Of a stretch of 64,000 nt of DNA, positions 1 through 64,000 are shown one piece after another. Source of the DNA: Methanolobus vulcani (lineage in GTDB: Archaea; Halobacteriota; Methanosarcinia; Methanosarcinales; Methanosarcinaceae). Position numbers and translations under genes: made by a program. Within the stretch, counting starts at the first letter, position 1. Each line of letters begins with the position of its first letter. Below the pieces are notes generated by a model, which was not told where the DNA came from, ran no database searches, and saw only the letters and a list, made by a program, of their open reading frames with translations. The DNA lies in contig NZ_VIAQ01000006.1 in the NCBI RefSeq assembly GCF_006546655.1, positions 1 to 64,000 on the forward strand, in the 5' to 3' direction.

Positions 1-566
1 TTTCCTATTTGCACATAGTTTGGTTAATTCCTTGATTTTGTTTAGTAGTTATACACTACCGGTCAGAATTAACCGAACTGCCAAATCCAACGTCAGACAG
101 AAAAAACTTCTGTCTCCACTTGTAAGGCGGTGATTGTAAGTGTTTTCGCGCGATTTGCGCGGACTCCTTCAAAGGCCATCATCGTATATATAGCTTTCGA
201 ACACAAGGTTCGAAGCCAAAGGATGAACCTTTGGAGCACATCTAAAATGCTCACATTCCCACTCGGATTTCATATGTATGTTTTAATCCTATATGGAACT
301 TGTGGCATCGTCATCAAACTCACTGCCATATAGACAGAAAAGAACTAATGACCCTTCCAAGCTGCCTTGGAGGGAATTCATACATACCACACATTGCATA
401 TAAAGATTACGTATTTAATTAATTTCAAATGAATAATAACTGGATATAATACCAATTACCATCAACAAAAAAGAACAAAATCATAAACAAAAGCAAAGCT
501 ACGCAAGCTTTAACAATATATGTGACATAGCAGTACACAACCCAGAAAAATGCAAGAGGGATAAGC
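1..566. other. Non-coding stretch rich in inverted repeats
   Basis: I see no convincing gene here. Inverted repeats are unusually dense: a 14-base arm pair with one G:T at 17-30 / 66-79 that encloses GTAGT/ACTAC (45-49 / 55-59); GACAGAA/TTCTGTC at about 97-115; a GCGC-type hairpin near 147-161; GCTTTCGAA/TTCGAAGC at about 192-216; a perfect CCAAAGG/CCTTTGG at 216-222 / 228-234; and CCTTCCAAG/CTTGGAGG at about 353-373. TATA-like boxes lie at about 184-192 (gtatatata), 397-405 (catataaag) and 443-451 (gatataata). The last two could drive the aIF1A operon with a 100-140 nt leader. The first 137 bases are open in frame 2 and could be the tail of a gene from outside the window, but I do not recognise the peptide. 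Confidence 0.5.
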
Positions 567-884
567 TTGCAGTACAAGAAAAGAAACAATGTTCCAGACA
601 CAGGCGAAGTCACAAGAGTTCGCACCCCGCGCAAGGAAAACAACGAAATTCTAGCCACCGTGGAAAGCATGCTAGGAGCAAATCATGTAAAGCTCAGATG
701 TATGGATGGCGTCGTGAGGATGGGCAGAATCCCCGGATCAATGAAAAAGAGAACATGGATACGGGAAGGAGATATTGTAATTGCAGTCCCCTGGAGCTTT
801 CAGAATGAGAAAGCAGACGTAATATGGAAATATACACGTCCGCAGGTAAACTGGCTTGAACGCAAGGGATACCTGAAAGGATAA
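567..884 (+). CDS. eif1A: Translation initiation factor aIF-1A
   Basis: This 105-residue protein is archaeal initiation factor 1A, the IF1/eIF1A homologue that binds the A site of the small ribosomal subunit and supports initiator tRNA binding and scanning. The sequence shows an S1-like OB fold: a basic N-terminal tail, [21 protein letters not shown] (about 28-48), the RMGRIPG strand and a KRTWIREGD turn, ending in a short basic tail. Length is normal for the family. The start is TTG at 567 with a GAGGG ribosome binding site six bases upstream; no ATG fits. It is the first gene of a three-gene set with rio1 (gap 8 nt) and the KH protein, an arrangement common in Euryarchaeota that links initiation to 30S maturation. 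Identification is secure; the exact start is well supported. Confidence 0.95.
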
Positions 885-892
885 AACAGAAC

Positions 893-1702
893 ATGAAAAA
901 AGAAGTAACAAGCAAAGTAAAGCGCATCGACACCAAAGTCGATAAATCAAGGATGAAACGCAAAGACACCGATACTCTAAAAGTAAAAGAGAACGTCTTT
1001 GACGAACCAACATTAAAGACCCTTTATACATTATCTAATAAAGGAATAATAGAAGCCATTGGAGGATCCATCAGCACAGGAAAAGAAGCAAACGTATTCC
1101 TTGCTGAAGATGCTGAAAAAGACATAGCGGTGAAGATATACAGAATATCTTCAAGTACCTTCAATTCCATGGAGGACTACATCCTCGGAGACCCGCGTTT
1201 CAGAAACGTGAGGCATTCAAAACGTGATATAATATTTGCATGGACAAAAAAAGAACAACGAAACCTGGTACGTGCAAAAGAAGCAGGCCTTAGAGTACCA
1301 GAACCCATTGTAGCAGAACGCAACATCCTGGTAATGGAATTTATGGGAGAGGAAGGAATACCATACCCCCAATTAAAAGATTACAGGATGGAAAAAGAAG
1401 CTGCAAAGGAAGCATTTAATATAATCATTAACTACATCGATCTCCTGTACAACGAAGCAAACCTTGTTCATGGAGATTTAAGTGAGTATAACATACTAAT
1501 AATCCCTGAAACTGAAGAACCCGTATTCATTGACATGGGCCAGTCAGTAACCAGGGAACATCCCCGATCAATTGAATTCCTGAGAAGAGATATCGAGAAC
1601 ATAGCACGCTATTTCAAAAAATATAGTATTAACGAAGATCCACACGAACTGTATACATCGATCAGGAACAAAGAAGCGAAAAACGAAGAAAATAACCTAT
1701 AA
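893..1702 (+). CDS. rio1: RIO1-type serine protein kinase
   Basis: This 269-residue protein is a RIO1 atypical kinase/ATPase acting in late 40S/30S maturation. Visible motifs are the RIO1 nucleotide loop STGKEANVF (about 61-69), VKIYRISSS with the ATP lysine, VMEFMGEEG in the hinge, the catalytic LVHGDLSEYNIL (about 195-206) and the metal-binding FIDMGQS (about 216). The N-terminal 40 residues are basic and low-complexity. It starts with ATG 8 nt after aIF1A and ends 18 nt before the KH gene, so the three are probably one transcript. RIO1 and the KH protein (Dim2/Pno1 type) act together in eukaryotic pre-40S maturation, and the operon points to a similar archaeal role. The STGKEAN form separates it from RIO2. 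Confidence 0.95.
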   Translation: MKKEVTSKVKRIDTKVDKSRMKRKDTDTLKVKENVFDEPTLKTLYTLSNKGIIEAIGGSISTGKEANVFLAEDAEKDIAVKIYRISSSTFNSMEDYILGDPRFRNVRHSKRDIIFAWTKKEQRNLVRAKEAGLRVPEPIVAERNILVMEFMGEEGIPYPQLKDYRMEKEAAKEAFNIIINYIDLLYNEANLVHGDLSEYNILIIPETEEPVFIDMGQSVTREHPRSIEFLRRDIENIARYFKKYSINEDPHELYTSIRNKEAKNEENNL

Positions 1703-1720
1703 CGTACAAGGTAGACAATT

Positions 1721-2257
1721 ATGACACACATCAAAGTTCCTAAAGACAGAGTTGGCGCAATTATCGGACCAAAGGGTCGCGTCAAACAGATAATAGAAGA
1801 GAAATCAACAGCAAGTCTGGATATTGACAGTGAAGAAGGAACTGTAGAGATCATACCAGGAGATGATCCTGTCGGAGCCATGAAGGCGGAAGACGTAATC
1901 AATGCAATTGCAAGAGGATTCAATCCGGACAAGACATTCACAATGTTTGATGACGATATGCTGATGCTTGAAGTCATTGACCTTTCAAAACATACGGGAA
2001 CCCAAAAAGAACTGCTGCGCCTTAAAGGACGAATAATAGGAAAAGGCGGTAAGACCCGAGAAATTACTGAAAGACTGATAGGCGTAAAAATGTCAGTCTA
2101 TGGAAAGACGGTCAGTGTAATTGGTACACCTGAACAAAATCAGATAGCAAGAACTGCAATAGAGATGCTGATTGACGGAGCAAATCACGGAAGTGTTTAC
2201 AGCTATCTGGAAAAGAAAAGGCAGGAACTACTCCAGTCACAGCTTGATTACTACTAA
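1721..2257 (+). CDS. KH-domain RNA-binding protein, Dim2/Pno1 type
   Basis: This 178-residue protein has two KH domains and belongs to the archaeal homologues of eukaryotic Dim2/Pno1, which binds near the 3' end of small-subunit rRNA during maturation. KH1 starts at the N-terminus with IKVPKDRVGAIIGPKG, where the GPKG loop is the RNA-gripping GxxG. KH2 holds RLKGRIIGKGGKTREITER (about 101-119) with GKGG. It ends in a short Lys/Gln-rich helix. The ATG start at 1721 has AGGT about ten bases upstream. Co-transcription with rio1 and aIF1A fits a role in 30S biogenesis. The family has also been shown to bind initiation factor aIF2 and rRNA in other archaea, so a direct initiation role is possible. 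Confidence 0.9.
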   Translation: MTHIKVPKDRVGAIIGPKGRVKQIIEEKSTASLDIDSEEGTVEIIPGDDPVGAMKAEDVINAIARGFNPDKTFTMFDDDMLMLEVIDLSKHTGTQKELLRLKGRIIGKGGKTREITERLIGVKMSVYGKTVSVIGTPEQNQIARTAIEMLIDGANHGSVYSYLEKKRQELLQSQLDYY

Positions 2258-2271
2258 ATTACCAACTTTTT

Positions 2272-2310
2272 GAGATATACGAATAGTATATCTCACCAAA
2301 AATATAAAAG
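2272..2310 (+). promoter_or_regulatory. Promoter with 9-bp inverted repeat upstream of the DUF1614 gene
   Basis: GAGATATAC (2272-2280) and GTATATCTC (2286-2294) form a perfect inverted repeat with a 5-nt centre. It lies five bases upstream of AAATATAAAAG (2300-2310), a good archaeal TATA box, predicting transcription from about 2326-2332. The position next to the TATA/BRE suggests a regulator site. A weak terminator role is possible because TTTTT precedes it, but that T-run is on the wrong side for the plus strand. Confidence 0.5.
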
Positions 2311-2341
2311 CTCTGAAACCCTAATGATTATCAGAGGACAG

Positions 2342-3037
2342 ATGAGAGGATACACTAATAGTTCCGAGATTAGGACATACGCAGCTTTTGTACTGATATT
2401 ACTCCCCACAGCAGCCCTTTGTTATAAAAGATACCTTTCGCTGGGAACCATAAGTCCCTTTGTACTAATGGTCATCCTTTTTGCAATGCTACTTGGTTCG
2501 GTCGCTGAGATACCGTTAATTACAACACGATCAAAAAAACCAGAGCAATTATTCAGATACGCACCAATCCTTGAAGACATATATTCAGTTCCAGTCGTAA
2601 AAGAACTGAGCATTGGAAAAGACAGAGTTTTTAACACCACAATAAGCACAAATGTTGGTGGTGCGGTCATCCCTGCACTTGCAACAATATACCTTTTACT
2701 GACCCAGCCAAACAACACAGCATTGGAAATTATGCTTATAGTTGTTATCGCAGTTAGCCTTCTTTCAGAGATGACAGGAGGCATAGGATTAGTAATACCA
2801 GATTATATTGGCCTTATTGCATTGCCATTCTCACTTATAGTTTCACCCGAAAATGCCGCATCTGTAACATTCATTGCAGGCGTTGGAGGAATACTTACAG
2901 GAAATATAATCTCAGTACTCACATTCAATAAAGAAAGAACAGGTAGCGCCTTTATTAGTATTGGTGGCGCTGGTAGTTTTAAAGCAATATACCTGACAAC
3001 AATTGTTGCCAGTTTATTATCATACTTCGTCCATTGA
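2342..3037 (+). CDS. DUF1614 membrane protein
   Basis: This is a 231-residue integral membrane protein of the DUF1614 family, whose function is unknown. About seven hydrophobic segments are visible, including YAAFVLILLPTAALCY, FVLMVILFAMLLGSV, ALATIYLLLT and the C-terminal TTIVASLLSYFVH. The conserved middle has NVGGAVIPA and GGIGLVIPDYIGLIALP, and GVGGILTGN with small residues typical of packed helices. The reading frame is open back to 2270, but that part overlaps the palindrome and TATA box. ATG 2342 has AGAGGA just upstream and sits about 15 nt after the predicted transcription start, so I choose it; ATG 2324 is possible. The last 18 nt overlap the convergent KaiC-like gene. Confidence 0.75.
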   Translation: MRGYTNSSEIRTYAAFVLILLPTAALCYKRYLSLGTISPFVLMVILFAMLLGSVAEIPLITTRSKKPEQLFRYAPILEDIYSVPVVKELSIGKDRVFNTTISTNVGGAVIPALATIYLLLTQPNNTALEIMLIVVIAVSLLSEMTGGIGLVIPDYIGLIALPFSLIVSPENAASVTFIAGVGGILTGNIISVLTFNKERTGSAFISIGGAGSFKAIYLTTIVASLLSYFVH

Positions 3038-3931
3038 CATTCCGCCACCAAGCCTTTCAGCTCTCCTCTTTTCGATTCTGTCCTGTAGAACCTTAGAAGG
3101 GATGTTTAGGGCCCTGTACTTGGCTATGCCGTTATTTGTGAACCTGAATGGCTGAGGTGTATGATCCAAACGGGTCGCCCTCATTTTCTGAACTGCCATC
3201 ACAGGCATTGGAGTAGTATCAATATCATTTGTCTGAATAAAGTCAAGGAAAACAACACCATCACCAAGGAAATCAAAGTCATCATATTCCTTTACTTCTA
3301 TTCCATGGGATTTCTCAGTAACAAGAATAGCAGTAGTCTGATTTTTCTTTAGTAATCGGTGAAGTCCACGCCACGAAGCTGAAGTGCGGAAATCACTTGG
3401 AGCTGTAAGGACATTCATTGAATCAAAAACAACCCTTTCAGGTTTATGTGAATCTATTATCTCCATCATTTCCTCTGAAGTCAACATAGAGATACCGAAT
3501 ATTTCCAGATAACCGTCATCAATATACTTTCCAACATCCCATCCAAATCTTGCAAAATGCTGCACAAGTTGCTGAGCCCTTTCCTCAAAGGAAAAGAAAA
3601 TACAACGTTCACCATTTTTTACACCTTCCATAAGGTACTGCATGGAAAAAGTAGTCTTACCAGTACCAGGAGGACCAGTCACAACTATGGCAAACCCTTT
3701 TGGGAAACCTCCCTCCAGAAAATCATCCATTCCCGGAATTCCAGTTGTAACTCTCTTGATGATACGGTCTATATTCTGAGTATCGAGCTTGGCCTTGAAA
3801 CGTGTAGAATCAAGATTAAGAAGTGCCTTTTCTAGTACAACGTTCTTTGCGCCAAGTTCTTTCTCGTATCTTTCGAGAACTTTAATAGCATCTGCGCTTA
3901 ACGTAGTATGAATGGGGAATTTGGTTTTCAT
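3020..3931 (-). CDS. KaiC-like RecA-superfamily ATPase, single domain
   Basis: This 303-residue protein is a one-domain KaiC-like (GvpD/Rad55-related) ATPase. The first 60 residues are a separate alpha-helical, charged region (LERYEKELGAKNVVLEKAL). The ATPase core then has the entry TTGIPGMDDFLEGG (about 63-76), Walker A GPPGTGKTT (86-94), the glutamate pair SFEER (115-119) and Walker B RVVFDSMN (167-174). Archaeal members of this family are often coupled to signalling or motility, but the target here cannot be read from the sequence. ATG 3931 is chosen over the adjacent GTG because AGGTGG lies four bases upstream. A TATA box (ttaaatatataa, 3961-3972, minus strand) gives a short leader. The stop overlaps the convergent DUF1614 gene. 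Confidence 0.85.
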   Translation of the reverse strand: MKTKFPIHTTLSADAIKVLERYEKELGAKNVVLEKALLNLDSTRFKAKLDTQNIDRIIKRVTTGIPGMDDFLEGGFPKGFAIVVTGPPGTGKTTFSMQYLMEGVKNGERCIFFSFEERAQQLVQHFARFGWDVGKYIDDGYLEIFGISMLTSEEMMEIIDSHKPERVVFDSMNVLTAPSDFRTSASWRGLHRLLKKNQTTAILVTEKSHGIEVKEYDDFDFLGDGVVFLDFIQTNDIDTTPMPVMAVQKMRATRLDHTPQPFRFTNNGIAKYRALNIPSKVLQDRIEKRRAERLGGGMSMDEV

Positions 3932-4016
3932 CACACCACCTGTATGTACATAATATGTGATTATATATTTAAAATGTTATGGTATTATGACCACACTTTC
4001 TAAATTATGAACACAC

Positions 4017-5387
4017 TTATTCAGAGTCACTTGAAGTGTAACCTCTACCCGGAAGGAAATTTCCCCGACCTCTTGATGCAATCAGGTCACCATCCCACAC
4101 AACTTCACCACGCGCGATAGTATATTCCGGGAAAATGCCATCCATACCTTCGTATGGAGTCCAGCCTGCCTTACTGTGGAGCTCATCACCTTTGATCTCA
4201 GTAACCTTGGAATGGTCAACTATAATGATATCAGCATCATAGCCTTCGGCAAATACTCCTTTTGAAAAACGATTCAGACCAAATATCCTTGCAGGATTCT
4301 TACTTGTCACATCTATCATGCGCCCCAACGACAAAAGATTTCTTTTTACTGCAACCAGCATCAACGGAATTAAAGTTTCAACCCCGGGGACACCTGAAGG
4401 AGCACTCTTGATGTCAGTATCCTTTTCAGCCTCAGTATGCGGCGCATGGTCTGATGCCACTACATCAATAGTACAGTCATTCAAAGAGTTAAGTAACACC
4501 TTAACACTTTTGCGACTCCTCAGAGGTGGATTCATCCTGCCAAATGAACCTAGACGGTCCCAGTCCTTGGTGGAGAGAAATAGATGATGAGGTGCGGCTT
4601 CACTTGTAATCATTGGAACACCGCCCCCTTTTGTATCAATATAACGTTCTTTACGCAAAAGCCCCACGGACCCCATGGCACTTATATGACAGAAATGCGC
4701 TTTTGTTCCGTTCTTGCGTATCAGTTTGATAGCTTTTTCAACTGCAATAGCCTCACAATAATCCGGGCGAGCGCGGGAGTGAGAATCCGGAGCATAATCA
4801 TTCTTAAGGAAAGCCTCACATTCCAGCCGGATTTTGTCATCTTCCGCATGGATACATGGCAGAGCATCAAGTTGTTTCATCACAGCCAGTGCTTCATCAA
4901 GACATTTTTCATCAATATTAAGAGCACCAGTTGATTCTGCCATAAATATCTCGCCAAAAGCAGTAGCACCACTCGTCCACAACTCTGGCAGTTTATCAAT
5001 ATTCCCTGTTACCCCACCATAAAGTCCAAAATCCACTATGGAATTACGGTTAGCTATTTTGAGCTTATCCTTAAAAGTTTTCTTGTCAATGGTAGGAGGA
5101 ATAGTATTCGGATGATCAATAACAGTAGTGATACCACCTGATGCGGCAGAGCACGATCCTGTGTACCAGTCTTCCTTTTCAGTTAATCCCGGATCGCGGA
5201 AATGGACATGGACATCAATACCGGCAGGAAGAGTAAGTGAACCCCTGGCATCAATAACCTGATTCAGACGCTGAACATCTATCTCTTTTGCAATACGGGA
5301 TATCTTTCCATCTTCTATAAGAACCTCTGCGGGTTGAAGATAATCATTGACAAAGACTTTAGTGTTCTTGATAAGAATATCTGGCAT
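4017..5387 (-). CDS. pyrC: Dihydroorotase
   Basis: This 456-residue amidohydrolase closes carbamoyl-aspartate to dihydroorotate in pyrimidine synthesis. The metal site is visible: HVHFRDPG (His60, His62), CIHAED (His180), CHIS (His234) and VASDHAPH (Asp313). At the position where many type I enzymes carry the carboxylated lysine this protein reads AFGEIFMAES, so Glu146 is the likely bridging ligand, comparable to the Asp variant of some bacterial PyrC. Length (about 450) is usual for archaeal DHOase. It appears monocistronic, with no pyr neighbour. The start ATG at 5387 gives an ordinary N-terminus (MPDILIKNTKVF). Allantoinase is the main alternative, but its catalytic surroundings differ and methanogens lack the pathway. 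Confidence 0.93.
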   Translation of the reverse strand: MPDILIKNTKVFVNDYLQPAEVLIEDGKISRIAKEIDVQRLNQVIDARGSLTLPAGIDVHVHFRDPGLTEKEDWYTGSCSAASGGITTVIDHPNTIPPTIDKKTFKDKLKIANRNSIVDFGLYGGVTGNIDKLPELWTSGATAFGEIFMAESTGALNIDEKCLDEALAVMKQLDALPCIHAEDDKIRLECEAFLKNDYAPDSHSRARPDYCEAIAVEKAIKLIRKNGTKAHFCHISAMGSVGLLRKERYIDTKGGGVPMITSEAAPHHLFLSTKDWDRLGSFGRMNPPLRSRKSVKVLLNSLNDCTIDVVASDHAPHTEAEKDTDIKSAPSGVPGVETLIPLMLVAVKRNLLSLGRMIDVTSKNPARIFGLNRFSKGVFAEGYDADIIIVDHSKVTEIKGDELHSKAGWTPYEGMDGIFPEYTIARGEVVWDGDLIASRGRGNFLPGRGYTSSDSE

Positions 5388-5463
5388 AGTATCCTATATC
5401 CCCATAGAAGTATATGCGTTTTATGATTTTTTGAATCTAATGAAAATATGCATTGACTATATA

Positions 5464-5544
5464 GATATATAGCTGCTATATATCCAATGTACGCGAGTAA
5501 CTGAAATATAGGAATATATATTGTACTTACATAACCCTTATGTA
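5464..5544 (+). promoter_or_regulatory. pst promoter with two palindromic candidate operators
   Basis: GATATATAGC (5464-5473) and GCTATATATC (5475-5484) are perfect inverted arms around one T. Downstream is a TATA box, GGAATATATATTG (about 5511-5523), and TACATAA/TTATGTA (5528-5534 / 5538-5544) form a second inverted repeat around CCC, placed between the TATA box and the expected start near 5545. Placement on both sides of the TATA box is what one expects for phosphate control, but the regulator is unknown. Confidence 0.5.
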
Positions 5545-5607
5545 TCGATTTTGTAATGGTTCACTGACAAGTTACGTAGAACCCATAATAAAATGGTGAA
5601 CCAGAAT

Positions 5608-6528
5608 ATGATATCAGGAAAATTATTCAAAAACATTACACTTTGTTCAGTAGTAATGTTAATTATTGCAGCCGCATTCATTGGAATCGGTTGTGTAGAT
5701 AACGAAGATACAACTACAGAAGATGTTACAACTGAAGACGTTGCTGAAGAAGCAACAGTTTCAGGAGAGATCAGTGTAACAGGATCAACCACAGTACTTC
5801 CACTTTCCACACTTGAAGCTGAAGCATTTATGGATGAATATCCGGATGCAATTATCACCGTAAAAGGTGGCGGATCAGGAGTAGGAATTGCTGCATTACT
5901 TGATGGAACTACTGAAATCGCTCAGGCATCAAGATCCATAAAAGATTCTGAGGTAGACGAAGCTCAGAGCAATGGAATCAATCCAGTAGAACACGCTATT
6001 GCATGGGATGGAATTGCTGTTGTTGTAAATCCAGAGAACCCGGTTACAGAAATCACTTTTGAAGACCTTAAAGGCATCTACACAGGAACCATAACCAACT
6101 GGGCAGAAGTAGGCGGAGAAGACGCTGAGATCAGTGTTGTAGGCCGTGACAGTTCCTCAGGAACATACGAATACTTCAAGGAAGAAGTTCTCGGAGACGA
6201 TGTAGAATTTACAGAGAATGCACTTGCACTGTCTGATAACGGACTTGTAAAGGAATCCGTAGTAGGCAACACACAGGCAATCGGATACATCGGTTATGCA
6301 TACCTTGATGAAAATGTAAAGGCACTTGCACTTGATGCAGCAGGAGATGGCACACTTGTAGAAGCTACCCCTGAAATGATTACAAGCGGCGAGTACCCAC
6401 TTGCAAGACAACTCTATTACTACACTAATGGCGAACCAACCGGACTTGCAAAGGAATACATAGACTACGTATTCAGTGCTACCGGACAGGATGTAGTCTC
6501 CGAATCCGGATACTTCCCAGTAAACTAA
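5608..6528 (+). CDS. pstS: Phosphate ABC transporter substrate-binding lipoprotein
   Basis: This 306-residue PstS binds phosphate outside the cell and delivers it to PstCA. After a hydrophobic signal (VVMLIIAAAFIGIG) comes Cys with an acidic linker rich in Thr/Glu/Asp, so it is probably lipid-anchored. Phosphate-binding motifs are GSTTVLPL, GGGSGVGIAAL, QASRSIKD and VGRDSSSGTYEYF. The frame is open to ATG 5593, but ATG 5608 has a GGTGA site eight bases upstream and gives a normal signal peptide, so I choose 5608. It is the first gene of pstS-C-A-B-phoU behind a palindrome-bearing promoter, so phosphate-starvation induction is likely. Family assignment is secure. Confidence 0.95.
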   Translation: MISGKLFKNITLCSVVMLIIAAAFIGIGCVDNEDTTTEDVTTEDVAEEATVSGEISVTGSTTVLPLSTLEAEAFMDEYPDAIITVKGGGSGVGIAALLDGTTEIAQASRSIKDSEVDEAQSNGINPVEHAIAWDGIAVVVNPENPVTEITFEDLKGIYTGTITNWAEVGGEDAEISVVGRDSSSGTYEYFKEEVLGDDVEFTENALALSDNGLVKESVVGNTQAIGYIGYAYLDENVKALALDAAGDGTLVEATPEMITSGEYPLARQLYYYTNGEPTGLAKEYIDYVFSATGQDVVSESGYFPVN

Positions 6529-6551
6529 GTATTCAACAGCTTAGAGGATAG

Positions 6552-7439
6552 ATGTTAACCAGAAACTTGAAGGAAAAGGGCATAGAATCACTGCTTTTCG
6601 CATCAGGAGCAGTGGCAGTGATTGCCCTTATCCTTCTTTGTATCTTTTTATTTAAAGAAGGTGTGCTCCTATTCAAAGATTATTCAATTATCAATTTCTT
6701 GACCGATACAAGATGGTTACCAACAGCTAAAGAACCACAATTCGGGCTTTTACCTCTGCTTCTTGGATCTTTTGTAGTGACCGTCGGTGCAATACTATTC
6801 TCGGTACCATTAGGACTGGCCGCAGCAATTTATATTTCTGAAATAGCCGACCCAAGATTTGCAAACATCATGAAACCTGTTGCAGAAATACTTGCAGGCA
6901 TACCGTCTGTAGTCTATGGTTTTTTTGGCCTTGTAGTACTTGTACCAATTGTTCAGAAAACTTTACAACTCCCTACAGGCCAGACAGCACTCACCGGTTC
7001 AATAATACTTGGTATAATGGCCTTGCCCACCATCATATCAATCTCAGAAGATGCCATTAGTTCAGTGCCCAGAAGTATAAAAGAAGGATCACTTGCACTT
7101 GGATCCACACAATGGCAGACAATTTATAAGGTCACTTTTCCAGCAGCATTATCTGGAATATCCGCAGCCGTAATGTTAGGAATCGGAAGAGCTATCGGCG
7201 AAACCATGACTGTAATGATGGTTTCAGGTAACTCAGCAATTATTCCAGGATTTCCTTCAGGCCTTTTCACATCAGTAAGAACGATGACAGCTACAATTGC
7301 ACTTGAAATGGGAGAAGTTCCACAGGGAAGCGACCACTTCCATGCACTTTTTGCAATAGGTTCTGTACTTTTCATAACTACTTTTATCATAAACATAATT
7401 GCCAACTATATAAAAAGGAGATATAGGTTCAACCTGTGA
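6552..7439 (+). CDS. pstC: Phosphate ABC transporter permease PstC
   Basis: This 295-residue permease is one half of the phosphate channel. It has six hydrophobic segments, the first at SLLFASGAVAVIALILLCIFLF. The cytoplasmic coupling loop is visible as DAISSVPRSIKEGSLALGSTQWQTIY (about 167-192), the EAA motif that contacts PstB, followed by GIGRAIGETMTVMMVSGNS. GAGGA lies four bases before the ATG at 6552. The stop codon overlaps the GTG in front of pstA, which indicates translational coupling. Order after pstS and the VVYGFFGLV segment support PstC rather than PstA. Confidence 0.94.
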   Translation: MLTRNLKEKGIESLLFASGAVAVIALILLCIFLFKEGVLLFKDYSIINFLTDTRWLPTAKEPQFGLLPLLLGSFVVTVGAILFSVPLGLAAAIYISEIADPRFANIMKPVAEILAGIPSVVYGFFGLVVLVPIVQKTLQLPTGQTALTGSIILGIMALPTIISISEDAISSVPRSIKEGSLALGSTQWQTIYKVTFPAALSGISAAVMLGIGRAIGETMTVMMVSGNSAIIPGFPSGLFTSVRTMTATIALEMGEVPQGSDHFHALFAIGSVLFITTFIINIIANYIKRRYRFNL

Positions 7440-8302
7440 TAACCATGATATTCAATGCAAAAACTAATGAAAAAATAGCATTTTCGCTATTAAAAATTGC
7501 AACAGCCATGGTTATTGCTTTCGTTGTAATAATCCTATATGACATTATATCCAATGGGTACAGCGTACTGAGTATCGAATTCATTACAGAAGCTCCAAGA
7601 AAAGGAATGACAGAAGGAGGGATATATCCGGCAATTGTTGGAACGATCTATCTGATTATAGGCTCGATGCTTGTTGCGCTTCCTCTTGGAATCCTTTCAG
7701 CAATTTACCTGACAGAGTATTCCCAGCCAGGAAGGACAACATGGGCAATTGAGATGGCAATTAATAACCTTGCAGGTACGCCATCAGTTGTTTTCGGACT
7801 GTTCGGGCTTGCAGTATTTGTCAAATATTTCGGATTTGGAGACTCGATTCTTGCTGCATCATTGACACTTGCGTTATTGATATTACCAGTTATTATAAGA
7901 GCCAGCCAGGAAGCACTTCTAACTGTTCCAAAAGAATACAGGGAAGCATCACTCGCCCTTGGAGTTACTAAATGGGAAACGATCAGAAAAGTAGTTCTCC
8001 CTGCTGCAATACCGGGAATAGTAACAGGTGCGATACTGGGAATAGGAAGAGTTGCAGGAGAAACTGCACCAATATTGCTAACTGGTGCTGCATATTATTA
8101 CCCAAGACTCCCAAGTACTATATTTTCACAATTCATGGCACTTCCATACCATCTGTATGTACTTGCCACTGCTGGAACCAGCATTTCCCAGACAAGGCCT
8201 ATCCAATATGGTACGGCACTAGTATTGCTTGCATTAGTATTATTTGTAAATGTGATAGCAGTCACCGTCAGATCTCACTATCGCAAAAAACTCAAAAGAT
8301 AA
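7436..8302 (+). CDS. pstA: Phosphate ABC transporter permease PstA
   Basis: This 288-residue permease pairs with PstC. It has six membrane segments and the coupling loop QEALLTVPKEYREASLALGVTKWETIRKV (about 162-190), then GIGRVAGETAPILLTGAA. GTG at 7436 overlaps the pstC stop (GTGA). ATG at 7445 is an equally reasonable start, three codons in. The paralogous relation to PstC is evident in the shared AGTPSVVFGLFGL / AGIPSVVYGFFGL segment. The following pstB begins 39 nt later with its own ribosome binding site. Confidence 0.94.
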   Translation: MITMIFNAKTNEKIAFSLLKIATAMVIAFVVIILYDIISNGYSVLSIEFITEAPRKGMTEGGIYPAIVGTIYLIIGSMLVALPLGILSAIYLTEYSQPGRTTWAIEMAINNLAGTPSVVFGLFGLAVFVKYFGFGDSILAASLTLALLILPVIIRASQEALLTVPKEYREASLALGVTKWETIRKVVLPAAIPGIVTGAILGIGRVAGETAPILLTGAAYYYPRLPSTIFSQFMALPYHLYVLATAGTSISQTRPIQYGTALVLLALVLFVNVIAVTVRSHYRKKLKR

Positions 8303-8341
8303 TAAATCAGTCCATTTTGCATAAAATCAAGAGGATAACAT

Positions 8342-9112
8342 ATGCCAGAAACTTACGATAACGGTACCGAAATTGAGGTAAAAAACCTTAACCTCTGGTA
8401 TGGAGAGAAACATGCACTCCACGACATATCAATCGATATCCCAAAGAACAGCGTGACCGCCTTTATTGGCCCATCAGGATGTGGAAAGTCTACATTCCTG
8501 AGATGCCTCAACAGGATGAACGATCTTATTCCTACCTGTAAGATAGAAGGTCAGGTCAACATTAGTAATGAGGATATATACTCCAGGGAAACAGATGTTG
8601 TTGATCTCAGAAAAAAAGTAGGAATGGTTTTCCAGAAACCAAATCCTTTCCCAATGTCAATCTTTGACAATATTTCCTATGGACCCAAGATTCATGGTTT
8701 TAGCAAAAAAGAGATGCCAGAAATTGTTGAACATGCACTCAAATCAGGTGCACTCTGGGAAGAGATCTCAGACAGACTTGATGCCTCAGCCCTTGACCTT
8801 AGTGGTGGCCAGCAACAGAGACTCTGTATTGCAAGAACACTTGCAGTAAAACCTGAAGTGATACTCTTTGATGAACCATGCAGTGCACTGGACCCCATCT
8901 CCACAAGTAAGATAGAAGACCTGATTCTTGAGCTGAAAAAAGATTACACAATTGTCATTGTTACACATAATATGCAACAAGCTGCTAGGATATCTGATTA
9001 TACAGCATTCTTCCTGTTGGGTGACCTGATAGAATTTGGTAAAACAAACCAGATTTTTGAAAATCCACAGAAGAAAGAAACTGAAGATTATATCACTGGC
9101 AGATTCGGGTGA
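8342..9112 (+). CDS. pstB: Phosphate ABC transporter ATPase PstB
   Basis: This 256-residue ATPase powers phosphate import. The motifs are all present: Walker [10 protein letters not shown] (about 43-51), the family-specific [13 protein letters not shown]-loop [12 protein letters not shown], signature [12 protein letters not shown] (about 153-164), Walker [14 protein letters not shown] and the switch THNMQQA. Length is typical. AGGATAACAT precedes ATG 8342. It lies between pstA and phoU in one transcript, and phoU begins 6 nt after its stop. Confidence 0.96.
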
Positions 9113-9118
9113 AGTTAT

Positions 9119-9766
9119 ATGGCACGTGATATATTCCAACAAAATCTGGAAACACTCAAAGGATACGTTATTGAAATGGGGAAATTATCCCATGAAGCAA
9201 TGCTTGGAGCAATACAGGTGCTCAAAACCCAGGATGCCGAACTGGCAGAGAAGGTATTCCAGGGCGACGAGGCAATAGATGATTATGAACTAAAAATAGA
9301 AAAATGCTCTACTCAGTTAATTGCACGCCAGAACCCTACAGCAGGAGATATGAGATTAATAATTTCCTGTTTTAAAATAGCAATTGATCTGGAGAGAATG
9401 AGTGACCTTGCAGTCGATATTGCGAATGTTGCCAAATGCATGGGAACAGATCATACAGAACAGGATAATATTCTGAAAATGGCAGACATTTGTGATGAAA
9501 TGTTGCAACAGACAATCAAATCCTTTGAGACACTTGACCATGAATTGGCATCGTCTATAGCCCTGAAGGATGACCAAGTCGATAAACTATTCTACGGAAC
9601 ACAAACTAAGCTTATAGAATTAATGATAGAGGACAACTCCCTCATAAACAATGCATCGCACCTCCTGCTTGTACTTCGCTACCTTGAAAGGTTTGGAGAC
9701 CACGCATGCAACATTTGTGAGAGTATTGTTTATATGGCAACAGGCCAGCGAGTTAATCTCAATTGA
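9119..9766 (+). CDS. phoU: PhoU phosphate-signalling protein (first copy)
   Basis: This 215-residue protein consists of two three-helix PhoU repeats. Each carries the metal-binding E/DxxxD-type motif, for example DEAIDDYELKIEKC (about 49-62) and DDQVDKLFYGTQTKLIELM (about 142-160). Family members bind PstB and dampen transport when phosphate is plentiful. It starts 6 nt after pstB. The typical RLIISCFKIAIDLERMSDLAVDIA helix is present. A hairpin with a following T-run ends the transcript at 9799-9841. The second copy follows, about half identical by eye. Confidence 0.93.
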   Translation: MARDIFQQNLETLKGYVIEMGKLSHEAMLGAIQVLKTQDAELAEKVFQGDEAIDDYELKIEKCSTQLIARQNPTAGDMRLIISCFKIAIDLERMSDLAVDIANVAKCMGTDHTEQDNILKMADICDEMLQQTIKSFETLDHELASSIALKDDQVDKLFYGTQTKLIELMIEDNSLINNASHLLLVLRYLERFGDHACNICESIVYMATGQRVNLN

Positions 9767-9798
9767 TAGCTTAAAAATACGCATAGATCCAAAATAAA

Positions 9799-9841
9799 AG
9801 ATTCAAAGTTCCTATTAAACACTTGAATCTTCACTTTTTTG
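9799..9841 (+). terminator. Terminator after pst-phoU
   Basis: AGATTCAA (9799-9806) and TTGAATCT (9823-9830) are perfect complementary arms with a 16-nt loop, followed by TCACTTTTTTG. This resembles a stem-loop plus U-run end for the pst transcript, and a separate TATA box (gcataaatatc, 9855-9865) then serves the second phoU. Confidence 0.55.
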
Positions 9842-9949
9842 TTAATGGTAATTGGCATAAATATCTGGAAGAATAAGTTTTTGCAAAAGGGAGAAAAAAG
9901 CAGCTAAAACTACATAGAATGATAAGCATACTATAATCAGGGTGGATAA

Positions 9950-10600
9950 ATGACACGTACAAAATACTATGATAGTCTTAATTCTTTGAAACGAGACATG
10001 AATGAAATGGGGAATTTGGCGCATGAAGCTATTGACAACTCAATAATAGCTCTGAGAGAGCTTGATAAAGAGCTGGCAAAAAGAGTGATTGACGGAGACC
10101 AGCTAATCGATGATTATGAAATGAAAATTGAAAAATCAATTACCCAGATCATAGCACTCCAAAGCCCTACTGCAGGAGATATGAGATTTGTCACATCATG
10201 TCTTAAAATAGCAATAGATATCGAAAGAATGAGCGACCTTGCTGTGAATATTGCAGAGATTGCAAAAGACATGGAAGGAGATCATGTCAAACCTCTTGTA
10301 GACATCCCAAAGATAGCAGAAATTGCCAGCGGAATGCTTGAACAGGCGATGGTAGCCTTTGAAACAAATGATGCAAAACTTGCTGAAGCTACTGCAAAAA
10401 AAGATGATGAGATAGATAGAGCATTCTATGCCATTGAAAAAGAGCTCATAGAAATGATGGCAGCAGATAATAGCATAATTACAAACGCATCACATCTTTT
10501 ATTCGTGCTGCGCTACATTGAGAGAATTGGAGATCATGCATGCAATATATGCGAAAGCATAGTTTACATTGCAGAAGCTCAAAGAAAGGATCTTAATTGA
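9950..10600 (+). CDS. phoU: PhoU phosphate-signalling protein (second copy)
   Basis: This 216-residue protein is a paralogue of the preceding PhoU, with the same two three-helix repeats, DQLIDDYEMKIEKS and DDEIDRAFYAIEKELIEMM metal sites and RFVTSCLKIAIDIERMSDLAV helix. It has its own TATA box at 9855-9865 and a GGTGG site before ATG 9950, so it can be expressed apart from the transporter. Two separate phoU genes are frequent in methanogens and may have different partners. It converges on polB, whose stop lies 20 nt away. Confidence 0.92.
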   Translation: MTRTKYYDSLNSLKRDMNEMGNLAHEAIDNSIIALRELDKELAKRVIDGDQLIDDYEMKIEKSITQIIALQSPTAGDMRFVTSCLKIAIDIERMSDLAVNIAEIAKDMEGDHVKPLVDIPKIAEIASGMLEQAMVAFETNDAKLAEATAKKDDEIDRAFYAIEKELIEMMAADNSIITNASHLLFVLRYIERIGDHACNICESIVYIAEAQRKDLN

Positions 10601-10620
10601 TCTAATAAAACAATTAAAAT

Positions 10621-13344
10621 TTAGAAATCAAACAGCGAACTCTGTGACTTCTTGTCCACAGGTGTTTGCTGGGTTTTTACTTCTGTTTCCTTTTGCTTAA
10701 ACTTTTTTACAGGAGATTCTTGTGGCTTGTCAGAGAAATCGAACAAACCTTTTTGTTTTGAATCATAATCAAGGTTTGCTATATCCACTCCAAAAACACC
10801 CAGAATGCGTTCTACAGGTGGCAACAACTGCTTTTTGATATAATAATCTACATCAATAGGAATATTGTTATCCTTCACGTATTCGGGATCCTCAGCACGA
10901 TTTACAAAAAGGTCTTTTCCTGCTATGATCACAAAAGGAATACGCTCCCCCACTGGTGGAGGCGTTCCTGTCCTTTCCTCTATTTTTTCAGCTACAGTCA
11001 GATGTGGCTGTTTATTTTTATAACTGGAAGCTTTCTTGGAGAACATGCGAGTCATGGTCAGGTCTTCAATGATATCGGAATCTTTTCTGACATCAATATT
11101 TCTTACACCATCAACCACGCCCCTGACATGTTGCACAGCAGCTTCAACATTACCTTCTTTAAGGACCATCTCAAGGATACGGTTAAGAGTCTTTGAAGTT
11201 AACTCACACCAATCCCTGCGAACTGTTTCCATACCCTTTACTTTTATACCGCCCTTCCATTCATCTCCAGAGCGTTCAAATACCCATAGAGCATAACGCT
11301 TCTTTGCAATGAAAAGAGCACGTTTTGCAATCGATTCGAACTCTAATTCCATAGGATCCGGAAGCGAGGCTGAAACTGTTGAAGCAATTTTGCTGCCTAA
11401 CAGGCCGCCATCATCAAGAGAAAAATCCTTTTTAGAGGTACATTGCACAAAAACACTGTCTGTGTCACCATAAACTACTGACAGGGACACTACATGATCA
11501 TCAGGTTCAATAGATGATAATTCTTCTGTAAAATAAGCAGAACCGTCCCTCAGGATAACCTTACTGATGCCACCATTAATAAGAGCACGCGTATTGAGAA
11601 TATTCTCCCTGCCAAAACTGGTTACAGCGTTTGCAAGAGTGAGACTGTAAAGTTTTGCACGAGTATATCCGGAGTAACCATAAAAACTGTTAAGTAGAAT
11701 CTTCAGTGCAAGCTGAGTAGCATCCAGAACACGATATTCTGCATCATCTGATGCGTTTTTCATTTTCTTTTTAGTTTCAACCCTTCTCTGAAGCAGACTT
11801 TCAAGAATAGATGGCATTATTCCTTTGGAGACATCTGCAGAAACAAACTCACCACCAGAGGGAGGAATTATAGTTTCGCTGCCTTCTGGACGATCCCGCT
11901 CCACAACAGTTGTATAACACAGGTTGTGTGCCATCATAATAGTTGGATAAAGTGATTTGTAGTCAAGAATCACAACATTCTCAAGCAGTCCTTTTTTAGG
12001 CTCAAGTACTTCACCGCCCTTCAGACCTTCACTACTACGATTTCTCATCGCTACAAGCTCATCACTTGGCTTTGGAGGAATAACCCGATCATGTTTACCA
12101 TATTCCCTCAAAAGAAGATTATCAACCATTGAAGTCTGGCCACCATCAACGACTTCCTGCAGGAGAGAGCCACTCACCTGGGCTACTGCTATGTGTTTAT
12201 CGAGTAGACGAAGTTTTAAGATAAGCGCTATTGCAAGTTCAGAGTCCCTGCGGGCATAATCTATGAACTTAAGGAGCTTCTCGCCATCATCTCGCCAGTA
12301 TTCTTCCATCTCAGAAGGCGCAACATCCAGTTTTTCCATATCCAAAAGCTCTTTTGACACATTTCGGAGTGTATAGCGCTTAAGACTGTATTGGCTTCGT
12401 ATGAGTGGCAATGCATCCACAACAACCCTACCAGGGATGGACACCATTGTCCTATTACCAATCTTACGGTAACTCAATACCCTGCCATCACGCCCGACCG
12501 TTGGCCTGATGGTTTCCCCGGAGTTTGCAAGGACAGCAACCCTATCAGCAATATAAGGGATATCAAAATCATTGATATTATAACCTGATACAATATCTGC
12601 ATCATATTCCTGGAACAACTCAAAGAACCTGTTAAGCATCTGAGCCTCGGAATCAAAACTTAGTACATCCTCATCTGCCCCTTCTACTTTTTTGGACACC
12701 AGAACAAGAGTGTCATGACCGTTAAATGCAGGACTGAAAGACATACTGATTATAATGACAGGTGATGTCTCCGGGACAGGCATTGATCCATCTATAGGAA
12801 GACATTCAATATCAAAAGAAACGTGCTTAAGCGGTGCACTGGAGAGCCTTTCAGATTCTTTTACAGAAGAAGCTGTGAAAATAGAATCACAGTATATATT
12901 GTTGTTAGTGAATGGATTTTCTGAGATCTTCTCTGTTGTGACCCAACCCATACCATGAAAATCCATATCAATCATAAAACGGTTTCTGAACAGGATATCG
13001 GTTTCATATACCTCTTTGGCACCGGGGAGAGTCAGAACATCATCACGTATTTCAGGAACATTACGAGGTTCCATGGTAGTAATGCGCAACATTGGTTTCT
13101 TTGAAACCTGATAACCTACAGGTTCAAATTTAGGAACAATCTCTACCTTCTTGATTACATCAAACCTTTCTTTCAACATAATGGCAAGCTTATCAAGCTC
13201 TCCATCTGCATTCATATAGAAATAAGGTTCAAATCCCGGTACAAAACAGCAGACGCTTTGTCCGTCTTCAGCCCTGCCAAAAAGACGAACCACCGGGCCA
13301 CTTTCGTGCCCTATGTAATCAGCATCCAGTATCTGAAAGTTCAT
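10621..13344 (-). CDS. polB: DNA polymerase family B (PolB)
   Basis: This 907-residue polymerase has a proofreading exonuclease: SFDIE (Asp178, Glu180), YNINDFDIPY (about 255-264) and YARRDSEL (363-370). The polymerase motifs are DYKSLYPTIM (461-470), KILLNSFYGYSGY (548-560) and YGDTDS (625-630), the last holding the catalytic aspartates. The tail is Lys/Gln-rich and disordered in appearance and ends with QSSLFDF at the very C-terminus (901-907), a PCNA-interacting peptide. A second, equally good copy, QKGLFDF, lies at 864-870. Length is longer than the usual 770-800 of archaeal PolB, as in Methanosarcina. It is a single gene upstream of tRNA-Met. Role: chromosomal replication or repair together with PolD. 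Confidence 0.95.
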   Translation of the reverse strand: MNFQILDADYIGHESGPVVRLFGRAEDGQSVCCFVPGFEPYFYMNADGELDKLAIMLKERFDVIKKVEIVPKFEPVGYQVSKKPMLRITTMEPRNVPEIRDDVLTLPGAKEVYETDILFRNRFMIDMDFHGMGWVTTEKISENPFTNNNIYCDSIFTASSVKESERLSSAPLKHVSFDIECLPIDGSMPVPETSPVIIISMSFSPAFNGHDTLVLVSKKVEGADEDVLSFDSEAQMLNRFFELFQEYDADIVSGYNINDFDIPYIADRVAVLANSGETIRPTVGRDGRVLSYRKIGNRTMVSIPGRVVVDALPLIRSQYSLKRYTLRNVSKELLDMEKLDVAPSEMEEYWRDDGEKLLKFIDYARRDSELAIALILKLRLLDKHIAVAQVSGSLLQEVVDGGQTSMVDNLLLREYGKHDRVIPPKPSDELVAMRNRSSEGLKGGEVLEPKKGLLENVVILDYKSLYPTIMMAHNLCYTTVVERDRPEGSETIIPPSGGEFVSADVSKGIMPSILESLLQRRVETKKKMKNASDDAEYRVLDATQLALKILLNSFYGYSGYTRAKLYSLTLANAVTSFGRENILNTRALINGGISKVILRDGSAYFTEELSSIEPDDHVVSLSVVYGDTDSVFVQCTSKKDFSLDDGGLLGSKIASTVSASLPDPMELEFESIAKRALFIAKKRYALWVFERSGDEWKGGIKVKGMETVRRDWCELTSKTLNRILEMVLKEGNVEAAVQHVRGVVDGVRNIDVRKDSDIIEDLTMTRMFSKKASSYKNKQPHLTVAEKIEERTGTPPPVGERIPFVIIAGKDLFVNRAEDPEYVKDNNIPIDVDYYIKKQLLPPVERILGVFGVDIANLDYDSKQKGLFDFSDKPQESPVKKFKQKETEVKTQQTPVDKKSQSSLFDF

Positions 13345-13408
13345 GACTTACCTTACAGACTTGCAACATATATGCTTTGCGTTAAAGTAAAAGAAAAATA
13401 AGAAAGAG

Positions 13409-13519
13409 TGCCCGGAGCGTGACTCGAACACGCGACCTCCAGATATCTCAGGAGATTTTGGACGCACGGAAGTTTATTCCCTATGAGTCTGGCGCCCCAA
13501 CCAACTAGGCTATCCGGGC
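13409..13519 (-). tRNA. tRNA-Met(CAT), elongator, with 37-nt intron
   Basis: On the minus strand the mature tRNA is 74 nt: acceptor GCCCGGA/TCCGGGC, D stem GCCT/GGGC, anticodon stem CCAGA/TCTGG with loop CTCATAA, T arm GCGTG-TTCGAGT-CACGC and discriminator A. The intron occupies 13445-13481, directly after A37. The splice site has the canonical bulge-helix-bulge: a 4-bp helix CTCA/TGAG flanked by 3-nt bulges TAG and ATA, with cuts after the second base of each. A TATA-like TTTAATATG lies at about 13546-13554. The archaeal elongator type is favoured over initiator because the anticodon stem lacks the three G:C pairs of initiators. CAT could also be tRNA-Ile2, which is less likely given the intron at this position. 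Confidence 0.9.
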
Positions 13520-13611
13520 AGTGCAGCATGTAAAAGGGCAAAGTCATATTAAAGCGTATCGATTGAAAGGCCCACTGTTTGCACAAATCATTAAAAATAA
13601 AAGATTCCGGG

Positions 13612-14211
13612 TTAATACCCGGTTGCTTCAGCCAACATACTCACAACAGTTTCATCTTCTGTTGCGCCATGTACAACAAATACATACACACCATTGTTCC
13701 ATATGTAAGTGTGTCTTTCTATATCGCTTGTGCCTATTGTCACATATTCAAGTACCATTACGGCAGAATGTTCATTAACGGAAACATCCGTAAAGCGATC
13801 CCCTGATCGAAGACCATTAAAACCTGCCTGGTATTCCGTGATAAATTCTTCTGCGGAACTTGTACTGTTCAGCTCTATGATATTAATATAGGCATCTGTG
13901 GAATCCTGATACTTATAAAATCCTTCAGCTCCTCCTAGAATACCGGAAACCGAAACATAATCACCTTCCACATCATCAATGGAGAGTTCGTGAGATCCAA
14001 GGAACACATAGCCGTCAGGAAGAACATCTACAGGTAAAAGACCAGTACTGTTAGAACCTTCAGGGATATTATCAACTGTAACTGTAGTAATAGTAGTAGT
14101 AACATTATCCGATTCAGTTGCAGGGGTTTCTTCAACAACCTCATCCGTGCAACCGGATATTGACAGTATAAGAAGACTAATTAATAAAACCGTTATGATT
14201 TTTTTAAACAT
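13612..14211 (-). CDS. Secreted lipoprotein of unknown function
   Basis: I do not recognise this 199-residue protein. It begins with Lys-Lys and a hydrophobic stretch (VLLISLLILSISGC) ending in a lipobox Cys at about 21, then a Thr/Glu-rich linker and a globular domain from about 60 (LPDGYVFLGSHELSI). That domain carries alternating beta-like segments, YINIIELNSTSSAEEFITEY and HTYIWNNGVYVFVVHG, reminiscent of small beta-sandwich lipoproteins that report on one-electron or metal stress, but no motif is diagnostic. It follows the S-layer gene on the same strand, separated by a terminator hairpin, so its expression is probably partly independent. It is likely exported and membrane-anchored. Confidence 0.7.
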   Translation of the reverse strand: MFKKIITVLLISLLILSISGCTDEVVEETPATESDNVTTTITTVTVDNIPEGSNSTGLLPVDVLPDGYVFLGSHELSIDDVEGDYVSVSGILGGAEGFYKYQDSTDAYINIIELNSTSSAEEFITEYQAGFNGLRSGDRFTDVSVNEHSAVMVLEYVTIGTSDIERHTYIWNNGVYVFVVHGATEDETVVSMLAEATGY

Positions 14212-14240
14212 GGTTACACCTCTGGATTAAGAATATTAAT

Positions 14241-14272
14241 TAAAAAAAGAAGTAGAAGGGATTAACCCTTCT
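14241..14272 (-). terminator. Terminator after the S-layer gene
   Basis: AGAAGGG (14254-14260) and CCCTTCT (14266-14272) form a 7-bp stem with loop ATTAA. Read on the minus strand the stem is followed by ACTTCTTTTTTT, a good U-run. It lies between the S-layer stop and the lipoprotein start. Confidence 0.65.
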
Positions 14273-14284
14273 TTATTTTAAAAT

Positions 14285-16318
14285 TTAGTTTCTTCTGACG
14301 AGGTATGCTACTGCAAGAAGACCAGCTACTGCAAAGACTGCTTCAAATCCTGGGGAGTCTTCCTCAACAGGTTCTGTAGTATCTTCTGCTTCCTCAGTAG
14401 TTTCTTCGGTTACTTCCTCGGTAGTTTCTTCGGTTACTTCCTCAGGAGTTTCTTCGGTTACTTCCTCGGTAGTTTCCTCAGGAGTTTCCTCAGGAGTTTC
14501 CTCAGTTACTGGTGCACTTTCACCGATTGTTCTCTCGACGAATGGGTAGTATCTGAGTGTATCGTTGTCAGCTGTCTTGAGCTTCATATCTTCTGCAAGA
14601 TCAATTGTCTTGTCGGATGACAGAGTGATTGCATTAGAGTTGTACATTGTGATTGTATCATCAATAGTTACAACTTCAAGCTCTCCGAATTCATCATCTT
14701 CTTCGACTTCAAGAACGTCTTCGTAATCGACAAGCCAGAGACCTTCTACGACTGCAAGACTGTCTACCTGGCCCTGGAATACATCGGATACGTATACTCT
14801 GAAGACAATAACATCATCTTCGTCACCAATGTCAACTTCATAGTCCCAGGTATTCTCGTCACCTGCAACATCCATAACTTCATCTTCGACAAATTCTCCA
14901 TCCTTGGAGAGCTCCATCCAGACCTGTTCACCATCTACATCGATCTGCTTTGCAGTAAGTTCATAGCCTCCTGCAAGTTCGAGTGCTGAACCGGTTGTGA
15001 GTGTGTACTTGTCATCAGAGTCAATAAGGAGTTTTACAAGTTGTCCTGCATCATCATCTGCAGTAGGAACATATTCCTCTGCGAAAAGACCAATGATTGG
15101 GAAGGTATCGTTGTCATCTGGGTGGGTGTCAGCAGGTTCAACTGAGAAATCAGCACATTCATAGTCAGTCTGCTGGATAGTTGCATTGTACCAGATGCCG
15201 CCTTCCTTAGCAACAGTATTAGTACCGGTTACAGTGACGTTAAGTGTTTCTGAGGATTTGTCAGCATCAAGATCATACCAGAAGCCAGCGAAGGTGCTTG
15301 CATCCCAGGTGGCGAGACCGATACCTTCTGCAACAGAACCTCTTACCTCATAAGTACCTGCATCAGTATATTCTTTGATAAGATAGAATCTAAGATCGCC
15401 TGCATCAGAATCTGCAGTCTCGATTGTCATACCTTCTGCAATGTCAATAGTATCGTCATTGGACAGAGTGATTGCATTAGAGTTGTACATTGTGATTGTA
15501 TCATCAATAGTTACAACTTCAAGCTCTCCGAATTCATCATCTTCTTCGATTTCAAGAACGTCTTCGTAATCGACAAGCCAGAGACCTTCTACAACTGCAA
15601 GACTGTCTACCTGACCCTGGAATACATCGGAAACGTATACTCTGAAGACAATAACATCATCTTCGTCACCAATGTCAACTTCATAGTCCCAGGTATTCTC
15701 GTTACCATCAATATCCATGACTTCATCTTCGACAAATTCTCCGTCCTTGGAGAGCTCCATCCAGACCTGTTCACCATCTACATCGATCTGCTTTGCAGTA
15801 AGTTCATAGCCTCCTGCAAGTTCGAGTGCGGAACCGGTTGTGAGTGTGTACTTATCATCATTGTCGAGCAGGAGTTTTACAAGTTGTCCTGCATCATCAT
15901 CTGCAGTAGGAACATATTCCTCTGCAAAGACACCAATGATTGGGAAGGTATCGTTGTCATCTGGGTGGGTGTCAGCAGGTTCAACTGAGAAATCTGCACA
16001 TTCATAGGAAGTCTGCTTAATAGTTGCGTTGTAATAAAGACCGCCTTCCTTATAGATTACATTGTCACCGTCTGTGGAACCATTGACAATTCTCAGTTCT
16101 TCACTAGAGAGACCTTCGTCGAGGTCATACCAGAAACCTGCAAAGTTTGTGGCATTGATTATGATATCTCCTGATTCAGCGGCAAATATTTCAGTGAAAT
16201 TTGCACCGTTGAAGACTTCACTGCGCACTTCAACTGTGTCCTCAACTGCTACTGCAGGTGCAATTAATGCTGCAAGTGCAATGAGGGCAACTAATGCGAT
16301 AGTTGTAAATCTTTTCAT
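14285..16318 (-). CDS. Major S-layer protein, tandem DUF1608 domains, PGF-CTERM anchor
   Basis: This 677-residue protein matches the Methanosarcina S-layer type. It has an N-terminal signal peptide (cleavage after AVA, about residue 24), then two DUF1608 (S-layer duplication) domains at about 30-290 and 310-570. Each begins with FAGFWYDLD and contains the TIxQTxYECADFSVEPADTH segment, FAEEYVPTADDDAGQL and DVDGEQVWMELSKDGEF. A Glu/Thr/Pro stalk of ETPEE/TTEEV repeats follows, then a PGF-CTERM signal (SPGFEAVFAVAGLLAVAYLVRRN begins near 655) processed by archaeosortase. The domains form the hexagonal crystalline envelope. GGAGG lies upstream of the ATG, behind a roughly 150-nt leader. The coding DNA of the two domains is nearly identical over long stretches. 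It is probably among the most expressed genes here. Confidence 0.92.
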   Translation of the reverse strand: MKRFTTIALVALIALAALIAPAVAVEDTVEVRSEVFNGANFTEIFAAESGDIIINATNFAGFWYDLDEGLSSEELRIVNGSTDGDNVIYKEGGLYYNATIKQTSYECADFSVEPADTHPDDNDTFPIIGVFAEEYVPTADDDAGQLVKLLLDNDDKYTLTTGSALELAGGYELTAKQIDVDGEQVWMELSKDGEFVEDEVMDIDGNENTWDYEVDIGDEDDVIVFRVYVSDVFQGQVDSLAVVEGLWLVDYEDVLEIEEDDEFGELEVVTIDDTITMYNSNAITLSNDDTIDIAEGMTIETADSDAGDLRFYLIKEYTDAGTYEVRGSVAEGIGLATWDASTFAGFWYDLDADKSSETLNVTVTGTNTVAKEGGIWYNATIQQTDYECADFSVEPADTHPDDNDTFPIIGLFAEEYVPTADDDAGQLVKLLIDSDDKYTLTTGSALELAGGYELTAKQIDVDGEQVWMELSKDGEFVEDEVMDVAGDENTWDYEVDIGDEDDVIVFRVYVSDVFQGQVDSLAVVEGLWLVDYEDVLEVEEDDEFGELEVVTIDDTITMYNSNAITLSSDKTIDLAEDMKLKTADNDTLRYYPFVERTIGESAPVTEETPEETPEETTEEVTEETPEEVTEETTEEVTEETTEEAEDTTEPVEEDSPGFEAVFAVAGLLAVAYLVRRN
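14621..16020 (-). repeat. Intragenic direct repeat, period 843 bp
   Basis: Positions 14621 to about 15175 recur at 15464 to about 16018 with an offset of 843 bp (281 codons). The match is almost base for base across CAGAGTGATTGCATTAGAG and many following stretches, including third codon positions. This is the DNA side of the S-layer domain duplication and suggests recent copying or gene conversion rather than selection on protein alone. Confidence 0.85.
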
Positions 16319-16821
16319 TAAATTTTCCTCCGTATTTATTCATAATAAAAGAGTGAGAATCAAAGAATAAAGCGAATTTCGCCCTATTAGCTCCTGGCTT
16401 CAGACAAACAACATAATTCGTCTTTTGCCGAAGGAGACTTCATCACCCTCCTAATCCCGTCATATTGGATTACAAGTGTTCTATTAAACAATTGCCGTAT
16501 TAAATCTTTTGTGGTCTAAAACTGGACAATTATCGCATTGCATTGGCAAACATCGATGCATTCGACGGTAAATGTCGAACTCACTTTTAATTTTTGAAGA
16601 AAATATAGGCAAATCATGAAATAACCTTCATAAATCGTCGATGCCAGATTTTGCTTAATTCCAGAAAATCGAAAAAATCAATGCCTTGAAATTCTAATAG
16701 TTCAATATATTTATATATGTTACTACATAAAAGGGACATGAAATAAAAGTCTGGCAATATTCAGAAAATATTCGACATAATCAACGATGGATTTACCAAT
16801 TATTAGGAGTGAAAAAATAAG
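16319..16821. other. Divergent promoter region: S-layer leader and KaiC-like gene promoter
   Basis: This 503-nt gap holds no gene. Left part: the S-layer leader on the minus strand, with GGAGG at about 16323-16330 and candidate TATA boxes TTTAATA at about 16495-16506 or TTTAATAG at 16481-16490, giving a leader of about 140-150 nt with small hairpins such as GCGAAATTCGC. Middle: TTCGAC/GTCGAA (16561-16566 / 16574-16579), with other TCGA-containing stretches nearby (ATCGATGC, CGTCGATGCC). Right part: a TATA box ATATATTTATATATG (about 16706-16720) for the plus-strand gene, leaving a leader of about 80 nt. Confidence 0.55.
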
Positions 16822-17601
16822 ATGTTCGATGGTGCAGTTTCTGAAGAAATATCAATGGATGACGAAACAAATCGCGTCAAAACAGGCATTCCCGGTTTTG
16901 ACGAATTATGTGGCGGCGGCCTGATACGCGACAGAACATACCTGATTTCAGGTACATCAGGTGCGGGAAAAACAAACTTTTCCATACAATTTATCTACAA
17001 TGGAATCACGAAATACGGAGAAAACGGAATCATAGTGGCAACTGAAGAAAGGCCCGAACAAATAAGGGAGAACGTCCTTAAGTTTGGATGGGACCTTCAG
17101 GCACTTGAAGATGAAAACAAACTCGTAATTATTGATGCATGCTCAACTAAGATAGGCATTCCTTCTCAAGAAAAATATGTTGATGTGAGACCATTCGACA
17201 TCAGATCCATGATGGATCAGATAATAGCTACACAAGAAGAGATCAATGCAAAGCGTGCACTTGTCGATTCAACAACTTCTGTTAGCTTCTATTTGCAGGA
17301 CCCCGCAAAAATCAGAATTGAACTTCTCAAACTTAGTACTACCCTGGAAGTCATTGGTCTTACATCCATGATGACATGTGAACTTATCGATGAATCCAAA
17401 CCTTCAAGATTTGGTGTTGAAAACTTCGTCACTGACGGTACTATAGTATTATACTACAAGAGGCATGAGAACGTCAGAATGAGGAGTATGGAAATATACA
17501 AGATGAGAGGATCAGACCACAGCAAGAAGATCCACCCATATGATATAACTCCAGGTGGATTTGTGATCCATCCTCACGAAGAAGTGTATTCAATGTTCTA
17601 A
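16822..17601 (+). CDS. KaiC-like RecA-superfamily ATPase, single domain
   Basis: This 259-residue protein is a single-domain KaiC-like ATPase. The entry TGIPGFDELCGGGL (about 21-34) precedes Walker A GTSGAGKT (44-51), the catalytic TEERPEQ glutamates (about 74-80), Walker B RALVDSTTS and the C-terminal strand ending KMRGSDHSKKIHPYDITPGGF, the typical KaiC-family closing region. It differs from the one at 3020-3931 in lacking an N-terminal helical extension. It starts with ATG at 16822 with AGGAGTG about 12 bases upstream. Nearby are a tiny zinc-ribbon gene in opposite orientation and a two-domain KaiC-like gene, so this looks like a small cluster of related regulators. The partner is unknown. 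Confidence 0.85.
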   Translation: MFDGAVSEEISMDDETNRVKTGIPGFDELCGGGLIRDRTYLISGTSGAGKTNFSIQFIYNGITKYGENGIIVATEERPEQIRENVLKFGWDLQALEDENKLVIIDACSTKIGIPSQEKYVDVRPFDIRSMMDQIIATQEEINAKRALVDSTTSVSFYLQDPAKIRIELLKLSTTLEVIGLTSMMTCELIDESKPSRFGVENFVTDGTIVLYYKRHENVRMRSMEIYKMRGSDHSKKIHPYDITPGGFVIHPHEEVYSMF

Positions 17602-17604
17602 AAA

Positions 17605-17748
17605 TTATAAGTCAGGATACATTTCTTCATGGCCGCATTCAACACATTTATAGATTGCCAGTGTGCGGCCAAAGTGATCATATCTTTTTAGTACAGGGTA
17701 TCTCCAGCGGTTCATTTTACCTTCACAAACAGGACATCTGTAATTCAC
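17605..17748 (-). CDS. 47-residue zinc-ribbon protein
   Basis: A short frame on the minus strand starts with GTG at 17748, with GGTGA seven bases upstream, and stops at 17605. The product reads YRCPVCEGKMNRWRYPVL then IYKCVECGHEEMYPDL, giving two CxxC pairs (about residues 5-8 and 35-38) spaced as in a zinc ribbon. Nothing else covers this gap. It is too short to be found by length-based gene calling but has two metal-binding knuckles, an aromatic-rich core and a ribosome binding site. Rubredoxin-like or RNA polymerase-like ribbons are possible relatives. The stop lies 4 nt past the end of the convergent KaiC-like gene. Function unknown. Confidence 0.75.
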   Translation of the reverse strand: MNYRCPVCEGKMNRWRYPVLKRYDHFGRTLAIYKCVECGHEEMYPDL

Positions 17749-17806
17749 CTATTTTCACCAACAAGTAATTATATAAAAGTATATATTAAATTAACGAATA
17801 AACTTT

Positions 17807-19210
17807 ATGCAGACGACAGAAAACAGAGATAATATGGATAAATTGAAACGTATTTCATGTGGTATCAAAGGACTTGATACAATCATAGGAGGAATAATGT
17901 CGCCCTCCACAGTCCTGGTAGCAGGGACTGCAGGCGTGGGAAAAACGATAATGTCACTGCAGATGTTATCAAACGCTTCCAAAAATGGAGAGAAAGCACT
18001 TTACATCCCAATTACAACTGAAAGTCCTGAAAAACTGATGCTTTATAATTCAACACTTGAATTTTATGAAGATTCCTTTGAGATTCATCCAATTAACAGG
18101 CAACTGGCTGAAAAAGACCCACTGACCACGTTAATAGAAATAGGGAACATCCTTGAATCAATAAAACCTGACAGACTTGTCATTGATCCCATTACACCAC
18201 TGGGCTATGGGTTCATCGAACAGGAAAAAAGAAGATTCTTTTATACACTTGATTCCATGCTGCAAGAAAGGAATATGATTACATTTTTGGTTGGAGAACT
18301 AATCAAAACAGAAATCCACAATTCCGTAGTCAGCCACCTATCTGATGGAATAATATACCTTACAAGAGAAGACAGGAACGCAAGAGCAAATCATCGCCTT
18401 GAATTTATTAAAATGAGAGGAATTGATCCCGGAAAACGTTCAGAAATTACAACACATAAATACCTCTACGACATCAATTCATCCGGTTTTACCGTATACC
18501 CACACCTGAAACCGGTGAAGGAAATAAATCTTGATGACACGCGGGTTGAAATTGGAGTTCCTGGCCTTGACAGTATGTTTGGAGGAGGGTTATACCGATA
18601 TAACAGCCTGCTTGTGGCAGGTGTCCCGGGTACTGGCAAGAAGTTATTCGGATTACAATTCATATTACAGGGATTGGAAAACAACGAAGCTGCAATGGTC
18701 ATCACTTTTGAAGATACGCCTCATCAAATAATACTGGATTCCAGAAGGATGGGGTGGAACTTAGAAGAATATATCAATAAAGGACTTTTGCATTTTATCT
18801 GTACAAACCCCAATCAGATATATCCGGCAGAACATGCAGATAGAATTAAAGAAATTGCCGAAACAAACGATATTCAAAGGGTCTTTTTTGATGGTACAAA
18901 CCATATGGAAATATCGATGCCTGATATGCTTGAACTTAGAGGATACATCTATTCAATCACAGGTTACCTGAAAAGTAAGAACATCACATCTTTGTTCACC
19001 ACAGACATCAAACCTTCGGAATGCCCGGGTAATGAAAAGATAGATATCTCAACAATAATGGATTCCGTGCTCATATTGCATAATTCAAAAGCAAGAGACC
19101 GCCGATATATGTGTGTTACAAAATCCAGAGGTGCAAAGCATAAGCGTTCCATCAAAGAATATGCAATCACCGAGAGTGGAATTAAACTCAGGACAGACAC
19201 CCTGATATGA
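17807..19210 (+). CDS. Two-domain KaiC-like ATPase with degenerate second P-loop
   Basis: This 467-residue protein has two tandem KaiC-type domains. Domain 1 (about 10-235) has GIKGLDTIIGG, Walker A GTAGVGKT (40-47), TTES glutamate (about 72) and Walker B RLVIDPIT. Domain 2 (about 240-467) has GVPGLDSMFGGGL and the P-loop GVPGTGKK (272-279), in which the Thr/Ser that contacts magnesium is Lys, followed by FEDTPHQ and RVFFDGTN. Domain 2 may therefore bind but not hydrolyse ATP. The double-domain order is that of KaiC, but it lacks the KaiC C-terminal phosphorylation pattern that I could recognise. A TATA box (ttatataaaagtatata, 17769-17785) lies about 22-38 nt before the ATG, so the mRNA is short-leadered or leaderless. 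Confidence 0.8.
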   Translation: MQTTENRDNMDKLKRISCGIKGLDTIIGGIMSPSTVLVAGTAGVGKTIMSLQMLSNASKNGEKALYIPITTESPEKLMLYNSTLEFYEDSFEIHPINRQLAEKDPLTTLIEIGNILESIKPDRLVIDPITPLGYGFIEQEKRRFFYTLDSMLQERNMITFLVGELIKTEIHNSVVSHLSDGIIYLTREDRNARANHRLEFIKMRGIDPGKRSEITTHKYLYDINSSGFTVYPHLKPVKEINLDDTRVEIGVPGLDSMFGGGLYRYNSLLVAGVPGTGKKLFGLQFILQGLENNEAAMVITFEDTPHQIILDSRRMGWNLEEYINKGLLHFICTNPNQIYPAEHADRIKEIAETNDIQRVFFDGTNHMEISMPDMLELRGYIYSITGYLKSKNITSLFTTDIKPSECPGNEKIDISTIMDSVLILHNSKARDRRYMCVTKSRGAKHKRSIKEYAITESGIKLRTDTLI

Positions 19211-19257
19211 AACCAGATATATAATTTTAACAAAAAAATAAGAAAATGAAAAGATAA

Positions 19258-19497
19258 TCAGATACTCTGAACCTTGCGTTCCAGAGATTCACCCAGTTCA
19301 GTGAGCATATACATATCAGATTCCTGAACTATCAACTCTTTTTCAAGCAGTTCTTCCACAATCTTTTCTACCGATGGGCGTGCAATATGCATATTACGGG
19401 CAAGTTTTCCTGCATCTAGTTGATGTTTAGAACCCAAGAGAGCGAGTAATTTCTGGCGATTTTTGTTACCTGTTACAAATCCAATCAATTCTTCCAT
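19258..19497 (-). CDS. Small winged-helix DNA-binding protein
   Basis: This 79-residue protein has a predicted winged-helix fold: a helix (FVTGNKNRQKLLALLG), a helix-turn-helix (LDAGKLARNMHIARPSVEKIVEELLEKEL, about 26-56), then a short wing (MYMLTELGESLERKV). It resembles single-domain archaeal MarR/ArsR-like regulators. It has no effector domain, so it may be a dimeric repressor or a transcription cofactor. It is convergent with the KaiC-like gene (47 nt gap) and divergent from the 7S RNA gene. The start at ATG 19497 is preceded by AGGAGGC. Target genes are unknown. Confidence 0.75.
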   Translation of the reverse strand: MEELIGFVTGNKNRQKLLALLGSKHQLDAGKLARNMHIARPSVEKIVEELLEKELIVQESDMYMLTELGESLERKVQSI

Positions 19498-19634
19498 TTT
19501 CAGCCTCCTAACTAATTATTGTCTAGCATTCTATATATTACTTTTACATGTATCCATCCAGAAACTCTTTTCAGAACAACAACAACCATGCTAACTCTGC
19601 CAAAGGATACTTTTATAACCAGTAATGCATATCT

Positions 19635-19922
19635 AAGGGTGGCAGGCTAGTCTGGGTAGGCCGGCGTTACCTGTAACCCGAAATCGCCGATATGCGGGAG
19701 ACGAAGCCTGAAGAAGATGTTTGGACCATTTTCAAACCTGTAATTTCAACTGAGAAACCCCGTCCTGCTTGGATGACGTTGATATAGGTGCTTACTGGAG
19801 AGCATGTACTTATATCTTAACTGCGGGAACCAGCCCAGGCCCGGAAGGGAGCAGGCCTACCGTAGACAATCGTCGCTTGGAGGGTTGCGGGGTGGAGAAG
19901 AAGTTCCAGACCACCTGATTAT
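19635..19922 (+). ncRNA. ffs: Signal recognition particle RNA (7S RNA)
   Basis: This region is archaeal SRP RNA. The helix 8 core is visible at about 19825-19854 as CGGGAACCAGCCCAG and GGAAGGGAGCAGG, with the GGAA/GGGAGCAGG asymmetric loop bound by SRP54. Terminal arms AAGGGTGG (about 19635) and CCACCTG (about 19911-19917) pair to form the helix 1/5 end. A TATA box ttttataacc at about 19611-19620 predicts the start near 19635. SRP54 and SRP19 bind it and direct membrane-protein insertion. The exact ends are within a few bases. Confidence 0.9.
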
Positions 19923-20013
19923 GGAAAAGGCAGCGACTTCGGGCGTGCCTGTCACTTTAACCCGGAAAACGTTAAATACCTGAATTGCATTTAGGAACGA
20001 ACACGATAAATAT

Positions 20014-20098
20014 GACGAGATAGCCAAGCCCGGTATGGCGCAGGATTGCTAATCCTGTGATGCTTTGCATCTCGGGGGTTCGAATCCCCCTCTCGTCG
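20014..20098 (+). tRNA. tRNA-Ser(GCT)
   Basis: An 85-nt class II tRNA: acceptor GACGAGA/TCTCGTC, anticodon stem CAGGA/TCCTG with loop TTGCTAA (anticodon GCT), a long variable arm (GATGCTTTGCATC) and T arm GGGGG-TTCGAAT-CCCCC, discriminator G. It decodes AGC/AGU serine. The TATA-like GTTAAATACC at about 19970-19979 lies about 38 bases upstream. It is the neighbour of 7S RNA but has its own promoter. Confidence 0.95.
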
Positions 20099-20199
20099 TT
20101 CTGTTTTTCATTACAAACAAAGTTCTAAAAGCTGTTAATATATACATTCCAGATTCCCACGGCAAGAAACTAATAGAATAGAGAAGAAAAGGGCAAATA

Positions 20200-20433
20200 A
20201 TGTCTGAAAAAACAACAATTCCTTTATTTGATAAAACAGAGACAGAAAATCAAAATACCAGTTGTACCTCGTGTACTTCATGTGGAGGAGGATGCGCCTG
20301 TGGATTAGGAATTAAAGCCGGTTCTGAAAAAGAGGTGGTTTTCAGAAATATATTCCTCTACATAACCATGGGAGTAATAATATTCACAGTAACTTACCTG
20401 GCAACAAAATTGCTCGCATGGATCAACCCATGA
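20200..20433 (+). CDS. Cys-rich single-pass membrane peptide
   Basis: I do not recognise a family for this 77-residue protein. It has a polar N-terminus, then five cysteines in a short stretch at 22, 25, 28, 32 and 34 (SCTSCTSCGGGCACG), a linker, and one membrane helix (IFLYITMGVIIFTVTYLATKL, about 51-71) with a short C-terminal tail. The Cys pattern could bind a metal or an iron-sulfur cluster or form redox disulfides near the membrane. The start is ATG 20200 with AGAAAAGGGC upstream. Its stop abuts that of the convergent RNase P subunit gene. No conserved partner is visible in the neighbourhood. Confidence 0.65.
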   Translation: MSEKTTIPLFDKTETENQNTSCTSCTSCGGGCACGLGIKAGSEKEVVFRNIFLYITMGVIIFTVTYLATKLLAWINP

Positions 20434-20760
20434 TCAGTCTTTCTTTTCTTTGTCAAAAGGATATCTTTTGATGCTTCCACAATCCAGACATGTTATAATA
20501 ATAGTGCCATCATTTAAACGCACCCTGGAGTTTTTTCCCGGCAATAGTAAAGAACCACAATTTTTGCAAAAGCTCCTTTTCAATTCAGAAGGGATACTGA
20601 CTCTGTGACGCATACCTATTTTGCGGGCAAGTGCAACATATCTTTTACTCATTTCAGGCTTCTCTGAAAACTCACTTTTTGCAAGGCTGAAAAGGTACCC
20701 TATTCGCTCCTGTGCAATGCTACGGGCAATTGCCTTGTTTTTTTTTCGGGATTTTGCCAT
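20434..20760 (-). CDS. rnp4: RNase P protein component 4 (Rpp21)
   Basis: This 108-residue protein is the Rpp21/Rpr2 subunit of archaeal RNase P, which removes tRNA 5' leaders. It has a basic N-terminus (AKSRKKNKAIARSIAQERIGYLF), two helices, and a four-cysteine zinc ribbon: FCKNCGSLLLPGKNSRVRL with Cys at about 65 and 68, and ITCLDCGSIKRYPF with Cys at about 91 and 94. In other archaea it pairs with Rpp29 on the specificity domain. It is the downstream gene of a pair with the MBL-fold protein (17-nt gap), on one transcript. Confidence 0.93.
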   Translation of the reverse strand: MAKSRKKNKAIARSIAQERIGYLFSLAKSEFSEKPEMSKRYVALARKIGMRHRVSIPSELKRSFCKNCGSLLLPGKNSRVRLNDGTIIITCLDCGSIKRYPFDKEKKD

Positions 20761-20777
20761 GAATAAACACCGGGAAG

Positions 20778-21431
20778 TTAAATGAGTAAGACCTCAGTGG
20801 TTGGAAGCTTTGACTTTATTGATTTTACAAATTCCGACGTCTCAATATCTTTTGCACCATCATAACACATAGGAATAACATAATCAGGTGAAAGTTTAGT
20901 TAGGATGTCCACTGCTTTATCAATACTATATAGCTGTTCATCACCTACAGTTAACATTATAACATCGGGTGAAAGACCCTCCATGTCTGCAATATCACAT
21001 GAATGTCCTGCATGATAAATATTAAGACCTCCAAAACAGAAGAAATAGCCTACGCCCTCATCCAGGGAACGGCCTGACTCGCATGAAACATAAGAAGGAA
21101 GAACTTCGATATCCACTCCCTTAATACTTAATTCCCCTGTTAAAGAGTCACCTTCCATTACCCTCCTGGCATCAGCCCTGAACTGCAAGCTAATTTTTTC
21201 AGGAATAAGCGTTGTACAATCTGATTTGCGAATCTTTCGGATTGAATCCGGATCGCAATGACCAAAGTGTTCATGCGTGATGAGAATAAGGTCAGCCATA
21301 TCCTCTTCCGGAATCTTTTCATTTCCAAGTCCACTGGGGTCGATGTAAAGTACCATTTCATCGGATTTTAACATAAAACCTGCATATTCCAGTTTTCTTA
21401 CCAATACACCATTAATTGTTATATCAGCCAA
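20778..21431 (-). CDS. MBL-fold metal-dependent hydrolase
   Basis: This 217-residue protein has the metallo-beta-lactamase fold of the UPF0173/YtnP-like group. The dinuclear metal motif reads THEHFGHCD (about 52-60) in place of THxHxDH, and HAGHSCD (about 137-143) supplies a further His and Asp. A short strand pattern (VLYIDPSGLG, LILITHEHF) gives the typical beta-sandwich. The Phe in EHFGH is at the usual Ala/Ser position. Start is TTG 21431, with GTGAT just upstream; no ATG fits. It is upstream of rnp4, but no substrate can be deduced. Confidence 0.8.
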   Translation of the reverse strand: MADITINGVLVRKLEYAGFMLKSDEMVLYIDPSGLGNEKIPEEDMADLILITHEHFGHCDPDSIRKIRKSDCTTLIPEKISLQFRADARRVMEGDSLTGELSIKGVDIEVLPSYVSCESGRSLDEGVGYFFCFGGLNIYHAGHSCDIADMEGLSPDVIMLTVGDEQLYSIDKAVDILTKLSPDYVIPMCYDGAKDIETSEFVKSIKSKLPTTEVLLI

Positions 21432-21625
21432 TGTATCACGTCTTTAAATGATTTTTAAGAAATACATAATTGGATTCACCCTGTAACGGTCCCTAGTTCC
21501 AAATACAAATTATAAGATTAATACCAGGATAAAACTTCATCCCAGATGAATACATCATAAGCATTAAAGTTAGTGAGAGAAAAATAATTATTTAAAACAC
21601 TGAAACTGAGATAGGACTACAGAAC

Positions 21626-23044
21626 ATGAAGAAGATTAACATATTGTGTTCTGCTGCTGACGCAGCAAGCCAGAACATAAAAGAACACCTACTTCAAAAT
21701 GCATATTGGGATAAAATAGATGAGACCCCCGATAATTGGAAAGAACTCATTTCAGTTTACAATAATCAGGAAATGAGAATATTAGAAATTGAAGGGCATC
21801 ACATTTACGAAGACAGAATCGATGAGAAGATGAAGTCGTCAGGATACGATACTGACTTGATAATTGTCGCTTCAAAACATAAAAGCAGCGATGGAAGATC
21901 TGTACTCACTGCTCATTTTACAGGAAACCCGGATAAAGCAGATTTTGGAGGAAGACCAAAGGAGTTGTCAGTGGCTGCACCACATATGTTACGCCTTATT
22001 TTGAAAAACATGCAGAAACTCTCTGACGATATTGGCTATGAAGTGAATATGGAATCCACTCACCACGGACCAACTGAACTAAAAACACCAATGGTCTATG
22101 CTGAGATTGGAAGTTCTGAAACACAGTGGAATTATCCAGAAGCAGGAAGCATTGCAGCAAAAGCCATACTCGAAGCCATTAAAGAATTCACATCCTGCGA
22201 GAATGGTGCTGCATACATCCCCATTGCTGTTGGTTTTGGAGGAGGACATTATGCTTTAAGACAAACTGAACTTATACTGAATGCAGAAGTTACGTTCGGC
22301 CATAATTTCCCGGACTACCAGTTAGCCTTTGTAGATAGAAACATGATGATACAGGCTTTTGAGAAATCGGGAGCTGATTTTGCATATTTTGACAGGAAAT
22401 CCATGAGTGCAAAAGAAAGAGACAGACTTTCCAGCCTGATAGATGAACTGCACTACATATTACTAAGAGAGAGTGATATCCAGGAGATTGGAAAGGTACC
22501 GTGGAATCTTTTTATGAACATTAAGAACAGGTGCAATAAACTCTGTCCAGATGGAAAGTTCAGAGCTACAGAGGTATTCAGATCACAAATAGAAAAATCC
22601 AGGCATAAAGACGAAAAATATGATGAAATCGCCCTTTACAGCATCAATGAAAAACTATTCCAGGAAACGGTCAAAACTAACCGAAAGCTTACTGAAGAAA
22701 TGCTTGAACGCTGTGCACCCATTTACATGGAGAGAAATAACGGAACTCTTTCAAATACAATACTGGGAATGGGAGCAGATACAAAAAGTGCTATGCAGAA
22801 CGTTACAAATGAATGCATTAAAATACTAAAAGAGCATTATGAAATAAAATATATTCCTGATGAGAATATACTTTGTATCATCAGTGAAAAATTTGATCCG
22901 AAAGCAGCAAAGGAATTGGGAATCCCTCCAGGACCAATGCTTGGAGAACTTGCAAAAGGTAAACCAATAGTATTAGAGGGAAAGACCATTACGCCCGAGA
23001 TTGTACACAAGAAGAAGGTAAAGCGTATCCATTTGTCAGATTAA
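21626..23044 (+). CDS. dtdA: D-aminoacyl-tRNA deacylase (archaeal type)
   Basis: This 472-residue protein belongs to the archaeal/plant DtdA (DTD2/GEK1) family that hydrolyses D-aminoacyl-tRNA and prevents D-amino acid incorporation. Family features are GHHIYEDRIDE (about 57-67), SKHKSSDGRSVLTAHFTGNP (about 83-102), VNMESTHHGP (about 140-149), and GSSETQWNYPEAG, with GFGGGHYALRQTE and TFGHNFPDYQ in the C-terminal half. The first 280 residues cover the conserved enzyme; the remainder to 472 is longer than the usual about 280-450 and may include an extra C-terminal domain (EVFRSQIEKSRHKDE onward). ATG 21626 starts it; ftsZ follows after 57 nt. Confidence 0.88.
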   Translation: MKKINILCSAADAASQNIKEHLLQNAYWDKIDETPDNWKELISVYNNQEMRILEIEGHHIYEDRIDEKMKSSGYDTDLIIVASKHKSSDGRSVLTAHFTGNPDKADFGGRPKELSVAAPHMLRLILKNMQKLSDDIGYEVNMESTHHGPTELKTPMVYAEIGSSETQWNYPEAGSIAAKAILEAIKEFTSCENGAAYIPIAVGFGGGHYALRQTELILNAEVTFGHNFPDYQLAFVDRNMMIQAFEKSGADFAYFDRKSMSAKERDRLSSLIDELHYILLRESDIQEIGKVPWNLFMNIKNRCNKLCPDGKFRATEVFRSQIEKSRHKDEKYDEIALYSINEKLFQETVKTNRKLTEEMLERCAPIYMERNNGTLSNTILGMGADTKSAMQNVTNECIKILKEHYEIKYIPDENILCIISEKFDPKAAKELGIPPGPMLGELAKGKPIVLEGKTITPEIVHKKKVKRIHLSD

Positions 23045-23101
23045 ATATAAATAATGATACCTGTAATCCAATATACGATTTTCATTTGAGGGAGAAAAAG
23101 A

Positions 23102-24214
23102 ATGAGATCCATAGTAGAAGAGGCACTTGCAAGATCTGAACAGGAGGCAAACCTCCGCAGTTCAGCTGCAGTAAACCCCGAGCACAAAGACATAAATGCA
23201 GAATTAGAGGAGATGCTACGCCAGCTACACACCAATATTAAAGTGATAGGATGTGGCGGAGGAGGCTCCAACAGTACGCAGAGAATGATCGAAGATGGAA
23301 TCAAAGGCGCAGAGTTCATTGCAGTAAATACAGATGCTCAGCACCTACTAAATATAAGAGCAGACCATAAGATACTCATTGGTAAGAAGAAGACCAGAGG
23401 TCTTGGTGCCGGAAGTCTACCGCAGATAGGTGAGGATGCAGCCCTTGAGAGCGTTGATGAGATTGCAGCTGTAGTAAATGGCAGTGATATGGTATTCATT
23501 ACATGCGGACTCGGAGGTGGAACCGGAACAGGTTCTGCGCCAATTGTAGCAGAAGCTGCTAGGGATGCCGGTGCTCTTACTATTGCCGTTGTTACATTGC
23601 CTTTCAGTGTGGAAGGACAGGTAAGAAGAACAAATGCAGAAGCTGGCCTCGAGAGACTCAGAGAGGTCGCAGACACTGTAATTGTAGTACCAAATGATAA
23701 GCTCCTTGAAGTCGTTCCAAGATTACCACTTCAGGCAGCATTCAAAGTATCCGATGAAGTGCTCATGAGAGCAGTAAAAGGTATCACTGAGCTTATCACA
23801 AAACCAGGTCTTGTTAACCTTGACTTTGCCGATGTTAGAACAGTCATGCAGAACGGTGGCGTGGCAATGATCGGACTTGGAGAATCAGATGGTGAAATGA
23901 AGGCAGTAGAATCAGTACAGAAAGCGCTACGTAGTCCACTTCTGGACGTAGACATATCCGGTGCAACATCAGCACTTGTCAACGTTGTTGGAGGACCGGA
24001 CATGACAATAGCAGAAGCTGAAAGTGTTGTACAGGAAGTATACAGCAGAATCGACCCTGAAGCAAGACTTATCTGGGGTGCCCAGGTCAACGATGAACTT
24101 GAGCAGACCGTGCGTACGATGATCGTGGTAACTGGTGTGAAATCACCACAAATATATGGCCACGGCGGTGCAATGAACGTAACCAGAAAATACGGAATCG
24201 ATTTTGTTAAATAG
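23102..24214 (+). CDS. ftsZ: Cell division protein FtsZ
   Basis: This 370-residue tubulin homologue assembles at the division site. It has an N-terminal extension (about 40 residues), then [21 protein letters not shown], the tubulin signature [10 protein letters not shown] (about 141-150), the T7 loop [15 protein letters not shown] (about 236-250) with the catalytic Asp, and a C-terminal globular domain ending [11 protein letters not shown] conserved short C-terminal tail is present (RKYGIDFVK). Start ATG 23102 has GAGGGAG eight bases upstream. In Euryarchaeota ftsZ commonly precedes secE-spt5, as here. The 370-aa size fits FtsZ1/FtsZ2 of the group. Confidence 0.96.
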
Positions 24215-24241
24215 AATCTCTCCCTTTTTTAACATAGTATT

Positions 24242-24280
24242 CTTTCGATGGATGGCAAATATCCGCAATCCAATCGAAAG
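24242..24280 (+). other. Hairpin between ftsZ and secE
   Basis: CTTTCGAT (24242-24249) pairs with ATCGAAAG (24273-24280), extended by GGAT (24250-24253) with ATCC (24268-24271), a 12-bp stem with one bulged A. A U-rich GTATTTTATT follows at 24281-24290, so it may end the ftsZ transcript. A TATA-like GCATTATAAACG at 24363-24374 then serves secE. Confidence 0.5.
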
Positions 24281-24397
24281 GTATTTTATTAAAGACGTAG
24301 TTTTGATGGCGCTATATACAGACACAGAGTTCTGACATTATATAGCTTCCAAATTAACGCATGCATTATAAACGATCATAACCGGTTGTGAAGTACT

Positions 24398-24610
24398 TTG
24401 GCAGAAAATTCATTTGATTTAAGCAACATCAATAGCGCAAGCATAAACCAATCCTTGAAGACATATTTAAGGGTACTTAAACTAACAAAGAAACCATCAA
24501 GGGAAGAATTCCTGACCATAGCCAAGGTTGCTGGTCTTGGAATCCTCGTGATTGGTTTCTTAGGTTTCCTTATTTATATACTCCTGGTGGAAATGCCTAA
24601 ATGGGTGTAA
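24398..24610 (+). CDS. secE: Protein translocase subunit SecE
   Basis: This 70-residue Sec61-gamma-type subunit clamps SecY. The conserved amphipathic helix SLKTYLRVLKLTKKPSREEFLTIAKV (about 19-44) precedes one membrane segment (GLGILVIGFLGFLIYILL). Start is TTG 24398 (MAENSF...), as no ATG fits; a TATA box at 24363-24374 predicts a leader of only a few bases. Its stop overlaps the start region of spt5. The pair secE-spt5 followed by rpl11 is the standard archaeal arrangement. Confidence 0.92.
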   Translation: MAENSFDLSNINSASINQSLKTYLRVLKLTKKPSREEFLTIAKVAGLGILVIGFLGFLIYILLVEMPKWV

Positions 24611-24612
24611 TC

Positions 24613-25080
24613 ATGACCGCAGAGTCAGCAATATTCGTAGTAAAAACAACTGCGAATCAGGAACGATCAGTAGCAAATATGATAACTCAGTCCGCAAGAA
24701 AAGAGCATCTGGACATCAGGGCAATTCTTGCACCGGATGAGCTAAAAGGATATGTGCTAATTGAAGCAGCGGCCCCAGAGGAAGTGGAACAGGCAATACA
24801 GACCGTACCTCATGCCAGGGCATTGGTTAAAGGGCAGTCGTCCATAGAGGAGATATCACACTTCCTTACACCAAAACCAACAGTAACAGGAATCTCAGAA
24901 GGTGCAATCATCGAAATCACATCAGGTCCTTTCAAAGGTGAAAAGGCACGTGTGAAGAGAGTCGATGAAGGACATGAGGAAATCACAGTAGAACTGTTCG
25001 ATGCAGTTGTACCGATACCTATAACTATTCGCGGAGATACTGTAAGAGTCCTCAGGAAAGATGAAGAAAAAAATGCCTGA
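24613..25080 (+). CDS. spt5: Transcription elongation factor Spt5 (NusG-like)
   Basis: This 155-residue factor binds the RNA polymerase clamp together with Spt4 and favours elongation. It has the NGN domain (IFVVKTTANQERSVANMI, about 6-23, and KGYVLIEAAAPEEV) and a KOW domain (ISEGAIIEITSGPFKGEKARVKRVDEG, about 97-123). The frame is open to ATG 24601, but ATG 24613 has GGGTG five bases upstream and gives a family-like N-terminus, so I choose it. It overlaps secE by zero to a few bases, and rpl11 follows 54 nt later, probably on the same transcript or from a local TATA-like ATTTATTATTTAATCC. Confidence 0.93.
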   Translation: MTAESAIFVVKTTANQERSVANMITQSARKEHLDIRAILAPDELKGYVLIEAAAPEEVEQAIQTVPHARALVKGQSSIEEISHFLTPKPTVTGISEGAIIEITSGPFKGEKARVKRVDEGHEEITVELFDAVVPIPITIRGDTVRVLRKDEEKNA

Positions 25081-25134
25081 GAACATAAAGAATCAAAAAT
25101 AATATTTATTATTTAATCCAACGGTGATATTCAA

Positions 25135-25620
25135 ATGGCAAATGTTGTAGAAGCATTGGTCCCAGGAGGAAAAGCAAATCCAGGTCCACCACTCGGTCCT
25201 GCACTTGGTCCTCTTGGAATTAACATCAAAGACGTGATCGACAAGATCAACGAAAAGACAAAAGATTACAATGGGATGCAAGTCCCTGTTAAGGTAATAG
25301 TAGCAGACGATAAGAGTTTCGAAATCGAAGTAGGAACCCCACCAACATCTGCACTCATATTACAGGAAGCAGGAATCCAGAAGGGATCCGGCGAACCTAA
25401 CACAACAATCGTAGGAAACATTACTATTGCACAGGCAGCAAAAATAGCACGTATGAAGAAAGAAGATATACTTTCATACGAACTTAAGGCTGCAGTAAAA
25501 GAAGTAATTGGATCCTGTGTCCCAATGGGCGTTACAGCAGAAGGCATGCCTCCAAAGGAATGCCAGAAAGCTATTGACGAGGGACAGTTTGACGATGCAC
25601 TGGCACAAGAAGCATGGTAA
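25135..25620 (+). CDS. rpl11: Ribosomal protein L11
   Basis: This 161-residue protein binds the GTPase-associated region of 23S rRNA. Diagnostic are the N-terminal [22 protein letters not shown] (about 10-31; methylated loop), [24 protein letters not shown], and the C-terminal rRNA-binding helix. GGTGA lies eight bases before ATG 25135. The following rpl1 has a separate promoter and leader. Confidence 0.97.
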
Positions 25621-25640
25621 CTTCATGCTTTGACCAATAA

Positions 25641-25777
25641 CTTTAAAAGAAATACTGTTTATTGGTGTGCCCATTATAGACAGAGTAAAGGTCTAAAGGC
25701 CTGAAACTCTAGATAAATCCGTAGTAGACCGTTAAGGTCCTGCCTGAACCATGAGTTCACACTACGGGAGGTAAAGA
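25641..25777 (+). promoter_or_regulatory. Promoter and structured leader of rpl1-rplP0-rpl12
   Basis: CTTTAAAAGA (25641-25650) is a TATA box predicting transcription from about 25667. The leader can fold into two units. The first is AGAGT/ACTCT (25682-25686 / 25706-25710) enclosing AGGTC/GGCCT. The second is a three-way junction closed by CCGTAGT/ACTACGG (25719-25725 / 25761-25767) with arms GACC/GGTC (25727-25730 / 25736-25739; loop GTTAA) and TGAAC/GTTCA (25745-25749 / 25755-25759; loop CATGA). The ribosome binding site GGGAGGT (25766-25772) overlaps the last bases of the closing stem, so folding could control translation. L1 represses its own operon in bacteria and in Methanococcus, which makes this a candidate L1 target. 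Confidence 0.6.
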
Positions 25778-26419
25778 ATGGCAGACGAAAATATAGTAGA
25801 AACTATTGAGAAGTTATTAGCAGAATCACCTGATAGAAAATTCTCAGAGGGTGTTGAACTCGCTATTAACTTGAAGAATCTGGACATGAGTCAGCCTAAA
25901 AACCGTGTTGATGAAGAGATATTACTTCCACACGGTCTAGGTAAAGACCTCAAGATCGCAGTATTTGCGAAAGGCGAGGTAGGCCTACAGGCAAAGAGTG
26001 CTGGCGCAGACATGGTGTTCTCCGAAGAAGACCTTGCAGAGATGGCAGAAGATAAATCACGTGCAAGATCAGTTGCCAACGAGTTTGACTTCTTCGTAGC
26101 AGAAGTACAATACATGGCACAGATTGGTAAGGCACTTGGTGCTATCCTTGGTCCAAGAGGTAAGATGCCAACTCCATTGCCACCAGGAAAGAATGTAGCT
26201 GATCTTATTAACAGCGCAAGAAGCTCAATAAGAGTAAGATCAAAGGATAAGCTTACTTTCCATGTATCTGTTGGCCGTAGAAATATGGAAGTCCAGAAAC
26301 TTGCAGAGAACGTAGAAACAGTCCTTAGCAGAGTGGAAGGAGCCCTTGAAAAGGGTCACCATAACATAAGATCCATTTATGTTACAACCACGATGGGTAA
26401 ATCAGTGAAGGTGGTATGA
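25778..26419 (+). CDS. rpl1: Ribosomal protein L1
   Basis: This 213-residue protein forms the mobile L1 stalk. Visible are NLKNLDMSQPKNRVDEEILLPHGLG (about 31-55), AVFAKGEV, and the conserved LGPRGKMPTPLPPGKNVADLI segment (about 126-146), with the domain II insert between. GGGAGG precedes ATG 25778. It is co-transcribed with rplP0 (1-nt gap) and rpl12. The leader suggests autogenous control. Confidence 0.97.
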   Translation: MADENIVETIEKLLAESPDRKFSEGVELAINLKNLDMSQPKNRVDEEILLPHGLGKDLKIAVFAKGEVGLQAKSAGADMVFSEEDLAEMAEDKSRARSVANEFDFFVAEVQYMAQIGKALGAILGPRGKMPTPLPPGKNVADLINSARSSIRVRSKDKLTFHVSVGRRNMEVQKLAENVETVLSRVEGALEKGHHNIRSIYVTTTMGKSVKVV

Positions 26420-26420
26420 T

Positions 26421-27446
26421 ATGGCCGATGAACACCACACAAGCCACATCCCACAGTGGAAAATGGATGAAGTTGAGGCAATCAAGGAACTCATCAAAGA
26501 ATACCCGATCATGGGTGTCATTGGTATTGGTGGAATTCCAGCAAAACAGCTTCAGAAGATGAGAAAGGACCTTAAAGGTAAGGCTGTTTTGAAAGTCTCA
26601 AGGAACACTCTTATCAAAAGAGCACTTGAGCAGTCCAGTGAAGTAAAGGAAATGGAAGAGTACGTAGACGTACAGACCGCCCTTGTATTCACAGAACAGA
26701 ACCCATTCAAACTGTTCAAGACACTGGAAAAGAGCAAGAGCCCATCCCCAATCAAGGCAGGTGCTATTGCACCTCGTGACATTATCGTCGAAAAGGGACC
26801 AACATCATTCCCACCAGGCCCAATACTCGGAGATATGCAGGCAGCAGGAATTCCTGCAGCTATCGACGGTGGCAAGGTGGTAATCAGAGAGACAAAAGCC
26901 GTAGCAAAGGAAGGCGAAGCAGTTTCACAGAAACTCGCTGCGATGCTTACAAGACTTGAGATCTACCCAATGGAAGTAGGTCTTGACCTTAGAGCAGCCT
27001 TTGAGAACGGAATGATCTTCACACCAGATGTACTGGCCATCGACGAAGACAAATACTTCTCAGACATTGTTCTGGCTGCACAGCAGGCATTCAACACATC
27101 CGTGTTTGCAGCATACCCAACTGGAGAAAACATCAAGACACTCATTGCAAAAGCAACAACAGAGTCACGCAACCTTGGTGTCAACGCAGTGGTACTGGAA
27201 CCAGGCATTGTCGATATGCTTCTTGGAAAAGCACAGTCCGAAATGCTTTCAGTAGCATCTATTGCATCTGCTAACAATGAAGAAGCAGTTGACGACGAAC
27301 TGAAGGAAGCTCTCGGTGCAGCAGCAAGCGCAGCAGCAACTGTTGTAACAGAAACTGTAGAAGCAGAAGAAGAGAAGGAAGAAGAACAGGAAGAAGAGTC
27401 ATCTGAAGAAGACGGCATGGCCGGACTTGGAGCACTCTTTGGATAA
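26421..27446 (+). CDS. rplP0: Ribosomal protein P0 (L10)
   Basis: This 341-residue acidic stalk base binds 23S rRNA and carries L12 dimers. N-terminal IPQWKMDEVEAIKELIKEYPIMGVIGIGGIPAKQLQ matches archaeal P0, followed by RNTLIKRALEQ, and the insertion domain (GPTSFPPGPILGDMQ). The tail is Glu-rich and ends [15 protein letters not shown], the motif shared with L12 that contacts elongation factors. The gene begins 1 nt after rpl1 with GGTGG upstream. Confidence 0.97.
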   Translation: MADEHHTSHIPQWKMDEVEAIKELIKEYPIMGVIGIGGIPAKQLQKMRKDLKGKAVLKVSRNTLIKRALEQSSEVKEMEEYVDVQTALVFTEQNPFKLFKTLEKSKSPSPIKAGAIAPRDIIVEKGPTSFPPGPILGDMQAAGIPAAIDGGKVVIRETKAVAKEGEAVSQKLAAMLTRLEIYPMEVGLDLRAAFENGMIFTPDVLAIDEDKYFSDIVLAAQQAFNTSVFAAYPTGENIKTLIAKATTESRNLGVNAVVLEPGIVDMLLGKAQSEMLSVASIASANNEEAVDDELKEALGAAASAAATVVTETVEAEEEKEEEQEEESSEEDGMAGLGALFG

Positions 27447-27499
27447 TCTAAATTAACAACTACATAACTTACATTGATATAAATAAAAGGTGATTTCAC

Positions 27500-27811
27500 A
27501 TGGAATACATATATGCAGCACTTTTACTCTACAAAGCAGGTAAAGACATTACAGAAGAAGCAGTAACAGCAGTACTTCAGGCAGCAGGCGTTGAAGTAAA
27601 CGACGCACGTGCAAAGGCACTTGTCGCAGCTCTTGATGGCGTAGACATCGAGGAAGCAATGGCAACCGCAGCAGTAGCAGCAGCACCTGCAGCAGGCGCA
27701 GCTCCAGCAGCAGCTGAAGCAGCTCCAGCAGAAGAAGAGGCAGCAGCTGAAGAAGAAGATGATGCAGCAGAAGAGAGCGGCATGGCTGGTCTCGGAGCAC
27801 TCTTCGGATAA
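27500..27811 (+). CDS. rpl12: Ribosomal protein L12 (P1-type)
   Basis: This 103-residue P1-type stalk protein has an N-terminal dimerisation domain ([22 protein letters not shown], about 1-22), an Ala-rich hinge ([19 protein letters not shown]) and the C-terminal [13 protein letters not shown] factor-binding tail, identical in its last ten residues to P0. It is the last gene of the unit; a strong terminator follows 12 nt later. GGTGATTTCAC precedes ATG 27500. Confidence 0.97.
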
Positions 27812-27823
27812 ACAAACTACTTC

Positions 27824-27858
27824 TTGTCCGCCTTTGTGCGGACAAAACTTTCTTTTTT
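27824..27858 (+). terminator. Terminator of the rpl1-rplP0-rpl12 operon
   Basis: TTGTCCGC (27824-27831) and GCGGACAA (27838-27845) form a perfect 8-bp stem with a 6-nt loop, followed by a T-rich tract (ctttctttttt, 27848-27858). It lies between the convergent rpl12 and methyltransferase genes. Confidence 0.8.
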
Positions 27859-28519
27859 AATCAGCTTTCCTGAAAAGCTGGCACTTTACATAGGATTTGA
27901 TATATACTTCTTTTTCAAGAATCAGATTATTTTCCCGACAAATATCAGGATAATGATTGTTCCAGCTTTCAGCTGTTTCCTTGAACATAAAGAAAGGAAG
28001 CATCATCACTGTATCCAGACCAAGAATTGGTTTTGCACAATCTACAATTGCAAAAAACCCTTTGTTCTTTAGTACACGAGAAACTTCTTTGATAGCACCT
28101 CTTCTCACATCGGATGTTGTCTCACAAAACGCCACTGATGTAACTACAAGATCAAATGATCCGTTGCTGAAAGGCAACAAATCCATTGAGCCTTTATAAA
28201 GATTCAAAGAAGTATCCAACCTTAACCCTTTTATGGCTGCATAACCCAGCTGATTATCCGACAGGTCAACCCCGTGGATTTCCACATCTCTTCCAAAATG
28301 TCTGGAAATTGCAATACCAACTGACTCGGTACCACAGCCAAGATCCAGGACAGACATCCCTTTTTCAAGTGGCAAAATTTCAGCTACCTGATGGTAATAC
28401 GCATCACCAAAACCAAGGATTGTTGCAAAAAAATCATAGTGCTTCCCACCAAATAACCACCCGAAATTATTCCCTTTTATGTGATTAATCTCCTCCAGCC
28501 CCTTTAAGATTATAATCAA
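27857..28519 (-). CDS. Class I SAM-dependent methyltransferase
   Basis: This 220-residue protein has the Rossmann-type SAM-binding core: motif I VLDLGCGTESVGIAI (about 57-71), acidic motif II IHGVDLSDNQ (about 81-90), motif III MDLLPFSNGSFDLVV (about 112-126), and post-motif KEVSRVLKNKGFFAIVD. It resembles the UbiE/small-molecule methyltransferase group; the substrate is unknown. Motif I has Glu-Ser where most have Gly-x. The start is TTG 28519; a stop lies three codons upstream in frame and no ATG or GTG exists, and a more internal start cannot be excluded. It converges on rpl12. Confidence 0.75.
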   Translation of the reverse strand: MIIILKGLEEINHIKGNNFGWLFGGKHYDFFATILGFGDAYYHQVAEILPLEKGMSVLDLGCGTESVGIAISRHFGRDVEIHGVDLSDNQLGYAAIKGLRLDTSLNLYKGSMDLLPFSNGSFDLVVTSVAFCETTSDVRRGAIKEVSRVLKNKGFFAIVDCAKPILGLDTVMMLPFFMFKETAESWNNHYPDICRENNLILEKEVYIKSYVKCQLFRKAD

Positions 28520-28619
28520 GAGAAACTAATGAACTCTTACCCCTCTAATATGTAGTATGAAACTAAACATAAATAAAATTTACAACCATTAAATCATAAA
28601 AAATAAAGATGAACATACA

Positions 28620-30251
28620 TTAAGAACTTTTCACAAACATAACTGCAAACAGGAATATAGCACTCATAAATCCCATAATACCCATTAATGGCAGGTAGCC
28701 TTCACCACTAATCGCAAAGTATGAAGATGCAAGAAGAATGCCAAGAAGGAAAGTGTATTTGGAAATAGAATCAATTGTCCTGTACTTCCTGATCTCATCG
28801 GTCTTCTTTTCAAATCTCTCTATCTTGTATCCCCTGATGGTTTCAATAACATCATTCACACCCTGTGGAAGTTCCTTGATGATTTCCAGATACCTGTCAC
28901 CTTCAAGCTGCAGATACTCGAAAGCCTCAAATGGCGAATAGCGCTTCATCAAAACCTTGATAATTACAGGTTTTGCATTTTCCAGAAGGTTGAATTTAGG
29001 ATCAAGTTCAAGACAGTTTGCTTCAATCAATATAAGCGCCCTCTCAAGAGTTGAGAATTCACTTGGAAGAGAAAGATCGTATTTTAGGGCAAGGGTGGCA
29101 TAGTTATCGCTCTGGCGTTCACCGGATGAATAATTCTGCTTTGAGATGATGTCATCAAGGTCCAGTTTGAAACGGCGCACATTGATATCTTCCTTGTTTA
29201 CCCCCGTAATCTTCATGAATGATTCAAAAACAACATCCAGTCTCTGCTTATATATCCCATAGAAAAGATTCAGCATATTGCGGCGCAGTTCATCATCAAT
29301 TATACCGACTGCTCCAAAGTCAATATATGCAATACCATTTTCCTGAAGGATTATGTTGGAACTATGGGGATCTGCATGGTAAAATCCATCGATATAGACC
29401 TGCTTCAGGTAGCTCTTACTGATAATATCTGCATACCATTTCTTCTTTTCAGGAGTGACTCCTGAAAGCTTCCTGATGGTTACACCTTCCATGTAATCCA
29501 TAACAAGAACATTCTCATTTGAATACTCGTCAAAAATATACGGAACATGAACTTCCTCCACATCTGCAAAGTTCGCTTCAAAACGCTTGATGTTCCTTGC
29601 CTCATTACTAAGGTCAAGCTCACGGTTTAAGAGTTCTCTGAACTCAAAAAGGAAAGCAGCGATATCGAAATTCTTGCCCAGTCCGATAATTCTTACGATT
29701 AGAGGCTTAAGATCATCAAGTATTGCAAGATCAAGATTTATTGTCTCGACCAGTTTTGGTCTTGTTATCTTAACAGCAACCCTTTTACCATCAAGTTTTG
29801 CTTCATAGACCTGGGCGATGGAAGCACATGCAATAGGTTCAGTATTGAATTCATCAAAAATACTCAGAACATCAAAATTAGATAGTTCCGTGCCTTCATT
29901 GGTTTCAGTCCCGTCAATGCTGCAACTGAAACCTTCGAATGCCACCTTCATTTCATCGAATCCAAGAGGATTGACATTATCCTGAAGATTTCCCAGTTCC
30001 TCCACATAGATCGCAGGAACAATATCAGGTCTTTTACTAAGGATCTGTCCCAGTTTTATGAACGTGGGACCTAGCTCTTCAAGAGCTTTCCTTAGATTTA
30101 CGGCTTTCTCCCTGTTCCTGGTGTCCAATGCGCAGGGATTTTTCCTGTTGGAAACATAATACTGGTTCACTTCGCTGTAAACAAGACTGAAAAGATTGTA
30201 CTTTGAAAATACCCTGAAAATAGTAATGTATCTGCGTATCTTCCTGAACAT
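28620..30251 (-). CDS. AarF/UbiB (ABC1/ADCK) family kinase-like protein
   Basis: This 543-residue protein has the atypical kinase fold of the UbiB/ADCK family. Signature segments are KALEELGPTFIKLGQILSKRPDIVP (about 53-77; the KxGQ motif), ASIAQVYEAKLDGKRVAVKITRP (about 137-159), NVLVMDYMEGVTIRKL, and the catalytic YHADPHSSNIIL with IDFGAVG. Two hydrophobic segments end the protein (TFLLGILLASSYFAI, LMGIMGFMSAIFLFAVM), consistent with membrane location. In bacteria and mitochondria the family supports quinone synthesis; methanogens such as these use methanophenazine, so a lipid role is an inference. The frame is open to 30356 but ATG 30251 (MFRKIRRY) gives the family N-terminus, and I choose it. 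It is divergent from the cobalt ATPase gene. Confidence 0.82.
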   Translation of the reverse strand: MFRKIRRYITIFRVFSKYNLFSLVYSEVNQYYVSNRKNPCALDTRNREKAVNLRKALEELGPTFIKLGQILSKRPDIVPAIYVEELGNLQDNVNPLGFDEMKVAFEGFSCSIDGTETNEGTELSNFDVLSIFDEFNTEPIACASIAQVYEAKLDGKRVAVKITRPKLVETINLDLAILDDLKPLIVRIIGLGKNFDIAAFLFEFRELLNRELDLSNEARNIKRFEANFADVEEVHVPYIFDEYSNENVLVMDYMEGVTIRKLSGVTPEKKKWYADIISKSYLKQVYIDGFYHADPHSSNIILQENGIAYIDFGAVGIIDDELRRNMLNLFYGIYKQRLDVVFESFMKITGVNKEDINVRRFKLDLDDIISKQNYSSGERQSDNYATLALKYDLSLPSEFSTLERALILIEANCLELDPKFNLLENAKPVIIKVLMKRYSPFEAFEYLQLEGDRYLEIIKELPQGVNDVIETIRGYKIERFEKKTDEIRKYRTIDSISKYTFLLGILLASSYFAISGEGYLPLMGIMGFMSAIFLFAVMFVKSS

Positions 30252-30400
30252 CAGTATTATGTTTGTGTTGTTAGTAGATATAGATTGGTACCACCATAAT
30301 AATTCTTCATGTCTTACAAAAAAGAAGCAATAGATATCCTGAAGGAAAAGACACATTTAAAATAAAAAAATACTGCGATTTGGTAACACCAAACAAGTAT

Positions 30401-30457
30401 TTATAACAGGATTCTTAAGTAGAATGGAAAAAGCTCCCTGTCAAAAACAGGCTTTTT
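30401..30457 (+). promoter_or_regulatory. cbiO1 promoter and leader hairpin
   Basis: GTATTTATAACAGG at about 30398-30411 holds a TATA box; transcription should start near 30428. There the sequence AAAAAG (30428-30433) pairs with CTTTTT (30452-30457), and inside it CCTGT (30437-30441) pairs with ACAGG (30447-30451). The mRNA would begin with this hairpin, followed by about 25 nt to ATG 30485. It could stabilise or attenuate the message. It is not a known riboswitch class that I recognise. Confidence 0.45.
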
Positions 30458-30484
30458 GGCCGGTTGTAAATCAGCGTGACTATA

Positions 30485-31327
30485 ATGACCGAAAAACCTA
30501 TCATTCAATTAAAAGGAGTATCCTATTTTTACGCAAGCAGCGAGACAAAAGCTCTTGATAATATTGATCTTGACTTTTATCCCGGAGAAAAGATAGCAAT
30601 TCTCGGAGCAAACGGAGCTGGCAAATCTACTCTTTTCAGACATCTCAACGGCATATTGAAACCTGCTGCAGGAGAAGTTCTTGTGAAAGGAGAAAACATT
30701 TCTAAGAAAAATATCAGGACGGTGCGCCAGACTGTAGGAATAGTTTTCCAGAATCCTGACGACCAGATTCTTGCACCTACAATTGAACAGGACATTGCTT
30801 TTGGACCCATAAACATGGGTCTTGATGAGGAAGAGGTTGAGAGAAGGGTAAAGAAAGCCCTGGAACTGGTAAACCTTTCCGGTTTTGAGGAAAGATCGCC
30901 CCATCACCTTAGTGGAGGGCAAAAAAAACTCGTGGCTATTGCAGGGGTACTTGCAATGCAACCGGAAGTGGTTGTACTTGACGAACCAACAGCAGGACTT
31001 GACCCCCAGAGTGCCGAAAACATCATGAAGATCATCGATGGCATGAACAAGGAATTCGGCATAACTATTATCCTTTCAACCCACGATGTTGACATTGTGC
31101 CTCTTTTTGCAGATAGGGTATATGTCATGCATCACGGAAGGATAGAAGCCAACGGGACTGCAAAAGAGATATTCAAAAATCATCAGTTGCTTAAAAATGC
31201 ACATCTAAGGATGCCACGCATTGCAGAAGTATTTGAGCTACTTCAGGAATCCGGTTTTGATGCTGATATAAAAATCACACCACCGGATGCAAGAGACGAA
31301 GTAATCCGACTCATAAATGAGAAATAA
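30485..31327 (+). CDS. cbiO: ECF transporter ATPase for cobalt/nickel
   Basis: This 280-residue ABC ATPase energises an energy-coupling factor transporter. Motifs: Walker A GANGAGKST (about 39-47), Q-loop VFQNPDDQI (about 87-95), signature LSGGQKKLVAIAG (about 142-154), Walker B VVVLDEPTAGLDP and switch STHDVD. The C-terminal 60 residues form the extra ECF/CbiO domain. ATG 30485 has GTGA six bases before it; a GTG nine bases upstream is the longer alternative. cbiQ follows 11 nt later. The membrane subunits cbiM and a PDGLE protein lie just beyond on the opposite strand, so this set is split over two convergent transcripts. Confidence 0.93.
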   Translation: MTEKPIIQLKGVSYFYASSETKALDNIDLDFYPGEKIAILGANGAGKSTLFRHLNGILKPAAGEVLVKGENISKKNIRTVRQTVGIVFQNPDDQILAPTIEQDIAFGPINMGLDEEEVERRVKKALELVNLSGFEERSPHHLSGGQKKLVAIAGVLAMQPEVVVLDEPTAGLDPQSAENIMKIIDGMNKEFGITIILSTHDVDIVPLFADRVYVMHHGRIEANGTAKEIFKNHQLLKNAHLRMPRIAEVFELLQESGFDADIKITPPDARDEVIRLINEK

Positions 31328-31338
31328 AAGGCCTGCCC

Positions 31339-32145
31339 ATGAAGATCACACTTAATGATATTGAAAGGGAAGCATACAGGGACAGCCCGGTCCACAGGCT
31401 TGATGGAAGAGTAAAGATACTTACAACACTTGCCATTATCATTTTTGCCGTCAGCCTCCCGCGCATGGACGAGGCTAATTTCACAAAGCTTGCAATCCTA
31501 GAAATTTATCTTATTCTCCTGATGGCAGTTGCAAGACTTAACCCGCTCTACACCCTCATGAGATTTCTCTCAATATTGCCATTCGGGGTTACTATTGTCC
31601 TGATTCAGCCTTTTGTCAGGCAGCCTTTTATTGAAACATTCACCGTCTATCCGGTAGAACTTCCACTTGGAATAACTGTGACATATGAAGGTATAACATT
31701 TGGTCTCATACTACTTGCCAAGTACATTGTCTGCATTACGGCCATTGTCCTCATGTCATCCACAATGAAGATGAACGACATGGTCAGCTCTGCAAGAAGA
31801 CTTGGAATGCCGGCAGAATTCACACTTATCCTGTCAATGATGGTAAGGTACCTTTTCGTATTCTGGATAATTCTCAAACGCATAAGGGTTGCGCAGAAAA
31901 CACGTCTGTTCTACCTGTGGAATAAAGACGTGCCACGCAGATGGATTCTTGAGCAAGTCGCACATACCATCAGTTCTTTGTTCATTCGTTCTTATGAACA
32001 GGGAGAGCGCACCTACATCAGTATGCTATGCAGAGGATATTCCAGTGCCAATAAAATATACGTTCACAAAGACAAAATAAAAATAAGCGATATATTGTTT
32101 TCGATATTAACAATTGGAACAATGATCATGGCTTTTGCAGCCTGA
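31339..32145 (+). CDS. cbiQ: ECF transporter transmembrane protein CbiQ
   Basis: This 268-residue T component connects substrate protein to ATPases. Membrane segments include LTTLAIIIFAVSL, FLSILPFGVTIVLI and DILFSILTIGTMIMAFA. The coupling motif of the family is visible as SARRLGMPAEFTLI (about 153-166), and RSYEQGERTYISMLCRGY (about 218-235) holds the second conserved Ala/Cys-Arg-Gly element. RBS and ATG at 31339 follow cbiO by 11 nt. The downstream convergent terminator ends both this and the PDGLE gene. Confidence 0.92.
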   Translation: MKITLNDIEREAYRDSPVHRLDGRVKILTTLAIIIFAVSLPRMDEANFTKLAILEIYLILLMAVARLNPLYTLMRFLSILPFGVTIVLIQPFVRQPFIETFTVYPVELPLGITVTYEGITFGLILLAKYIVCITAIVLMSSTMKMNDMVSSARRLGMPAEFTLILSMMVRYLFVFWIILKRIRVAQKTRLFYLWNKDVPRRWILEQVAHTISSLFIRSYEQGERTYISMLCRGYSSANKIYVHKDKIKISDILFSILTIGTMIMAFAA

Positions 32146-32167
32146 AATGGAAATTAAAAAAGAGAAA

Positions 32168-32190
32168 GAAAAAGAATTTAGTTCTTTTTC
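32168..32190. terminator. Bidirectional terminator hairpin
   Basis: GAAAAAGAA (32168-32176) and TTCTTTTTC (32182-32190) form a 9-bp stem with loop TTTAG. It lies between convergent cbiQ and the PDGLE gene and its arms are A- and T-rich on both strands, so it can terminate in both directions; it overlaps the last codons of the PDGLE gene. Confidence 0.55.
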
Positions 32191-32492
32191 GCTGCTTTTC
32201 CTAATACAAAACTGATACCAAGTACAAGAATGGTACCTGCAACAACTGCAGCTACCTCACCCATCTTGCCCTGTCCCTCAATTGCATAATCGGGCATTGG
32301 AGACTCTACAAAAGGAGCAGATTCTTCCATAGTAGAGTATGTGACTTCATCGATTAAGCCTCCTGCTGCGCTTTCAAGACCATCCGGGTCTGAAGATGCA
32401 AGGAAAGGAGCTGCAATGGCAATCAGTAAAGCAATTACAATTCCCGCATAAAGGAATTTCATGTTCATATTGGAATTTGCTGTCACACTCAT
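32178..32492 (-). CDS. PDGLE-domain small membrane protein (NikN/CbiN-like)
   Basis: This 104-residue protein has two membrane helices: FLYAGIVIALLIAIAAPFLA near the N-terminus and VAAVVAGTILVLGISFVLG at the C-terminus, with SSDPDGLESAAGG (about 33-45) between them on the outside. The PDGLE motif defines the small accessory subunit of nickel/cobalt ECF transporters (NikN or CbiN type). Its ATG overlaps the cbiM stop (ATGA), so the two are translated together. The remainder of the loop is acidic and could help bring metal to CbiM. Confidence 0.85.
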   Translation of the reverse strand: MSVTANSNMNMKFLYAGIVIALLIAIAAPFLASSDPDGLESAAGGLIDEVTYSTMEESAPFVESPMPDYAIEGQGKMGEVAAVVAGTILVLGISFVLGKAAKKN

Positions 32493-33139
32493 GCCCTCAC
32501 ACCTTTGGCCTTTGTAACTGATGAATCAAGCAAATCCGGTCTTGACTTTTCAATTGCTGTGATCACAATTGCTGTAATAAGTCCTTCACCGATAATACCG
32601 ATTATCAGGTGATATAGACCCATTGTTGCAAGTCCCGCTACAAGAGGGAACGTGCCTGCAATTGCCATTTCCACAGAACATACAAGTGCGGAAACAAGAA
32701 GACCGATCCATGCGCCGACAAAAGCTGCAGCTTTTATATCTACCTTACTCTTCAGAGCTGCAAACAGATAGTAGCCCACAAAGCCAGAGACAACACCCAT
32801 GTTAAAGATGTTTGCACCCATTGTTGTGATGCCCCCATCACCAAAGACAAAACCCTGAACCAGAAGCACAAGTGTAAGTACAAGAACACCTGCAAACGGA
32901 CTTCCAAATATAATGGAAACAAGGACAGCACCGACCATGTGGCCGCTGGTACCCATTCCGATTGGAATGTTCAATGCCTGTATAGCAAATATACCTGCTG
33001 CAAGAGCAGCAAGAATTGGTATTTTCATATCATCAAGTTCTTTACGAGCCCATTTAAGGGACATAAATACAAAAGGCAGGGCAATCACCCAGTAGACAAT
33101 TGCCTGTCCCATTGGTATAAAGGAATCTGGAATGTGCAT
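32489..33139 (-). CDS. cbiM: ECF substrate-binding component CbiM/NikM (first set)
   Basis: This 216-residue S component binds cobalt or nickel. The N-terminus MHIPDSFIPMGQ carries the metal ligands Met1 and His2, and His67 sits in GTSGHMVGA, the third ligand known from NikM structures. Six to seven membrane segments follow. Most relatives read MHIPDG; here it is MHIPDS. ATG is at 33139 after AGGATTTATA. It is co-translated with the PDGLE gene and complements cbiO-cbiQ converging from the left. Whether it prefers Ni or Co cannot be read. Confidence 0.92.
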   Translation of the reverse strand: MHIPDSFIPMGQAIVYWVIALPFVFMSLKWARKELDDMKIPILAALAAGIFAIQALNIPIGMGTSGHMVGAVLVSIIFGSPFAGVLVLTLVLLVQGFVFGDGGITTMGANIFNMGVVSGFVGYYLFAALKSKVDIKAAAFVGAWIGLLVSALVCSVEMAIAGTFPLVAGLATMGLYHLIIGIIGEGLITAIVITAIEKSRPDLLDSSVTKAKGVRA

Positions 33140-33366
33140 TATAAATCCTCATTAAATTGTAATTAATAATAACAAGAATGTTGAAATTATTAACACGCGT
33201 GAATATACAATAAGGAGTACATAAACATAACGAGTTAACACTGTGAAAAATATTATTACACAACTGGAACTGTTGAAAATCAAATAATATAAGAAAGAAA
33301 ATAATAGAATGATAAAAGGAAAAGAAGAAATGTAAATGATATTGTTGATTTTATCAAAATCCAATA

Positions 33367-34275
33367 TCAATGCCTGTAACTCGCTATTATTTCATTCACC
33401 AGAGAATGAGTGTTTTCATCTACCGTGAGATACAATTCCCCTTCAAGTGACTCGATCATTTTTGTCATTACTGTGACAGATTCATCTATCGACATAGGAG
33501 TCTGGCTGCAATCTGCACCAAAACACCTCATGATCTTAAAGAACTTGAACAGGTCAGGAGCATCCAGATTGTTCTCTTTTACAAGAACCGGATCTGAAAA
33601 TATATCTCTTGGAGTTCCCTCAGCTACTATTGTCCTGTTCAGGACATAAACCCTGTCTGCAAGATCTGCAAGTGCATTTACATCATGCATTGCTATTACG
33701 GTGGTGACACCTTCGTTCCTGTTCAGGTCATTGATCACTCTGATCAGATCAGCCTTGCTTTTCGGATCAAGGTTCGCCGTAGGTTCATCGAGTATAAGGA
33801 CCCTTGGTTCCATAGAAAGCACTGCTGCAAGAGCGGCTTTTTTCTTCTGTCCGAAACTCATGTGATGAGGAACTCTTTCCTCGAATCCTTCAAGACCGAC
33901 AGTTGCAAGAGCTTTTTTAACCCTTCTGCCCACTTCCTCCTCACTAAGTCCCATGTTCAGAGGACCAAATGCCACATCATCATAAACCGTTGACATGAAT
34001 AACTGATCGTCAGGCTCGGCAAACACAACCCCTACCTCCTTTATTCTGTCCTCGACTTTCATGTCTCCGATGCTACTACCGAATATTTTTACATTACCAT
34101 CATCGGAACGGATAATACCGTTAAGATGAAGGAAAAGAGTTGTCTTTCCGGCACCATTCGGACCCATGATGACAATCTTCTCACCCTGCTCTACCTCAAT
34201 ATTGACATCATCCAGTGCTTTTGTGCCATCAGGATAAGAATAATTCAAACTAGTAATACTTATAGCTTTTTTCAT
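33367..34275 (-). CDS. cbiO: ECF transporter ATPase for nickel/cobalt (second set)
   Basis: This 302-residue ATPase is the last gene of the cbiM-nikL-cbiQ-cbiO set. Motifs: Walker A GPNGAGKTT (about 38-46), VFAEPDDQLFMST Q-loop, signature MSFGQKKKAALAA (the usual SGG is SFG), Walker B VLILDEPTANLDP and MHDVNALAD. Start ATG overlaps the cbiQ stop. It is about half identical to the first CbiO by eye. The C-terminal domain (PDLFKFFKIMRCFGADC onward) is as in other ECF ATPases for metals. The SFGQ form is typical of CbiO. Confidence 0.92.
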   Translation of the reverse strand: MKKAISITSLNYSYPDGTKALDDVNIEVEQGEKIVIMGPNGAGKTTLFLHLNGIIRSDDGNVKIFGSSIGDMKVEDRIKEVGVVFAEPDDQLFMSTVYDDVAFGPLNMGLSEEEVGRRVKKALATVGLEGFEERVPHHMSFGQKKKAALAAVLSMEPRVLILDEPTANLDPKSKADLIRVINDLNRNEGVTTVIAMHDVNALADLADRVYVLNRTIVAEGTPRDIFSDPVLVKENNLDAPDLFKFFKIMRCFGADCSQTPMSIDESVTVMTKMIESLEGELYLTVDENTHSLVNEIIASYRH

Positions 34276-35036
34276 AATAATGACATCTCATACATTTTGA
34301 ATATCAAAGCAATACCTACCAGAAACGCCACCAGACAATAATCTGTCATCTGCATTTTAAATTTTACAATGGTTCTGGATTCTCCTGTATAACCTTTTGA
34401 GGACATAGAATGATGGACACGTTCAGCTCGTTCACAACTCCTGACAAGAAGCATACCAACTATATTACCTACGACTGAAAGAGAATGTTTATTTGCTTTT
34501 AACTTAAAGCCTTTGGAAGTCATTGCGGTCCACATACTAATGAATTCATCAATGAAGACAAAAACATACCTGTAAGAGAACATCAATGTCTGAACCAGGG
34601 GAGCAGGCACCTTCAACGAGTAGAGTGATTTCATCGTTACATCCATTTTTGTTGTTCCGAGCATGGTTAAAGCAAACATTATTGAAGTTGCTGCCCTGAC
34701 AAATACCAGGATACCATAATAGACACCCTCATAAGTTATGTTCAAACCATAAATAGAAAATAATACATTGCCTTCCACGGCAAATGGCATTATTACCAAA
34801 AAAGGGAAGACAAAGATCAAACCGGGTTTCATTCTGTCGAACATAAATCCCAGAGGAATCTTTGACAAAAGCAAAATGAAGAAAGAAAATAACAGGGTTA
34901 AAAATGCAACCCCGAGGTTTTCTATAAAAACAAATGAAAAAATAAGCAGGGTGAAAGTAATTATTTTAGCCCTTGGATCAAAACGATGAATCACAGAATC
35001 AAGTTCTGCGTATTTGTCGATCTCAGGATACTTCAT
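34272..35036 (-). CDS. cbiQ: ECF transporter transmembrane protein CbiQ (second set)
   Basis: This 254-residue T component has five membrane segments (FTLLIFSFVFIENL, LTLLFSFFILLL, FVFPFLVIMPFAV, YGILVFVRAATSIMFALTML and the C-terminal YCLVAFLVGIALIF). Coupling elements are SLYSLKVPAPLVQT (about 136-149) and RSCERAERVHHSMSSKGY (about 204-221). The start ATG at 35036 lies 15 nt after the NikL-like gene. The stop overlaps cbiO. Confidence 0.9.
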   Translation of the reverse strand: MKYPEIDKYAELDSVIHRFDPRAKIITFTLLIFSFVFIENLGVAFLTLLFSFFILLLSKIPLGFMFDRMKPGLIFVFPFLVIMPFAVEGNVLFSIYGLNITYEGVYYGILVFVRAATSIMFALTMLGTTKMDVTMKSLYSLKVPAPLVQTLMFSYRYVFVFIDEFISMWTAMTSKGFKLKANKHSLSVVGNIVGMLLVRSCERAERVHHSMSSKGYTGESRTIVKFKMQMTDYCLVAFLVGIALIFKMYEMSLL

Positions 35037-35051
35037 CCTACTTACGCCTCT

Positions 35052-35486
35052 TTACTGCTTTTTCTTTGCGGTATAGATCATTGCAATACCTGCAAGTCCC
35101 AGAAGATATCCAAAACCTGTGAATATCCTCATGAAGAGAGGGAGTTCAGCTGTTTCGGCGCTGCCGCCTGTCGCACTTATAGTGGCTTCTCCCATATGAC
35201 CAAACTGGTCAACTACCACAGTATACTGAGTGACGTCTTCAACCGGAGTAAAACTTAAAAAGCCATCCTCATCGGTCTCACCTTCATAAAGGACCTCTTC
35301 GGAGTCTGCATTGAGTATCTGGTATTCTGCAAGTCCCATTGGAGAATCGCCTTCATAGAAAGCTTTGACGACTATCTCATCCGCACCGACCTGCTCCACA
35401 TAACACCTGTGTGCAGATGCAGCCGGCATAAGTGATATGCTCAGGATTAAAAGTATTGCTATAGTGATTAATCTGGTGGATCTCAT
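35052..35486 (-). CDS. nikL: NikL-type accessory component of a nickel/cobalt ECF transporter
   Basis: This 144-residue protein has a signal peptide (ITIAILLILSISLMPAASA) and a mature start at HRCYVEQV, then a single Ig-like or carboxypeptidase-regulatory-like domain (YEGETDEDGFLSFTPVEDVTQYTVVVDQFGH), and a C-terminal membrane helix (GFGYLLGLAGIAMIY). This is the layout of NikL/CbiL-type periplasmic-facing subunits. The histidine right after the likely cleavage site could bind metal. It overlaps the cbiM stop (ATGA). The paralogue at 37987-38442 shows the same features. Confidence 0.85.
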   Translation of the reverse strand: MRSTRLITIAILLILSISLMPAASAHRCYVEQVGADEIVVKAFYEGDSPMGLAEYQILNADSEEVLYEGETDEDGFLSFTPVEDVTQYTVVVDQFGHMGEATISATGGSAETAELPLFMRIFTGFGYLLGLAGIAMIYTAKKKQ

Positions 35487-36109
35487 TTGTTGTCCTCCTT
35501 ATCAAGTGGAAGAAGTTCTGGTTTTACCTTTGCCAGGTATGCTACTACTGAGGCAGTTATTACTGCTTCGATTACCATTATGACCATGTGTGGGATTATT
35601 ACAAGCTTTGCCATCATTTCAAATTGTTCACCTGCAGTTATAAGTACCAGTGCAAGGAACACTGTGGTCAGGAGTATTGCCAGACCTCCGCAGATACCGC
35701 CAATGACAGGCTTTGAAAGTCCCATTGCAGAACCTTTTCTGAAAGCCACATAACTGATCAGAGCAGGAACACCTACGTTGAAACTGTTTATCCCTATCGT
35801 GGTTATGCCTCCATGCTGGAACAATAATGCCTGAAGAACCAGACCAATGAACATTGCAGGATATGCAAGTGCACCAAGTACTACACCCAGCAGACCGTTC
35901 AGAATAAGATGTACGCTTGTGGGCGGTACGTTAATATGGATAAGTGAAGCAACAAAAAAAGCTGCTGTAAATACAGACAGTTTAGGTATCTGTTCTGCAA
36001 TACTGCCATGTTTTTGAGCCCACTTGAAAGAAAAGGCAATAAAAACTATAGAAACAATCCAGCCAAAGGCTATAACAGCTGGAGATAGCACACCGTCTGA
36101 AATATGCAT
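35483..36109 (-). CDS. cbiM: ECF substrate-binding component CbiM/NikM (second set)
   Basis: This 208-residue S component starts MHISDGVLSPAV, giving Met1 and His2, and has His67 in NVPPTSVHLILNG, matching the third ligand. Seven hydrophobic segments follow. The end reads LAKVKPELLPLDKEDNK. AGGAGAG precedes ATG 36109. It begins the operon cbiM-nikL-cbiQ-cbiO. It differs from the first CbiM in lacking the MHIPD motif, and two decayed copies of this same gene are found at 37558-37954 and 38447-38565. Confidence 0.92.
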   Translation of the reverse strand: MHISDGVLSPAVIAFGWIVSIVFIAFSFKWAQKHGSIAEQIPKLSVFTAAFFVASLIHINVPPTSVHLILNGLLGVVLGALAYPAMFIGLVLQALLFQHGGITTIGINSFNVGVPALISYVAFRKGSAMGLSKPVIGGICGGLAILLTTVFLALVLITAGEQFEMMAKLVIIPHMVIMVIEAVITASVVAYLAKVKPELLPLDKEDNK

Positions 36110-36130
36110 TATATATCTCTCCTTATAAAT

Positions 36131-36156
36131 AAAGAATAAGGGGTTTTATCCCCCTT
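36131..36156 (-). terminator. Terminator between the helical surface protein and cbiM
   Basis: AAGGGG (36138-36143) and CCCCTT (36151-36156) pair around TTTTATC. On the minus strand a T-rich ATTCTTTATT follows. It separates the upstream gene from the cbiM operon, which then has its own Shine-Dalgarno in AAGGAGAG. Confidence 0.5.
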
Positions 36157-36169
36157 TCATCTTTGGAAT

Positions 36170-37330
36170 TTATTCCCTTCTGAAAAGGCAAACTGCACCA
36201 AAGATACCTGCGACTGCCATTGCAATCTCAAAACCAGGAGTACTGCTCTCTGTTGACGTAGATGAAGCCTCAGAGTCCCCTGTTGCTGTTTCTACGGATT
36301 CAGCTTCTTCTTCTGGATAAAGGGCAGCTTCAAGCTTCTCTCCTTTCTTCTGAATCTGTAATGCTTCATACTCTATCTTGTGTACAGCATCGTGGGTTGC
36401 TTCTGCATGTGCAAGATATGGCTCTTCCAGCTCAAGTATTGTGTGAACAGCTTCATCGTGGCTTGTAAGTTCATCAATGATTCCCTGTGCATGTTCATCG
36501 ATCTCGCTGACCTTGTTTTTAACAGCAGCTTCGTTTGCATCCGGATCTGCAGCAAGTGGTTTGAGTTCATCGATGCACTCAAGGATTGCCTCTGCTGCCT
36601 GTTCTACGGTATGGGATGAAAGATGTACTTCCTCTCCATAGTCTCTCCATTCCTGATCAAGTGCCTCATCGTCAGCAATGTACTCGGTCTCATCGTGGAT
36701 AGTTTCAGATAGCTCAACGATTTCATTTGCGAGATCTTCCATAGCTGATACATGTGTTCCTGCATCACCTTCAAGCGTTACACTTTCTGCAAGACCAAGA
36801 GCCTCTTCCACCTCTTCAGCGTGATCAATGATGTGGTTTGCGATTGAACCTGTTTCTGTAAGAGCATCACTGATAGATTCTGCATACTCCTGATGGGATT
36901 CAGGAGAATCATCCATTACCTTCTGAAGATCTCCGTCCAGGCTATCTATAAGTTCAAGTGCTTCTTCTGCATGCTCCATAATCTCATCGAGTGCGATTAT
37001 GATATCATCTTCATTTGTTTCAGGATCTTCAGCAAGCACTTTAAGTTCATCGGCATCCTCTTTGATAGCTTCTCCTATTTGCTCGATTTCATGAGAGGAC
37101 TGGTGGATAGCTTCACCGGCAGCCCTTAAATCGTCATCAAGAGACTCATCATCTGCAATATTCATGGTTTCATCGTGGATAGTTGTAGACATCTCTACGA
37201 GTTCTTCTGCGTGCTCGATTACCTCATCAATTGCTTCACTTGCATCTTCGCTTGCAGATGCAGGGAACGCACTTGCAACCATCAGGACAGTTGCCAATAG
37301 TGCAACAATAAATACTTTTTTAATATTCAT
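36170..37330 (-). CDS. PGF-CTERM-anchored His/Glu-rich helical repeat protein
   Basis: I know no named family for this 386-residue surface protein. It has a signal peptide (FIVALLATVLMVASAFPASA), two long copies of a helical repeat (about 30-185 and 200-350), and a C-terminal PGF-CTERM signal (TPGFEIAMAVAGIFGAVCLFRRE). Each copy has TIHDET, IADDE, EAIHQSSHEIEQ or EVHLSSHTVEQ, then EIMEHAEEAL or EIDEHAQGII. It is rich in Glu/Asp with many His spaced on helices, as in metal-binding or helical sensory domains. Its position next to nickel/cobalt importers supports a surface metal-binding role (inference). AGGAAGGTGAG precedes ATG 37330. No enzymatic motif is seen. Confidence 0.75.
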   Translation of the reverse strand: MNIKKVFIVALLATVLMVASAFPASASEDASEAIDEVIEHAEELVEMSTTIHDETMNIADDESLDDDLRAAGEAIHQSSHEIEQIGEAIKEDADELKVLAEDPETNEDDIIIALDEIMEHAEEALELIDSLDGDLQKVMDDSPESHQEYAESISDALTETGSIANHIIDHAEEVEEALGLAESVTLEGDAGTHVSAMEDLANEIVELSETIHDETEYIADDEALDQEWRDYGEEVHLSSHTVEQAAEAILECIDELKPLAADPDANEAAVKNKVSEIDEHAQGIIDELTSHDEAVHTILELEEPYLAHAEATHDAVHKIEYEALQIQKKGEKLEAALYPEEEAESVETATGDSEASSTSTESSTPGFEIAMAVAGIFGAVCLFRRE

Positions 37331-37557
37331 AATAGCTCACCTTCCTATTAATTTCAAATTTGTTTTACTAATGATGATTAAGATTTTGAATACTTAATCA
37401 ATTCAGTAGAATGAAATCAAAAAATATGCACATATATTTCCTATATAGATTCCATAAGTTACACAGATTTGCAATATATATGTCTTTTCATTTTAATTTA
37501 TATTATGCTGCCATTCACACGTGTTACATATAAAAAAAGATCAGATCATCATTATAA

Positions 37558-37954
37558 CCATGTGTGCAGTATTACAAACTTTGCCACCCATTCAAATTAT
37601 TCCCTACAGTTATAAGTTCCAGTGCAAGGAACACTGCAGTCAGGAGTATTGCCAGACCTCCAAAGATACCGCCAATGACAGGCTTTGAAAGTCCCAGACC
37701 AATGAACATTGCAGGATATACAAGTGCACCAAGGACAAAACCAGCAGACCATTCAGAATAAGAGATTGGCTTGCTAAAGGGACGTCAATCTGAGGGAAGC
37801 AACAAAAAAGCTGCTATAAACACAGACAGTTTAGGTATCTGTTCTGCAATACTACCCAGTTTTTGAGCCCACTTAAAAAAAAGCAACAGCACCTATAGAA
37901 ACGATCCAGCTAAATGTTATAACAACTGGAGATAGCACTGTCTGAAATATGCGT
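37558..37954 (-). pseudogene. Decayed cbiM copy
   Basis: This stretch aligns base for base with the functional cbiM (35483-36109) but is broken. Matching runs include CAGGAGTATTGCCAGACCTC, CGCCAATGACAGGCTTTG and GACAGTTTAGGTATCTGTTC. A block of about 110 bases between the AAAGTCCCA and GACCAATGAA matches is missing, further small indels break the frame, and the start ATG is ACG (37952-37954). Even the upstream ATATATCCTTATA copies the functional ribosome binding region. It is a duplicated gene that has decayed, located between the helical surface gene and the second nikL. Confidence 0.85.
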
Positions 37955-37986
37955 TATATATATCCTTATAATGAAGGCCAGCTGAC

Positions 37987-38442
37987 CTACTGAGTCTTTG
38001 ATTTCCTTGATGAGAAATACAGCGCCATACCTGCGATTCCGAAGATATATCCAAAGCCTGCAATAATCCTTGCAGTCAGTGGCAGTTCCGCATCTGCAGT
38101 GTCCCCTACCGCATCGCCTGTCAGACTGAATGTTTTTTCTTCCTTGTGACCAGTTTCAGAAACTTCTACCCTGTATTCCGAAACACCAAGCTTCGGAGTG
38201 AAATAATACAGACCATCTGAATCGGTCTTATCCTCTATATAAACTTCTTCCTCTCCATTTTTGATAGCATATATCACAATATCTGCACCTGCCATTGGAT
38301 CCCCGCCGCCGAACCAGGCCTTTATCTCGATCCCGGTGATTGACTCCTGAACATACACACGGTGAGCAGAAGCTGCCGGCATACAGGCAATCAGGACTAT
38401 GCCTAACAATACCATAATTTTCATTATTTTTAAAGAATCCAT
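37987..38442 (-). CDS. nikL: NikL-type accessory component (second copy)
   Basis: This 151-residue protein is a paralogue of the NikL-type gene at 35052. It has a signal peptide (MVLLGIVLIACMPAASA), a mature start HRVYVQE, an Ig-like domain (DKTDSDGLYYFTPKLGVSEYRVEVSETGH), and a membrane helix (GFGYIFGIAGMALYF). The frame is open to 38529 but GGGAGG lies nine bases before ATG 38442, which is the likely start. The gene is intact while the cbiM genes on both sides are not, so it may be recruited by the remaining importer or be in the process of being lost. Confidence 0.82.
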   Translation of the reverse strand: MDSLKIMKIMVLLGIVLIACMPAASAHRVYVQESITGIEIKAWFGGGDPMAGADIVIYAIKNGEEEVYIEDKTDSDGLYYFTPKLGVSEYRVEVSETGHKEEKTFSLTGDAVGDTADAELPLTARIIAGFGYIFGIAGMALYFSSRKSKTQ

Positions 38443-38446
38443 AATT

Positions 38447-38565
38447 TCAAACCTCCCTGTCCAGTAATAACAACTCAGGCCATACATTCCGGATGAAGAA
38501 AACCAGTGTAGTAATCCACCCTGCAACAATTACCGGGAAGAACATACACCTTCTGAAATATGCAT
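38447..38565 (-). pseudogene. Short cbiM remnant (N- and C-terminal ends only)
   Basis: The minus strand begins MHISEGV (ATG at 38565) as in cbiM, then shifts frame, continues as PVIVAGWITTLVFFI (cf. PAVIAFGWIVSIVFIAF) and jumps to VWPELLLLDREV, which matches the functional C-terminus VKPELLPLDKED. The whole middle of the gene is missing. It lies five bases in front of the second nikL start, as the functional cbiM does. Confidence 0.8.
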
Positions 38566-38693
38566 AAATAATACCATATGTATAATTATGTATGAATTTT
38601 TGTATAAACCATATGATTTTGGATTGAGAATCCAAAACAAGGTATAAAATGGGTTTGATAGGGATGTTACTCCCTATCTTTTTTGGTAGTAAT

Positions 38694-39665
38694 TTATTCT
38701 TTCCTCATTATTGTGTAGAGAGCACCGAGTATACCAGCAAGGGCTACTGATGCAATGAATCCAGGTGCACTTGCACTTGCTGATTCATCAGAGGATGCTT
38801 CACTTTCTTCAGCTACAGCTACGGTTGTAACGGTTGCAGCCTTTGCAGGGAATGACTCCAGAACAGGAACAATGAATACTCCTCTTACAGGCTGTCCATC
38901 TTCAGGTTCCATGGTTGCACCGACAAACCAGATACCAGGCTCATCAAGGGTGTAAACGAAGTCTCCTGCATCGTTGGACTTTGTAAGCCTTGTGAAAACC
39001 ATTGGTGCATCGTATGGGTACATCTCTTCTGCTGCTTCGACAATTTCAATACCTTTCTCAAGTGTGTGGTATATCTCTACTTCCACATCAGCACCTGTGA
39101 GAGCTTCACCATCGGAAAGTGCCTTACCTGCAAAGACAAATCCTTCTTCCATGCCGTATGGTCTCATGTATGGAATGATTTCAGTGCCCTGGCCAACTTC
39201 AGCATCCCAACCCATCCACATTTCTTCACCACAGTGAATTACAGCTTTGGTGCAGTCTACCATATCCTCTTCCTCATCTTCATATATTACAGAGATGACC
39301 GAGTCGCCCATCTGGTCAACTGTGAATGATGTCTTGTAAGCAAGGAAAGTTCCCAGATTACCGTCTTCATCCTGTCCATCGATAGTTACTTCCTCAACTG
39401 TAAGATCTTCTACAGTTCCGTCCGGCTTTGTAACAGATACCACAGGAACATTGGACATATCAAAGATTATGTGCTCGTAAGGGTGACCCCACATGATATA
39501 GACATCTTTTGTGTCACCAAGTTCTGCAATATAATCCTCAGGAGATATATCCCATACACTGTCTGCGCTATCACTTGGGAAAACCATTGTGAAGTGAGCG
39601 CTTCCAATACCGACGGAACACAAGAGCATTCCAATAAACAATAAGCTCAAAACAAATTTTCTCAT
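38694..39665 (-). CDS. DUF4198 metal-uptake-related surface protein with PGF-CTERM
   Basis: This 323-residue protein belongs to the DUF4198 family, which is linked to nickel and cobalt uptake. A signal peptide (MRKFVLSLLFIGMLLCSVGIGSA) is followed by the mature start HFTMVFPS; the family begins its mature form with His. The body has GHPYEHIIFDMSN (about 60-72), the MWMGWDAEVGQGTEIIP loop, and an Ig-like repeat (TRLTKSNDAGDFVYTLDEPGIWF). A Ser-rich linker leads to the PGF-CTERM anchor (APGFIASVALAGILGALYTIMRKE). AGGAGA precedes ATG 39665. With the helical surface protein it makes two anchored candidates for extracellular metal capture. Confidence 0.85.
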   Translation of the reverse strand: MRKFVLSLLFIGMLLCSVGIGSAHFTMVFPSDSADSVWDISPEDYIAELGDTKDVYIMWGHPYEHIIFDMSNVPVVSVTKPDGTVEDLTVEEVTIDGQDEDGNLGTFLAYKTSFTVDQMGDSVISVIYEDEEEDMVDCTKAVIHCGEEMWMGWDAEVGQGTEIIPYMRPYGMEEGFVFAGKALSDGEALTGADVEVEIYHTLEKGIEIVEAAEEMYPYDAPMVFTRLTKSNDAGDFVYTLDEPGIWFVGATMEPEDGQPVRGVFIVPVLESFPAKAATVTTVAVAEESEASSDESASASAPGFIASVALAGILGALYTIMRKE

Positions 39666-40090
39666 TATTAATCTCCTACCAACATAATAGAATTACCTCC
39701 TACACAGTAACACTAAATAAATAGTTTGTGTTATTTTAGTAATGCAATATTATTTTTTGTAAGATTTAATTAGATAAGATAGAATATTAGTCATAATGCA
39801 GAATTGAGCTTTCTGGAAACTTTATAATAAAAATATTATTTTTTGAATAAATACCTAAATTAATACTACCATAATCTTGGGAAACTGTCTGGAGAAGTCT
39901 GAGAAGCATAAAAGAAGAAAGAATATGATATGAAATAATGGTGATAATTAGGGATTCTGATTATCAGGAAAGTAACTTCTGTATAGATGTTGCTGTATCG
40001 GTAATAATTCAATTGAAAGTGAAATAGAATAGAGAAATCCGAGTATGGCACAAAAAATAAAAGGCTTTTTCATCAACGGACTTACTAAGC
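39666..40090. other. AT-rich intergenic region without a gene
   Basis: Over these 425 bases I see no coding pattern; the only longer frame (39866-40051, minus) is low-complexity and has no ribosome binding site. The left end holds the promoter of the DUF4198 gene: AAACTATTTATTTAG on the minus strand at about 39714-39728, and the leader with two AGGAG-like sites. The right end is the 3' side of the nicotianamine synthase-like gene, with a short A/T-rich run. Confidence 0.6.
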
Positions 40091-40945
40091 TTAGGACCTG
40101 GCAGCAGATGATTTGACCGCAAATACAACAGTATTGTTAACCGGGGGCTGCGGGTGAATCCTGCAGGATTCATTAAATTCATCGGCTATGTTTGCAGGAA
40201 GGTCAACAAGGATGCTCCTGTCAAGTAATCTCCTAAGACCCTTTTCATATATCCTGCAGGATACCTTTGTACCTGCTGGAAGTGCCTTTGCCAACTGCTC
40301 AATAATCTCTTTTTTGGGTTGGGCCTGACCAGCTATCATGATAAGCTCCACCCTCTCACTTAAAGGCAATTTGTAATGGTTTCCATGAATTATTTTAATG
40401 GAATTGGAAAGTCCCAGTTTATCCACCACCTTTCTTGAAAGTTCAACCCTCTGCTCATCCTGTTCGATACCAATACCTTTCAACCCATGCTGATGGCACA
40501 TTACCATCAAGGTCAAAGGTAAAGGTCCGCTTCCAAGGAATACGACCGTATCATTGGCTTTAAGCTCAGCTCCCTGATATTCAGTTTGTACCAGCTGGCA
40601 ATAATTAGGATAAAAAGAAAAATTTTGCAGCACCTGCCATGGATCATTACTGGCAAGTATAGTATTAGCATATTCGGTTTCAATCTTTATGGTATAAAGA
40701 GCTCTGAACGCGGCAATTGTGTCAAATAGCTGATTGAATCTGTAACCATTGAGAATAGCTTCTGCGGCTTCGTCTTCTATGGGTAGTGTGATCAGTTCAT
40801 CCAGTTTTTGATTAATATTTTTAACATAATTCGAATTACCCTGAAGTATATCTTCATCTTCAAGGTCCTTTATGGATAAATATATTTTTAGAATCTCATC
40901 GGTTATTGATTCTGCCGAATGACCTCTGATGCTACACACTCCCAT
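40091..40945 (-). CDS. Nicotianamine synthase-like protein
   Basis: This 284-residue protein matches the nicotianamine synthase (NAS) family, which joins aminobutyrate groups from S-adenosylmethionine to make metal chelators. The SAM-site motif VVFLGSGPLPLT (134-145) is the hallmark, with GIGIEQDEQRVELSR (157-171) forming the acidic loop and FSFYPNYCQLVQTEY (109-123) in the conserved pocket region. The archaeal enzyme MTH675 makes thermonicotianamine; bacterial CntL-type enzymes make staphylopine-like chelators. Its location beside nickel/cobalt transporters suggests a metallophore or intracellular nickel chelator. No partner opine dehydrogenase (CntM) is visible nearby. It is divergent from a radical SAM gene. 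Confidence 0.85.
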   Translation of the reverse strand: MGVCSIRGHSAESITDEILKIYLSIKDLEDEDILQGNSNYVKNINQKLDELITLPIEDEAAEAILNGYRFNQLFDTIAAFRALYTIKIETEYANTILASNDPWQVLQNFSFYPNYCQLVQTEYQGAELKANDTVVFLGSGPLPLTLMVMCHQHGLKGIGIEQDEQRVELSRKVVDKLGLSNSIKIIHGNHYKLPLSERVELIMIAGQAQPKKEIIEQLAKALPAGTKVSCRIYEKGLRRLLDRSILVDLPANIADEFNESCRIHPQPPVNNTVVFAVKSSAARS

Positions 40946-41061
40946 ATAATATTTTCATATTGAAGGTATATAAAAGGTTTCAATCGTGATTGTAGTTTTG
41001 TGAAGCAAATCTTTTTACATTATGTAAAGGTAAAAAGGAGAAACAATTCCGGATAATCTTC

Positions 41062-42036
41062 ATGGCCAAATATTCACCATTTATTGCTGCAAAAGCTGTC
41101 TGGCAGATGCACATCAAAAAACGTCCCTTTGTGCTGTCCCATGCTATCAATTCCAGATGCAACATGAAATGCTCATTCTGCGAATACTGGAAAACAGAAG
41201 GCGAAGAAATGGAACTTCAGGACATCTTCAAGCTTCTTGACGAAGCCAGAGACTTTGGAATCCTTGTATATAATGCCTGGACAGTAGAGCCACTTCTCAG
41301 AAAAGACCTTCCTGAAATTGTGGCTCATGCTAAAAGCATTGGAATGGTAACATCCCTCATAACCAACGGACTCTTACTTGAAAAACGGATAGATGAACTC
41401 ACAGACCTGGACTACCTTTCTGTTTCTGTTGATGGGACTTCCAGTTATAAGGATATCAGGGGAGTTGACCTTGATAGGATAATGCCTGGAATCCTTAAAG
41501 CAAAGGACAGGATTGACAACCCACTTCTTCTAAACTGCGTAATCAGTGGAAAAAATCTGGATGATATCGAAGAACTGATCACAATGGCAAAAGACCTTGA
41601 CGTGAAAATATCATTTGAGCCCATGTATGAATTCCAGGGAATAGAAACGGATACATGGGACCGAATGGGAATTCGTGATATCTCAAAGTATCATCAGACC
41701 GTAGACAGAATAATCGAGATGAAAAAGGAAGGCTATCCGATAATTAACTCTTATACATATCTTAAAATGGTCCGTGACCTGAAACCTGATTTTACCTGCC
41801 ATGCAAACGACATTATACTTGACGTCACAGCAGATGGCAGCATAGAGAACTGCAGAGTATATCGTGAACAACTGGGACACATCAACGAAGGTATTGCAAA
41901 CTTCTGGGAAAGGACAAGGGATATCCGAAAAGAGAAAGCACGTAACTGTCAAAAATGCCTGTTCTTTGGTTATGTTGAGAACAGCCTCATGTATAATTTC
42001 AATCCTGAGGTTGCAAGACATTATGAATGGATGTGA
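41062..42036 (+). CDS. Radical SAM protein with auxiliary cysteines
   Basis: This 324-residue protein has the radical SAM CX3CX2C motif at Cys33, Cys37 and Cys40 (RCNMKCSFC), TSLITNG and SVDGTSSYKDIRG in the barrel, and a C-terminal set of cysteines at 246, 264, 296 and 299 (TCHAN, ENCRV, NCQKC), reminiscent of a SPASM/twitch auxiliary cluster. It resembles HpnH- or MoaA-like archaeal enzymes of unknown substrate. ATG 41062 is preceded by AAGGAG. The gene is divergent from the nicotianamine synthase-like gene by 116 bases. No peptide substrate gene is visible nearby, so function is not assigned. Confidence 0.8.
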   Translation: MAKYSPFIAAKAVWQMHIKKRPFVLSHAINSRCNMKCSFCEYWKTEGEEMELQDIFKLLDEARDFGILVYNAWTVEPLLRKDLPEIVAHAKSIGMVTSLITNGLLLEKRIDELTDLDYLSVSVDGTSSYKDIRGVDLDRIMPGILKAKDRIDNPLLLNCVISGKNLDDIEELITMAKDLDVKISFEPMYEFQGIETDTWDRMGIRDISKYHQTVDRIIEMKKEGYPIINSYTYLKMVRDLKPDFTCHANDIILDVTADGSIENCRVYREQLGHINEGIANFWERTRDIRKEKARNCQKCLFFGYVENSLMYNFNPEVARHYEWM

Positions 42037-42116
42037 GATCCAACTATTTTAGCACCTGCAATAATTTTAATATAATAACGCGCCAATAATTATATTGAAT
42101 TATTGAAGGTGATCAT

Positions 42117-42752
42117 ATTTCATATATTAAAAATTGTAAGACATTTGCAGTTATTTCCTTTTTTGTTCTTATTACACTTTTATTTGCAGGGACTGCAAGC
42201 GCAGATATCTCAGTGTCTTTTGACCCATCCCAATTAAACGTTGAAGAAAACGAGGAATTCACACTTGATATCACAATAGAAAGTGATGTCAATGTTTCAG
42301 GAGCTGAGATGCAACTTGTATACGACCCCACACTGATAGAAGTTGTATCCATAACAGAAGGTAATTTCTTCAAACAGGAAGGAGCAAGCACAATGTTCTC
42401 AAAAGGAACCATTGATAATGAACTTGGAACTGTGACTGGCATTTATTCTGTGATTATGGGAGATGACATGATGCTTGAAAAGGACGTTTTTGCTACCATC
42501 ACACTTCAAGCAAAGGACAATTCCGGAATTACAGATCTTGAGATGCAAAATGTGGTTATTACCAACTCAGCCGGGGACAAACTACCCATAACAATAACCA
42601 ATGCAGAAATCGCTATTGGTGATGTGGAACTAACTGCACAGGAAACTGAGACAGAACCCACTAATGAAGAAGAAAGTCCAAAAACCGGACAGAACAGTGC
42701 AATAATAGCGATAATGGCAATGTGCTGTTTGTACATTATTAAGAGAAAATAA
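42117..42752 (+). CDS. Cohesin-like surface protein with an apparent ATT start
   Basis: This 211-residue protein has a signal peptide (CKTFAVISFFVLITLLFAGTASA), then a cohesin-type beta-sandwich (SVSFDPSQLNVEENEEFTLD and MQLVYDPTLIEVVSI), an acidic Thr/Glu linker, and a C-terminal membrane helix (SAIIAIMAMCCLYIIKRK). The frame has no ATG, GTG or TTG upstream of GTG 42213, and starting there would remove the signal peptide. AGGTGAT at 42106-42112 precedes ATT 42117, which I take as a rare start. A stop lies at 42096-42098. Cohesin domains bind dockerins in clostridia; in archaea they decorate the surface. A sequencing error or frameshift is the alternative. Confidence 0.7.
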   Translation: MSYIKNCKTFAVISFFVLITLLFAGTASADISVSFDPSQLNVEENEEFTLDITIESDVNVSGAEMQLVYDPTLIEVVSITEGNFFKQEGASTMFSKGTIDNELGTVTGIYSVIMGDDMMLEKDVFATITLQAKDNSGITDLEMQNVVITNSAGDKLPITITNAEIAIGDVELTAQETETEPTNEEESPKTGQNSAIIAIMAMCCLYIIKRK

Positions 42753-42764
42753 GAATATGAGCGG

Positions 42765-43544
42765 TTAACTCCTGCTCATTATTCCTATCCTCATACTACC
42801 TCCATTGCCCAGCTGAAGCAAACGTGATGCACTACCCTGATTCACTGCAATCTCAAAGAATCCATGGCTTCCGACCAATGCAACCAGTTCCCATTTTGAA
42901 ACTCCACTATAGGTATTCAGGAGAGGCATTTGCCTGCCTGATATGGAGAGAACTGTCCCTACTTTTATTTCATCAAGGATTTTCTCGCCAGGAATATTGG
43001 TAATTATGTTTCCAAAATCATCCACGTAAACAACAGTTGCTTCAATGAACTCCTTTTCGATATTATAACCTGAAAAATCCATATATACATAACCATCTGT
43101 TTTGCGGGCAATTTCCAGGACATCACGACCGGTAGACAAATATGCGGCTGCCGGAGCAAAGATATCCCTGCCATGGAATGTTGATGAGATATGCCCAGAA
43201 AGCCCTTCTTCTATAATTTCATAGACCTCAATCTCCCCTAGCAGACGTGCCGGAGGAATCAAAAGACCATTATCCGGCCCCACAAACCACTGACCACCTG
43301 CTTTGACGATTATTGCTTTGCGGTCACTGCCTACGCCGGGATCAATTACACCTACATGAATTGTTCCCTGAGGAAAATACCTTACAACAGAATAGAGAGC
43401 AAAAGCACCTGCCATGATGTCAGCAGGAGGTACTGAGTGACTAATGTCAACAATTGTGGCATCAGGATTTATGCTGAGTATGACACCTTTCATGGATGCT
43501 GGATAAAGAGAGCCAAAATCAGTAGTAAGAGTGATTACTGACAT
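42765..43544 (-). CDS. SAM hydroxide adenosyltransferase (DUF62)
   Basis: This 259-residue protein is of the DUF62 family, related to fluorinase/chlorinase. Archaeal members cleave S-adenosylmethionine to adenosine and methionine using water. The catalytic triad is visible: Asp68 (VIDPGVG), Arg75 (SDRKAI) and His124 (TFHGRDIF), in the positions of the PH0463 protein (Asp68, Arg75, His127). The N-terminus ITLTTDFG and WFVGPDNGLL are family motifs. No halide-binding Ser region could be recognised, so hydrolysis is favoured over halogenation. It may regulate SAM level; it is a single gene. Confidence 0.88.
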   Translation of the reverse strand: MSVITLTTDFGSLYPASMKGVILSINPDATIVDISHSVPPADIMAGAFALYSVVRYFPQGTIHVGVIDPGVGSDRKAIIVKAGGQWFVGPDNGLLIPPARLLGEIEVYEIIEEGLSGHISSTFHGRDIFAPAAAYLSTGRDVLEIARKTDGYVYMDFSGYNIEKEFIEATVVYVDDFGNIITNIPGEKILDEIKVGTVLSISGRQMPLLNTYSGVSKWELVALVGSHGFFEIAVNQGSASRLLQLGNGGSMRIGIMSRS

Positions 43545-43617
43545 AAGGTTATTTTTGCCAGTTTTGCTATAAATATATACTCAAATTATACAGTAAGCAT
43601 CATCATATCATTAAATA

Positions 43618-44772
43618 TCATTGTACAGGCTTGTACTGCCCCTGCGGAAAAATAATCTCAAAACGTGCACCTTCATCAGGAAGACCAGTTTCCCTTATAT
43701 CTATACCAGTAATTGAAAGGATTTCCTTTGAAAGAAAAAGTCCGTATCCTGAAGATGAACTGCCCTTTTTGAACAATTTTTTCTTGTCCTCAATGCCGAT
43801 TCCATCGTCCTGGAAAACCACCAATAACTGGTTATCCTGCTCATCAGTGCTTATGTAAAGGTTTTTGGCCTGGCTGTGTTTCACCACATTATTTCCAATA
43901 TTGTAGAAAACCTTCCATACCATCGGGTCAGTAAAGACCATATAATCCTGTGGTTCCATATGGATATTCACCTGAAAGTTGTCCAATGATATCATAGCAT
44001 CTTTAAGGGCATCCCGGAGATTTACCCATTCAGGAGCATTAATACCTATTTCCTGATAATCTCTGGTGAACATAATATGCCTATCAACAGACCTTATACT
44101 ACCCTTCATCTTCTGTATCAATTCAATTTGTTCAGGGCTCGTTACTTTTTCTTCGAGAAGTAACAAATATCCCTCCAGAACCATTACCTGATTGACAATA
44201 TCATGGCGGGTTATCGAACTGAGAACATTCAGTTTATTGTTTGCCTGCCTGAGGGCTTCTGACTTTTTTTCTTTCTCAGTGATATCTTCAGCCACACCAT
44301 CAACGAACTTGATATTGCCTTCTGAGTCATATTCTGCGGAAAGGGTGAGAGAACAAAGTATTGTTGAACCATCCCTCACTTTAAATTCCATTTTGTAATC
44401 TTTTATTTTTCCAAACTGCTTCAACTTATCCATCAGCTCAGCACGGTTTTCCATATGAAGATATATGTCATCAACTGGATGACTTAAAATTTCCTCCTCA
44501 CTCTCAAATCCCAGTGTCTGCCATAGAGCCGGGTTCGCCTGAAGAATCCTGCCACCTTCCCACGGTTCAGTTCTGAATATACCGATATTCACATTCTCAA
44601 CAAGAGTGCGGTATTTATCCTCACTTTCCTGAAGAGCATCCATAGCTATGCTCAGCTCATTGATCTGCTCCTTTAGCTGAGGGTAATAACTTTTGCGATG
44701 GGATGTCTCACTTAATCCTATAATCTTCCGTCTGAGATCATCCTTTCTGAGATCATCTTCAGAGCGAGTCAT
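43618..44772 (-). CDS. PAS-domain histidine kinase, methanogen type
   Basis: This 384-residue cytoplasmic kinase has an N-terminal segment with SHRKSYYPQLKEQI, a PAS domain (about 50-170) and PAC-like repeat (FKVRDGSTILCSL), then a HisKA-like helix with the phosphoacceptor in SITRHDIVNQ (about 195-204), and a HATPase (WKVFYNIGNNVVKHS N-box, FQDDGIGIEDKKKLF and GYGLFLSKEIL). No membrane helix is seen, so the signal is likely internal. Its ATG lies inside the 3' end of the iron-type dehydrogenase gene (14-nt overlap), which couples their expression. A response regulator is not in the window. Confidence 0.85.
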   Translation of the reverse strand: MTRSEDDLRKDDLRRKIIGLSETSHRKSYYPQLKEQINELSIAMDALQESEDKYRTLVENVNIGIFRTEPWEGGRILQANPALWQTLGFESEEEILSHPVDDIYLHMENRAELMDKLKQFGKIKDYKMEFKVRDGSTILCSLTLSAEYDSEGNIKFVDGVAEDITEKEKKSEALRQANNKLNVLSSITRHDIVNQVMVLEGYLLLLEEKVTSPEQIELIQKMKGSIRSVDRHIMFTRDYQEIGINAPEWVNLRDALKDAMISLDNFQVNIHMEPQDYMVFTDPMVWKVFYNIGNNVVKHSQAKNLYISTDEQDNQLLVVFQDDGIGIEDKKKLFKKGSSSSGYGLFLSKEILSITGIDIRETGLPDEGARFEIIFPQGQYKPVQ

Positions 44773-45949
44773 GGTAAAGTCTCTCTATGTCTTCAACTGT
44801 GGCAGGATTGGGGTTGGTAGCCAGACACGGATCAAGGAATGCATTTTTACTTAGATGCTCGATGTCATCATCTTTTACACCCATACGTGACAATCCGGGT
44901 TTTATTCCCAGATGCTCGTTGAGATCTTCAAGCGCACGCACCAGTTTATCTAATCCATCAGAGCGTGAGGAATTTTCTCCGACAATTGCTTTTTCAAGGA
45001 TTTTATACTTTTCAGATGCGAATGGGTAATTAAACCTGACAACCGGACATAGGAGCTGAGCATTGCATTCACCATGCGGAGAATCCAGATAACCCCCTAA
45101 ACTATGTGCCATTGCATGCACCAGACCAAGACTGGCGTTTGAGAATGCAAGACCCGCATACATACTTCCAAGCATCACTTTATCCCGAAATACAAGATTA
45201 TCAGGCTCATCATATGCCTTTGGCAAATATTCTACTATCAGTTTTGCAGCCTCAAGAGCATACATATCAGTTATCACAGAGGAAGCATTGGAAACGTATG
45301 ATTCAAATGCATGACATAATGCATCCAATCCGGTGTCTGCTGTAAGTTCAGGATTCATAGAGACAGTTGTTTCGGGATCAATGAGTGCAAGATCTGCAAT
45401 CATAGTTTTACTGATGATGGCAAACTTACGTTTTTTCTCTTCATCGGTGATGATAGCAAACTGTGAAACATCCGCAGAGGAGCCTGCTGTGGTAGGAATA
45501 CATATTAGAGGAGGTGCAGGCAAAGCTACCTCATCAACACCTTCCAGTTCCAGAACATTGCATTGGTTTGAAGCTACTGCACCTATTGCTTTGCCGCAAT
45601 CCATAGGACTTCCACCACCTATAGTTACAATAAGATCGCATCCTGCAGCTTCATAGAGTTCCGCACCTTGCATGACCTCTAATGACCTGGGGTTTGAAGA
45701 GACTTTGTCATAGACTACAACGTCTATTCCTTCAGAACTGATGCTATCTTCAATTTCTCCCGCCCAACCTGCTTTAATAATGCCCGGATCTGTAACCAGA
45801 AGAACGTTTCTGCCAGAGAGACTGTTGACGTACTGACCAATAAGATTTCTGGAACCATCGCCGAGAATGATTTCCGGTGCAGAGAACTTGCGGGTTGGAA
45901 GACTGCCCTGCGACTGATTACTTGTTTTATCACTTTTTTCCCCACTCAT
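44759..45949 (-). CDS. Iron-containing alcohol dehydrogenase
   Basis: This 396-residue protein is a type III (Fe-ADH) dehydrogenase. NAD-binding GGGSPMDCGKA (about 94-104), PTTAGSSADVS, and the metal ligands in TGLDALCHAFESY, HAMAHSLGGYLDSPHGECN are present. Length is usual. ATG 45949 has GGGTGGT eight bases before it; the frame is open to 45988. The physiological substrate is unknown, as methylotrophic methanogens rarely use alcohols. The stop overlaps the following kinase start by 14 nt, so the two genes form an operon. Confidence 0.85.
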   Translation of the reverse strand: MSGEKSDKTSNQSQGSLPTRKFSAPEIILGDGSRNLIGQYVNSLSGRNVLLVTDPGIIKAGWAGEIEDSISSEGIDVVVYDKVSSNPRSLEVMQGAELYEAAGCDLIVTIGGGSPMDCGKAIGAVASNQCNVLELEGVDEVALPAPPLICIPTTAGSSADVSQFAIITDEEKKRKFAIISKTMIADLALIDPETTVSMNPELTADTGLDALCHAFESYVSNASSVITDMYALEAAKLIVEYLPKAYDEPDNLVFRDKVMLGSMYAGLAFSNASLGLVHAMAHSLGGYLDSPHGECNAQLLCPVVRFNYPFASEKYKILEKAIVGENSSRSDGLDKLVRALEDLNEHLGIKPGLSRMGVKDDDIEHLSKNAFLDPCLATNPNPATVEDIERLYHDSL

Positions 45950-46128
45950 TTTTAAAAACCACCCATAAACAAGTGAACTTTTTAGCATGAAATTTTTTTC
46001 GTAAATACATACGACGTAATACCCACTACGTTACGACTATATTATCCCATATATACAATCAGTAGTTATTTTATAAAATGTTTCGGCTTGCTAATGAAAT
46101 TAAAAATCCTACATTTATAGGGAAAATT

Positions 46129-47349
46129 CTACCGGGATATAGAAATGGTAAAAGTAAAAGAGCTTCCTATACCAGGTTCACTTTCAGCCCATATAGTCCC
46201 ACCATGAAGTTCAACAAGCTCTTTTGAAAGTGCGAGACCAAGACCTGTCCCCTCATATTTGCGAGATTCAGAAGAATCCAACTGCACAAATGGTTTAAAC
46301 AGCTTTTTTAACCCCTCAGTATCAATACCGATTCCAGTATCAATTACAGAAATCTGAATGAATTTCCCATCTATATTTGAATCTATCAGAACAGAGCCAC
46401 CACTTTCTGTGAACTTGATGGCATTTGTAACAAGATTATAAAATATCTGCTTTAATTTGACCTTGTCAGCATACACACAAGTTTCTTCAGATTCAGGCGA
46501 TATTCTGAAATCAATGCCCCTGTTGTCTGCAAGTTGTTTTAGAATGGGATAAATCTCTTCATATACATCATTCAGGAGAATCATCTGTTTATCAATTGTC
46601 ATTTCTCCAGACTCGATTCTGGCAATATCCAGTATTTCGTTGATAATGCTTAGAAGATGCTTTCCGCTATTAGATATGTTGGTAAGATAGCTAAGCTGTT
46701 TGTCACTGAGGTCCCCTCCTACACCTTCAAGTAACATATCTGAAAAACCTATTACGGAATTCAAAGGTGTGCGCAACTCGTGACTCATATTTGCAAGGAA
46801 TTCGGTTTTAGTCCGGTTTGCATTTTCCGCTACAATTTTTGCTCTTAACATCTCATCTTCGGCTTTTTTCCTTTCAGTGATGTCCATGCATATTGCAAGG
46901 AACTTATCACCTGGAATCAGCACAGCATGGAGTTCCAGATAGAATATGTCCCCTTTCTTATTCTTAAAAGGAAATTCCCCGGAAACTTTCCCTTCTTCCT
47001 GAAGTCTGGAAAAAGTTTCCGCATAAGTATCCATGCGGGAAGGAAAAATTAAATCAGAAATATGCATTTCCAGAAGCTCTTCACATGAGTAACCTGTAAC
47101 CCTGCATGCCTCGGGATTTACATCAAGATGCTTTCCATAAAAATCAATTACAAAAATTGGGTATGGAGATATAGTTACATATGTCCTGTATTTTTCCTCA
47201 CTTTCTTTCAGGGATTGCATTGCCTGTTTAAGCTCTTTGATCTGCTCCTTTAACTGAGGATAATAACTTTTCCTGTGAGAGGTATCACTCAGACCTATAA
47301 TCTTGTTTCGAAGATTAGTTTGCCTCTTTTCATCATCATGAGGATGCAT
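46129..47349 (-). CDS. PAS-domain histidine kinase
   Basis: This 406-residue kinase shares the N-terminal SHRKSYYPQLKEQI segment with the kinase at 43618, then a PAS domain (about 55-165) and PAC, an orthodox HisKA with FLANMSHELRTPLNSVIGFSDM (His about 193), and a HATPase with IFYNLVTNAIKFT, VIDTGIGIDTEGL and GTGLGLALSKELVE. It has no membrane segment. GAGGT precedes the ATG by six bases. The canonical H-box, unlike the relative above, places it in the standard HisKA group. No response regulator lies next to it. Confidence 0.87.
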   Translation of the reverse strand: MHPHDDEKRQTNLRNKIIGLSDTSHRKSYYPQLKEQIKELKQAMQSLKESEEKYRTYVTISPYPIFVIDFYGKHLDVNPEACRVTGYSCEELLEMHISDLIFPSRMDTYAETFSRLQEEGKVSGEFPFKNKKGDIFYLELHAVLIPGDKFLAICMDITERKKAEDEMLRAKIVAENANRTKTEFLANMSHELRTPLNSVIGFSDMLLEGVGGDLSDKQLSYLTNISNSGKHLLSIINEILDIARIESGEMTIDKQMILLNDVYEEIYPILKQLADNRGIDFRISPESEETCVYADKVKLKQIFYNLVTNAIKFTESGGSVLIDSNIDGKFIQISVIDTGIGIDTEGLKKLFKPFVQLDSSESRKYEGTGLGLALSKELVELHGGTIWAESEPGIGSSFTFTISISR

Positions 47350-47597
47350 AGGTTTACCTCTCAGAATATAAGTGCCTGAATTGCCCTGCTGAACACAAAG
47401 ACCATTTTGCGTTATTTATTGTGTTGCCCACAATAATATGGAAGGCATATAATTATAAAAATATTTGCATTTTTAGCAGACAAAGACTCGCGATAGATAG
47501 TGATTTTTAAAAAATATTAAGAAAAATGTGAAAAAGAGTTTTTGTGTAGATTTAGATTTTGAAAAAGAAAAAAGAAGAGAAATAAAGCCAATTGGCA

Positions 47598-48887
47598 TTA
47601 CTTACAAAGGTCGTAGTTCTGGTTTACGATCTTAAGAGCGCAGAAGTCACCGCACATTGTACATGCGTCTTCGTCTGCTGAAGCTCTCTCGGTTCTGACC
47701 TTTCTTGCAAGTTCCGGATCGAGTGCAAGTTTGAACTGCTCTTCCCAGTCAAGTCTTGCGCGTGCTCTGCCCATTGCAAGGTCAACTTCACGAGCTGTTT
47801 CTGGGTATTTGACCATGTCACCAACGTGTGCTGCAATCTTTGATGTCTTGACACCCTCAATTACATCTTCAAGGTTTGGAAGTGCAAGGTGTTCTGCTGG
47901 TGTAACGTAACAGAGGAAGTCACAGCCTGCGGCTGCGGAAGCTGATGCACCGATAGCTGTCACGATGTGGTCACGGCCTGCACCGATGTCTGATACGAGT
48001 GGACCGAGCATGTAGAATGGTTTTCCATCACTCATTGCTTTCATGAGCTTGACGTTTGTCTCTACCTGGTCAAGTGGTACGTGACCTGGTCCTTCTACGA
48101 TAACCTGAAGGTCGTACTTGTCATGTGCTTTCTGTGCGCATTCGGAGTTGATGATGAGTTCCTGAACCTGTGCTCTGTCAGTTGCATCTGCAACTGCACC
48201 TGCACGCATTCCGTTTCCGGTTGAAAGGGTAACTTCGTGTTCCTTGAGAATCTCACAAAGGTAATCGAAGTCTGCATAAAGTGGGTTTTCCTTCTCGTTG
48301 TGCAGCATCCATGTGCTCATGAATGCACCGCCACGGGAACAGAGACCACCGTATCTACCGTGTGCCTTCAATCTGTCAAGGACAATGTTGTTAACACCGG
48401 TATGGATAGCCATGAAGTTTGTACCGAGTTTTGCCTGTTCCTCGGTTGCATTCCAGAGATCGTCCTCTGTCATGTGGACAATGGAACCATCTCTCCTTGC
48501 TGCTGTGATGAATGCCTGGTAGAGTGGTACTGAACCTACTGGAAGGGAGATTGCGTCACAAACAGCTTTCCTGATGCCAAGGAAATCTCCACCGGTACCG
48601 AGCTCCATAAGTGTGTCAGCACCTGCTGCCTCTGCTGCCTTTGCTTTCTTTACTTCCATTTCAAGGTCAACGATGTCTGATGATGCACCGATTGATGCGT
48701 TTACCTTGGTTGTAAGACCTTCACCCATACCACAGATTTTTATGTCTCTGTATGGAGTCATTGGAATTACGATTCTTCCTGATGCGACACCACGTCTGAT
48801 AAATTCTGGGTCTTTGTTTTCAACTTTGGCGACGATCTTCATCTCTTCTGTGATCTTACCATTTTTTGCATCTGTAACTATTGTCAT
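47598..48887 (-). CDS. thiC: Phosphomethylpyrimidine synthase ThiC
   Basis: This 429-residue radical SAM enzyme converts aminoimidazole ribotide to the hydroxymethylpyrimidine phosphate of thiamine. The iron-sulfur motif at the C-terminus reads CTMCGDFC (about 410), a CxxCxxxC spacing close to the CxxCxxxxC of bacterial ThiC. Other segments are GTGGDFLGIRKAVCD, EGPGHVPLDQVE and GPLVSDIGAGRDHI. No N-terminal extension is present, as in archaeal ThiC. GAGGT precedes ATG 48887. A TATA box is at 48928-48941, with an inverted repeat upstream. I see no TPP riboswitch motif in the leader. Confidence 0.94.
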   Translation of the reverse strand: MTIVTDAKNGKITEEMKIVAKVENKDPEFIRRGVASGRIVIPMTPYRDIKICGMGEGLTTKVNASIGASSDIVDLEMEVKKAKAAEAAGADTLMELGTGGDFLGIRKAVCDAISLPVGSVPLYQAFITAARRDGSIVHMTEDDLWNATEEQAKLGTNFMAIHTGVNNIVLDRLKAHGRYGGLCSRGGAFMSTWMLHNEKENPLYADFDYLCEILKEHEVTLSTGNGMRAGAVADATDRAQVQELIINSECAQKAHDKYDLQVIVEGPGHVPLDQVETNVKLMKAMSDGKPFYMLGPLVSDIGAGRDHIVTAIGASASAAAGCDFLCYVTPAEHLALPNLEDVIEGVKTSKIAAHVGDMVKYPETAREVDLAMGRARARLDWEEQFKLALDPELARKVRTERASADEDACTMCGDFCALKIVNQNYDLCK

Positions 48888-49193
48888 TGTTTATACCTCA
48901 AGTGTTGATGTACCTTACAATTACCAAATTCTATTTAATATTTGTCAAAAAATAAACTTGAGATCAAGTCAAGTTAACTTTATAGATGCTGGTTGTTCAT
49001 TCAATATATTGTCAAAATAACAAAAAACATATTGTGAAAATAAGGATGCTTAGACAGTATGAATATTATAAATCAAATTATCACAATATAATCATGGAGA
49101 ATAATGCAACTAAATCAGATTTGATTTCTTGTAAAATAAAGTAGTGTTACAGTTATGGGAACTTGCAGACAGAAATGAACTCAAGTCCTAAAA
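48888..49193. other. thiC promoter region with inverted repeat
   Basis: No gene is seen here. On the minus strand CAAATATTAAATAG (48928-48941) is a TATA box for thiC. AACTTGA (48955-48961) and TCAAGTT (48969-48975) form a perfect inverted repeat with a 7-nt spacer, about 14 bases upstream of the TATA box. Farther right ATATTGTGA (about 49029-49037) and TCACAATAT (about 49081-49089) are inverted but 43 bases apart. The last bases are the 3' flank of the glycosyltransferase gene. Confidence 0.45.
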
Positions 49194-50123
49194 TCAGTTA
49201 TCTTCGTTTTCAGTATTTTCACTGATCTTTCTGAGCATACGCATGTTTTCCCTGTGAAGAGTGACCATAAGATCACTAAGAATTCCAAAAATAAACATCT
49301 GGAAACCTGCAACTATAAGCAAGGTTGTAAGAATGGTCATTGGAATGCGTGTAACGCCATGGAACCATTGATGGACAACAAAAGTACCTGCAAGAATACC
49401 GGCAAGGATAAACGCACCGCCAATTATTCCAAAATAGAACATAGGATTGTGAAGTTTTGCCATTTTATAAATAGTAGAACCGATTCTCCAGCCATCTTTA
49501 AGTGGATTCAATTTAGTAGCACCTTCTGAATGTCTTGCCAGATATGTTGTCGGAACTTCCTCAATGCGCAGATCTTTCTTCACACTTTCTATGGTGATCT
49601 CAGATTCCACTTCAAATCCCATTTTTTTGAGGTCAAAGGACTTGATGGCCTTTTTGTTAAATGCCCTGTAACCTGTGAGAATATCTTCAAGCCACACACC
49701 ATAGGCCATGCCAAACATTTTGTTTATTACCTTGTTGCCGAAAAGATTGAGCCTGGTGAAAGCTCCTTCTTCAAAATCCACAAGTCTGTTACCCATAACA
49801 TGATCTGCTTTGCCCTCCAGTACCGGACCAAGCACAGCATGAATATCCTTTGCAAGGTTTGTCCCGTCGCCATCTGCCATGACAACATAGTCTTCTTCGA
49901 TAAAATCAAAAGCCTGCTTGATAGCCTGGCCTTTTCCTTTACCGGTCTGGATAATTACCCTGGCTCCTTCTGCCTCAGCTATCTCACGAGTTCTGTCATT
50001 GCTATTTCCATCAATTACAAGAATGTTATCAAAGCCTTCAGAGCGAAAATCCCGGATGACCTGACCTATGGTAGCCTCTTCGTTCAAAGTGGGCAACAAA
50101 ATACAAACGTTTTCGTTTGACAT
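49194..50123 (-). CDS. Family 2 glycosyltransferase, dolichyl-phosphate sugar synthase/AglJ type
   Basis: This 309-residue protein is a GT2 enzyme of the dolichyl-phosphate mannose synthase/AglJ type. Motifs are CILLPTLNEEATIG (about 6-19), VIDGNSNDRT, the DxD-type VMADGDGTN, and ALGP-like acceptor residues. Two C-terminal membrane helices (FGIIGGAFILAGILAGTF, MTILTTLLIVAGFQMFIF) follow, and a short cytosolic tail. AglJ starts N-glycan assembly on dolichyl phosphate for S-layer protein in haloarchaea; here the target is probably the envelope, but unproven. The frame extends to 50171, but ATG 50123 gives the usual N-terminus. It follows TBP by 25 bases. Confidence 0.82.
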   Translation of the reverse strand: MSNENVCILLPTLNEEATIGQVIRDFRSEGFDNILVIDGNSNDRTREIAEAEGARVIIQTGKGKGQAIKQAFDFIEEDYVVMADGDGTNLAKDIHAVLGPVLEGKADHVMGNRLVDFEEGAFTRLNLFGNKVINKMFGMAYGVWLEDILTGYRAFNKKAIKSFDLKKMGFEVESEITIESVKKDLRIEEVPTTYLARHSEGATKLNPLKDGWRIGSTIYKMAKLHNPMFYFGIIGGAFILAGILAGTFVVHQWFHGVTRIPMTILTTLLIVAGFQMFIFGILSDLMVTLHRENMRMLRKISENTENEDN

Positions 50124-50148
50124 TATTATAAAATAGAAATAAAAGGTC

Positions 50149-50700
50149 TTAAAGCAGACCCATGCTGTCAAGCTGCTGTCTTACGACTTCAACGCCCTGT
50201 TCACAATTCTCAGGGGATTTGCCGCCGGTGACCACAAGCTTTCCTGAACTGAAAATAAGTACTACGACCTTAGGATCGTCAATGCGGTAAACAAGACCGG
50301 GGAACTGTTCCGGTTCATACTCGATGTTCTCAAGACCAAGACCAATAGCAATTGCATTAAGGTTCAAAACTGCCTTAAGGTCTGCTGATGCAACAATGTT
50401 CTGAACTGTTATCTCAGGGTTTTCGATTGTCTTGATGCCAATATCATTAAGCTTCTTAGCCATATTGCCTATGACAGTGTGAACATCAGCCACATTCTTT
50501 GCACCGGTACATACCACTTTACCGGAAGTGAAGACCAGAAATGCAGCTTTTGGGTCAGAAACACGGTAGACAAGACCGGGGAACTTCTGTTTATTATACT
50601 CTGCGCCCTCGAACTCAGCTTCTATTTTTGTAAGATCGAACTCCTCAGCAAGCTTGGTAGATGCGACCACATTTTCAATTTTGATGTTGTAATCTGACAT
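50149..50700 (-). CDS. tbp: TATA-box binding protein
   Basis: This 183-residue transcription factor has two direct TBP repeats: [10 protein letters not shown] onward (about 6-90) and [19 protein letters not shown] onward (about 97-178). Each has the QFPGLVYR strand and the [13 protein letters not shown] or [13 protein letters not shown] signature. It bends the promoter DNA and recruits TFB and RNA polymerase. ATG 50700 fits. Length is standard. It is downstream of scpB (148-nt gap) and upstream of the glycosyltransferase. Confidence 0.97.
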
Positions 50701-50848
50701 AGTATAATCCTCATATTTAAAGCGGGATAATATTCAACAATTCAGTATATAAAGTTATACCCTCTCATTTATATATGTTTTTAAAAAACTGATGAAATAG
50801 AAAATGTTATAAGATATATTAACAGGAAATTTACATTATTATCCTGCA

Positions 50849-51955
50849 TCATTCATCTTCAAACTTTTTAAGACCGTCAATCACCGCATCATATTTGCTG
50901 CATATACGTTCTATAAGATCGCCTTTCATGCCTTTGTGCGTGGGTATCAGAATATCAGCGCCCTCTGAAACTTCAACGCCGTCACTTGATTGTCCATAGT
51001 CAGGAGCAATAACGATTCCCGTAGATGAAACACCAAGACGCAGATCACTGACTATGCGCGCAACCATCTCCGTTGCAGGCTGGACTTTCTTGCTTATCAC
51101 AAGGGCTTTTGATACATAGCGCTCTTTGAGTTCAGTTATGGATTCAATACTTGAAGTTGCGGTATCTTCTACCCACACATTTTCAAGCAGTTTAATTGAA
51201 TCAATGAGATCATCGAATGTAGTGGAACTAACCTCGATTATCTCCCCATCATAATACTTGCTGACCTTCTCAAGATAGCCTTTTGAGATTACCATCTTGT
51301 AAACATCTTCAAGCTCTTCAAGTTCCTCTTCGGTTGGGTCATAGGCATTGATCACTTTGTACTCTTTTATACCACAAAGCTGCATAAGGGATTCATACAT
51401 TGGAGTGACGCCAATGAACCTTCTTCCAAGCCATTTATTAAGACCGCTCTGTCCACTCTGGACGCGTGAAAGTTCAATGATCTTCTTTTTAACAATTTCA
51501 GGGTCATTGGATTCCAGACCAAAATAATCCGCAAACAGAGACGTAGTCTGCAGAATTTTTGTCCTGCCGTGAGGAAGTGCTTCAACAAATCCCCTTTCCT
51601 TTAATTCCCTGATATGATCGTAAGCAGAATTGCCCCTCATATCCACAAGGTCAGACTGAACAAGTGGCTGATGATAGGCTATCATGGAAAGTGTACGCAA
51701 CATAGGTGCGCTTAGCTCTTTTGGAGCAAGTGGTCGTACTGCATCTGTATATTTTGGTTTGACCTGCATAACGTAACGTTCACCGAGGTCCAGAACCTCA
51801 AGACCGGTTTCCCTTTCAGCATATTCCTTTACAAGCTCCTGAGCAACAGGAATAGCCTTCGTCTTATTTTTGCCGATCAGTCTGCCCAGAGTTGTAGCGT
51901 CAAGTGCCCCTCCGGCTGCAAAAAGAGCTGCTTCAATTACTTCCTTATCGCTCAT
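50849..51955 (-). CDS. scpB: Segregation and condensation protein ScpB with C-terminal extension
   Basis: This 368-residue protein is ScpB, the winged-helix kleisin partner of SMC. The bacterial-type core is at about 1-190: EVIEAALFAAGGALDATTLGRLIG, LEVLDLGERYVMQVKPKYTD, and MLRTLSMIAYHQPLVQSDLVDMRGNSAYDHIRELKERGFVE (both winged helices). Bacterial ScpB ends near 200. About 170 further residues follow here, with mixed helix and strand (VSKALVISKKVQPATEMVARIVSDLRLG, IVIAPDYGQSSDGVEV), ending acidic. The tail looks like a separate domain and is unusual relative to bacterial homologues. It starts 16 nt after scpA. Confidence 0.88.
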   Translation of the reverse strand: MSDKEVIEAALFAAGGALDATTLGRLIGKNKTKAIPVAQELVKEYAERETGLEVLDLGERYVMQVKPKYTDAVRPLAPKELSAPMLRTLSMIAYHQPLVQSDLVDMRGNSAYDHIRELKERGFVEALPHGRTKILQTTSLFADYFGLESNDPEIVKKKIIELSRVQSGQSGLNKWLGRRFIGVTPMYESLMQLCGIKEYKVINAYDPTEEELEELEDVYKMVISKGYLEKVSKYYDGEIIEVSSTTFDDLIDSIKLLENVWVEDTATSSIESITELKERYVSKALVISKKVQPATEMVARIVSDLRLGVSSTGIVIAPDYGQSSDGVEVSEGADILIPTHKGMKGDLIERICSKYDAVIDGLKKFEDE

Positions 51956-51970
51956 AACTGTGAATACACC

Positions 51971-52822
51971 TCACGCAGCCTCAGTTACATTTACAATATC
52001 GCAAGTCTCGTTGCATGGATACACATACAGTTCCCCGAAAAGTTCCTTCTGGGCAAGCCAGACTTTCTTTTCTGTCGCAAGGAACAGCAATGAAACATAA
52101 GTCATGATATTCTCAGACCTGTCATCGGTCATAAGATCTGAAAGGATAACAAATTCGCAGTCTTCAAAGGATCTTTCCAGCATTTCACCCATGTCCTTTA
52201 CACGTCCAAGAATGTCCTCTTCGTGTGCAATTCCAAGGACCTCGTCAGTAGTAACTGCCGATTTTTCCTCAAGTTTGCGGTGAACACTACGATCTTTCCT
52301 TCGGGTTTCCACCTTCTCTGCCTTGCGCAGCTCAACGATAAGCTCCTGAAGTGTCACAGGACGAGTGGCTCTGCGCCTTATTGGGAGCTTTGGGACCGGA
52401 TATTCGTCAACTTCATAGAAATCCAGTTCAGCATCAAACATATCAAAGTCGTCATCTTCCTCTTCTTCCTGAACGATTCCGGTGGATTTCATTCTCAAGA
52501 GGATCGCTGCATAAAGAAGAGTCCTGCCGGATAAGCGAAGGTCCAGCATCTGCATAACCTCTATGCGCTCAAGGAACATATCTGTGACATTGACAATATC
52601 AATATCCCATGGATTGATAGCACCATCCTTTGCAAGGTTCATAAGGATCTCAACAGGTTCGCTGAGGACATCTTCCGGGAATTCCAGAAGGGCTTCATCA
52701 ACACCCAGACCCCTCAAAGTCTCAACAAACTCAGGATCAATGGTACATGGTAACGAAACATCAGCTATCTGGGCAATGTCAACTGCCTGAACCATTTCCA
52801 TATCTTCTGCTATTTCGTTCAA
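51971..52822 (-). CDS. scpA: Segregation and condensation protein ScpA (kleisin)
   Basis: This 283-residue kleisin bridges the SMC heads. It has the N-terminal ScpA domain (PVEILMNLAKDGAINPWDIDIVNVTDMFLERIEVMQ, about 51-86) that binds SMC neck and the C-terminal winged helix (FEDCEFVILSDLMTDDRSENIMTYVSLLFLATEKKVWLAQ) that binds the SMC head. The middle (EEEEDDDFDMFDAELDFYEVDEYP) is acidic and is where ScpB binds. The TTG at 52822 overlaps the smc stop (TTGA); ATG 52801 is an alternative. Confidence 0.93.
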   Translation of the reverse strand: MNEIAEDMEMVQAVDIAQIADVSLPCTIDPEFVETLRGLGVDEALLEFPEDVLSEPVEILMNLAKDGAINPWDIDIVNVTDMFLERIEVMQMLDLRLSGRTLLYAAILLRMKSTGIVQEEEEDDDFDMFDAELDFYEVDEYPVPKLPIRRRATRPVTLQELIVELRKAEKVETRRKDRSVHRKLEEKSAVTTDEVLGIAHEEDILGRVKDMGEMLERSFEDCEFVILSDLMTDDRSENIMTYVSLLFLATEKKVWLAQKELFGELYVYPCNETCDIVNVTEAA

Positions 52823-55800
52823 CGTAATTTCACTCCCGTTATACTTGTAATGTTATTTTCCTGCATTGCAACACCGATAGTGCGCTCTGCAGCTTCGATC
52901 ATTGGTTTTCTCAGGGACACAACAATGAACTGTGCATTCTTAACTGCCTTTTTCACACGCTGGGCAACTCTTCCGGCATTTGCTCCGTCAAGGAACATGT
53001 CAATCTCATCGAATGCATAGAAAGGTGCCGGCCTGTACTGCTGAATAGCGAAAACAAATGAGAGTGCGGTCAGACTCTTCTCTCCTCCGGACATCGCTTC
53101 AAGACGCTGAAGGGTCTTTTCCTTAGGCTGTGCCCTTAGTGTAAGACCGCCTGCAAATGGGTCTTCATAATTATCAAGAACAAGTTCTCCGATTCCATCA
53201 GAAAGCTCGTGGAATATTTCCTTGAATGGTTCGTTGATACCATTGTAGGTTTCCATGAAAGTGTCTTTTTTGAGCTGCTCATATTGTGCGATACGCTCAA
53301 GGATCTGTTCCCTTTCAGATGAGAGAGTGTCACGCCTGCTTACAAGCTCATCAAGTCTTGCTTCAACCTCATCATATTCATCAATTGCACGCATGTTAAC
53401 AGGTTCAAGGCGCTCCATTGCCCTTTCGATAGAAGCAATCCTTGTGCGCACAGTCTCATAATTAGGAACTTCCTCGGTTTCCTCGATACCACGCCTCTGG
53501 ATCTCTTCGGTAAGATCACTTACCTGCTCATCAAGGGCTTCCTTTGTTGCATTCAAAGCCATCATCTGCCTGTTGCCTTCATCAAACCTGGCCTTGAATT
53601 TATCAAATTCTTTCTTCAACGCAATATGTTCATCGTGCAAGCGGGTACGTTCCTGCTGCAACTCCTTAAGCTCATCAGCAAGTTCCATTTCACGCTGCTG
53701 CTTCTCCTTGAGAGATTCCTCAAGTTCAGTGATCTTGTCCTTAAGATCAGAAACGCGCTGCTTGTGAGTGCTCTTCTTCTCATCCATAGACTTGATGAGT
53801 TCCCTGTTCTCTTCGATCTTATTAGATGCATAATTGCGGTCAAGGTTCAGAGCATTAAGGGTGGATTCAATATCCCTCACACGACCATCCAGACGTCTGA
53901 TTTCCTCGTCAAGCTGCTCAGCCTGCCTGTTAAGTTCAGGAACCTCTGAACCTTCCAGTTTCTCTTCCAGAACCTCAATGTCCTTTTCAAGTGAAACAAC
54001 AAGTTCTTCCTGCTCCTGCTTCTTTGCCAGCGTTGCATCCATCTCAACTCTTAGTTGCTTGCGGGCTTCCTCGATCTCTGCAAGTTCGTTACTCTTTGCA
54101 TCAATAAGCTGCTCAAGACGCTCGCCCCTGCCTGCAATCTCCTCAAGCTGCATCTGTTTCTTGGAGATTTCTTTATCGTGCTCATGAATCTCACGGTTTA
54201 TCTGAGCAACATGCCCTTCAACCTGGTCCAGTTTCTTGATCGCATTGCTGCGCTTTGAATCCAGTTCGGTGATCTTTTCAGCGATTCTCACAAGCTTGTC
54301 CTTTTCAGATGCTGCAAATGAAAGACCGGCTTTCTGCTGCTGGGAACCTCCAACCATTGCACCGCTCTTCTCAATAACTTCACCTTCAAGAGTAACCATT
54401 CTTAAGCCCCCCATCAGGCGGCGTGCATTGGTAAGAGTGTCAACAATAAGAGTATCTCTGAAAACATACCAGAAAGCAGCTTCAAATTTATTATCAAAAT
54501 CTATAAGGTCTATGGCATAACCGATGACACCTTCCCTGTCAGAAAGGTCCTTGTACGGCCTGCGGGCTTCCATTTTGTTCAGTGGAAGGAAAGTTGCCCT
54601 GCCACCACGCCTTTGTTTCAGGAAAGAGATAGCTCTTGCAGCATCCTCATCATTTTCTACAACAACTGCCTGCATACGTCCGCCGGCTGCAATTCCCAGT
54701 GCATTGGAATACTTCTGGTCAACGCTACCAAGCTCTGCAATAGTTCCATAAATTCCTGGCAGACCATGGTGCTTCTTCTCATTCATTACCATGTCAACTG
54801 CTTTGGAATATTTACTGTGGTCTTCTGCTGCCCTGACACGAACCTCGATTCTGGCATAATCATTCTCATGCTTGCGAAGCTCGTCCTCAAATTCCTTAAC
54901 AATAACTTTCAACTGGGAACGTGTGAACTCAAGGTCATCCATGTCCTTTGTCAGGGCATCAATCTTCTCATTGAGTTTATCAATATCATATTCTACGGAT
55001 TTTGTGTCACTGCCTGAAGATTCTGCCTTTGATTTCGCATCAGCGATCTCGCCCTCGATATCCCTTGCTTCAACAGACTTTCTCCTCTGGGCATCAAGCA
55101 GGCGGTCTTCCTGGCGCATAAGCTCGTTTTTCTCATTCTTCACAGCTTCAAGCCGGGATTTCAGTTTGCTTAACTCATCACGGGTCTGTGCGAATTTAGC
55201 GTCCACATCAGCGATCTTACTTTGCAGAAGCATGCGTTCGGTCTTGCGCTCTGACATCTCAGCAAGGATGCTTTCCTTACGCATTGTCTCTTCAGAAATC
55301 TTAGAATCCAGTTCCTCAAGCTTGCCTTTAATCTCATCGATTTCCACAAAGGCCTTTCTTCGTCTGGATTCAACATCTTCCATTTCCTTTTCAGAAATCT
55401 CAATGGTGTCCACGCACCTTGAAACTTCACCACGGATACCCTCGATATCTTTCTTGATCTGGATCTGCTCATCCTCACCCATTCTCTGGATGTTCAGGGT
55501 CATTTCCTCAAGTTCCTGCTCCAGTTTATCCACAGCAACTCTCTTGGCCTCCAGGTCAACTTCCAGTTTACCAAGAACTTCCTCTTTTGCAAGAATATCG
55601 TCAGCAACATTTGTGAGTTCTACTTTGGCATCCTTCAGCTTTGCCAGCAAAACGAAACCTTCAAACTTCATTTTCTCTTCTTTAAGAGACTGGTATTTGA
55701 GAGCCTGGTCACGCTCGGTCTTTAGCTTTTCAAGCTGCTGACCTACCTCTTCAATGATAATATCAACCCTTTCGACTCTCTCACGCACAATCTCAAGTTC

Positions 55801-56343
55801 GCTGAGTGCCCTATCCCTCTTGCTGTCAAATTCAGCAACACCAGCAATCTCATCTATGATCTTACGCCTCTCACCAGGAGTCATATTGATGATACGGGTA
55901 ACGTCTCCCTGCATCACAACATTGTATCCTTCAGGAGTTACACGAGCCTTTGCAAGATAATTATGAACTTCAGTAAGGCTTACAGCCTTGCCGTTAAAAT
56001 AGAAATAACTGTAATAACCGGAATCAGTTTCCCTTATCTTTCTGGTGATGGAAATCTCATCTGCATCAACTGGCATTTCACGGTCAACATTATCAAACCG
56101 AATGGTAACCTGTGCAAAGTCCGGTTTTTTGGAACCCTCCCCATTATAGATAAGATCGGTGAGTTTTTCAGCTCTCAGGGTTCTGGAACTTGAAAGACCC
56201 AGCACAAAGAGAATACCGTCTATTATGTTAGACTTACCACTGCCGTTTGGACCGGATATCGTGGTGAAACCATCAAAAAAAGGTATCTTTACCTTTTTCC
56301 CGAAGGATTTGAAGTTTATAAACTCAAGTTCCTTGATATGCAC
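52819..56343 (-). CDS. smc: Chromosome segregation ATPase SMC
   Basis: This 1174-residue SMC forms the condensin ring. The N-terminal head has Walker A GPNGSGKSN (about 32-40), the first coiled-coil (170-490) and hinge (about 520-640, GLPGIYGTIAELGSVDQKYSNAL) with Gly-rich GGLRMVTLEGEV, then the second coiled-coil (680-1010). The C-terminal head carries the signature AMSGGEKSLTALSFVFAIQ and Walker B APFYAFDEIDMFLD. GTG 56343 is the start with AGAGGA six bases upstream. It is the centre of smc-scpA-scpB, overlapping scpA by TTGA. Length is usual. Confidence 0.97.
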   Translation of the reverse strand: MHIKELEFINFKSFGKKVKIPFFDGFTTISGPNGSGKSNIIDGILFVLGLSSSRTLRAEKLTDLIYNGEGSKKPDFAQVTIRFDNVDREMPVDADEISITRKIRETDSGYYSYFYFNGKAVSLTEVHNYLAKARVTPEGYNVVMQGDVTRIINMTPGERRKIIDEIAGVAEFDSKRDRALSELEIVRERVERVDIIIEEVGQQLEKLKTERDQALKYQSLKEEKMKFEGFVLLAKLKDAKVELTNVADDILAKEEVLGKLEVDLEAKRVAVDKLEQELEEMTLNIQRMGEDEQIQIKKDIEGIRGEVSRCVDTIEISEKEMEDVESRRRKAFVEIDEIKGKLEELDSKISEETMRKESILAEMSERKTERMLLQSKIADVDAKFAQTRDELSKLKSRLEAVKNEKNELMRQEDRLLDAQRRKSVEARDIEGEIADAKSKAESSGSDTKSVEYDIDKLNEKIDALTKDMDDLEFTRSQLKVIVKEFEDELRKHENDYARIEVRVRAAEDHSKYSKAVDMVMNEKKHHGLPGIYGTIAELGSVDQKYSNALGIAAGGRMQAVVVENDEDAARAISFLKQRRGGRATFLPLNKMEARRPYKDLSDREGVIGYAIDLIDFDNKFEAAFWYVFRDTLIVDTLTNARRLMGGLRMVTLEGEVIEKSGAMVGGSQQQKAGLSFAASEKDKLVRIAEKITELDSKRSNAIKKLDQVEGHVAQINREIHEHDKEISKKQMQLEEIAGRGERLEQLIDAKSNELAEIEEARKQLRVEMDATLAKKQEQEELVVSLEKDIEVLEEKLEGSEVPELNRQAEQLDEEIRRLDGRVRDIESTLNALNLDRNYASNKIEENRELIKSMDEKKSTHKQRVSDLKDKITELEESLKEKQQREMELADELKELQQERTRLHDEHIALKKEFDKFKARFDEGNRQMMALNATKEALDEQVSDLTEEIQRRGIEETEEVPNYETVRTRIASIERAMERLEPVNMRAIDEYDEVEARLDELVSRRDTLSSEREQILERIAQYEQLKKDTFMETYNGINEPFKEIFHELSDGIGELVLDNYEDPFAGGLTLRAQPKEKTLQRLEAMSGGEKSLTALSFVFAIQQYRPAPFYAFDEIDMFLDGANAGRVAQRVKKAVKNAQFIVVSLRKPMIEAAERTIGVAMQENNITSITGVKLR

Positions 56344-56368
56344 GTGATTCCTCTGTTTTTATGAAAGG

Positions 56369-57247
56369 TCATTTTCTTCGTGTGGTGGTCATTATTACCG
56401 CATCTTCATCTTCACGTGCCTCTACGGACTCGTAATCTGAATCTTCATTATTATCATTGCATGAAGCTGGCTTATCCTCTTCAGCAACAATATAATTGCA
56501 GGAGTCTCTTTCCTGACGTGATGTCCAGTTGAGTCTCATCTGGCGTTCGTCATCGGTTTCTGCAATAATATATTCAGACCTTGGTTCAGGTTCTGGCATC
56601 TCCGGCTGTTTTACAGTCGGAACTTCCCTCACATTAAAACGCATATTTGAGGATTGAGAAGTTGGGGGTTGTCTGGAAACAGGCTCCGGTTCTGCAGATC
56701 TGATGGATACTTTTGGACTTGACTGGCTTGTATAAGATACGGTTTCTTCAGGAACTGAGGGGGTTGACGGAGGAACCATCGATGAAAGTGATGCACTCTT
56801 AGGCGGAGAAGCATTGGCTGAAGCTGAAACCGGTTTAGGTTCCGGCCTGTAAACCCTGGGACTTGAGTATTCAACAGGTGCTGCCTCAGAAACTGGCTTT
56901 TCTACCTTGGGTGTTGGATTGGGTGTTAGATTAGATACCAGACTTGGTGTGGCTTTAGGCTCAGCTTTCCTTTCTTTTGAAACTGAAACCTCTTTCAGCG
57001 ACCTGATCATTGATTTCTGGTCAAGAAGCTCATCCATTATCCCGTTAAGATTACTGCTTATGGACTGGACCTTGCGTTCAAGCTGAGCTATGCGATTGTT
57101 AAAATCAAGGTCGTTCTTAAGATCGCTTCTGATCTCACGGAGTATAGACTCCCGGAGATTGGTTTTAATATCGTCTAATTCTGCTTCTTTTTCCTTGAGC
57201 TGCCGCTCAAGGCGTTCAATAACAAAGTCCCTGTTTTCAGTGTTCAT
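56369..57247 (-). CDS. Coiled-coil/proline-rich protein upstream of smc
   Basis: I do not recognise a family for this 292-residue protein. It has an N-terminal coiled-coil (about 1-85: ERLERQLKEKEAELDDIKTNL, RIAQLERKVQSISSNLNGI), a long Pro/Ser/Glu-rich stretch (about 90-215; LTPNPTPKVEKPVSEAAPVE, PPSTPSVPEE), and an acidic end with DDERQMRLNWTSRQERD. No membrane or enzyme motif is seen. It lies 25 nt upstream of smc and shares its promoter, so it may be a condensin loading or regulation factor. ATG 57247 with GCGAGG upstream is favoured; the frame opens at 57301 with GTG. It is not an Mre11-Rad50 relative by motif. Confidence 0.7.
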   Translation of the reverse strand: MNTENRDFVIERLERQLKEKEAELDDIKTNLRESILREIRSDLKNDLDFNNRIAQLERKVQSISSNLNGIMDELLDQKSMIRSLKEVSVSKERKAEPKATPSLVSNLTPNPTPKVEKPVSEAAPVEYSSPRVYRPEPKPVSASANASPPKSASLSSMVPPSTPSVPEETVSYTSQSSPKVSIRSAEPEPVSRQPPTSQSSNMRFNVREVPTVKQPEMPEPEPRSEYIIAETDDERQMRLNWTSRQERDSCNYIVAEEDKPASCNDNNEDSDYESVEAREDEDAVIMTTTRRK

Positions 57248-57424
57248 GAAAAGCCTCGCAAATCCATTCAGTCCCTCATCGCTGTTACGCGAAAATACCA
57301 CGTTATTATATGAATAAAAGTATAATATACCTTATGGTTGTCTCTTGTATTTTATTCAAGCAATAAATAATTATTTAATTTGATCTGCGTTTCAACGGTT
57401 TCAACGCATTTTATCGGGCAATTA

Positions 57425-60085
57425 TTACCGGGCGAATATAGCAGAATTGTTAGTAATAGGATCTTTTTCAACTGCAAACACGTGGTCTGCAGAATCTATC
57501 AGCGACTCATCATGGGATACAATGAGTATCTGAGCAACTCCTATCTCCCTCATCATGTCAACAAGTTTGATGAGCTGGTGCACATGCCCCCTATCAAGGA
57601 AAACCGTCGGCTCATCCATAATGAGTGGTGGAAGACCTTCCCCTGCATGTGTTGAACTTCCAAGTGAAAGCAGGCGATAGATAGCACAACGAAGAACCAG
57701 ATTAAAGAGCGCCCTCTCGCCACCACTGAGAAGTTTGGGTTCAAGAGCAGTTCCGTCCTTCTCAAAAACAGTCAGGTTGTAATCAGCATCTAACGTCACA
57801 TGAGAATATGCATTATTGGAATACATGAATGTGAATATCTCATTAATAAGAGTATCAAGGGTCTGGATGTTACTTGAGCGCAACTGAGCACGGATACGCA
57901 TATACATACTCTCAAGGTTTTCCGCATCTGAGTACACAGCCCGCAGGAAATCACCTTTATTCTGAAGCACAGTAAGACCTTTCTTCATATCAGAAAGCCG
58001 CTTTCGGTCATTTTCAGCCATACCGGCCTTCTTCATAACCTCATCCTTTTCAAGCTTCAGTTTGTCGATCATGGAATTGATATTCCCAAAAGCAGTATTG
58101 TATTTCTTACTCAGAACTTCCAGTTCCTTCTTATCGAACTCACCAATACTCTTATCGATCTCTGCAAGCAGCTCTTTCTTTTCACCAATCTGGGCATCAA
58201 ATAAAGAGACCATTTCCTGAATGCCTTTTATTTTATCATTCATCTGCATAATCTCAGAATTAATCTTATCTGATTCAACTAGAGCTTTCTGCATTTCCCT
58301 GAGTAAACCAAGTTTTTCAAGCACCACAGCATGTTCTTTCTGTACAGAATCCTCATTCTGCTTTATCTGCTGGATTCCTGCTTTGGTCCCTTCAAGAGCT
58401 TTCTCCAGCAACTCCTTGCTATCCAGTAATTCGTGTATCCTGCTCTTATAATCATTAATGCGAAGCCCATACTCCTCTACTCTTTTCTCATCACGCTCAA
58501 TTGCTTCCTTTTCAGACCCAATATCACGGAGAACAGCATCAATATCTGACTTACAGCTTCTTGCAGACTTTATTTTCTCAACCCTGGCCTCAGTTTCAGT
58601 CTGCTTGACCTGCAACTCTGAAAGTTCAGATTCCAGCTTTACCAGTGCCTCATCATCCTCAATAGTAGACTGCTCCACACAGGAACCTTTCAACTCCTGA
58701 CCACATGTAGGACATTTTCCGGCTTCCAGCAGCTTTTTTGAGTTTTCAAGCCGGAATTTCAATTCTGATATTTTCACCTTCAGTTCAGATTCCAGACCAT
58801 GGAACCTTTTCTGCTGATCATTTACAAGATCAAGCACATCATCGATATTCTCTAATTTCTCAAGACTGAATCCCAGAGAGGATACTTTAGAAACGATTTC
58901 CTTACGTGTGTTCTCACGTTCAGCGATCTTAAGTTTATGCTCTTTAGTTTCAGTATGAACAGATTCTATTCGGGATTCAATATCTTTCATCCCATCCTCA
59001 AGAGCCTTTACCTGCTTTTCAGCATCCTTTATCGACTGCCCCGTGTTGAGAATGTCTTTTTCAGCAACCGCCTTCCTGCTCTTCACCTCAGCCAGCCTGT
59101 CACGAACAGAACGTTCTTCCTCATCCATTTTAGCAACGAAGAAATCTGATTCCTTTGAATCAACAGAAAGTTTTGATTCGATCTCAGAAACCCGTGATTT
59201 TTTCAATTCAAGAACTTCCCTGCGTGAGCGAATGTCCTTTGAAAGCGTATCAATGGATGTAAATGAACGGGATTTACGGTCTGTAAGTTCCTTAATCTGC
59301 TGCTGCACAGCTTCTTTCTTAGATGAAAGCTCACTTAATTCGGATAACTTCTTTGCAACCTCATCGATAAGACTGCGTGCCTGATCCCTCTTCTCATTCA
59401 GGGATGAAACTTCCTCATCTATCTGCAAAGACCTCGTTCTCAAGGTTGCCAGTCTACCACTTGGGTCAGAATCCTCAAGAAGCTGAATATCCGCATTCAG
59501 TTCCTTGACCCGCCTTTCATTGTCCCGCTGATGTCTTCCCACACCAACCCTTGCACTTGAAGCTCTCTCCCGGTATTCTTCCAGCTTCCCTAGTTGCAGC
59601 AGGTCATCAATCATTTTCTGGCGGTCTTTTGGCCTGGAATTAATAAGAACATCAATCTCGCCCTGCCTGATGTAAACACAGTTCCTGTACGCCTCCTCAT
59701 TCATATTGAGAAGAGAAGTCACTGCCTCATAGGTGCGGGAAGCCTGATCAAATATGATCTCTCCATCCCTCTTGAAAACAGATTTGGTATTGGAAGCACG
59801 ACCTTTTTCAGGATCGTTCCTGAAAGACTGCTCTATAGAATAAGCATGGCCATTCTGCTCAAATTCAAGCAGTATTAATGCCTTAGAAGCACCTTTTGTA
59901 ATAATATCGGAAAGAACAAATTCCTTATCCAGCGTCTTACTCCCGAAAAGTCCTGTAAAACATGCCTCAAGAAGACTGGACTTCCCGCTCCCATTTACAC
60001 CTGAAACTACAGTCACTCCATCCTTGAAAGAAAGGTCAAGCTCTTTGTAGCTTCTGATATTCTCAACTTTCAGGCGTTTTAGCAT
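57425..60085 (-). CDS. rad50: DNA double-strand break repair ATPase Rad50
   Basis: This 886-residue ABC-type ATPase partners Mre11 in break repair. Walker A GVNGSGKSS (about 29-37), coiled-coils with zinc hook KCPTCGQEL (Cys458, Cys461), and signature LSGGERALFNLVLRCAIYRLL near 785 with LIMDEPTVFLD. Length is usual for archaea. The start ATG 60085 sits in TGATG, overlapping the mre11 stop by one base, so the two genes are translationally coupled; ATG overlaps a preceding GTG. No HerA/NurA gene is seen here. Identification is secure. Confidence 0.96.
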   Translation of the reverse strand: MLKRLKVENIRSYKELDLSFKDGVTVVSGVNGSGKSSLLEACFTGLFGSKTLDKEFVLSDIITKGASKALILLEFEQNGHAYSIEQSFRNDPEKGRASNTKSVFKRDGEIIFDQASRTYEAVTSLLNMNEEAYRNCVYIRQGEIDVLINSRPKDRQKMIDDLLQLGKLEEYRERASSARVGVGRHQRDNERRVKELNADIQLLEDSDPSGRLATLRTRSLQIDEEVSSLNEKRDQARSLIDEVAKKLSELSELSSKKEAVQQQIKELTDRKSRSFTSIDTLSKDIRSRREVLELKKSRVSEIESKLSVDSKESDFFVAKMDEEERSVRDRLAEVKSRKAVAEKDILNTGQSIKDAEKQVKALEDGMKDIESRIESVHTETKEHKLKIAERENTRKEIVSKVSSLGFSLEKLENIDDVLDLVNDQQKRFHGLESELKVKISELKFRLENSKKLLEAGKCPTCGQELKGSCVEQSTIEDDEALVKLESELSELQVKQTETEARVEKIKSARSCKSDIDAVLRDIGSEKEAIERDEKRVEEYGLRINDYKSRIHELLDSKELLEKALEGTKAGIQQIKQNEDSVQKEHAVVLEKLGLLREMQKALVESDKINSEIMQMNDKIKGIQEMVSLFDAQIGEKKELLAEIDKSIGEFDKKELEVLSKKYNTAFGNINSMIDKLKLEKDEVMKKAGMAENDRKRLSDMKKGLTVLQNKGDFLRAVYSDAENLESMYMRIRAQLRSSNIQTLDTLINEIFTFMYSNNAYSHVTLDADYNLTVFEKDGTALEPKLLSGGERALFNLVLRCAIYRLLSLGSSTHAGEGLPPLIMDEPTVFLDRGHVHQLIKLVDMMREIGVAQILIVSHDESLIDSADHVFAVEKDPITNNSAIFAR

Positions 60086-61530
60086 CACAGGTAATCACCC
60101 AGATTGTACTGTCGGGGCTTTGGTGTATCTTCGTTCTTCTTTTTTTCGGAGGAAGACTTCTTTTCAGCTTCCTTTGGTATATCAACATCCTCTTTATCTG
60201 ACGTAAGAGGTATTTCATAGCCGCTTTCATAAACTATTTTTTCTTCTTCCACAGTCAGAGAAGAAACTTCGGAAGAGGATTCAGGTTCAGAATAGGAAAC
60301 ATGGCCTTCAGGAGAATTTTCATCAGCAGGCTGTAACCCCTGTTCACCAGAGTTTTCAGGAACCAGTTCATCAACAGGAGCAGAAACCTGAACAGGATTT
60401 GTAAAATCGATCTTTTCCAGAAGCTCTCCCAATTTAAGTTCTGCCTCATCTCCCATTCTGGTCTTGGCTATCTGGGAATCCCTTATCAGATCATCAAGAA
60501 GCAGACCCCCGGAAGTGAGATTCATCTTCCTTATCTCTTCTTTGATAACATCGTCAGGGTCTGAAAAAACCACTTTCAGAGTAGGGTCATTCAGAGTATC
60601 GACTCCTGCTCTCTGGTCCTTTATTCCGGGAACCAGAGCACCTCTTGACAAAAGGAACTTCTCGATCTCGCTGAAATCAAGCCGGGCTTTCACATCACCT
60701 GAAAGCTCAACGAACACGACCTTGTCATGAATGTCGTGCTCCATAATAGCATTAAAAACATCTTCAATGGCATTTGGTTCTTCATTCACATTCACAGGGA
60801 TGAACAGGAACTCACGGGTTGGAATGATCCTTTTACTAATCTCAATACCACTGTCCTTTATTGTAACTATATTGTATGACCGCGGCTCGCGTTCTGATGT
60901 ACTATTCCTTTCAGTACTACCAGGATAGGTAACCCATGTATCATCAACCTTGGTGACCTCATATTTGTGATTATCACCAAGAAGCACTGCGTGTATATCA
61001 AAGGGAATTGAATCGATGACCTCCTTTATGTCCCAGTCACCGAACGAGAAAGGCTTAACAAGCTGGTGCATCACAAGCAAGTTATAACGTGCATCAGTTT
61101 CTTTACCATCGAATATGGAATAATCAAAGAGAGGAATCTTTGTCTTGGCTACACTGTCAATGCCGTATATAGCCACATCCCCAAGCCTGTAAGGCTCATT
61201 GCTGAGTCTGGTCACAAGTCCCAGACTACTGTAAAGGTCAAGCCATTGTGTATTCTGTTTGCTCTCATGGTTTCCAACTATCGCAAGCAGTGGGATTCCG
61301 GCACTTTTGAGTCTTGAAAAAAGCCCCATTGCATCAAGAATATCGTCAAGTGTTGGATTGCGTGAGTCAAACAGATCGCCTGCGTGTATTACAGCATCCA
61401 CACTCATATCAATAGCATCATCCACCACAGCAGAAAAAGCATTGAGAAAATCCTTGCGGCGTACATCGCTGTGATATTGCCGGTATCCAAGATGTGTATC
61501 CCCTGTGTGGATAATTCGTATCTCATCCAT
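60085..61530 (-). CDS. mre11: DNA double-strand break repair nuclease Mre11
   Basis: This 481-residue nuclease has the phosphodiesterase motifs: IIHTGDTHLGYRQYHSD (Asp, His), VIHAGDLFDSRNP, LLAIVGNHE, and LLGDNHKYE with HAVLLGDNH near the end of the core. Archaeal Mre11 usually has about 370-420 residues; here about 110 further residues form a Glu/Ser-rich tail (VSYSEPESSSEVSSLTVEEE), ending KPRQYNLGDYL. In homologues the region after the core binds Rad50, and the final conserved short motif may do so. Start is ATG 61530; upstream is the divergent pilin-like operon. Confidence 0.94.
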   Translation of the reverse strand: MDEIRIIHTGDTHLGYRQYHSDVRRKDFLNAFSAVVDDAIDMSVDAVIHAGDLFDSRNPTLDDILDAMGLFSRLKSAGIPLLAIVGNHESKQNTQWLDLYSSLGLVTRLSNEPYRLGDVAIYGIDSVAKTKIPLFDYSIFDGKETDARYNLLVMHQLVKPFSFGDWDIKEVIDSIPFDIHAVLLGDNHKYEVTKVDDTWVTYPGSTERNSTSEREPRSYNIVTIKDSGIEISKRIIPTREFLFIPVNVNEEPNAIEDVFNAIMEHDIHDKVVFVELSGDVKARLDFSEIEKFLLSRGALVPGIKDQRAGVDTLNDPTLKVVFSDPDDVIKEEIRKMNLTSGGLLLDDLIRDSQIAKTRMGDEAELKLGELLEKIDFTNPVQVSAPVDELVPENSGEQGLQPADENSPEGHVSYSEPESSSEVSSLTVEEEKIVYESGYEIPLTSDKEDVDIPKEAEKKSSSEKKKNEDTPKPRQYNLGDYL

Positions 61531-61666
61531 CAGGAACTATAATATGTTTTTGTGATTTTTAATTCTTTGGTAGGAATAGAAGGATATGCATATCACTGGC
61601 AATTGTATACGAATATTATTACAGTTGTTTTTTATATAATAGATGCATAATAATACACCGGGCACC

Positions 61667-62137
61667 ATGGATGAGAAAGGGCAAATCACTATAGATTATC
61701 TTATCAGTATCACTATCTTCCTGTTTACAGTAGTATTTGTATTCAACTATACCTCAGGTATTTTTACACCTTTCCAGTCCAACTCTGACGAGGTAACACT
61801 GATTGCTGACCGTGTCTCTACTACACTGGTAGAAAACAGGTTAAGTATCGGAGATGAGAGCACACCCAATCTTGTCAGCGAAACAGAAGTTGATAATTTC
61901 TTTACAGAGCTCAATGGAACTAACTACGATGACATCATCGACTCCCTTGGAATGAACGGTAGTTACCTGCGATATGACCTCAACGTTACGCTTGAGAACA
62001 GTACAGCAGTGATAGATTCAGCAGGGGAAGTAATACCGGTTGGTGTGAACGTAGGCCAGACAAAGCGCATTATCCTGCTAAAGGATGAGAGCTCGGGAAA
62101 TACCGAGACCCTTGTAATGTCATTCAGGGTGTGGTAA
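61667..62137 (+). CDS. Type IV pilin-like membrane protein (DUF7287-like)
   Basis: This 156-residue protein has an N-terminal pilin-like start (MDEKGQITIDYLISITIFLFTVVFVF) with a charged lead and hydrophobic helix, then a soluble Asn/Ser-rich domain (SGIFTPFQSNSDEVTL, EVDNFFTELNGTNYDD). It resembles the archaeal DUF7287 type, found in operons of pseudopilins. A TATA box tttttatataata at about 61629-61641 predicts transcription from about 61658, so ATG 61667 is preferred over ATG 61643. It is the first gene of the set at the right edge. Confidence 0.7.
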   Translation: MDEKGQITIDYLISITIFLFTVVFVFNYTSGIFTPFQSNSDEVTLIADRVSTTLVENRLSIGDESTPNLVSETEVDNFFTELNGTNYDDIIDSLGMNGSYLRYDLNVTLENSTAVIDSAGEVIPVGVNVGQTKRIILLKDESSGNTETLVMSFRVW

Positions 62138-62138
62138 T

Positions 62139-62756
62139 GTGAATGGAAAACTATTACCTGATATCAGAACAAGTACCTCAGCCCAGATGCACACCCTGGA
62201 AGCTATCATTGCAGCGATGATAATGGTGGGCATAATAATTTTCGCGGTGCAGGCAACATCCCTCACTCCACTCACATCCTCAACAGCCAATGCTCACATA
62301 GAAGCGCAGCTTCAGTCAATGGGCCAGGATATGCTCAACACACTTTCATATTCATCATACGGAGAGGATTCACAACTTAAAGAGGACATAGAGAACTGGG
62401 ATGGAAATGAATATGTCTGGAACGGCAGTGCCTACCAGATATTCGACTCCGAGAATGAAACCCTTCAGAACAGTTCACTAGCAGACGTTCTGCTAATGGT
62501 TGCTGTCCCCAGAGGTATCGCCCATAATGTGCATTTTGGATGGGTGGATGAGAACGGCATTCTAAGGGACAGACGATACATCTACAACGGTGAACCATCG
62601 GACAATGCCGTTATAATCTCAAAGAAGGTCCTGCTGTCCGATAATGACATAGGTAATACATCGATATTCTATGCAAATACCACCATCCCGGATGCAGATG
62701 AGGTCACCGATTTTTACAATGTCGTTGACGTGAGAATGACACTATGGAGAATGTAA
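62139..62756 (+). CDS. Pilin-like membrane protein (DUF7288-like)
   Basis: This 205-residue protein begins with MNGKLLPDIRTSTSAQMHTLEAIIAAMIMVGIIIFAV, a charged N-terminus and one membrane helix of pseudopilin type, followed by a large exposed domain (MGQDMLNTLSYSSYGEDSQLKEDI, VPRGIAHNVHFGWVDENGILRD). The start is GTG 62139, one base after the first gene's stop. Members occur next to DUF7287 in haloarchaea and methanogens. Likely assembled in the membrane; function unknown. Confidence 0.65.
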   Translation: MNGKLLPDIRTSTSAQMHTLEAIIAAMIMVGIIIFAVQATSLTPLTSSTANAHIEAQLQSMGQDMLNTLSYSSYGEDSQLKEDIENWDGNEYVWNGSAYQIFDSENETLQNSSLADVLLMVAVPRGIAHNVHFGWVDENGILRDRRYIYNGEPSDNAVIISKKVLLSDNDIGNTSIFYANTTIPDADEVTDFYNVVDVRMTLWRM

Positions 62757-62775
62757 AACCGGAGAAGTGAACAAT

Positions 62776-63651
62776 ATGAGAAGGTTCGATGATTCCGCAC
62801 AGTTATTATTGATCGCAGGTTTTGCAGTGGGTGTAGGCATAGTGGTTATCACCATCATGCTTAACAATGTCATATACGCCAGCAATATAGCCTCAGAATC
62901 CAGTATCGATACTTCACGCTACGACATGGCAAACGCCGTCCAGATGACCACCGAAGCATGTGAGGATGCATACCAGTACTCCATAACAAACGGGTCACAC
63001 AGTAGTATAGATAATGATGCTTTCGAACAGTACATGGAAAATTATACTGACAAAGTGTCACAGAACTTTGGAATAGCAGGACTTACGTTCTCCTGCCAGA
63101 ACTACAATACATCAACGGCACACTTCACCCACAGCGGACTTGCAGATGGAGAGGATGACTGGACGGTAGTGGAGAACATCAATACCACAGACTCATTCGC
63201 ACTGTCCATTAATGATACATCATTGCTTGGAAATGAATCCAACAAGGTCATGATAAAAGCTACAAGCACATCAGGAACCATGTTGTGGTCAATGGAATTC
63301 TATAATTCCAGCAGTGGAAAGATCAATATCACTGTCTCAAACCAATCATCGACCATTGAGAATTTCCAGGGAGATAGAGAGATCAACATCACAGATAACC
63401 GAATAGATAATGGAGCAAGCGGTTCTTCTGATTTTCACTTCTCGGACCTCACCCTGGGCCAGGAATATTCCATTAGTATCATAAACGGAAGTCAGGCAGT
63501 TGGAACCTATTCGATATCAGGAAATCTGTCCACAGGTCAGACTTTTATTCAGGCACGGTACTGGGTAGTGAACCCCACGATAACCCTGTCTTCAAGAGAG
63601 ATGACCATCAACCGGACCGTTCCAATCACACTTCCGGGAGGAGTCCTATGA
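62776..63651 (+). CDS. Pilin-like membrane protein (DUF7261-like)
   Basis: This 291-residue protein starts MRRFDDSAQLLLIAGFAVGVGIVVITIMLNNVIYA, again a pseudopilin-like N-terminus, then a Ser/Asn-rich exposed region (SIDTSRYDMANAVQMTTEACEDAY) with several NxS/T sites, and beta-rich segments (TFSCQNYNTSTAHF, DLTLGQEYSISIINGSQAVG). ATG 62776 has GGAGAAGTGA upstream; GTG 62767 is possible. The next gene overlaps by ATGA. The many potential glycosylation sites suggest an external fate. Confidence 0.65.
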   Translation: MRRFDDSAQLLLIAGFAVGVGIVVITIMLNNVIYASNIASESSIDTSRYDMANAVQMTTEACEDAYQYSITNGSHSSIDNDAFEQYMENYTDKVSQNFGIAGLTFSCQNYNTSTAHFTHSGLADGEDDWTVVENINTTDSFALSINDTSLLGNESNKVMIKATSTSGTMLWSMEFYNSSSGKINITVSNQSSTIENFQGDREINITDNRIDNGASGSSDFHFSDLTLGQEYSISIINGSQAVGTYSISGNLSTGQTFIQARYWVVNPTITLSSREMTINRTVPITLPGGVL

Positions 63652-64000
63652 GAAAACTGACAGAGGATGAAAGTGCAGTCTCCATATCAATAGGATTCAT
63701 CCTTACATTCTCGATAACAGTACTGATACTTGTGACCATCCTGACATCTTTCTATTCTATGATGGACCAGGCTGAACAGAGAGTCATGCGTGATGAGTTC
63801 GAGATACATGGCAGTGATCTTGCAGTGAAGATAACGACCATCGATACAATAGCAGGAGCTGCGATGGATTCCGGTGCAACTGTTGGAGAGATCAGCTACG
63901 AAGTATCCCTTCCTGAAAAGATAGCAGGAAAACATTATGCTATTGAGATCGACAATACAACTAAAGAAATAATCATTTCCTCGGAAGAAAGGGATGAGAC
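63648..64000 (+). CDS. Pilin-like membrane protein, cut by the window edge
   Basis: A further gene starts at ATG 63648 (ATGA overlap with the preceding stop) and runs off the window after about 117 codons. The N-terminus reads RKLTEDESAVSISIGFILTFSITVLILV, with a charged lead and a membrane helix, then TSFYSMMDQAEQRVMRDEFEIHGSDLAVKITTID. This resembles DUF7266-type proteins of the same operons. The secretion ATPase or TadC-like genes of such clusters, if present, would lie to the right. Confidence 0.65.
   Translation, partial: MRKLTEDESAVSISIGFILTFSITVLILVTILTSFYSMMDQAEQRVMRDEFEIHGSDLAVKITTIDTIAGAAMDSGATVGEISYEVSLPEKIAGKHYAIEIDNTTKEIIISSEERDE

Follow-up and report, generated by a model that had tools for sequence, protein, structure and literature searches.

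The window analyzed here, a 64,000-nucleotide stretch of the Methanolobus vulcani genome, holds a nicotianamine synthase (NAS)-like gene, nas, at 40091 to 40945, adjoined by two Ni/Co ECF clusters at 30476 to 36109. The features of this locus, in order of their coordinates, are the following.

30476 to 32145, plus strand: second CbiO (30476 to 31327) and CbiQ (31339 to 32145), with 57 to 65% identical copies beside Methanosarcina NAS pairs
32178 to 32492, minus strand: small membrane subunit of the second cluster, with 62 to 67% identical copies adjoining CbiM2 in Methanosarcina NAS loci
32489 to 33139, minus strand: second CbiM/NikM, a homologue of the first CbiM, 90 to 92% identical in sister species L215 and L216
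33367 to 34275, minus strand: CbiO/NikO ATPase (PF00005, 106.6 bits; TIGR01166 over cutoff)
34272 to 35036, minus strand: CbiQ/NikQ transmembrane component (PF02361, 139 bits; TIGR02454 over cutoff)
35052 to 35486, minus strand: second NikL-like subunit (NF058648, E value of 4.4e-16, below cutoff)
35483 to 36109, minus strand: CbiM/NikM substrate-binding component (PF01891, 185 bits)
36170 to 37330, minus strand: PGF-CTERM surface protein (PF18204 over cutoff)
37987 to 38529, minus strand: NikL-like subunit, native copy (NF058648, E value of 1.4e-16, below cutoff; 75 to 79% identity to the nearest sisters)
38694 to 39665, minus strand: DUF4198 protein (NikK-like) with a PGF-CTERM-like tail, native to the genus (PF10670, 92.4 bits; 84 to 87% identity to the nearest sisters)
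39797 to 41003, no strand: insertion of ∼1.2 kb, missing from sister species L207 and L208 (from flank alignment, with boundaries good to a few tens of base pairs)
40091 to 40945, minus strand: nas, encoding an MtNAS-type NAS-like aminocarboxypropyl transferase of 284 amino acids
40601 to 40603, minus strand: codon of Y115, equivalent in alignments to the catalytic Tyr107 of MtNAS
40679 to 40681, minus strand: codon of E89, equivalent in alignments to the catalytic Glu81 of MtNAS
40978 to 40995, minus strand: what is left, upstream of nas, of a Methanococcoides-type cbiO 3' end (donor CTACAATCACCATTAAA versus window CTACAATCACGATTGAAA)
41062 to 42036, plus strand: radical SAM protein beyond the insertion

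The initial annotation had placed the product of nas in the NAS family on the basis of a motif and a pocket segment, and this placement is confirmed. By profile match, the open reading frame encodes a NAS (PF03059) family protein (121.8 bits against a cutoff of 27.1, covering profile positions 5 to 273 of 276), with the VVFLGSGPLPLT motif at residues 134 to 145, and it is the single NAS gene with a profile match in the whole 2.92-Mb assembly. A sequence search of the PDB was led by MtNAS (MTH675), the thermonicotianamine synthase of Methanothermobacter (PDB 3fpe to 3fpj and 3o31), whose chains 3fpe, 3fpg, and 3o31 gave E values of ∼1e-27 (1.3e-27 for 3fpe and 3e-27 for 3o31), versus ∼1e-8 for the staphylopine synthase CntL (PDB 7c9m and 7c7m). 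The comparison of a predicted structure with MTH675 and CntL, which had been proposed together with the annotation, led to the same order: the AlphaFold model (pLDDT, 89; pTM, 0.87), built with a 45-sequence alignment, has the NAS fold of a helical N-terminal domain and a Rossmann SAM domain, and a fold search with it returned MtNAS first (3fpg, TM of 0.83/0.89) and CntL second. MtNAS, an archaeal enzyme of the short form, is thus the best match by both sequence and fold, although it is only 26% identical to the window protein in the fold alignment.

Both catalytic residues of MTH675, whose absence had been named beforehand as speaking against such an enzyme, are present, with E81 and Y107 kept as E89 and Y115. 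The E81 position, which is mutated to Gln in structures 3fpg and 3fpj, is Glu in 88 of 90 aligned rows (the other two are gapped), the Y107 position is Tyr in all 90, and Y115 is invariant across the 45-sequence alignment. CntL shares the fold, the SAM domain, the catalytic Glu, and a link to metal transport with the window protein but carries Ile opposite Tyr107 and works with CntM. In Arabidopsis NAS1 (AtNAS1), E77, Y106, and the plant-specific E73 are all essential (PMC10248798); the window protein has equivalents of Glu77 and Tyr106 but Thr85, four residues ahead of E89, in place of Glu73. Given that the Glu and Tyr are both kept, that CntL has Ile at the Tyr, and that the plant E73 is a Thr, the nas protein is MtNAS-like, as the initial annotation had held, and neither CntL-like nor plant-like. 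We therefore rejected its identity as a staphylopine synthase (57.8 bits against a CntL model cutoff of 350, and the Tyr missing from CntL) or as a plant-type NA synthase, the diagnostic Glu of which is missing. Because of this Thr85, true nicotianamine is not the default guess for the product, and the starter substrate varies among NAS-family enzymes (PMC10248798). The lack of a CntM-like gene, noted earlier for the window, extends to the whole genome, where the CntM opine dehydrogenase model (PF10100) found no match at an E value of ≤1, so that an opine metallophore of the CntL/CntM type is not expected.

Next to nas lies a NikKMLQO set, in which CbiM, CbiQ, CbiO, and DUF4198 score over their Pfam cutoffs and NikL is significant but below its NCBIfam cutoff. 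From this gene content, the neighboring importer is predicted to be a NikKMLQO-type nickel ECF system, for nickel rather than cobalt. The true start of the NikL-like gene at 37987 to 38529 is probably downstream of the listed TTG, and the small membrane subunit at 32178 to 32492 is, as we infer, NikN/PDGLE-like. An inverted repeat, GTAACAC-N14-GTGTTAT, at 39707 to 39734 upstream of the DUF4198 gene (nikK) is largely kept in sister species and is a candidate operator for a metal regulator. An operator common to nas and nik was rejected, since the repeat is found upstream of nikK and none upstream of nas, and scans did not reveal a convincing enrichment. The radical SAM gene was likewise rejected as a pathway partner, being found in 26 of 27 genomes of the genus, nearly all without NAS. 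By inspection, the nas protein shows no signal-like N terminus, and no obvious exporter gene lies beside nas in the window.

The nas gene itself is an insertion at this site. In seven sister species, the DUF4198 and radical SAM genes are divergent neighbors ∼200 bp apart, and flank alignment with the two closest sisters shows 22 to 66 bp at the site between nikK and the radical SAM gene that holds ∼1.2 kb in the window. The stretch from 40101 to 40995 has 83% DNA identity to Methanococcoides nas together with ∼50 bp ahead of it, in which the final bases of cbiO are included. Identity to Methanococcoides at fourfold sites is 67 to 70% for nas, compared with 37 to 39% for ftsZ, 41 to 44% for DUF4198, and 33 to 34% for CbiO; dS is 0.54 to 0.61 for nas and 2.9 or at saturation for ftsZ. 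This low silent-site divergence, together with the cbiO remnant, means that nas crossed between the genera after they had split, out of a cbiO-nas operon. The same fourfold-site identities and remnant led us to reject vertical inheritance with loss in all sisters. The gene was thus gained horizontally at the nickel locus from a Methanococcoides-type cbiO-nas operon, and with a dN/dS of 0.18 to 0.21 against Methanococcoides, it is under purifying selection. A match over the NAS cutoff occurs in the window species only, and a full NAS in just 1 of 27 genomes of the genus, which makes NAS dispensable in the genus.

The adjacent CbiM, NikL, CbiQ, and CbiO are only ∼42 to 64% identical to the sister-species copies, whereas identity is as high as 87% for DUF4198 and 79% for the upstream NikL, which shows that the nickel locus has been remodeled. 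The block from 33367 to 37330, comprising the PGF-CTERM protein and CbiM-NikL-CbiQ-CbiO, looks foreign to the genus; at this site, the sisters hold other CbiM, CbiQ, and CbiO genes and have nikK and one nikL in common. The sole relative that we found of the PGF-CTERM protein is in the ANME-2 genome L067, where it adjoins a nik module.

Within the Methanosarcinaceae, 42 of 112 genomes match NAS. A scan of named genomes returned no match with a single protein as the query and yielded relatives with an alignment as the query. Identity to the window NAS was 78% in Methanococcoides, 48 to 60% in ANME-2 and related Methanosarcinales, 51 to 57% in ANME-1/Methanophagales, 43 to 57% in Methanosarcina, 48% in a Methanothrix MAG, and 41 to 47% in many sulfate reducers of the Desulfobacterota. 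Methanosarcina and sulfate reducers carry a second NAS paralogue, ∼26 to 32% identical to the window protein, as the tandem neighbor of the first.

When the neighborhoods of these genes were labeled with profiles built in this analysis, the position beside Ni/Co transporters pointed out in the initial annotation proved to be real and to recur across archaea and sulfate-reducing bacteria. Methanococcoides has the order DUF4198-CbiM-NikL-CbiQ-CbiO-nas, with a cbiO-nas gap of ∼33 bp, as does ANME-1 (in one case with several nas genes), while in ANME-2 nas is divergent from DUF4198-NikL-CbiM-CbiQ-CbiO. In Methanosarcina, a tandem nas pair lies between CbiM and a convergent CbiQ-CbiO, and ECF genes adjoin the nas pair in, among others, Desulfospira joergensenii and strain NaphS2. 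A locus was counted as linked, conservatively, only if an ECF component lay within 5 kb of nas and the surrounding stretch held two or more component types; this applied to 27 of the 59 loci from archaea and to 5 of the 23 from bacteria, where many contigs are short. Genomes of the class mostly carry two or three CbiM genes, and we estimate chance proximity at ∼1 to 2% per locus, a naive test of linkage being inflated by the relatedness of the genomes. Since there are at least five different gene arrangements, shared descent alone is insufficient to explain the linkage. In the ANME-2 family f3, only 2 of 9 loci are linked, and Methanosarcina also carries NAS copies away from ECF genes. Such a further copy, without CbiM or CbiQ nearby, is seen in Methanosarcina loci L034, L036, and L044 and their relatives, where it adjoins an ArsR-like HTH gene and is near a small secreted protein. 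The earlier proposal of an unmodified nicotianamine-type chelator used with ECF importers is thus supported with respect to the importers, the linkage being recurrent, but not with respect to unmodified nicotianamine, given the Thr at the AtNAS1 E73 position.

Other partners recur as well. The vicinity of nas repeatedly contains a class I SAM methyltransferase (Methyltransf_31/11/25) in Methanococcoides, Methanosarcina, ANME-2, ANME-1, and sulfate reducers. The closest homologue of this methyltransferase that the window genome encodes (C14:264698) is 44% identical to it and unlinked to nas. The sirohydrochlorin nickelochelatase of the F430 pathway, CfbA (152.5 bits against a cutoff of 120), lies 45 to 113 bp from nas in five ANME loci (L065, L068, L088, L089, and L090), between or adjoining the NAS genes, and recurs in named ANME contigs; this adjacency was seen in ANME only. 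In a few other loci, the neighborhood of nas contains the gene for methanogenesis marker 15. Downstream of the nas pair, sulfate reducers often have a PLP protein (Ala_racemase_N plus D-ser_dehydrat), a possible source of a D-amino-acid starter; this BhcC-like protein of ∼370 amino acids stands by the NAS genes at L137:9421-10533 and in 14 other sulfate-reducer loci. In the window species' own genome, contig C4 carries at ∼54180 to 61221 (L232) a NikABCDE/Cnt-like ABC importer, unlinked to NAS, with SAM methyltransferases on both flanks. Its permease is over the NF045470 cutoff, its binding protein is NikA-like but below cutoff, and it possibly imports nickel chelates.

In the reading that we favor, with a probability of roughly 0.55, a nicotianamine-type ligand built from SAM would serve nickel supply together with the neighboring NikKMLQO importer. 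The nas protein, predicted to be an active MtNAS-type aminocarboxypropyl transferase, would transfer a 3-amino-3-carboxypropyl group from S-adenosylmethionine, probably repeatedly, to an amino-acid starter, which by analogy with MtNAS would be glutamate, to give a small nicotianamine-type ligand. In the preferred mode, the importer would bring in Ni2+, and the ligand would bind and buffer it in the cytosol and pass it to nickel-using steps, e.g., F430 assembly.

A cytosolic ligand is more likely than a secreted nickelophore, because the nas protein has no signal-like N terminus and the locus no obvious exporter, because the CfbA gene next to nas in ANME suggests a step inside the cell, and because ECF S components are known to bind the bare ion. 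Export is rather unlikely but is the main alternative: the ligand would mobilize nickel that is held in sulfide or mineral phases, after which the metal would be freed at the surface by NikK/DUF4198 for the ECF importer or be taken back as a chelate through a NikABCDE-type ABC transporter. CntL-made staphylopine, which is secreted, sets a precedent, and the NikA/NikB-like importer with its flanking methyltransferases, if it imports nickel chelates, would favor a secreted ligand. The methanogens, ANME, and sulfate reducers with linked genes also have in common a sulfidic niche, where Ni2+ probably occurs bound as sulfide (PMC10617489). However, no exporter recurs with nas in the labeled clusters, and the NikA-like importer is unlinked to nas.

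Given how closely Cbi and Nik components are related, the metal may be cobalt instead, and nicotianamine binds many metals. It seems improbable, nonetheless, that cobalt, zinc, or iron is the main metal served by the ligand, or that the ligand protects against metal excess, with the ECF clusters as mixed Ni/Co systems. The curated models that match these ECF genes do carry cobalt names, but comparative studies assign NikK and NikL specifically to nickel (PMC2667541), CfbA inserts nickel, and a SAM-costly ligand sited with importers suggests need rather than excess. The variation in starter substrates noted above would also suit a SAM-derived product without a metal role or a different aminocarboxypropyl transferase, with the nik linkage as hitchhiking. 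This we consider very improbable, given that NAS is repeatedly linked to nickel import in several lineages that differ in gene order and that the horizontally gained window copy again sits at a nickel locus. Compared with the preferred cytosolic role, a broader proposal is more tentative, and we would put it at somewhat less than even odds: a nickel-dedicated pathway that combines at least one NAS paralogue with a SAM methyltransferase and a Nik ECF importer, and in ANME has CfbA alongside, may be common to methanogens, anaerobic methanotrophs, and sulfate reducers, move horizontally, and meet the nickel demand of F430 and further nickel enzymes under sulfidic conditions.

The enzyme itself is a member of a known family, and archaeal NAS genes have been mentioned as possible metal uptake genes in Methanobrevibacter genomes (PMC8485483; PMC10819710). 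Some bacterial CntL/CntM zincophore clusters also combine a NAS-like enzyme with PF13649/PF13847 methyltransferases (PMC7438024), but they contain CntM and importers of the FecCD or peptide type, in contrast to the ECF nickel importer without CntM described here. A 2009 survey listed only NikMNQO types for archaea and does not mention nicotianamine in its text (PMC2667541); the loci described here differ from the nickel ECF importers surveyed there in having NAS as a recurrent partner. Our search of the openly accessible literature found no paper on NAS with ECF transporters, on NAS in Methanosarcina, or on nicotianamine in Desulfobact- taxa, nor any description of the NAS-ECF-methyltransferase neighborhood (with CfbA in ANME), including that of sulfate reducers.

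F430, a nickel cofactor, is required for methane chemistry, and nickel uptake by archaeal methanogens has been described as unknown (PMC10617489). A SAM-made ligand with genetic ties to nickel importers and, among ANME, also to a nickel-inserting chelatase is a concrete candidate for a part in this uptake, and one that is testable in culturable Methanosarcina and Methanococcoides. The linkage pattern points to a little-studied way of nickel handling; if the proposal is true, nicotianamine-type metallophores would extend from opine and zinc systems to an opine-free nickel system of methane-cycling archaea and sulfate reducers.
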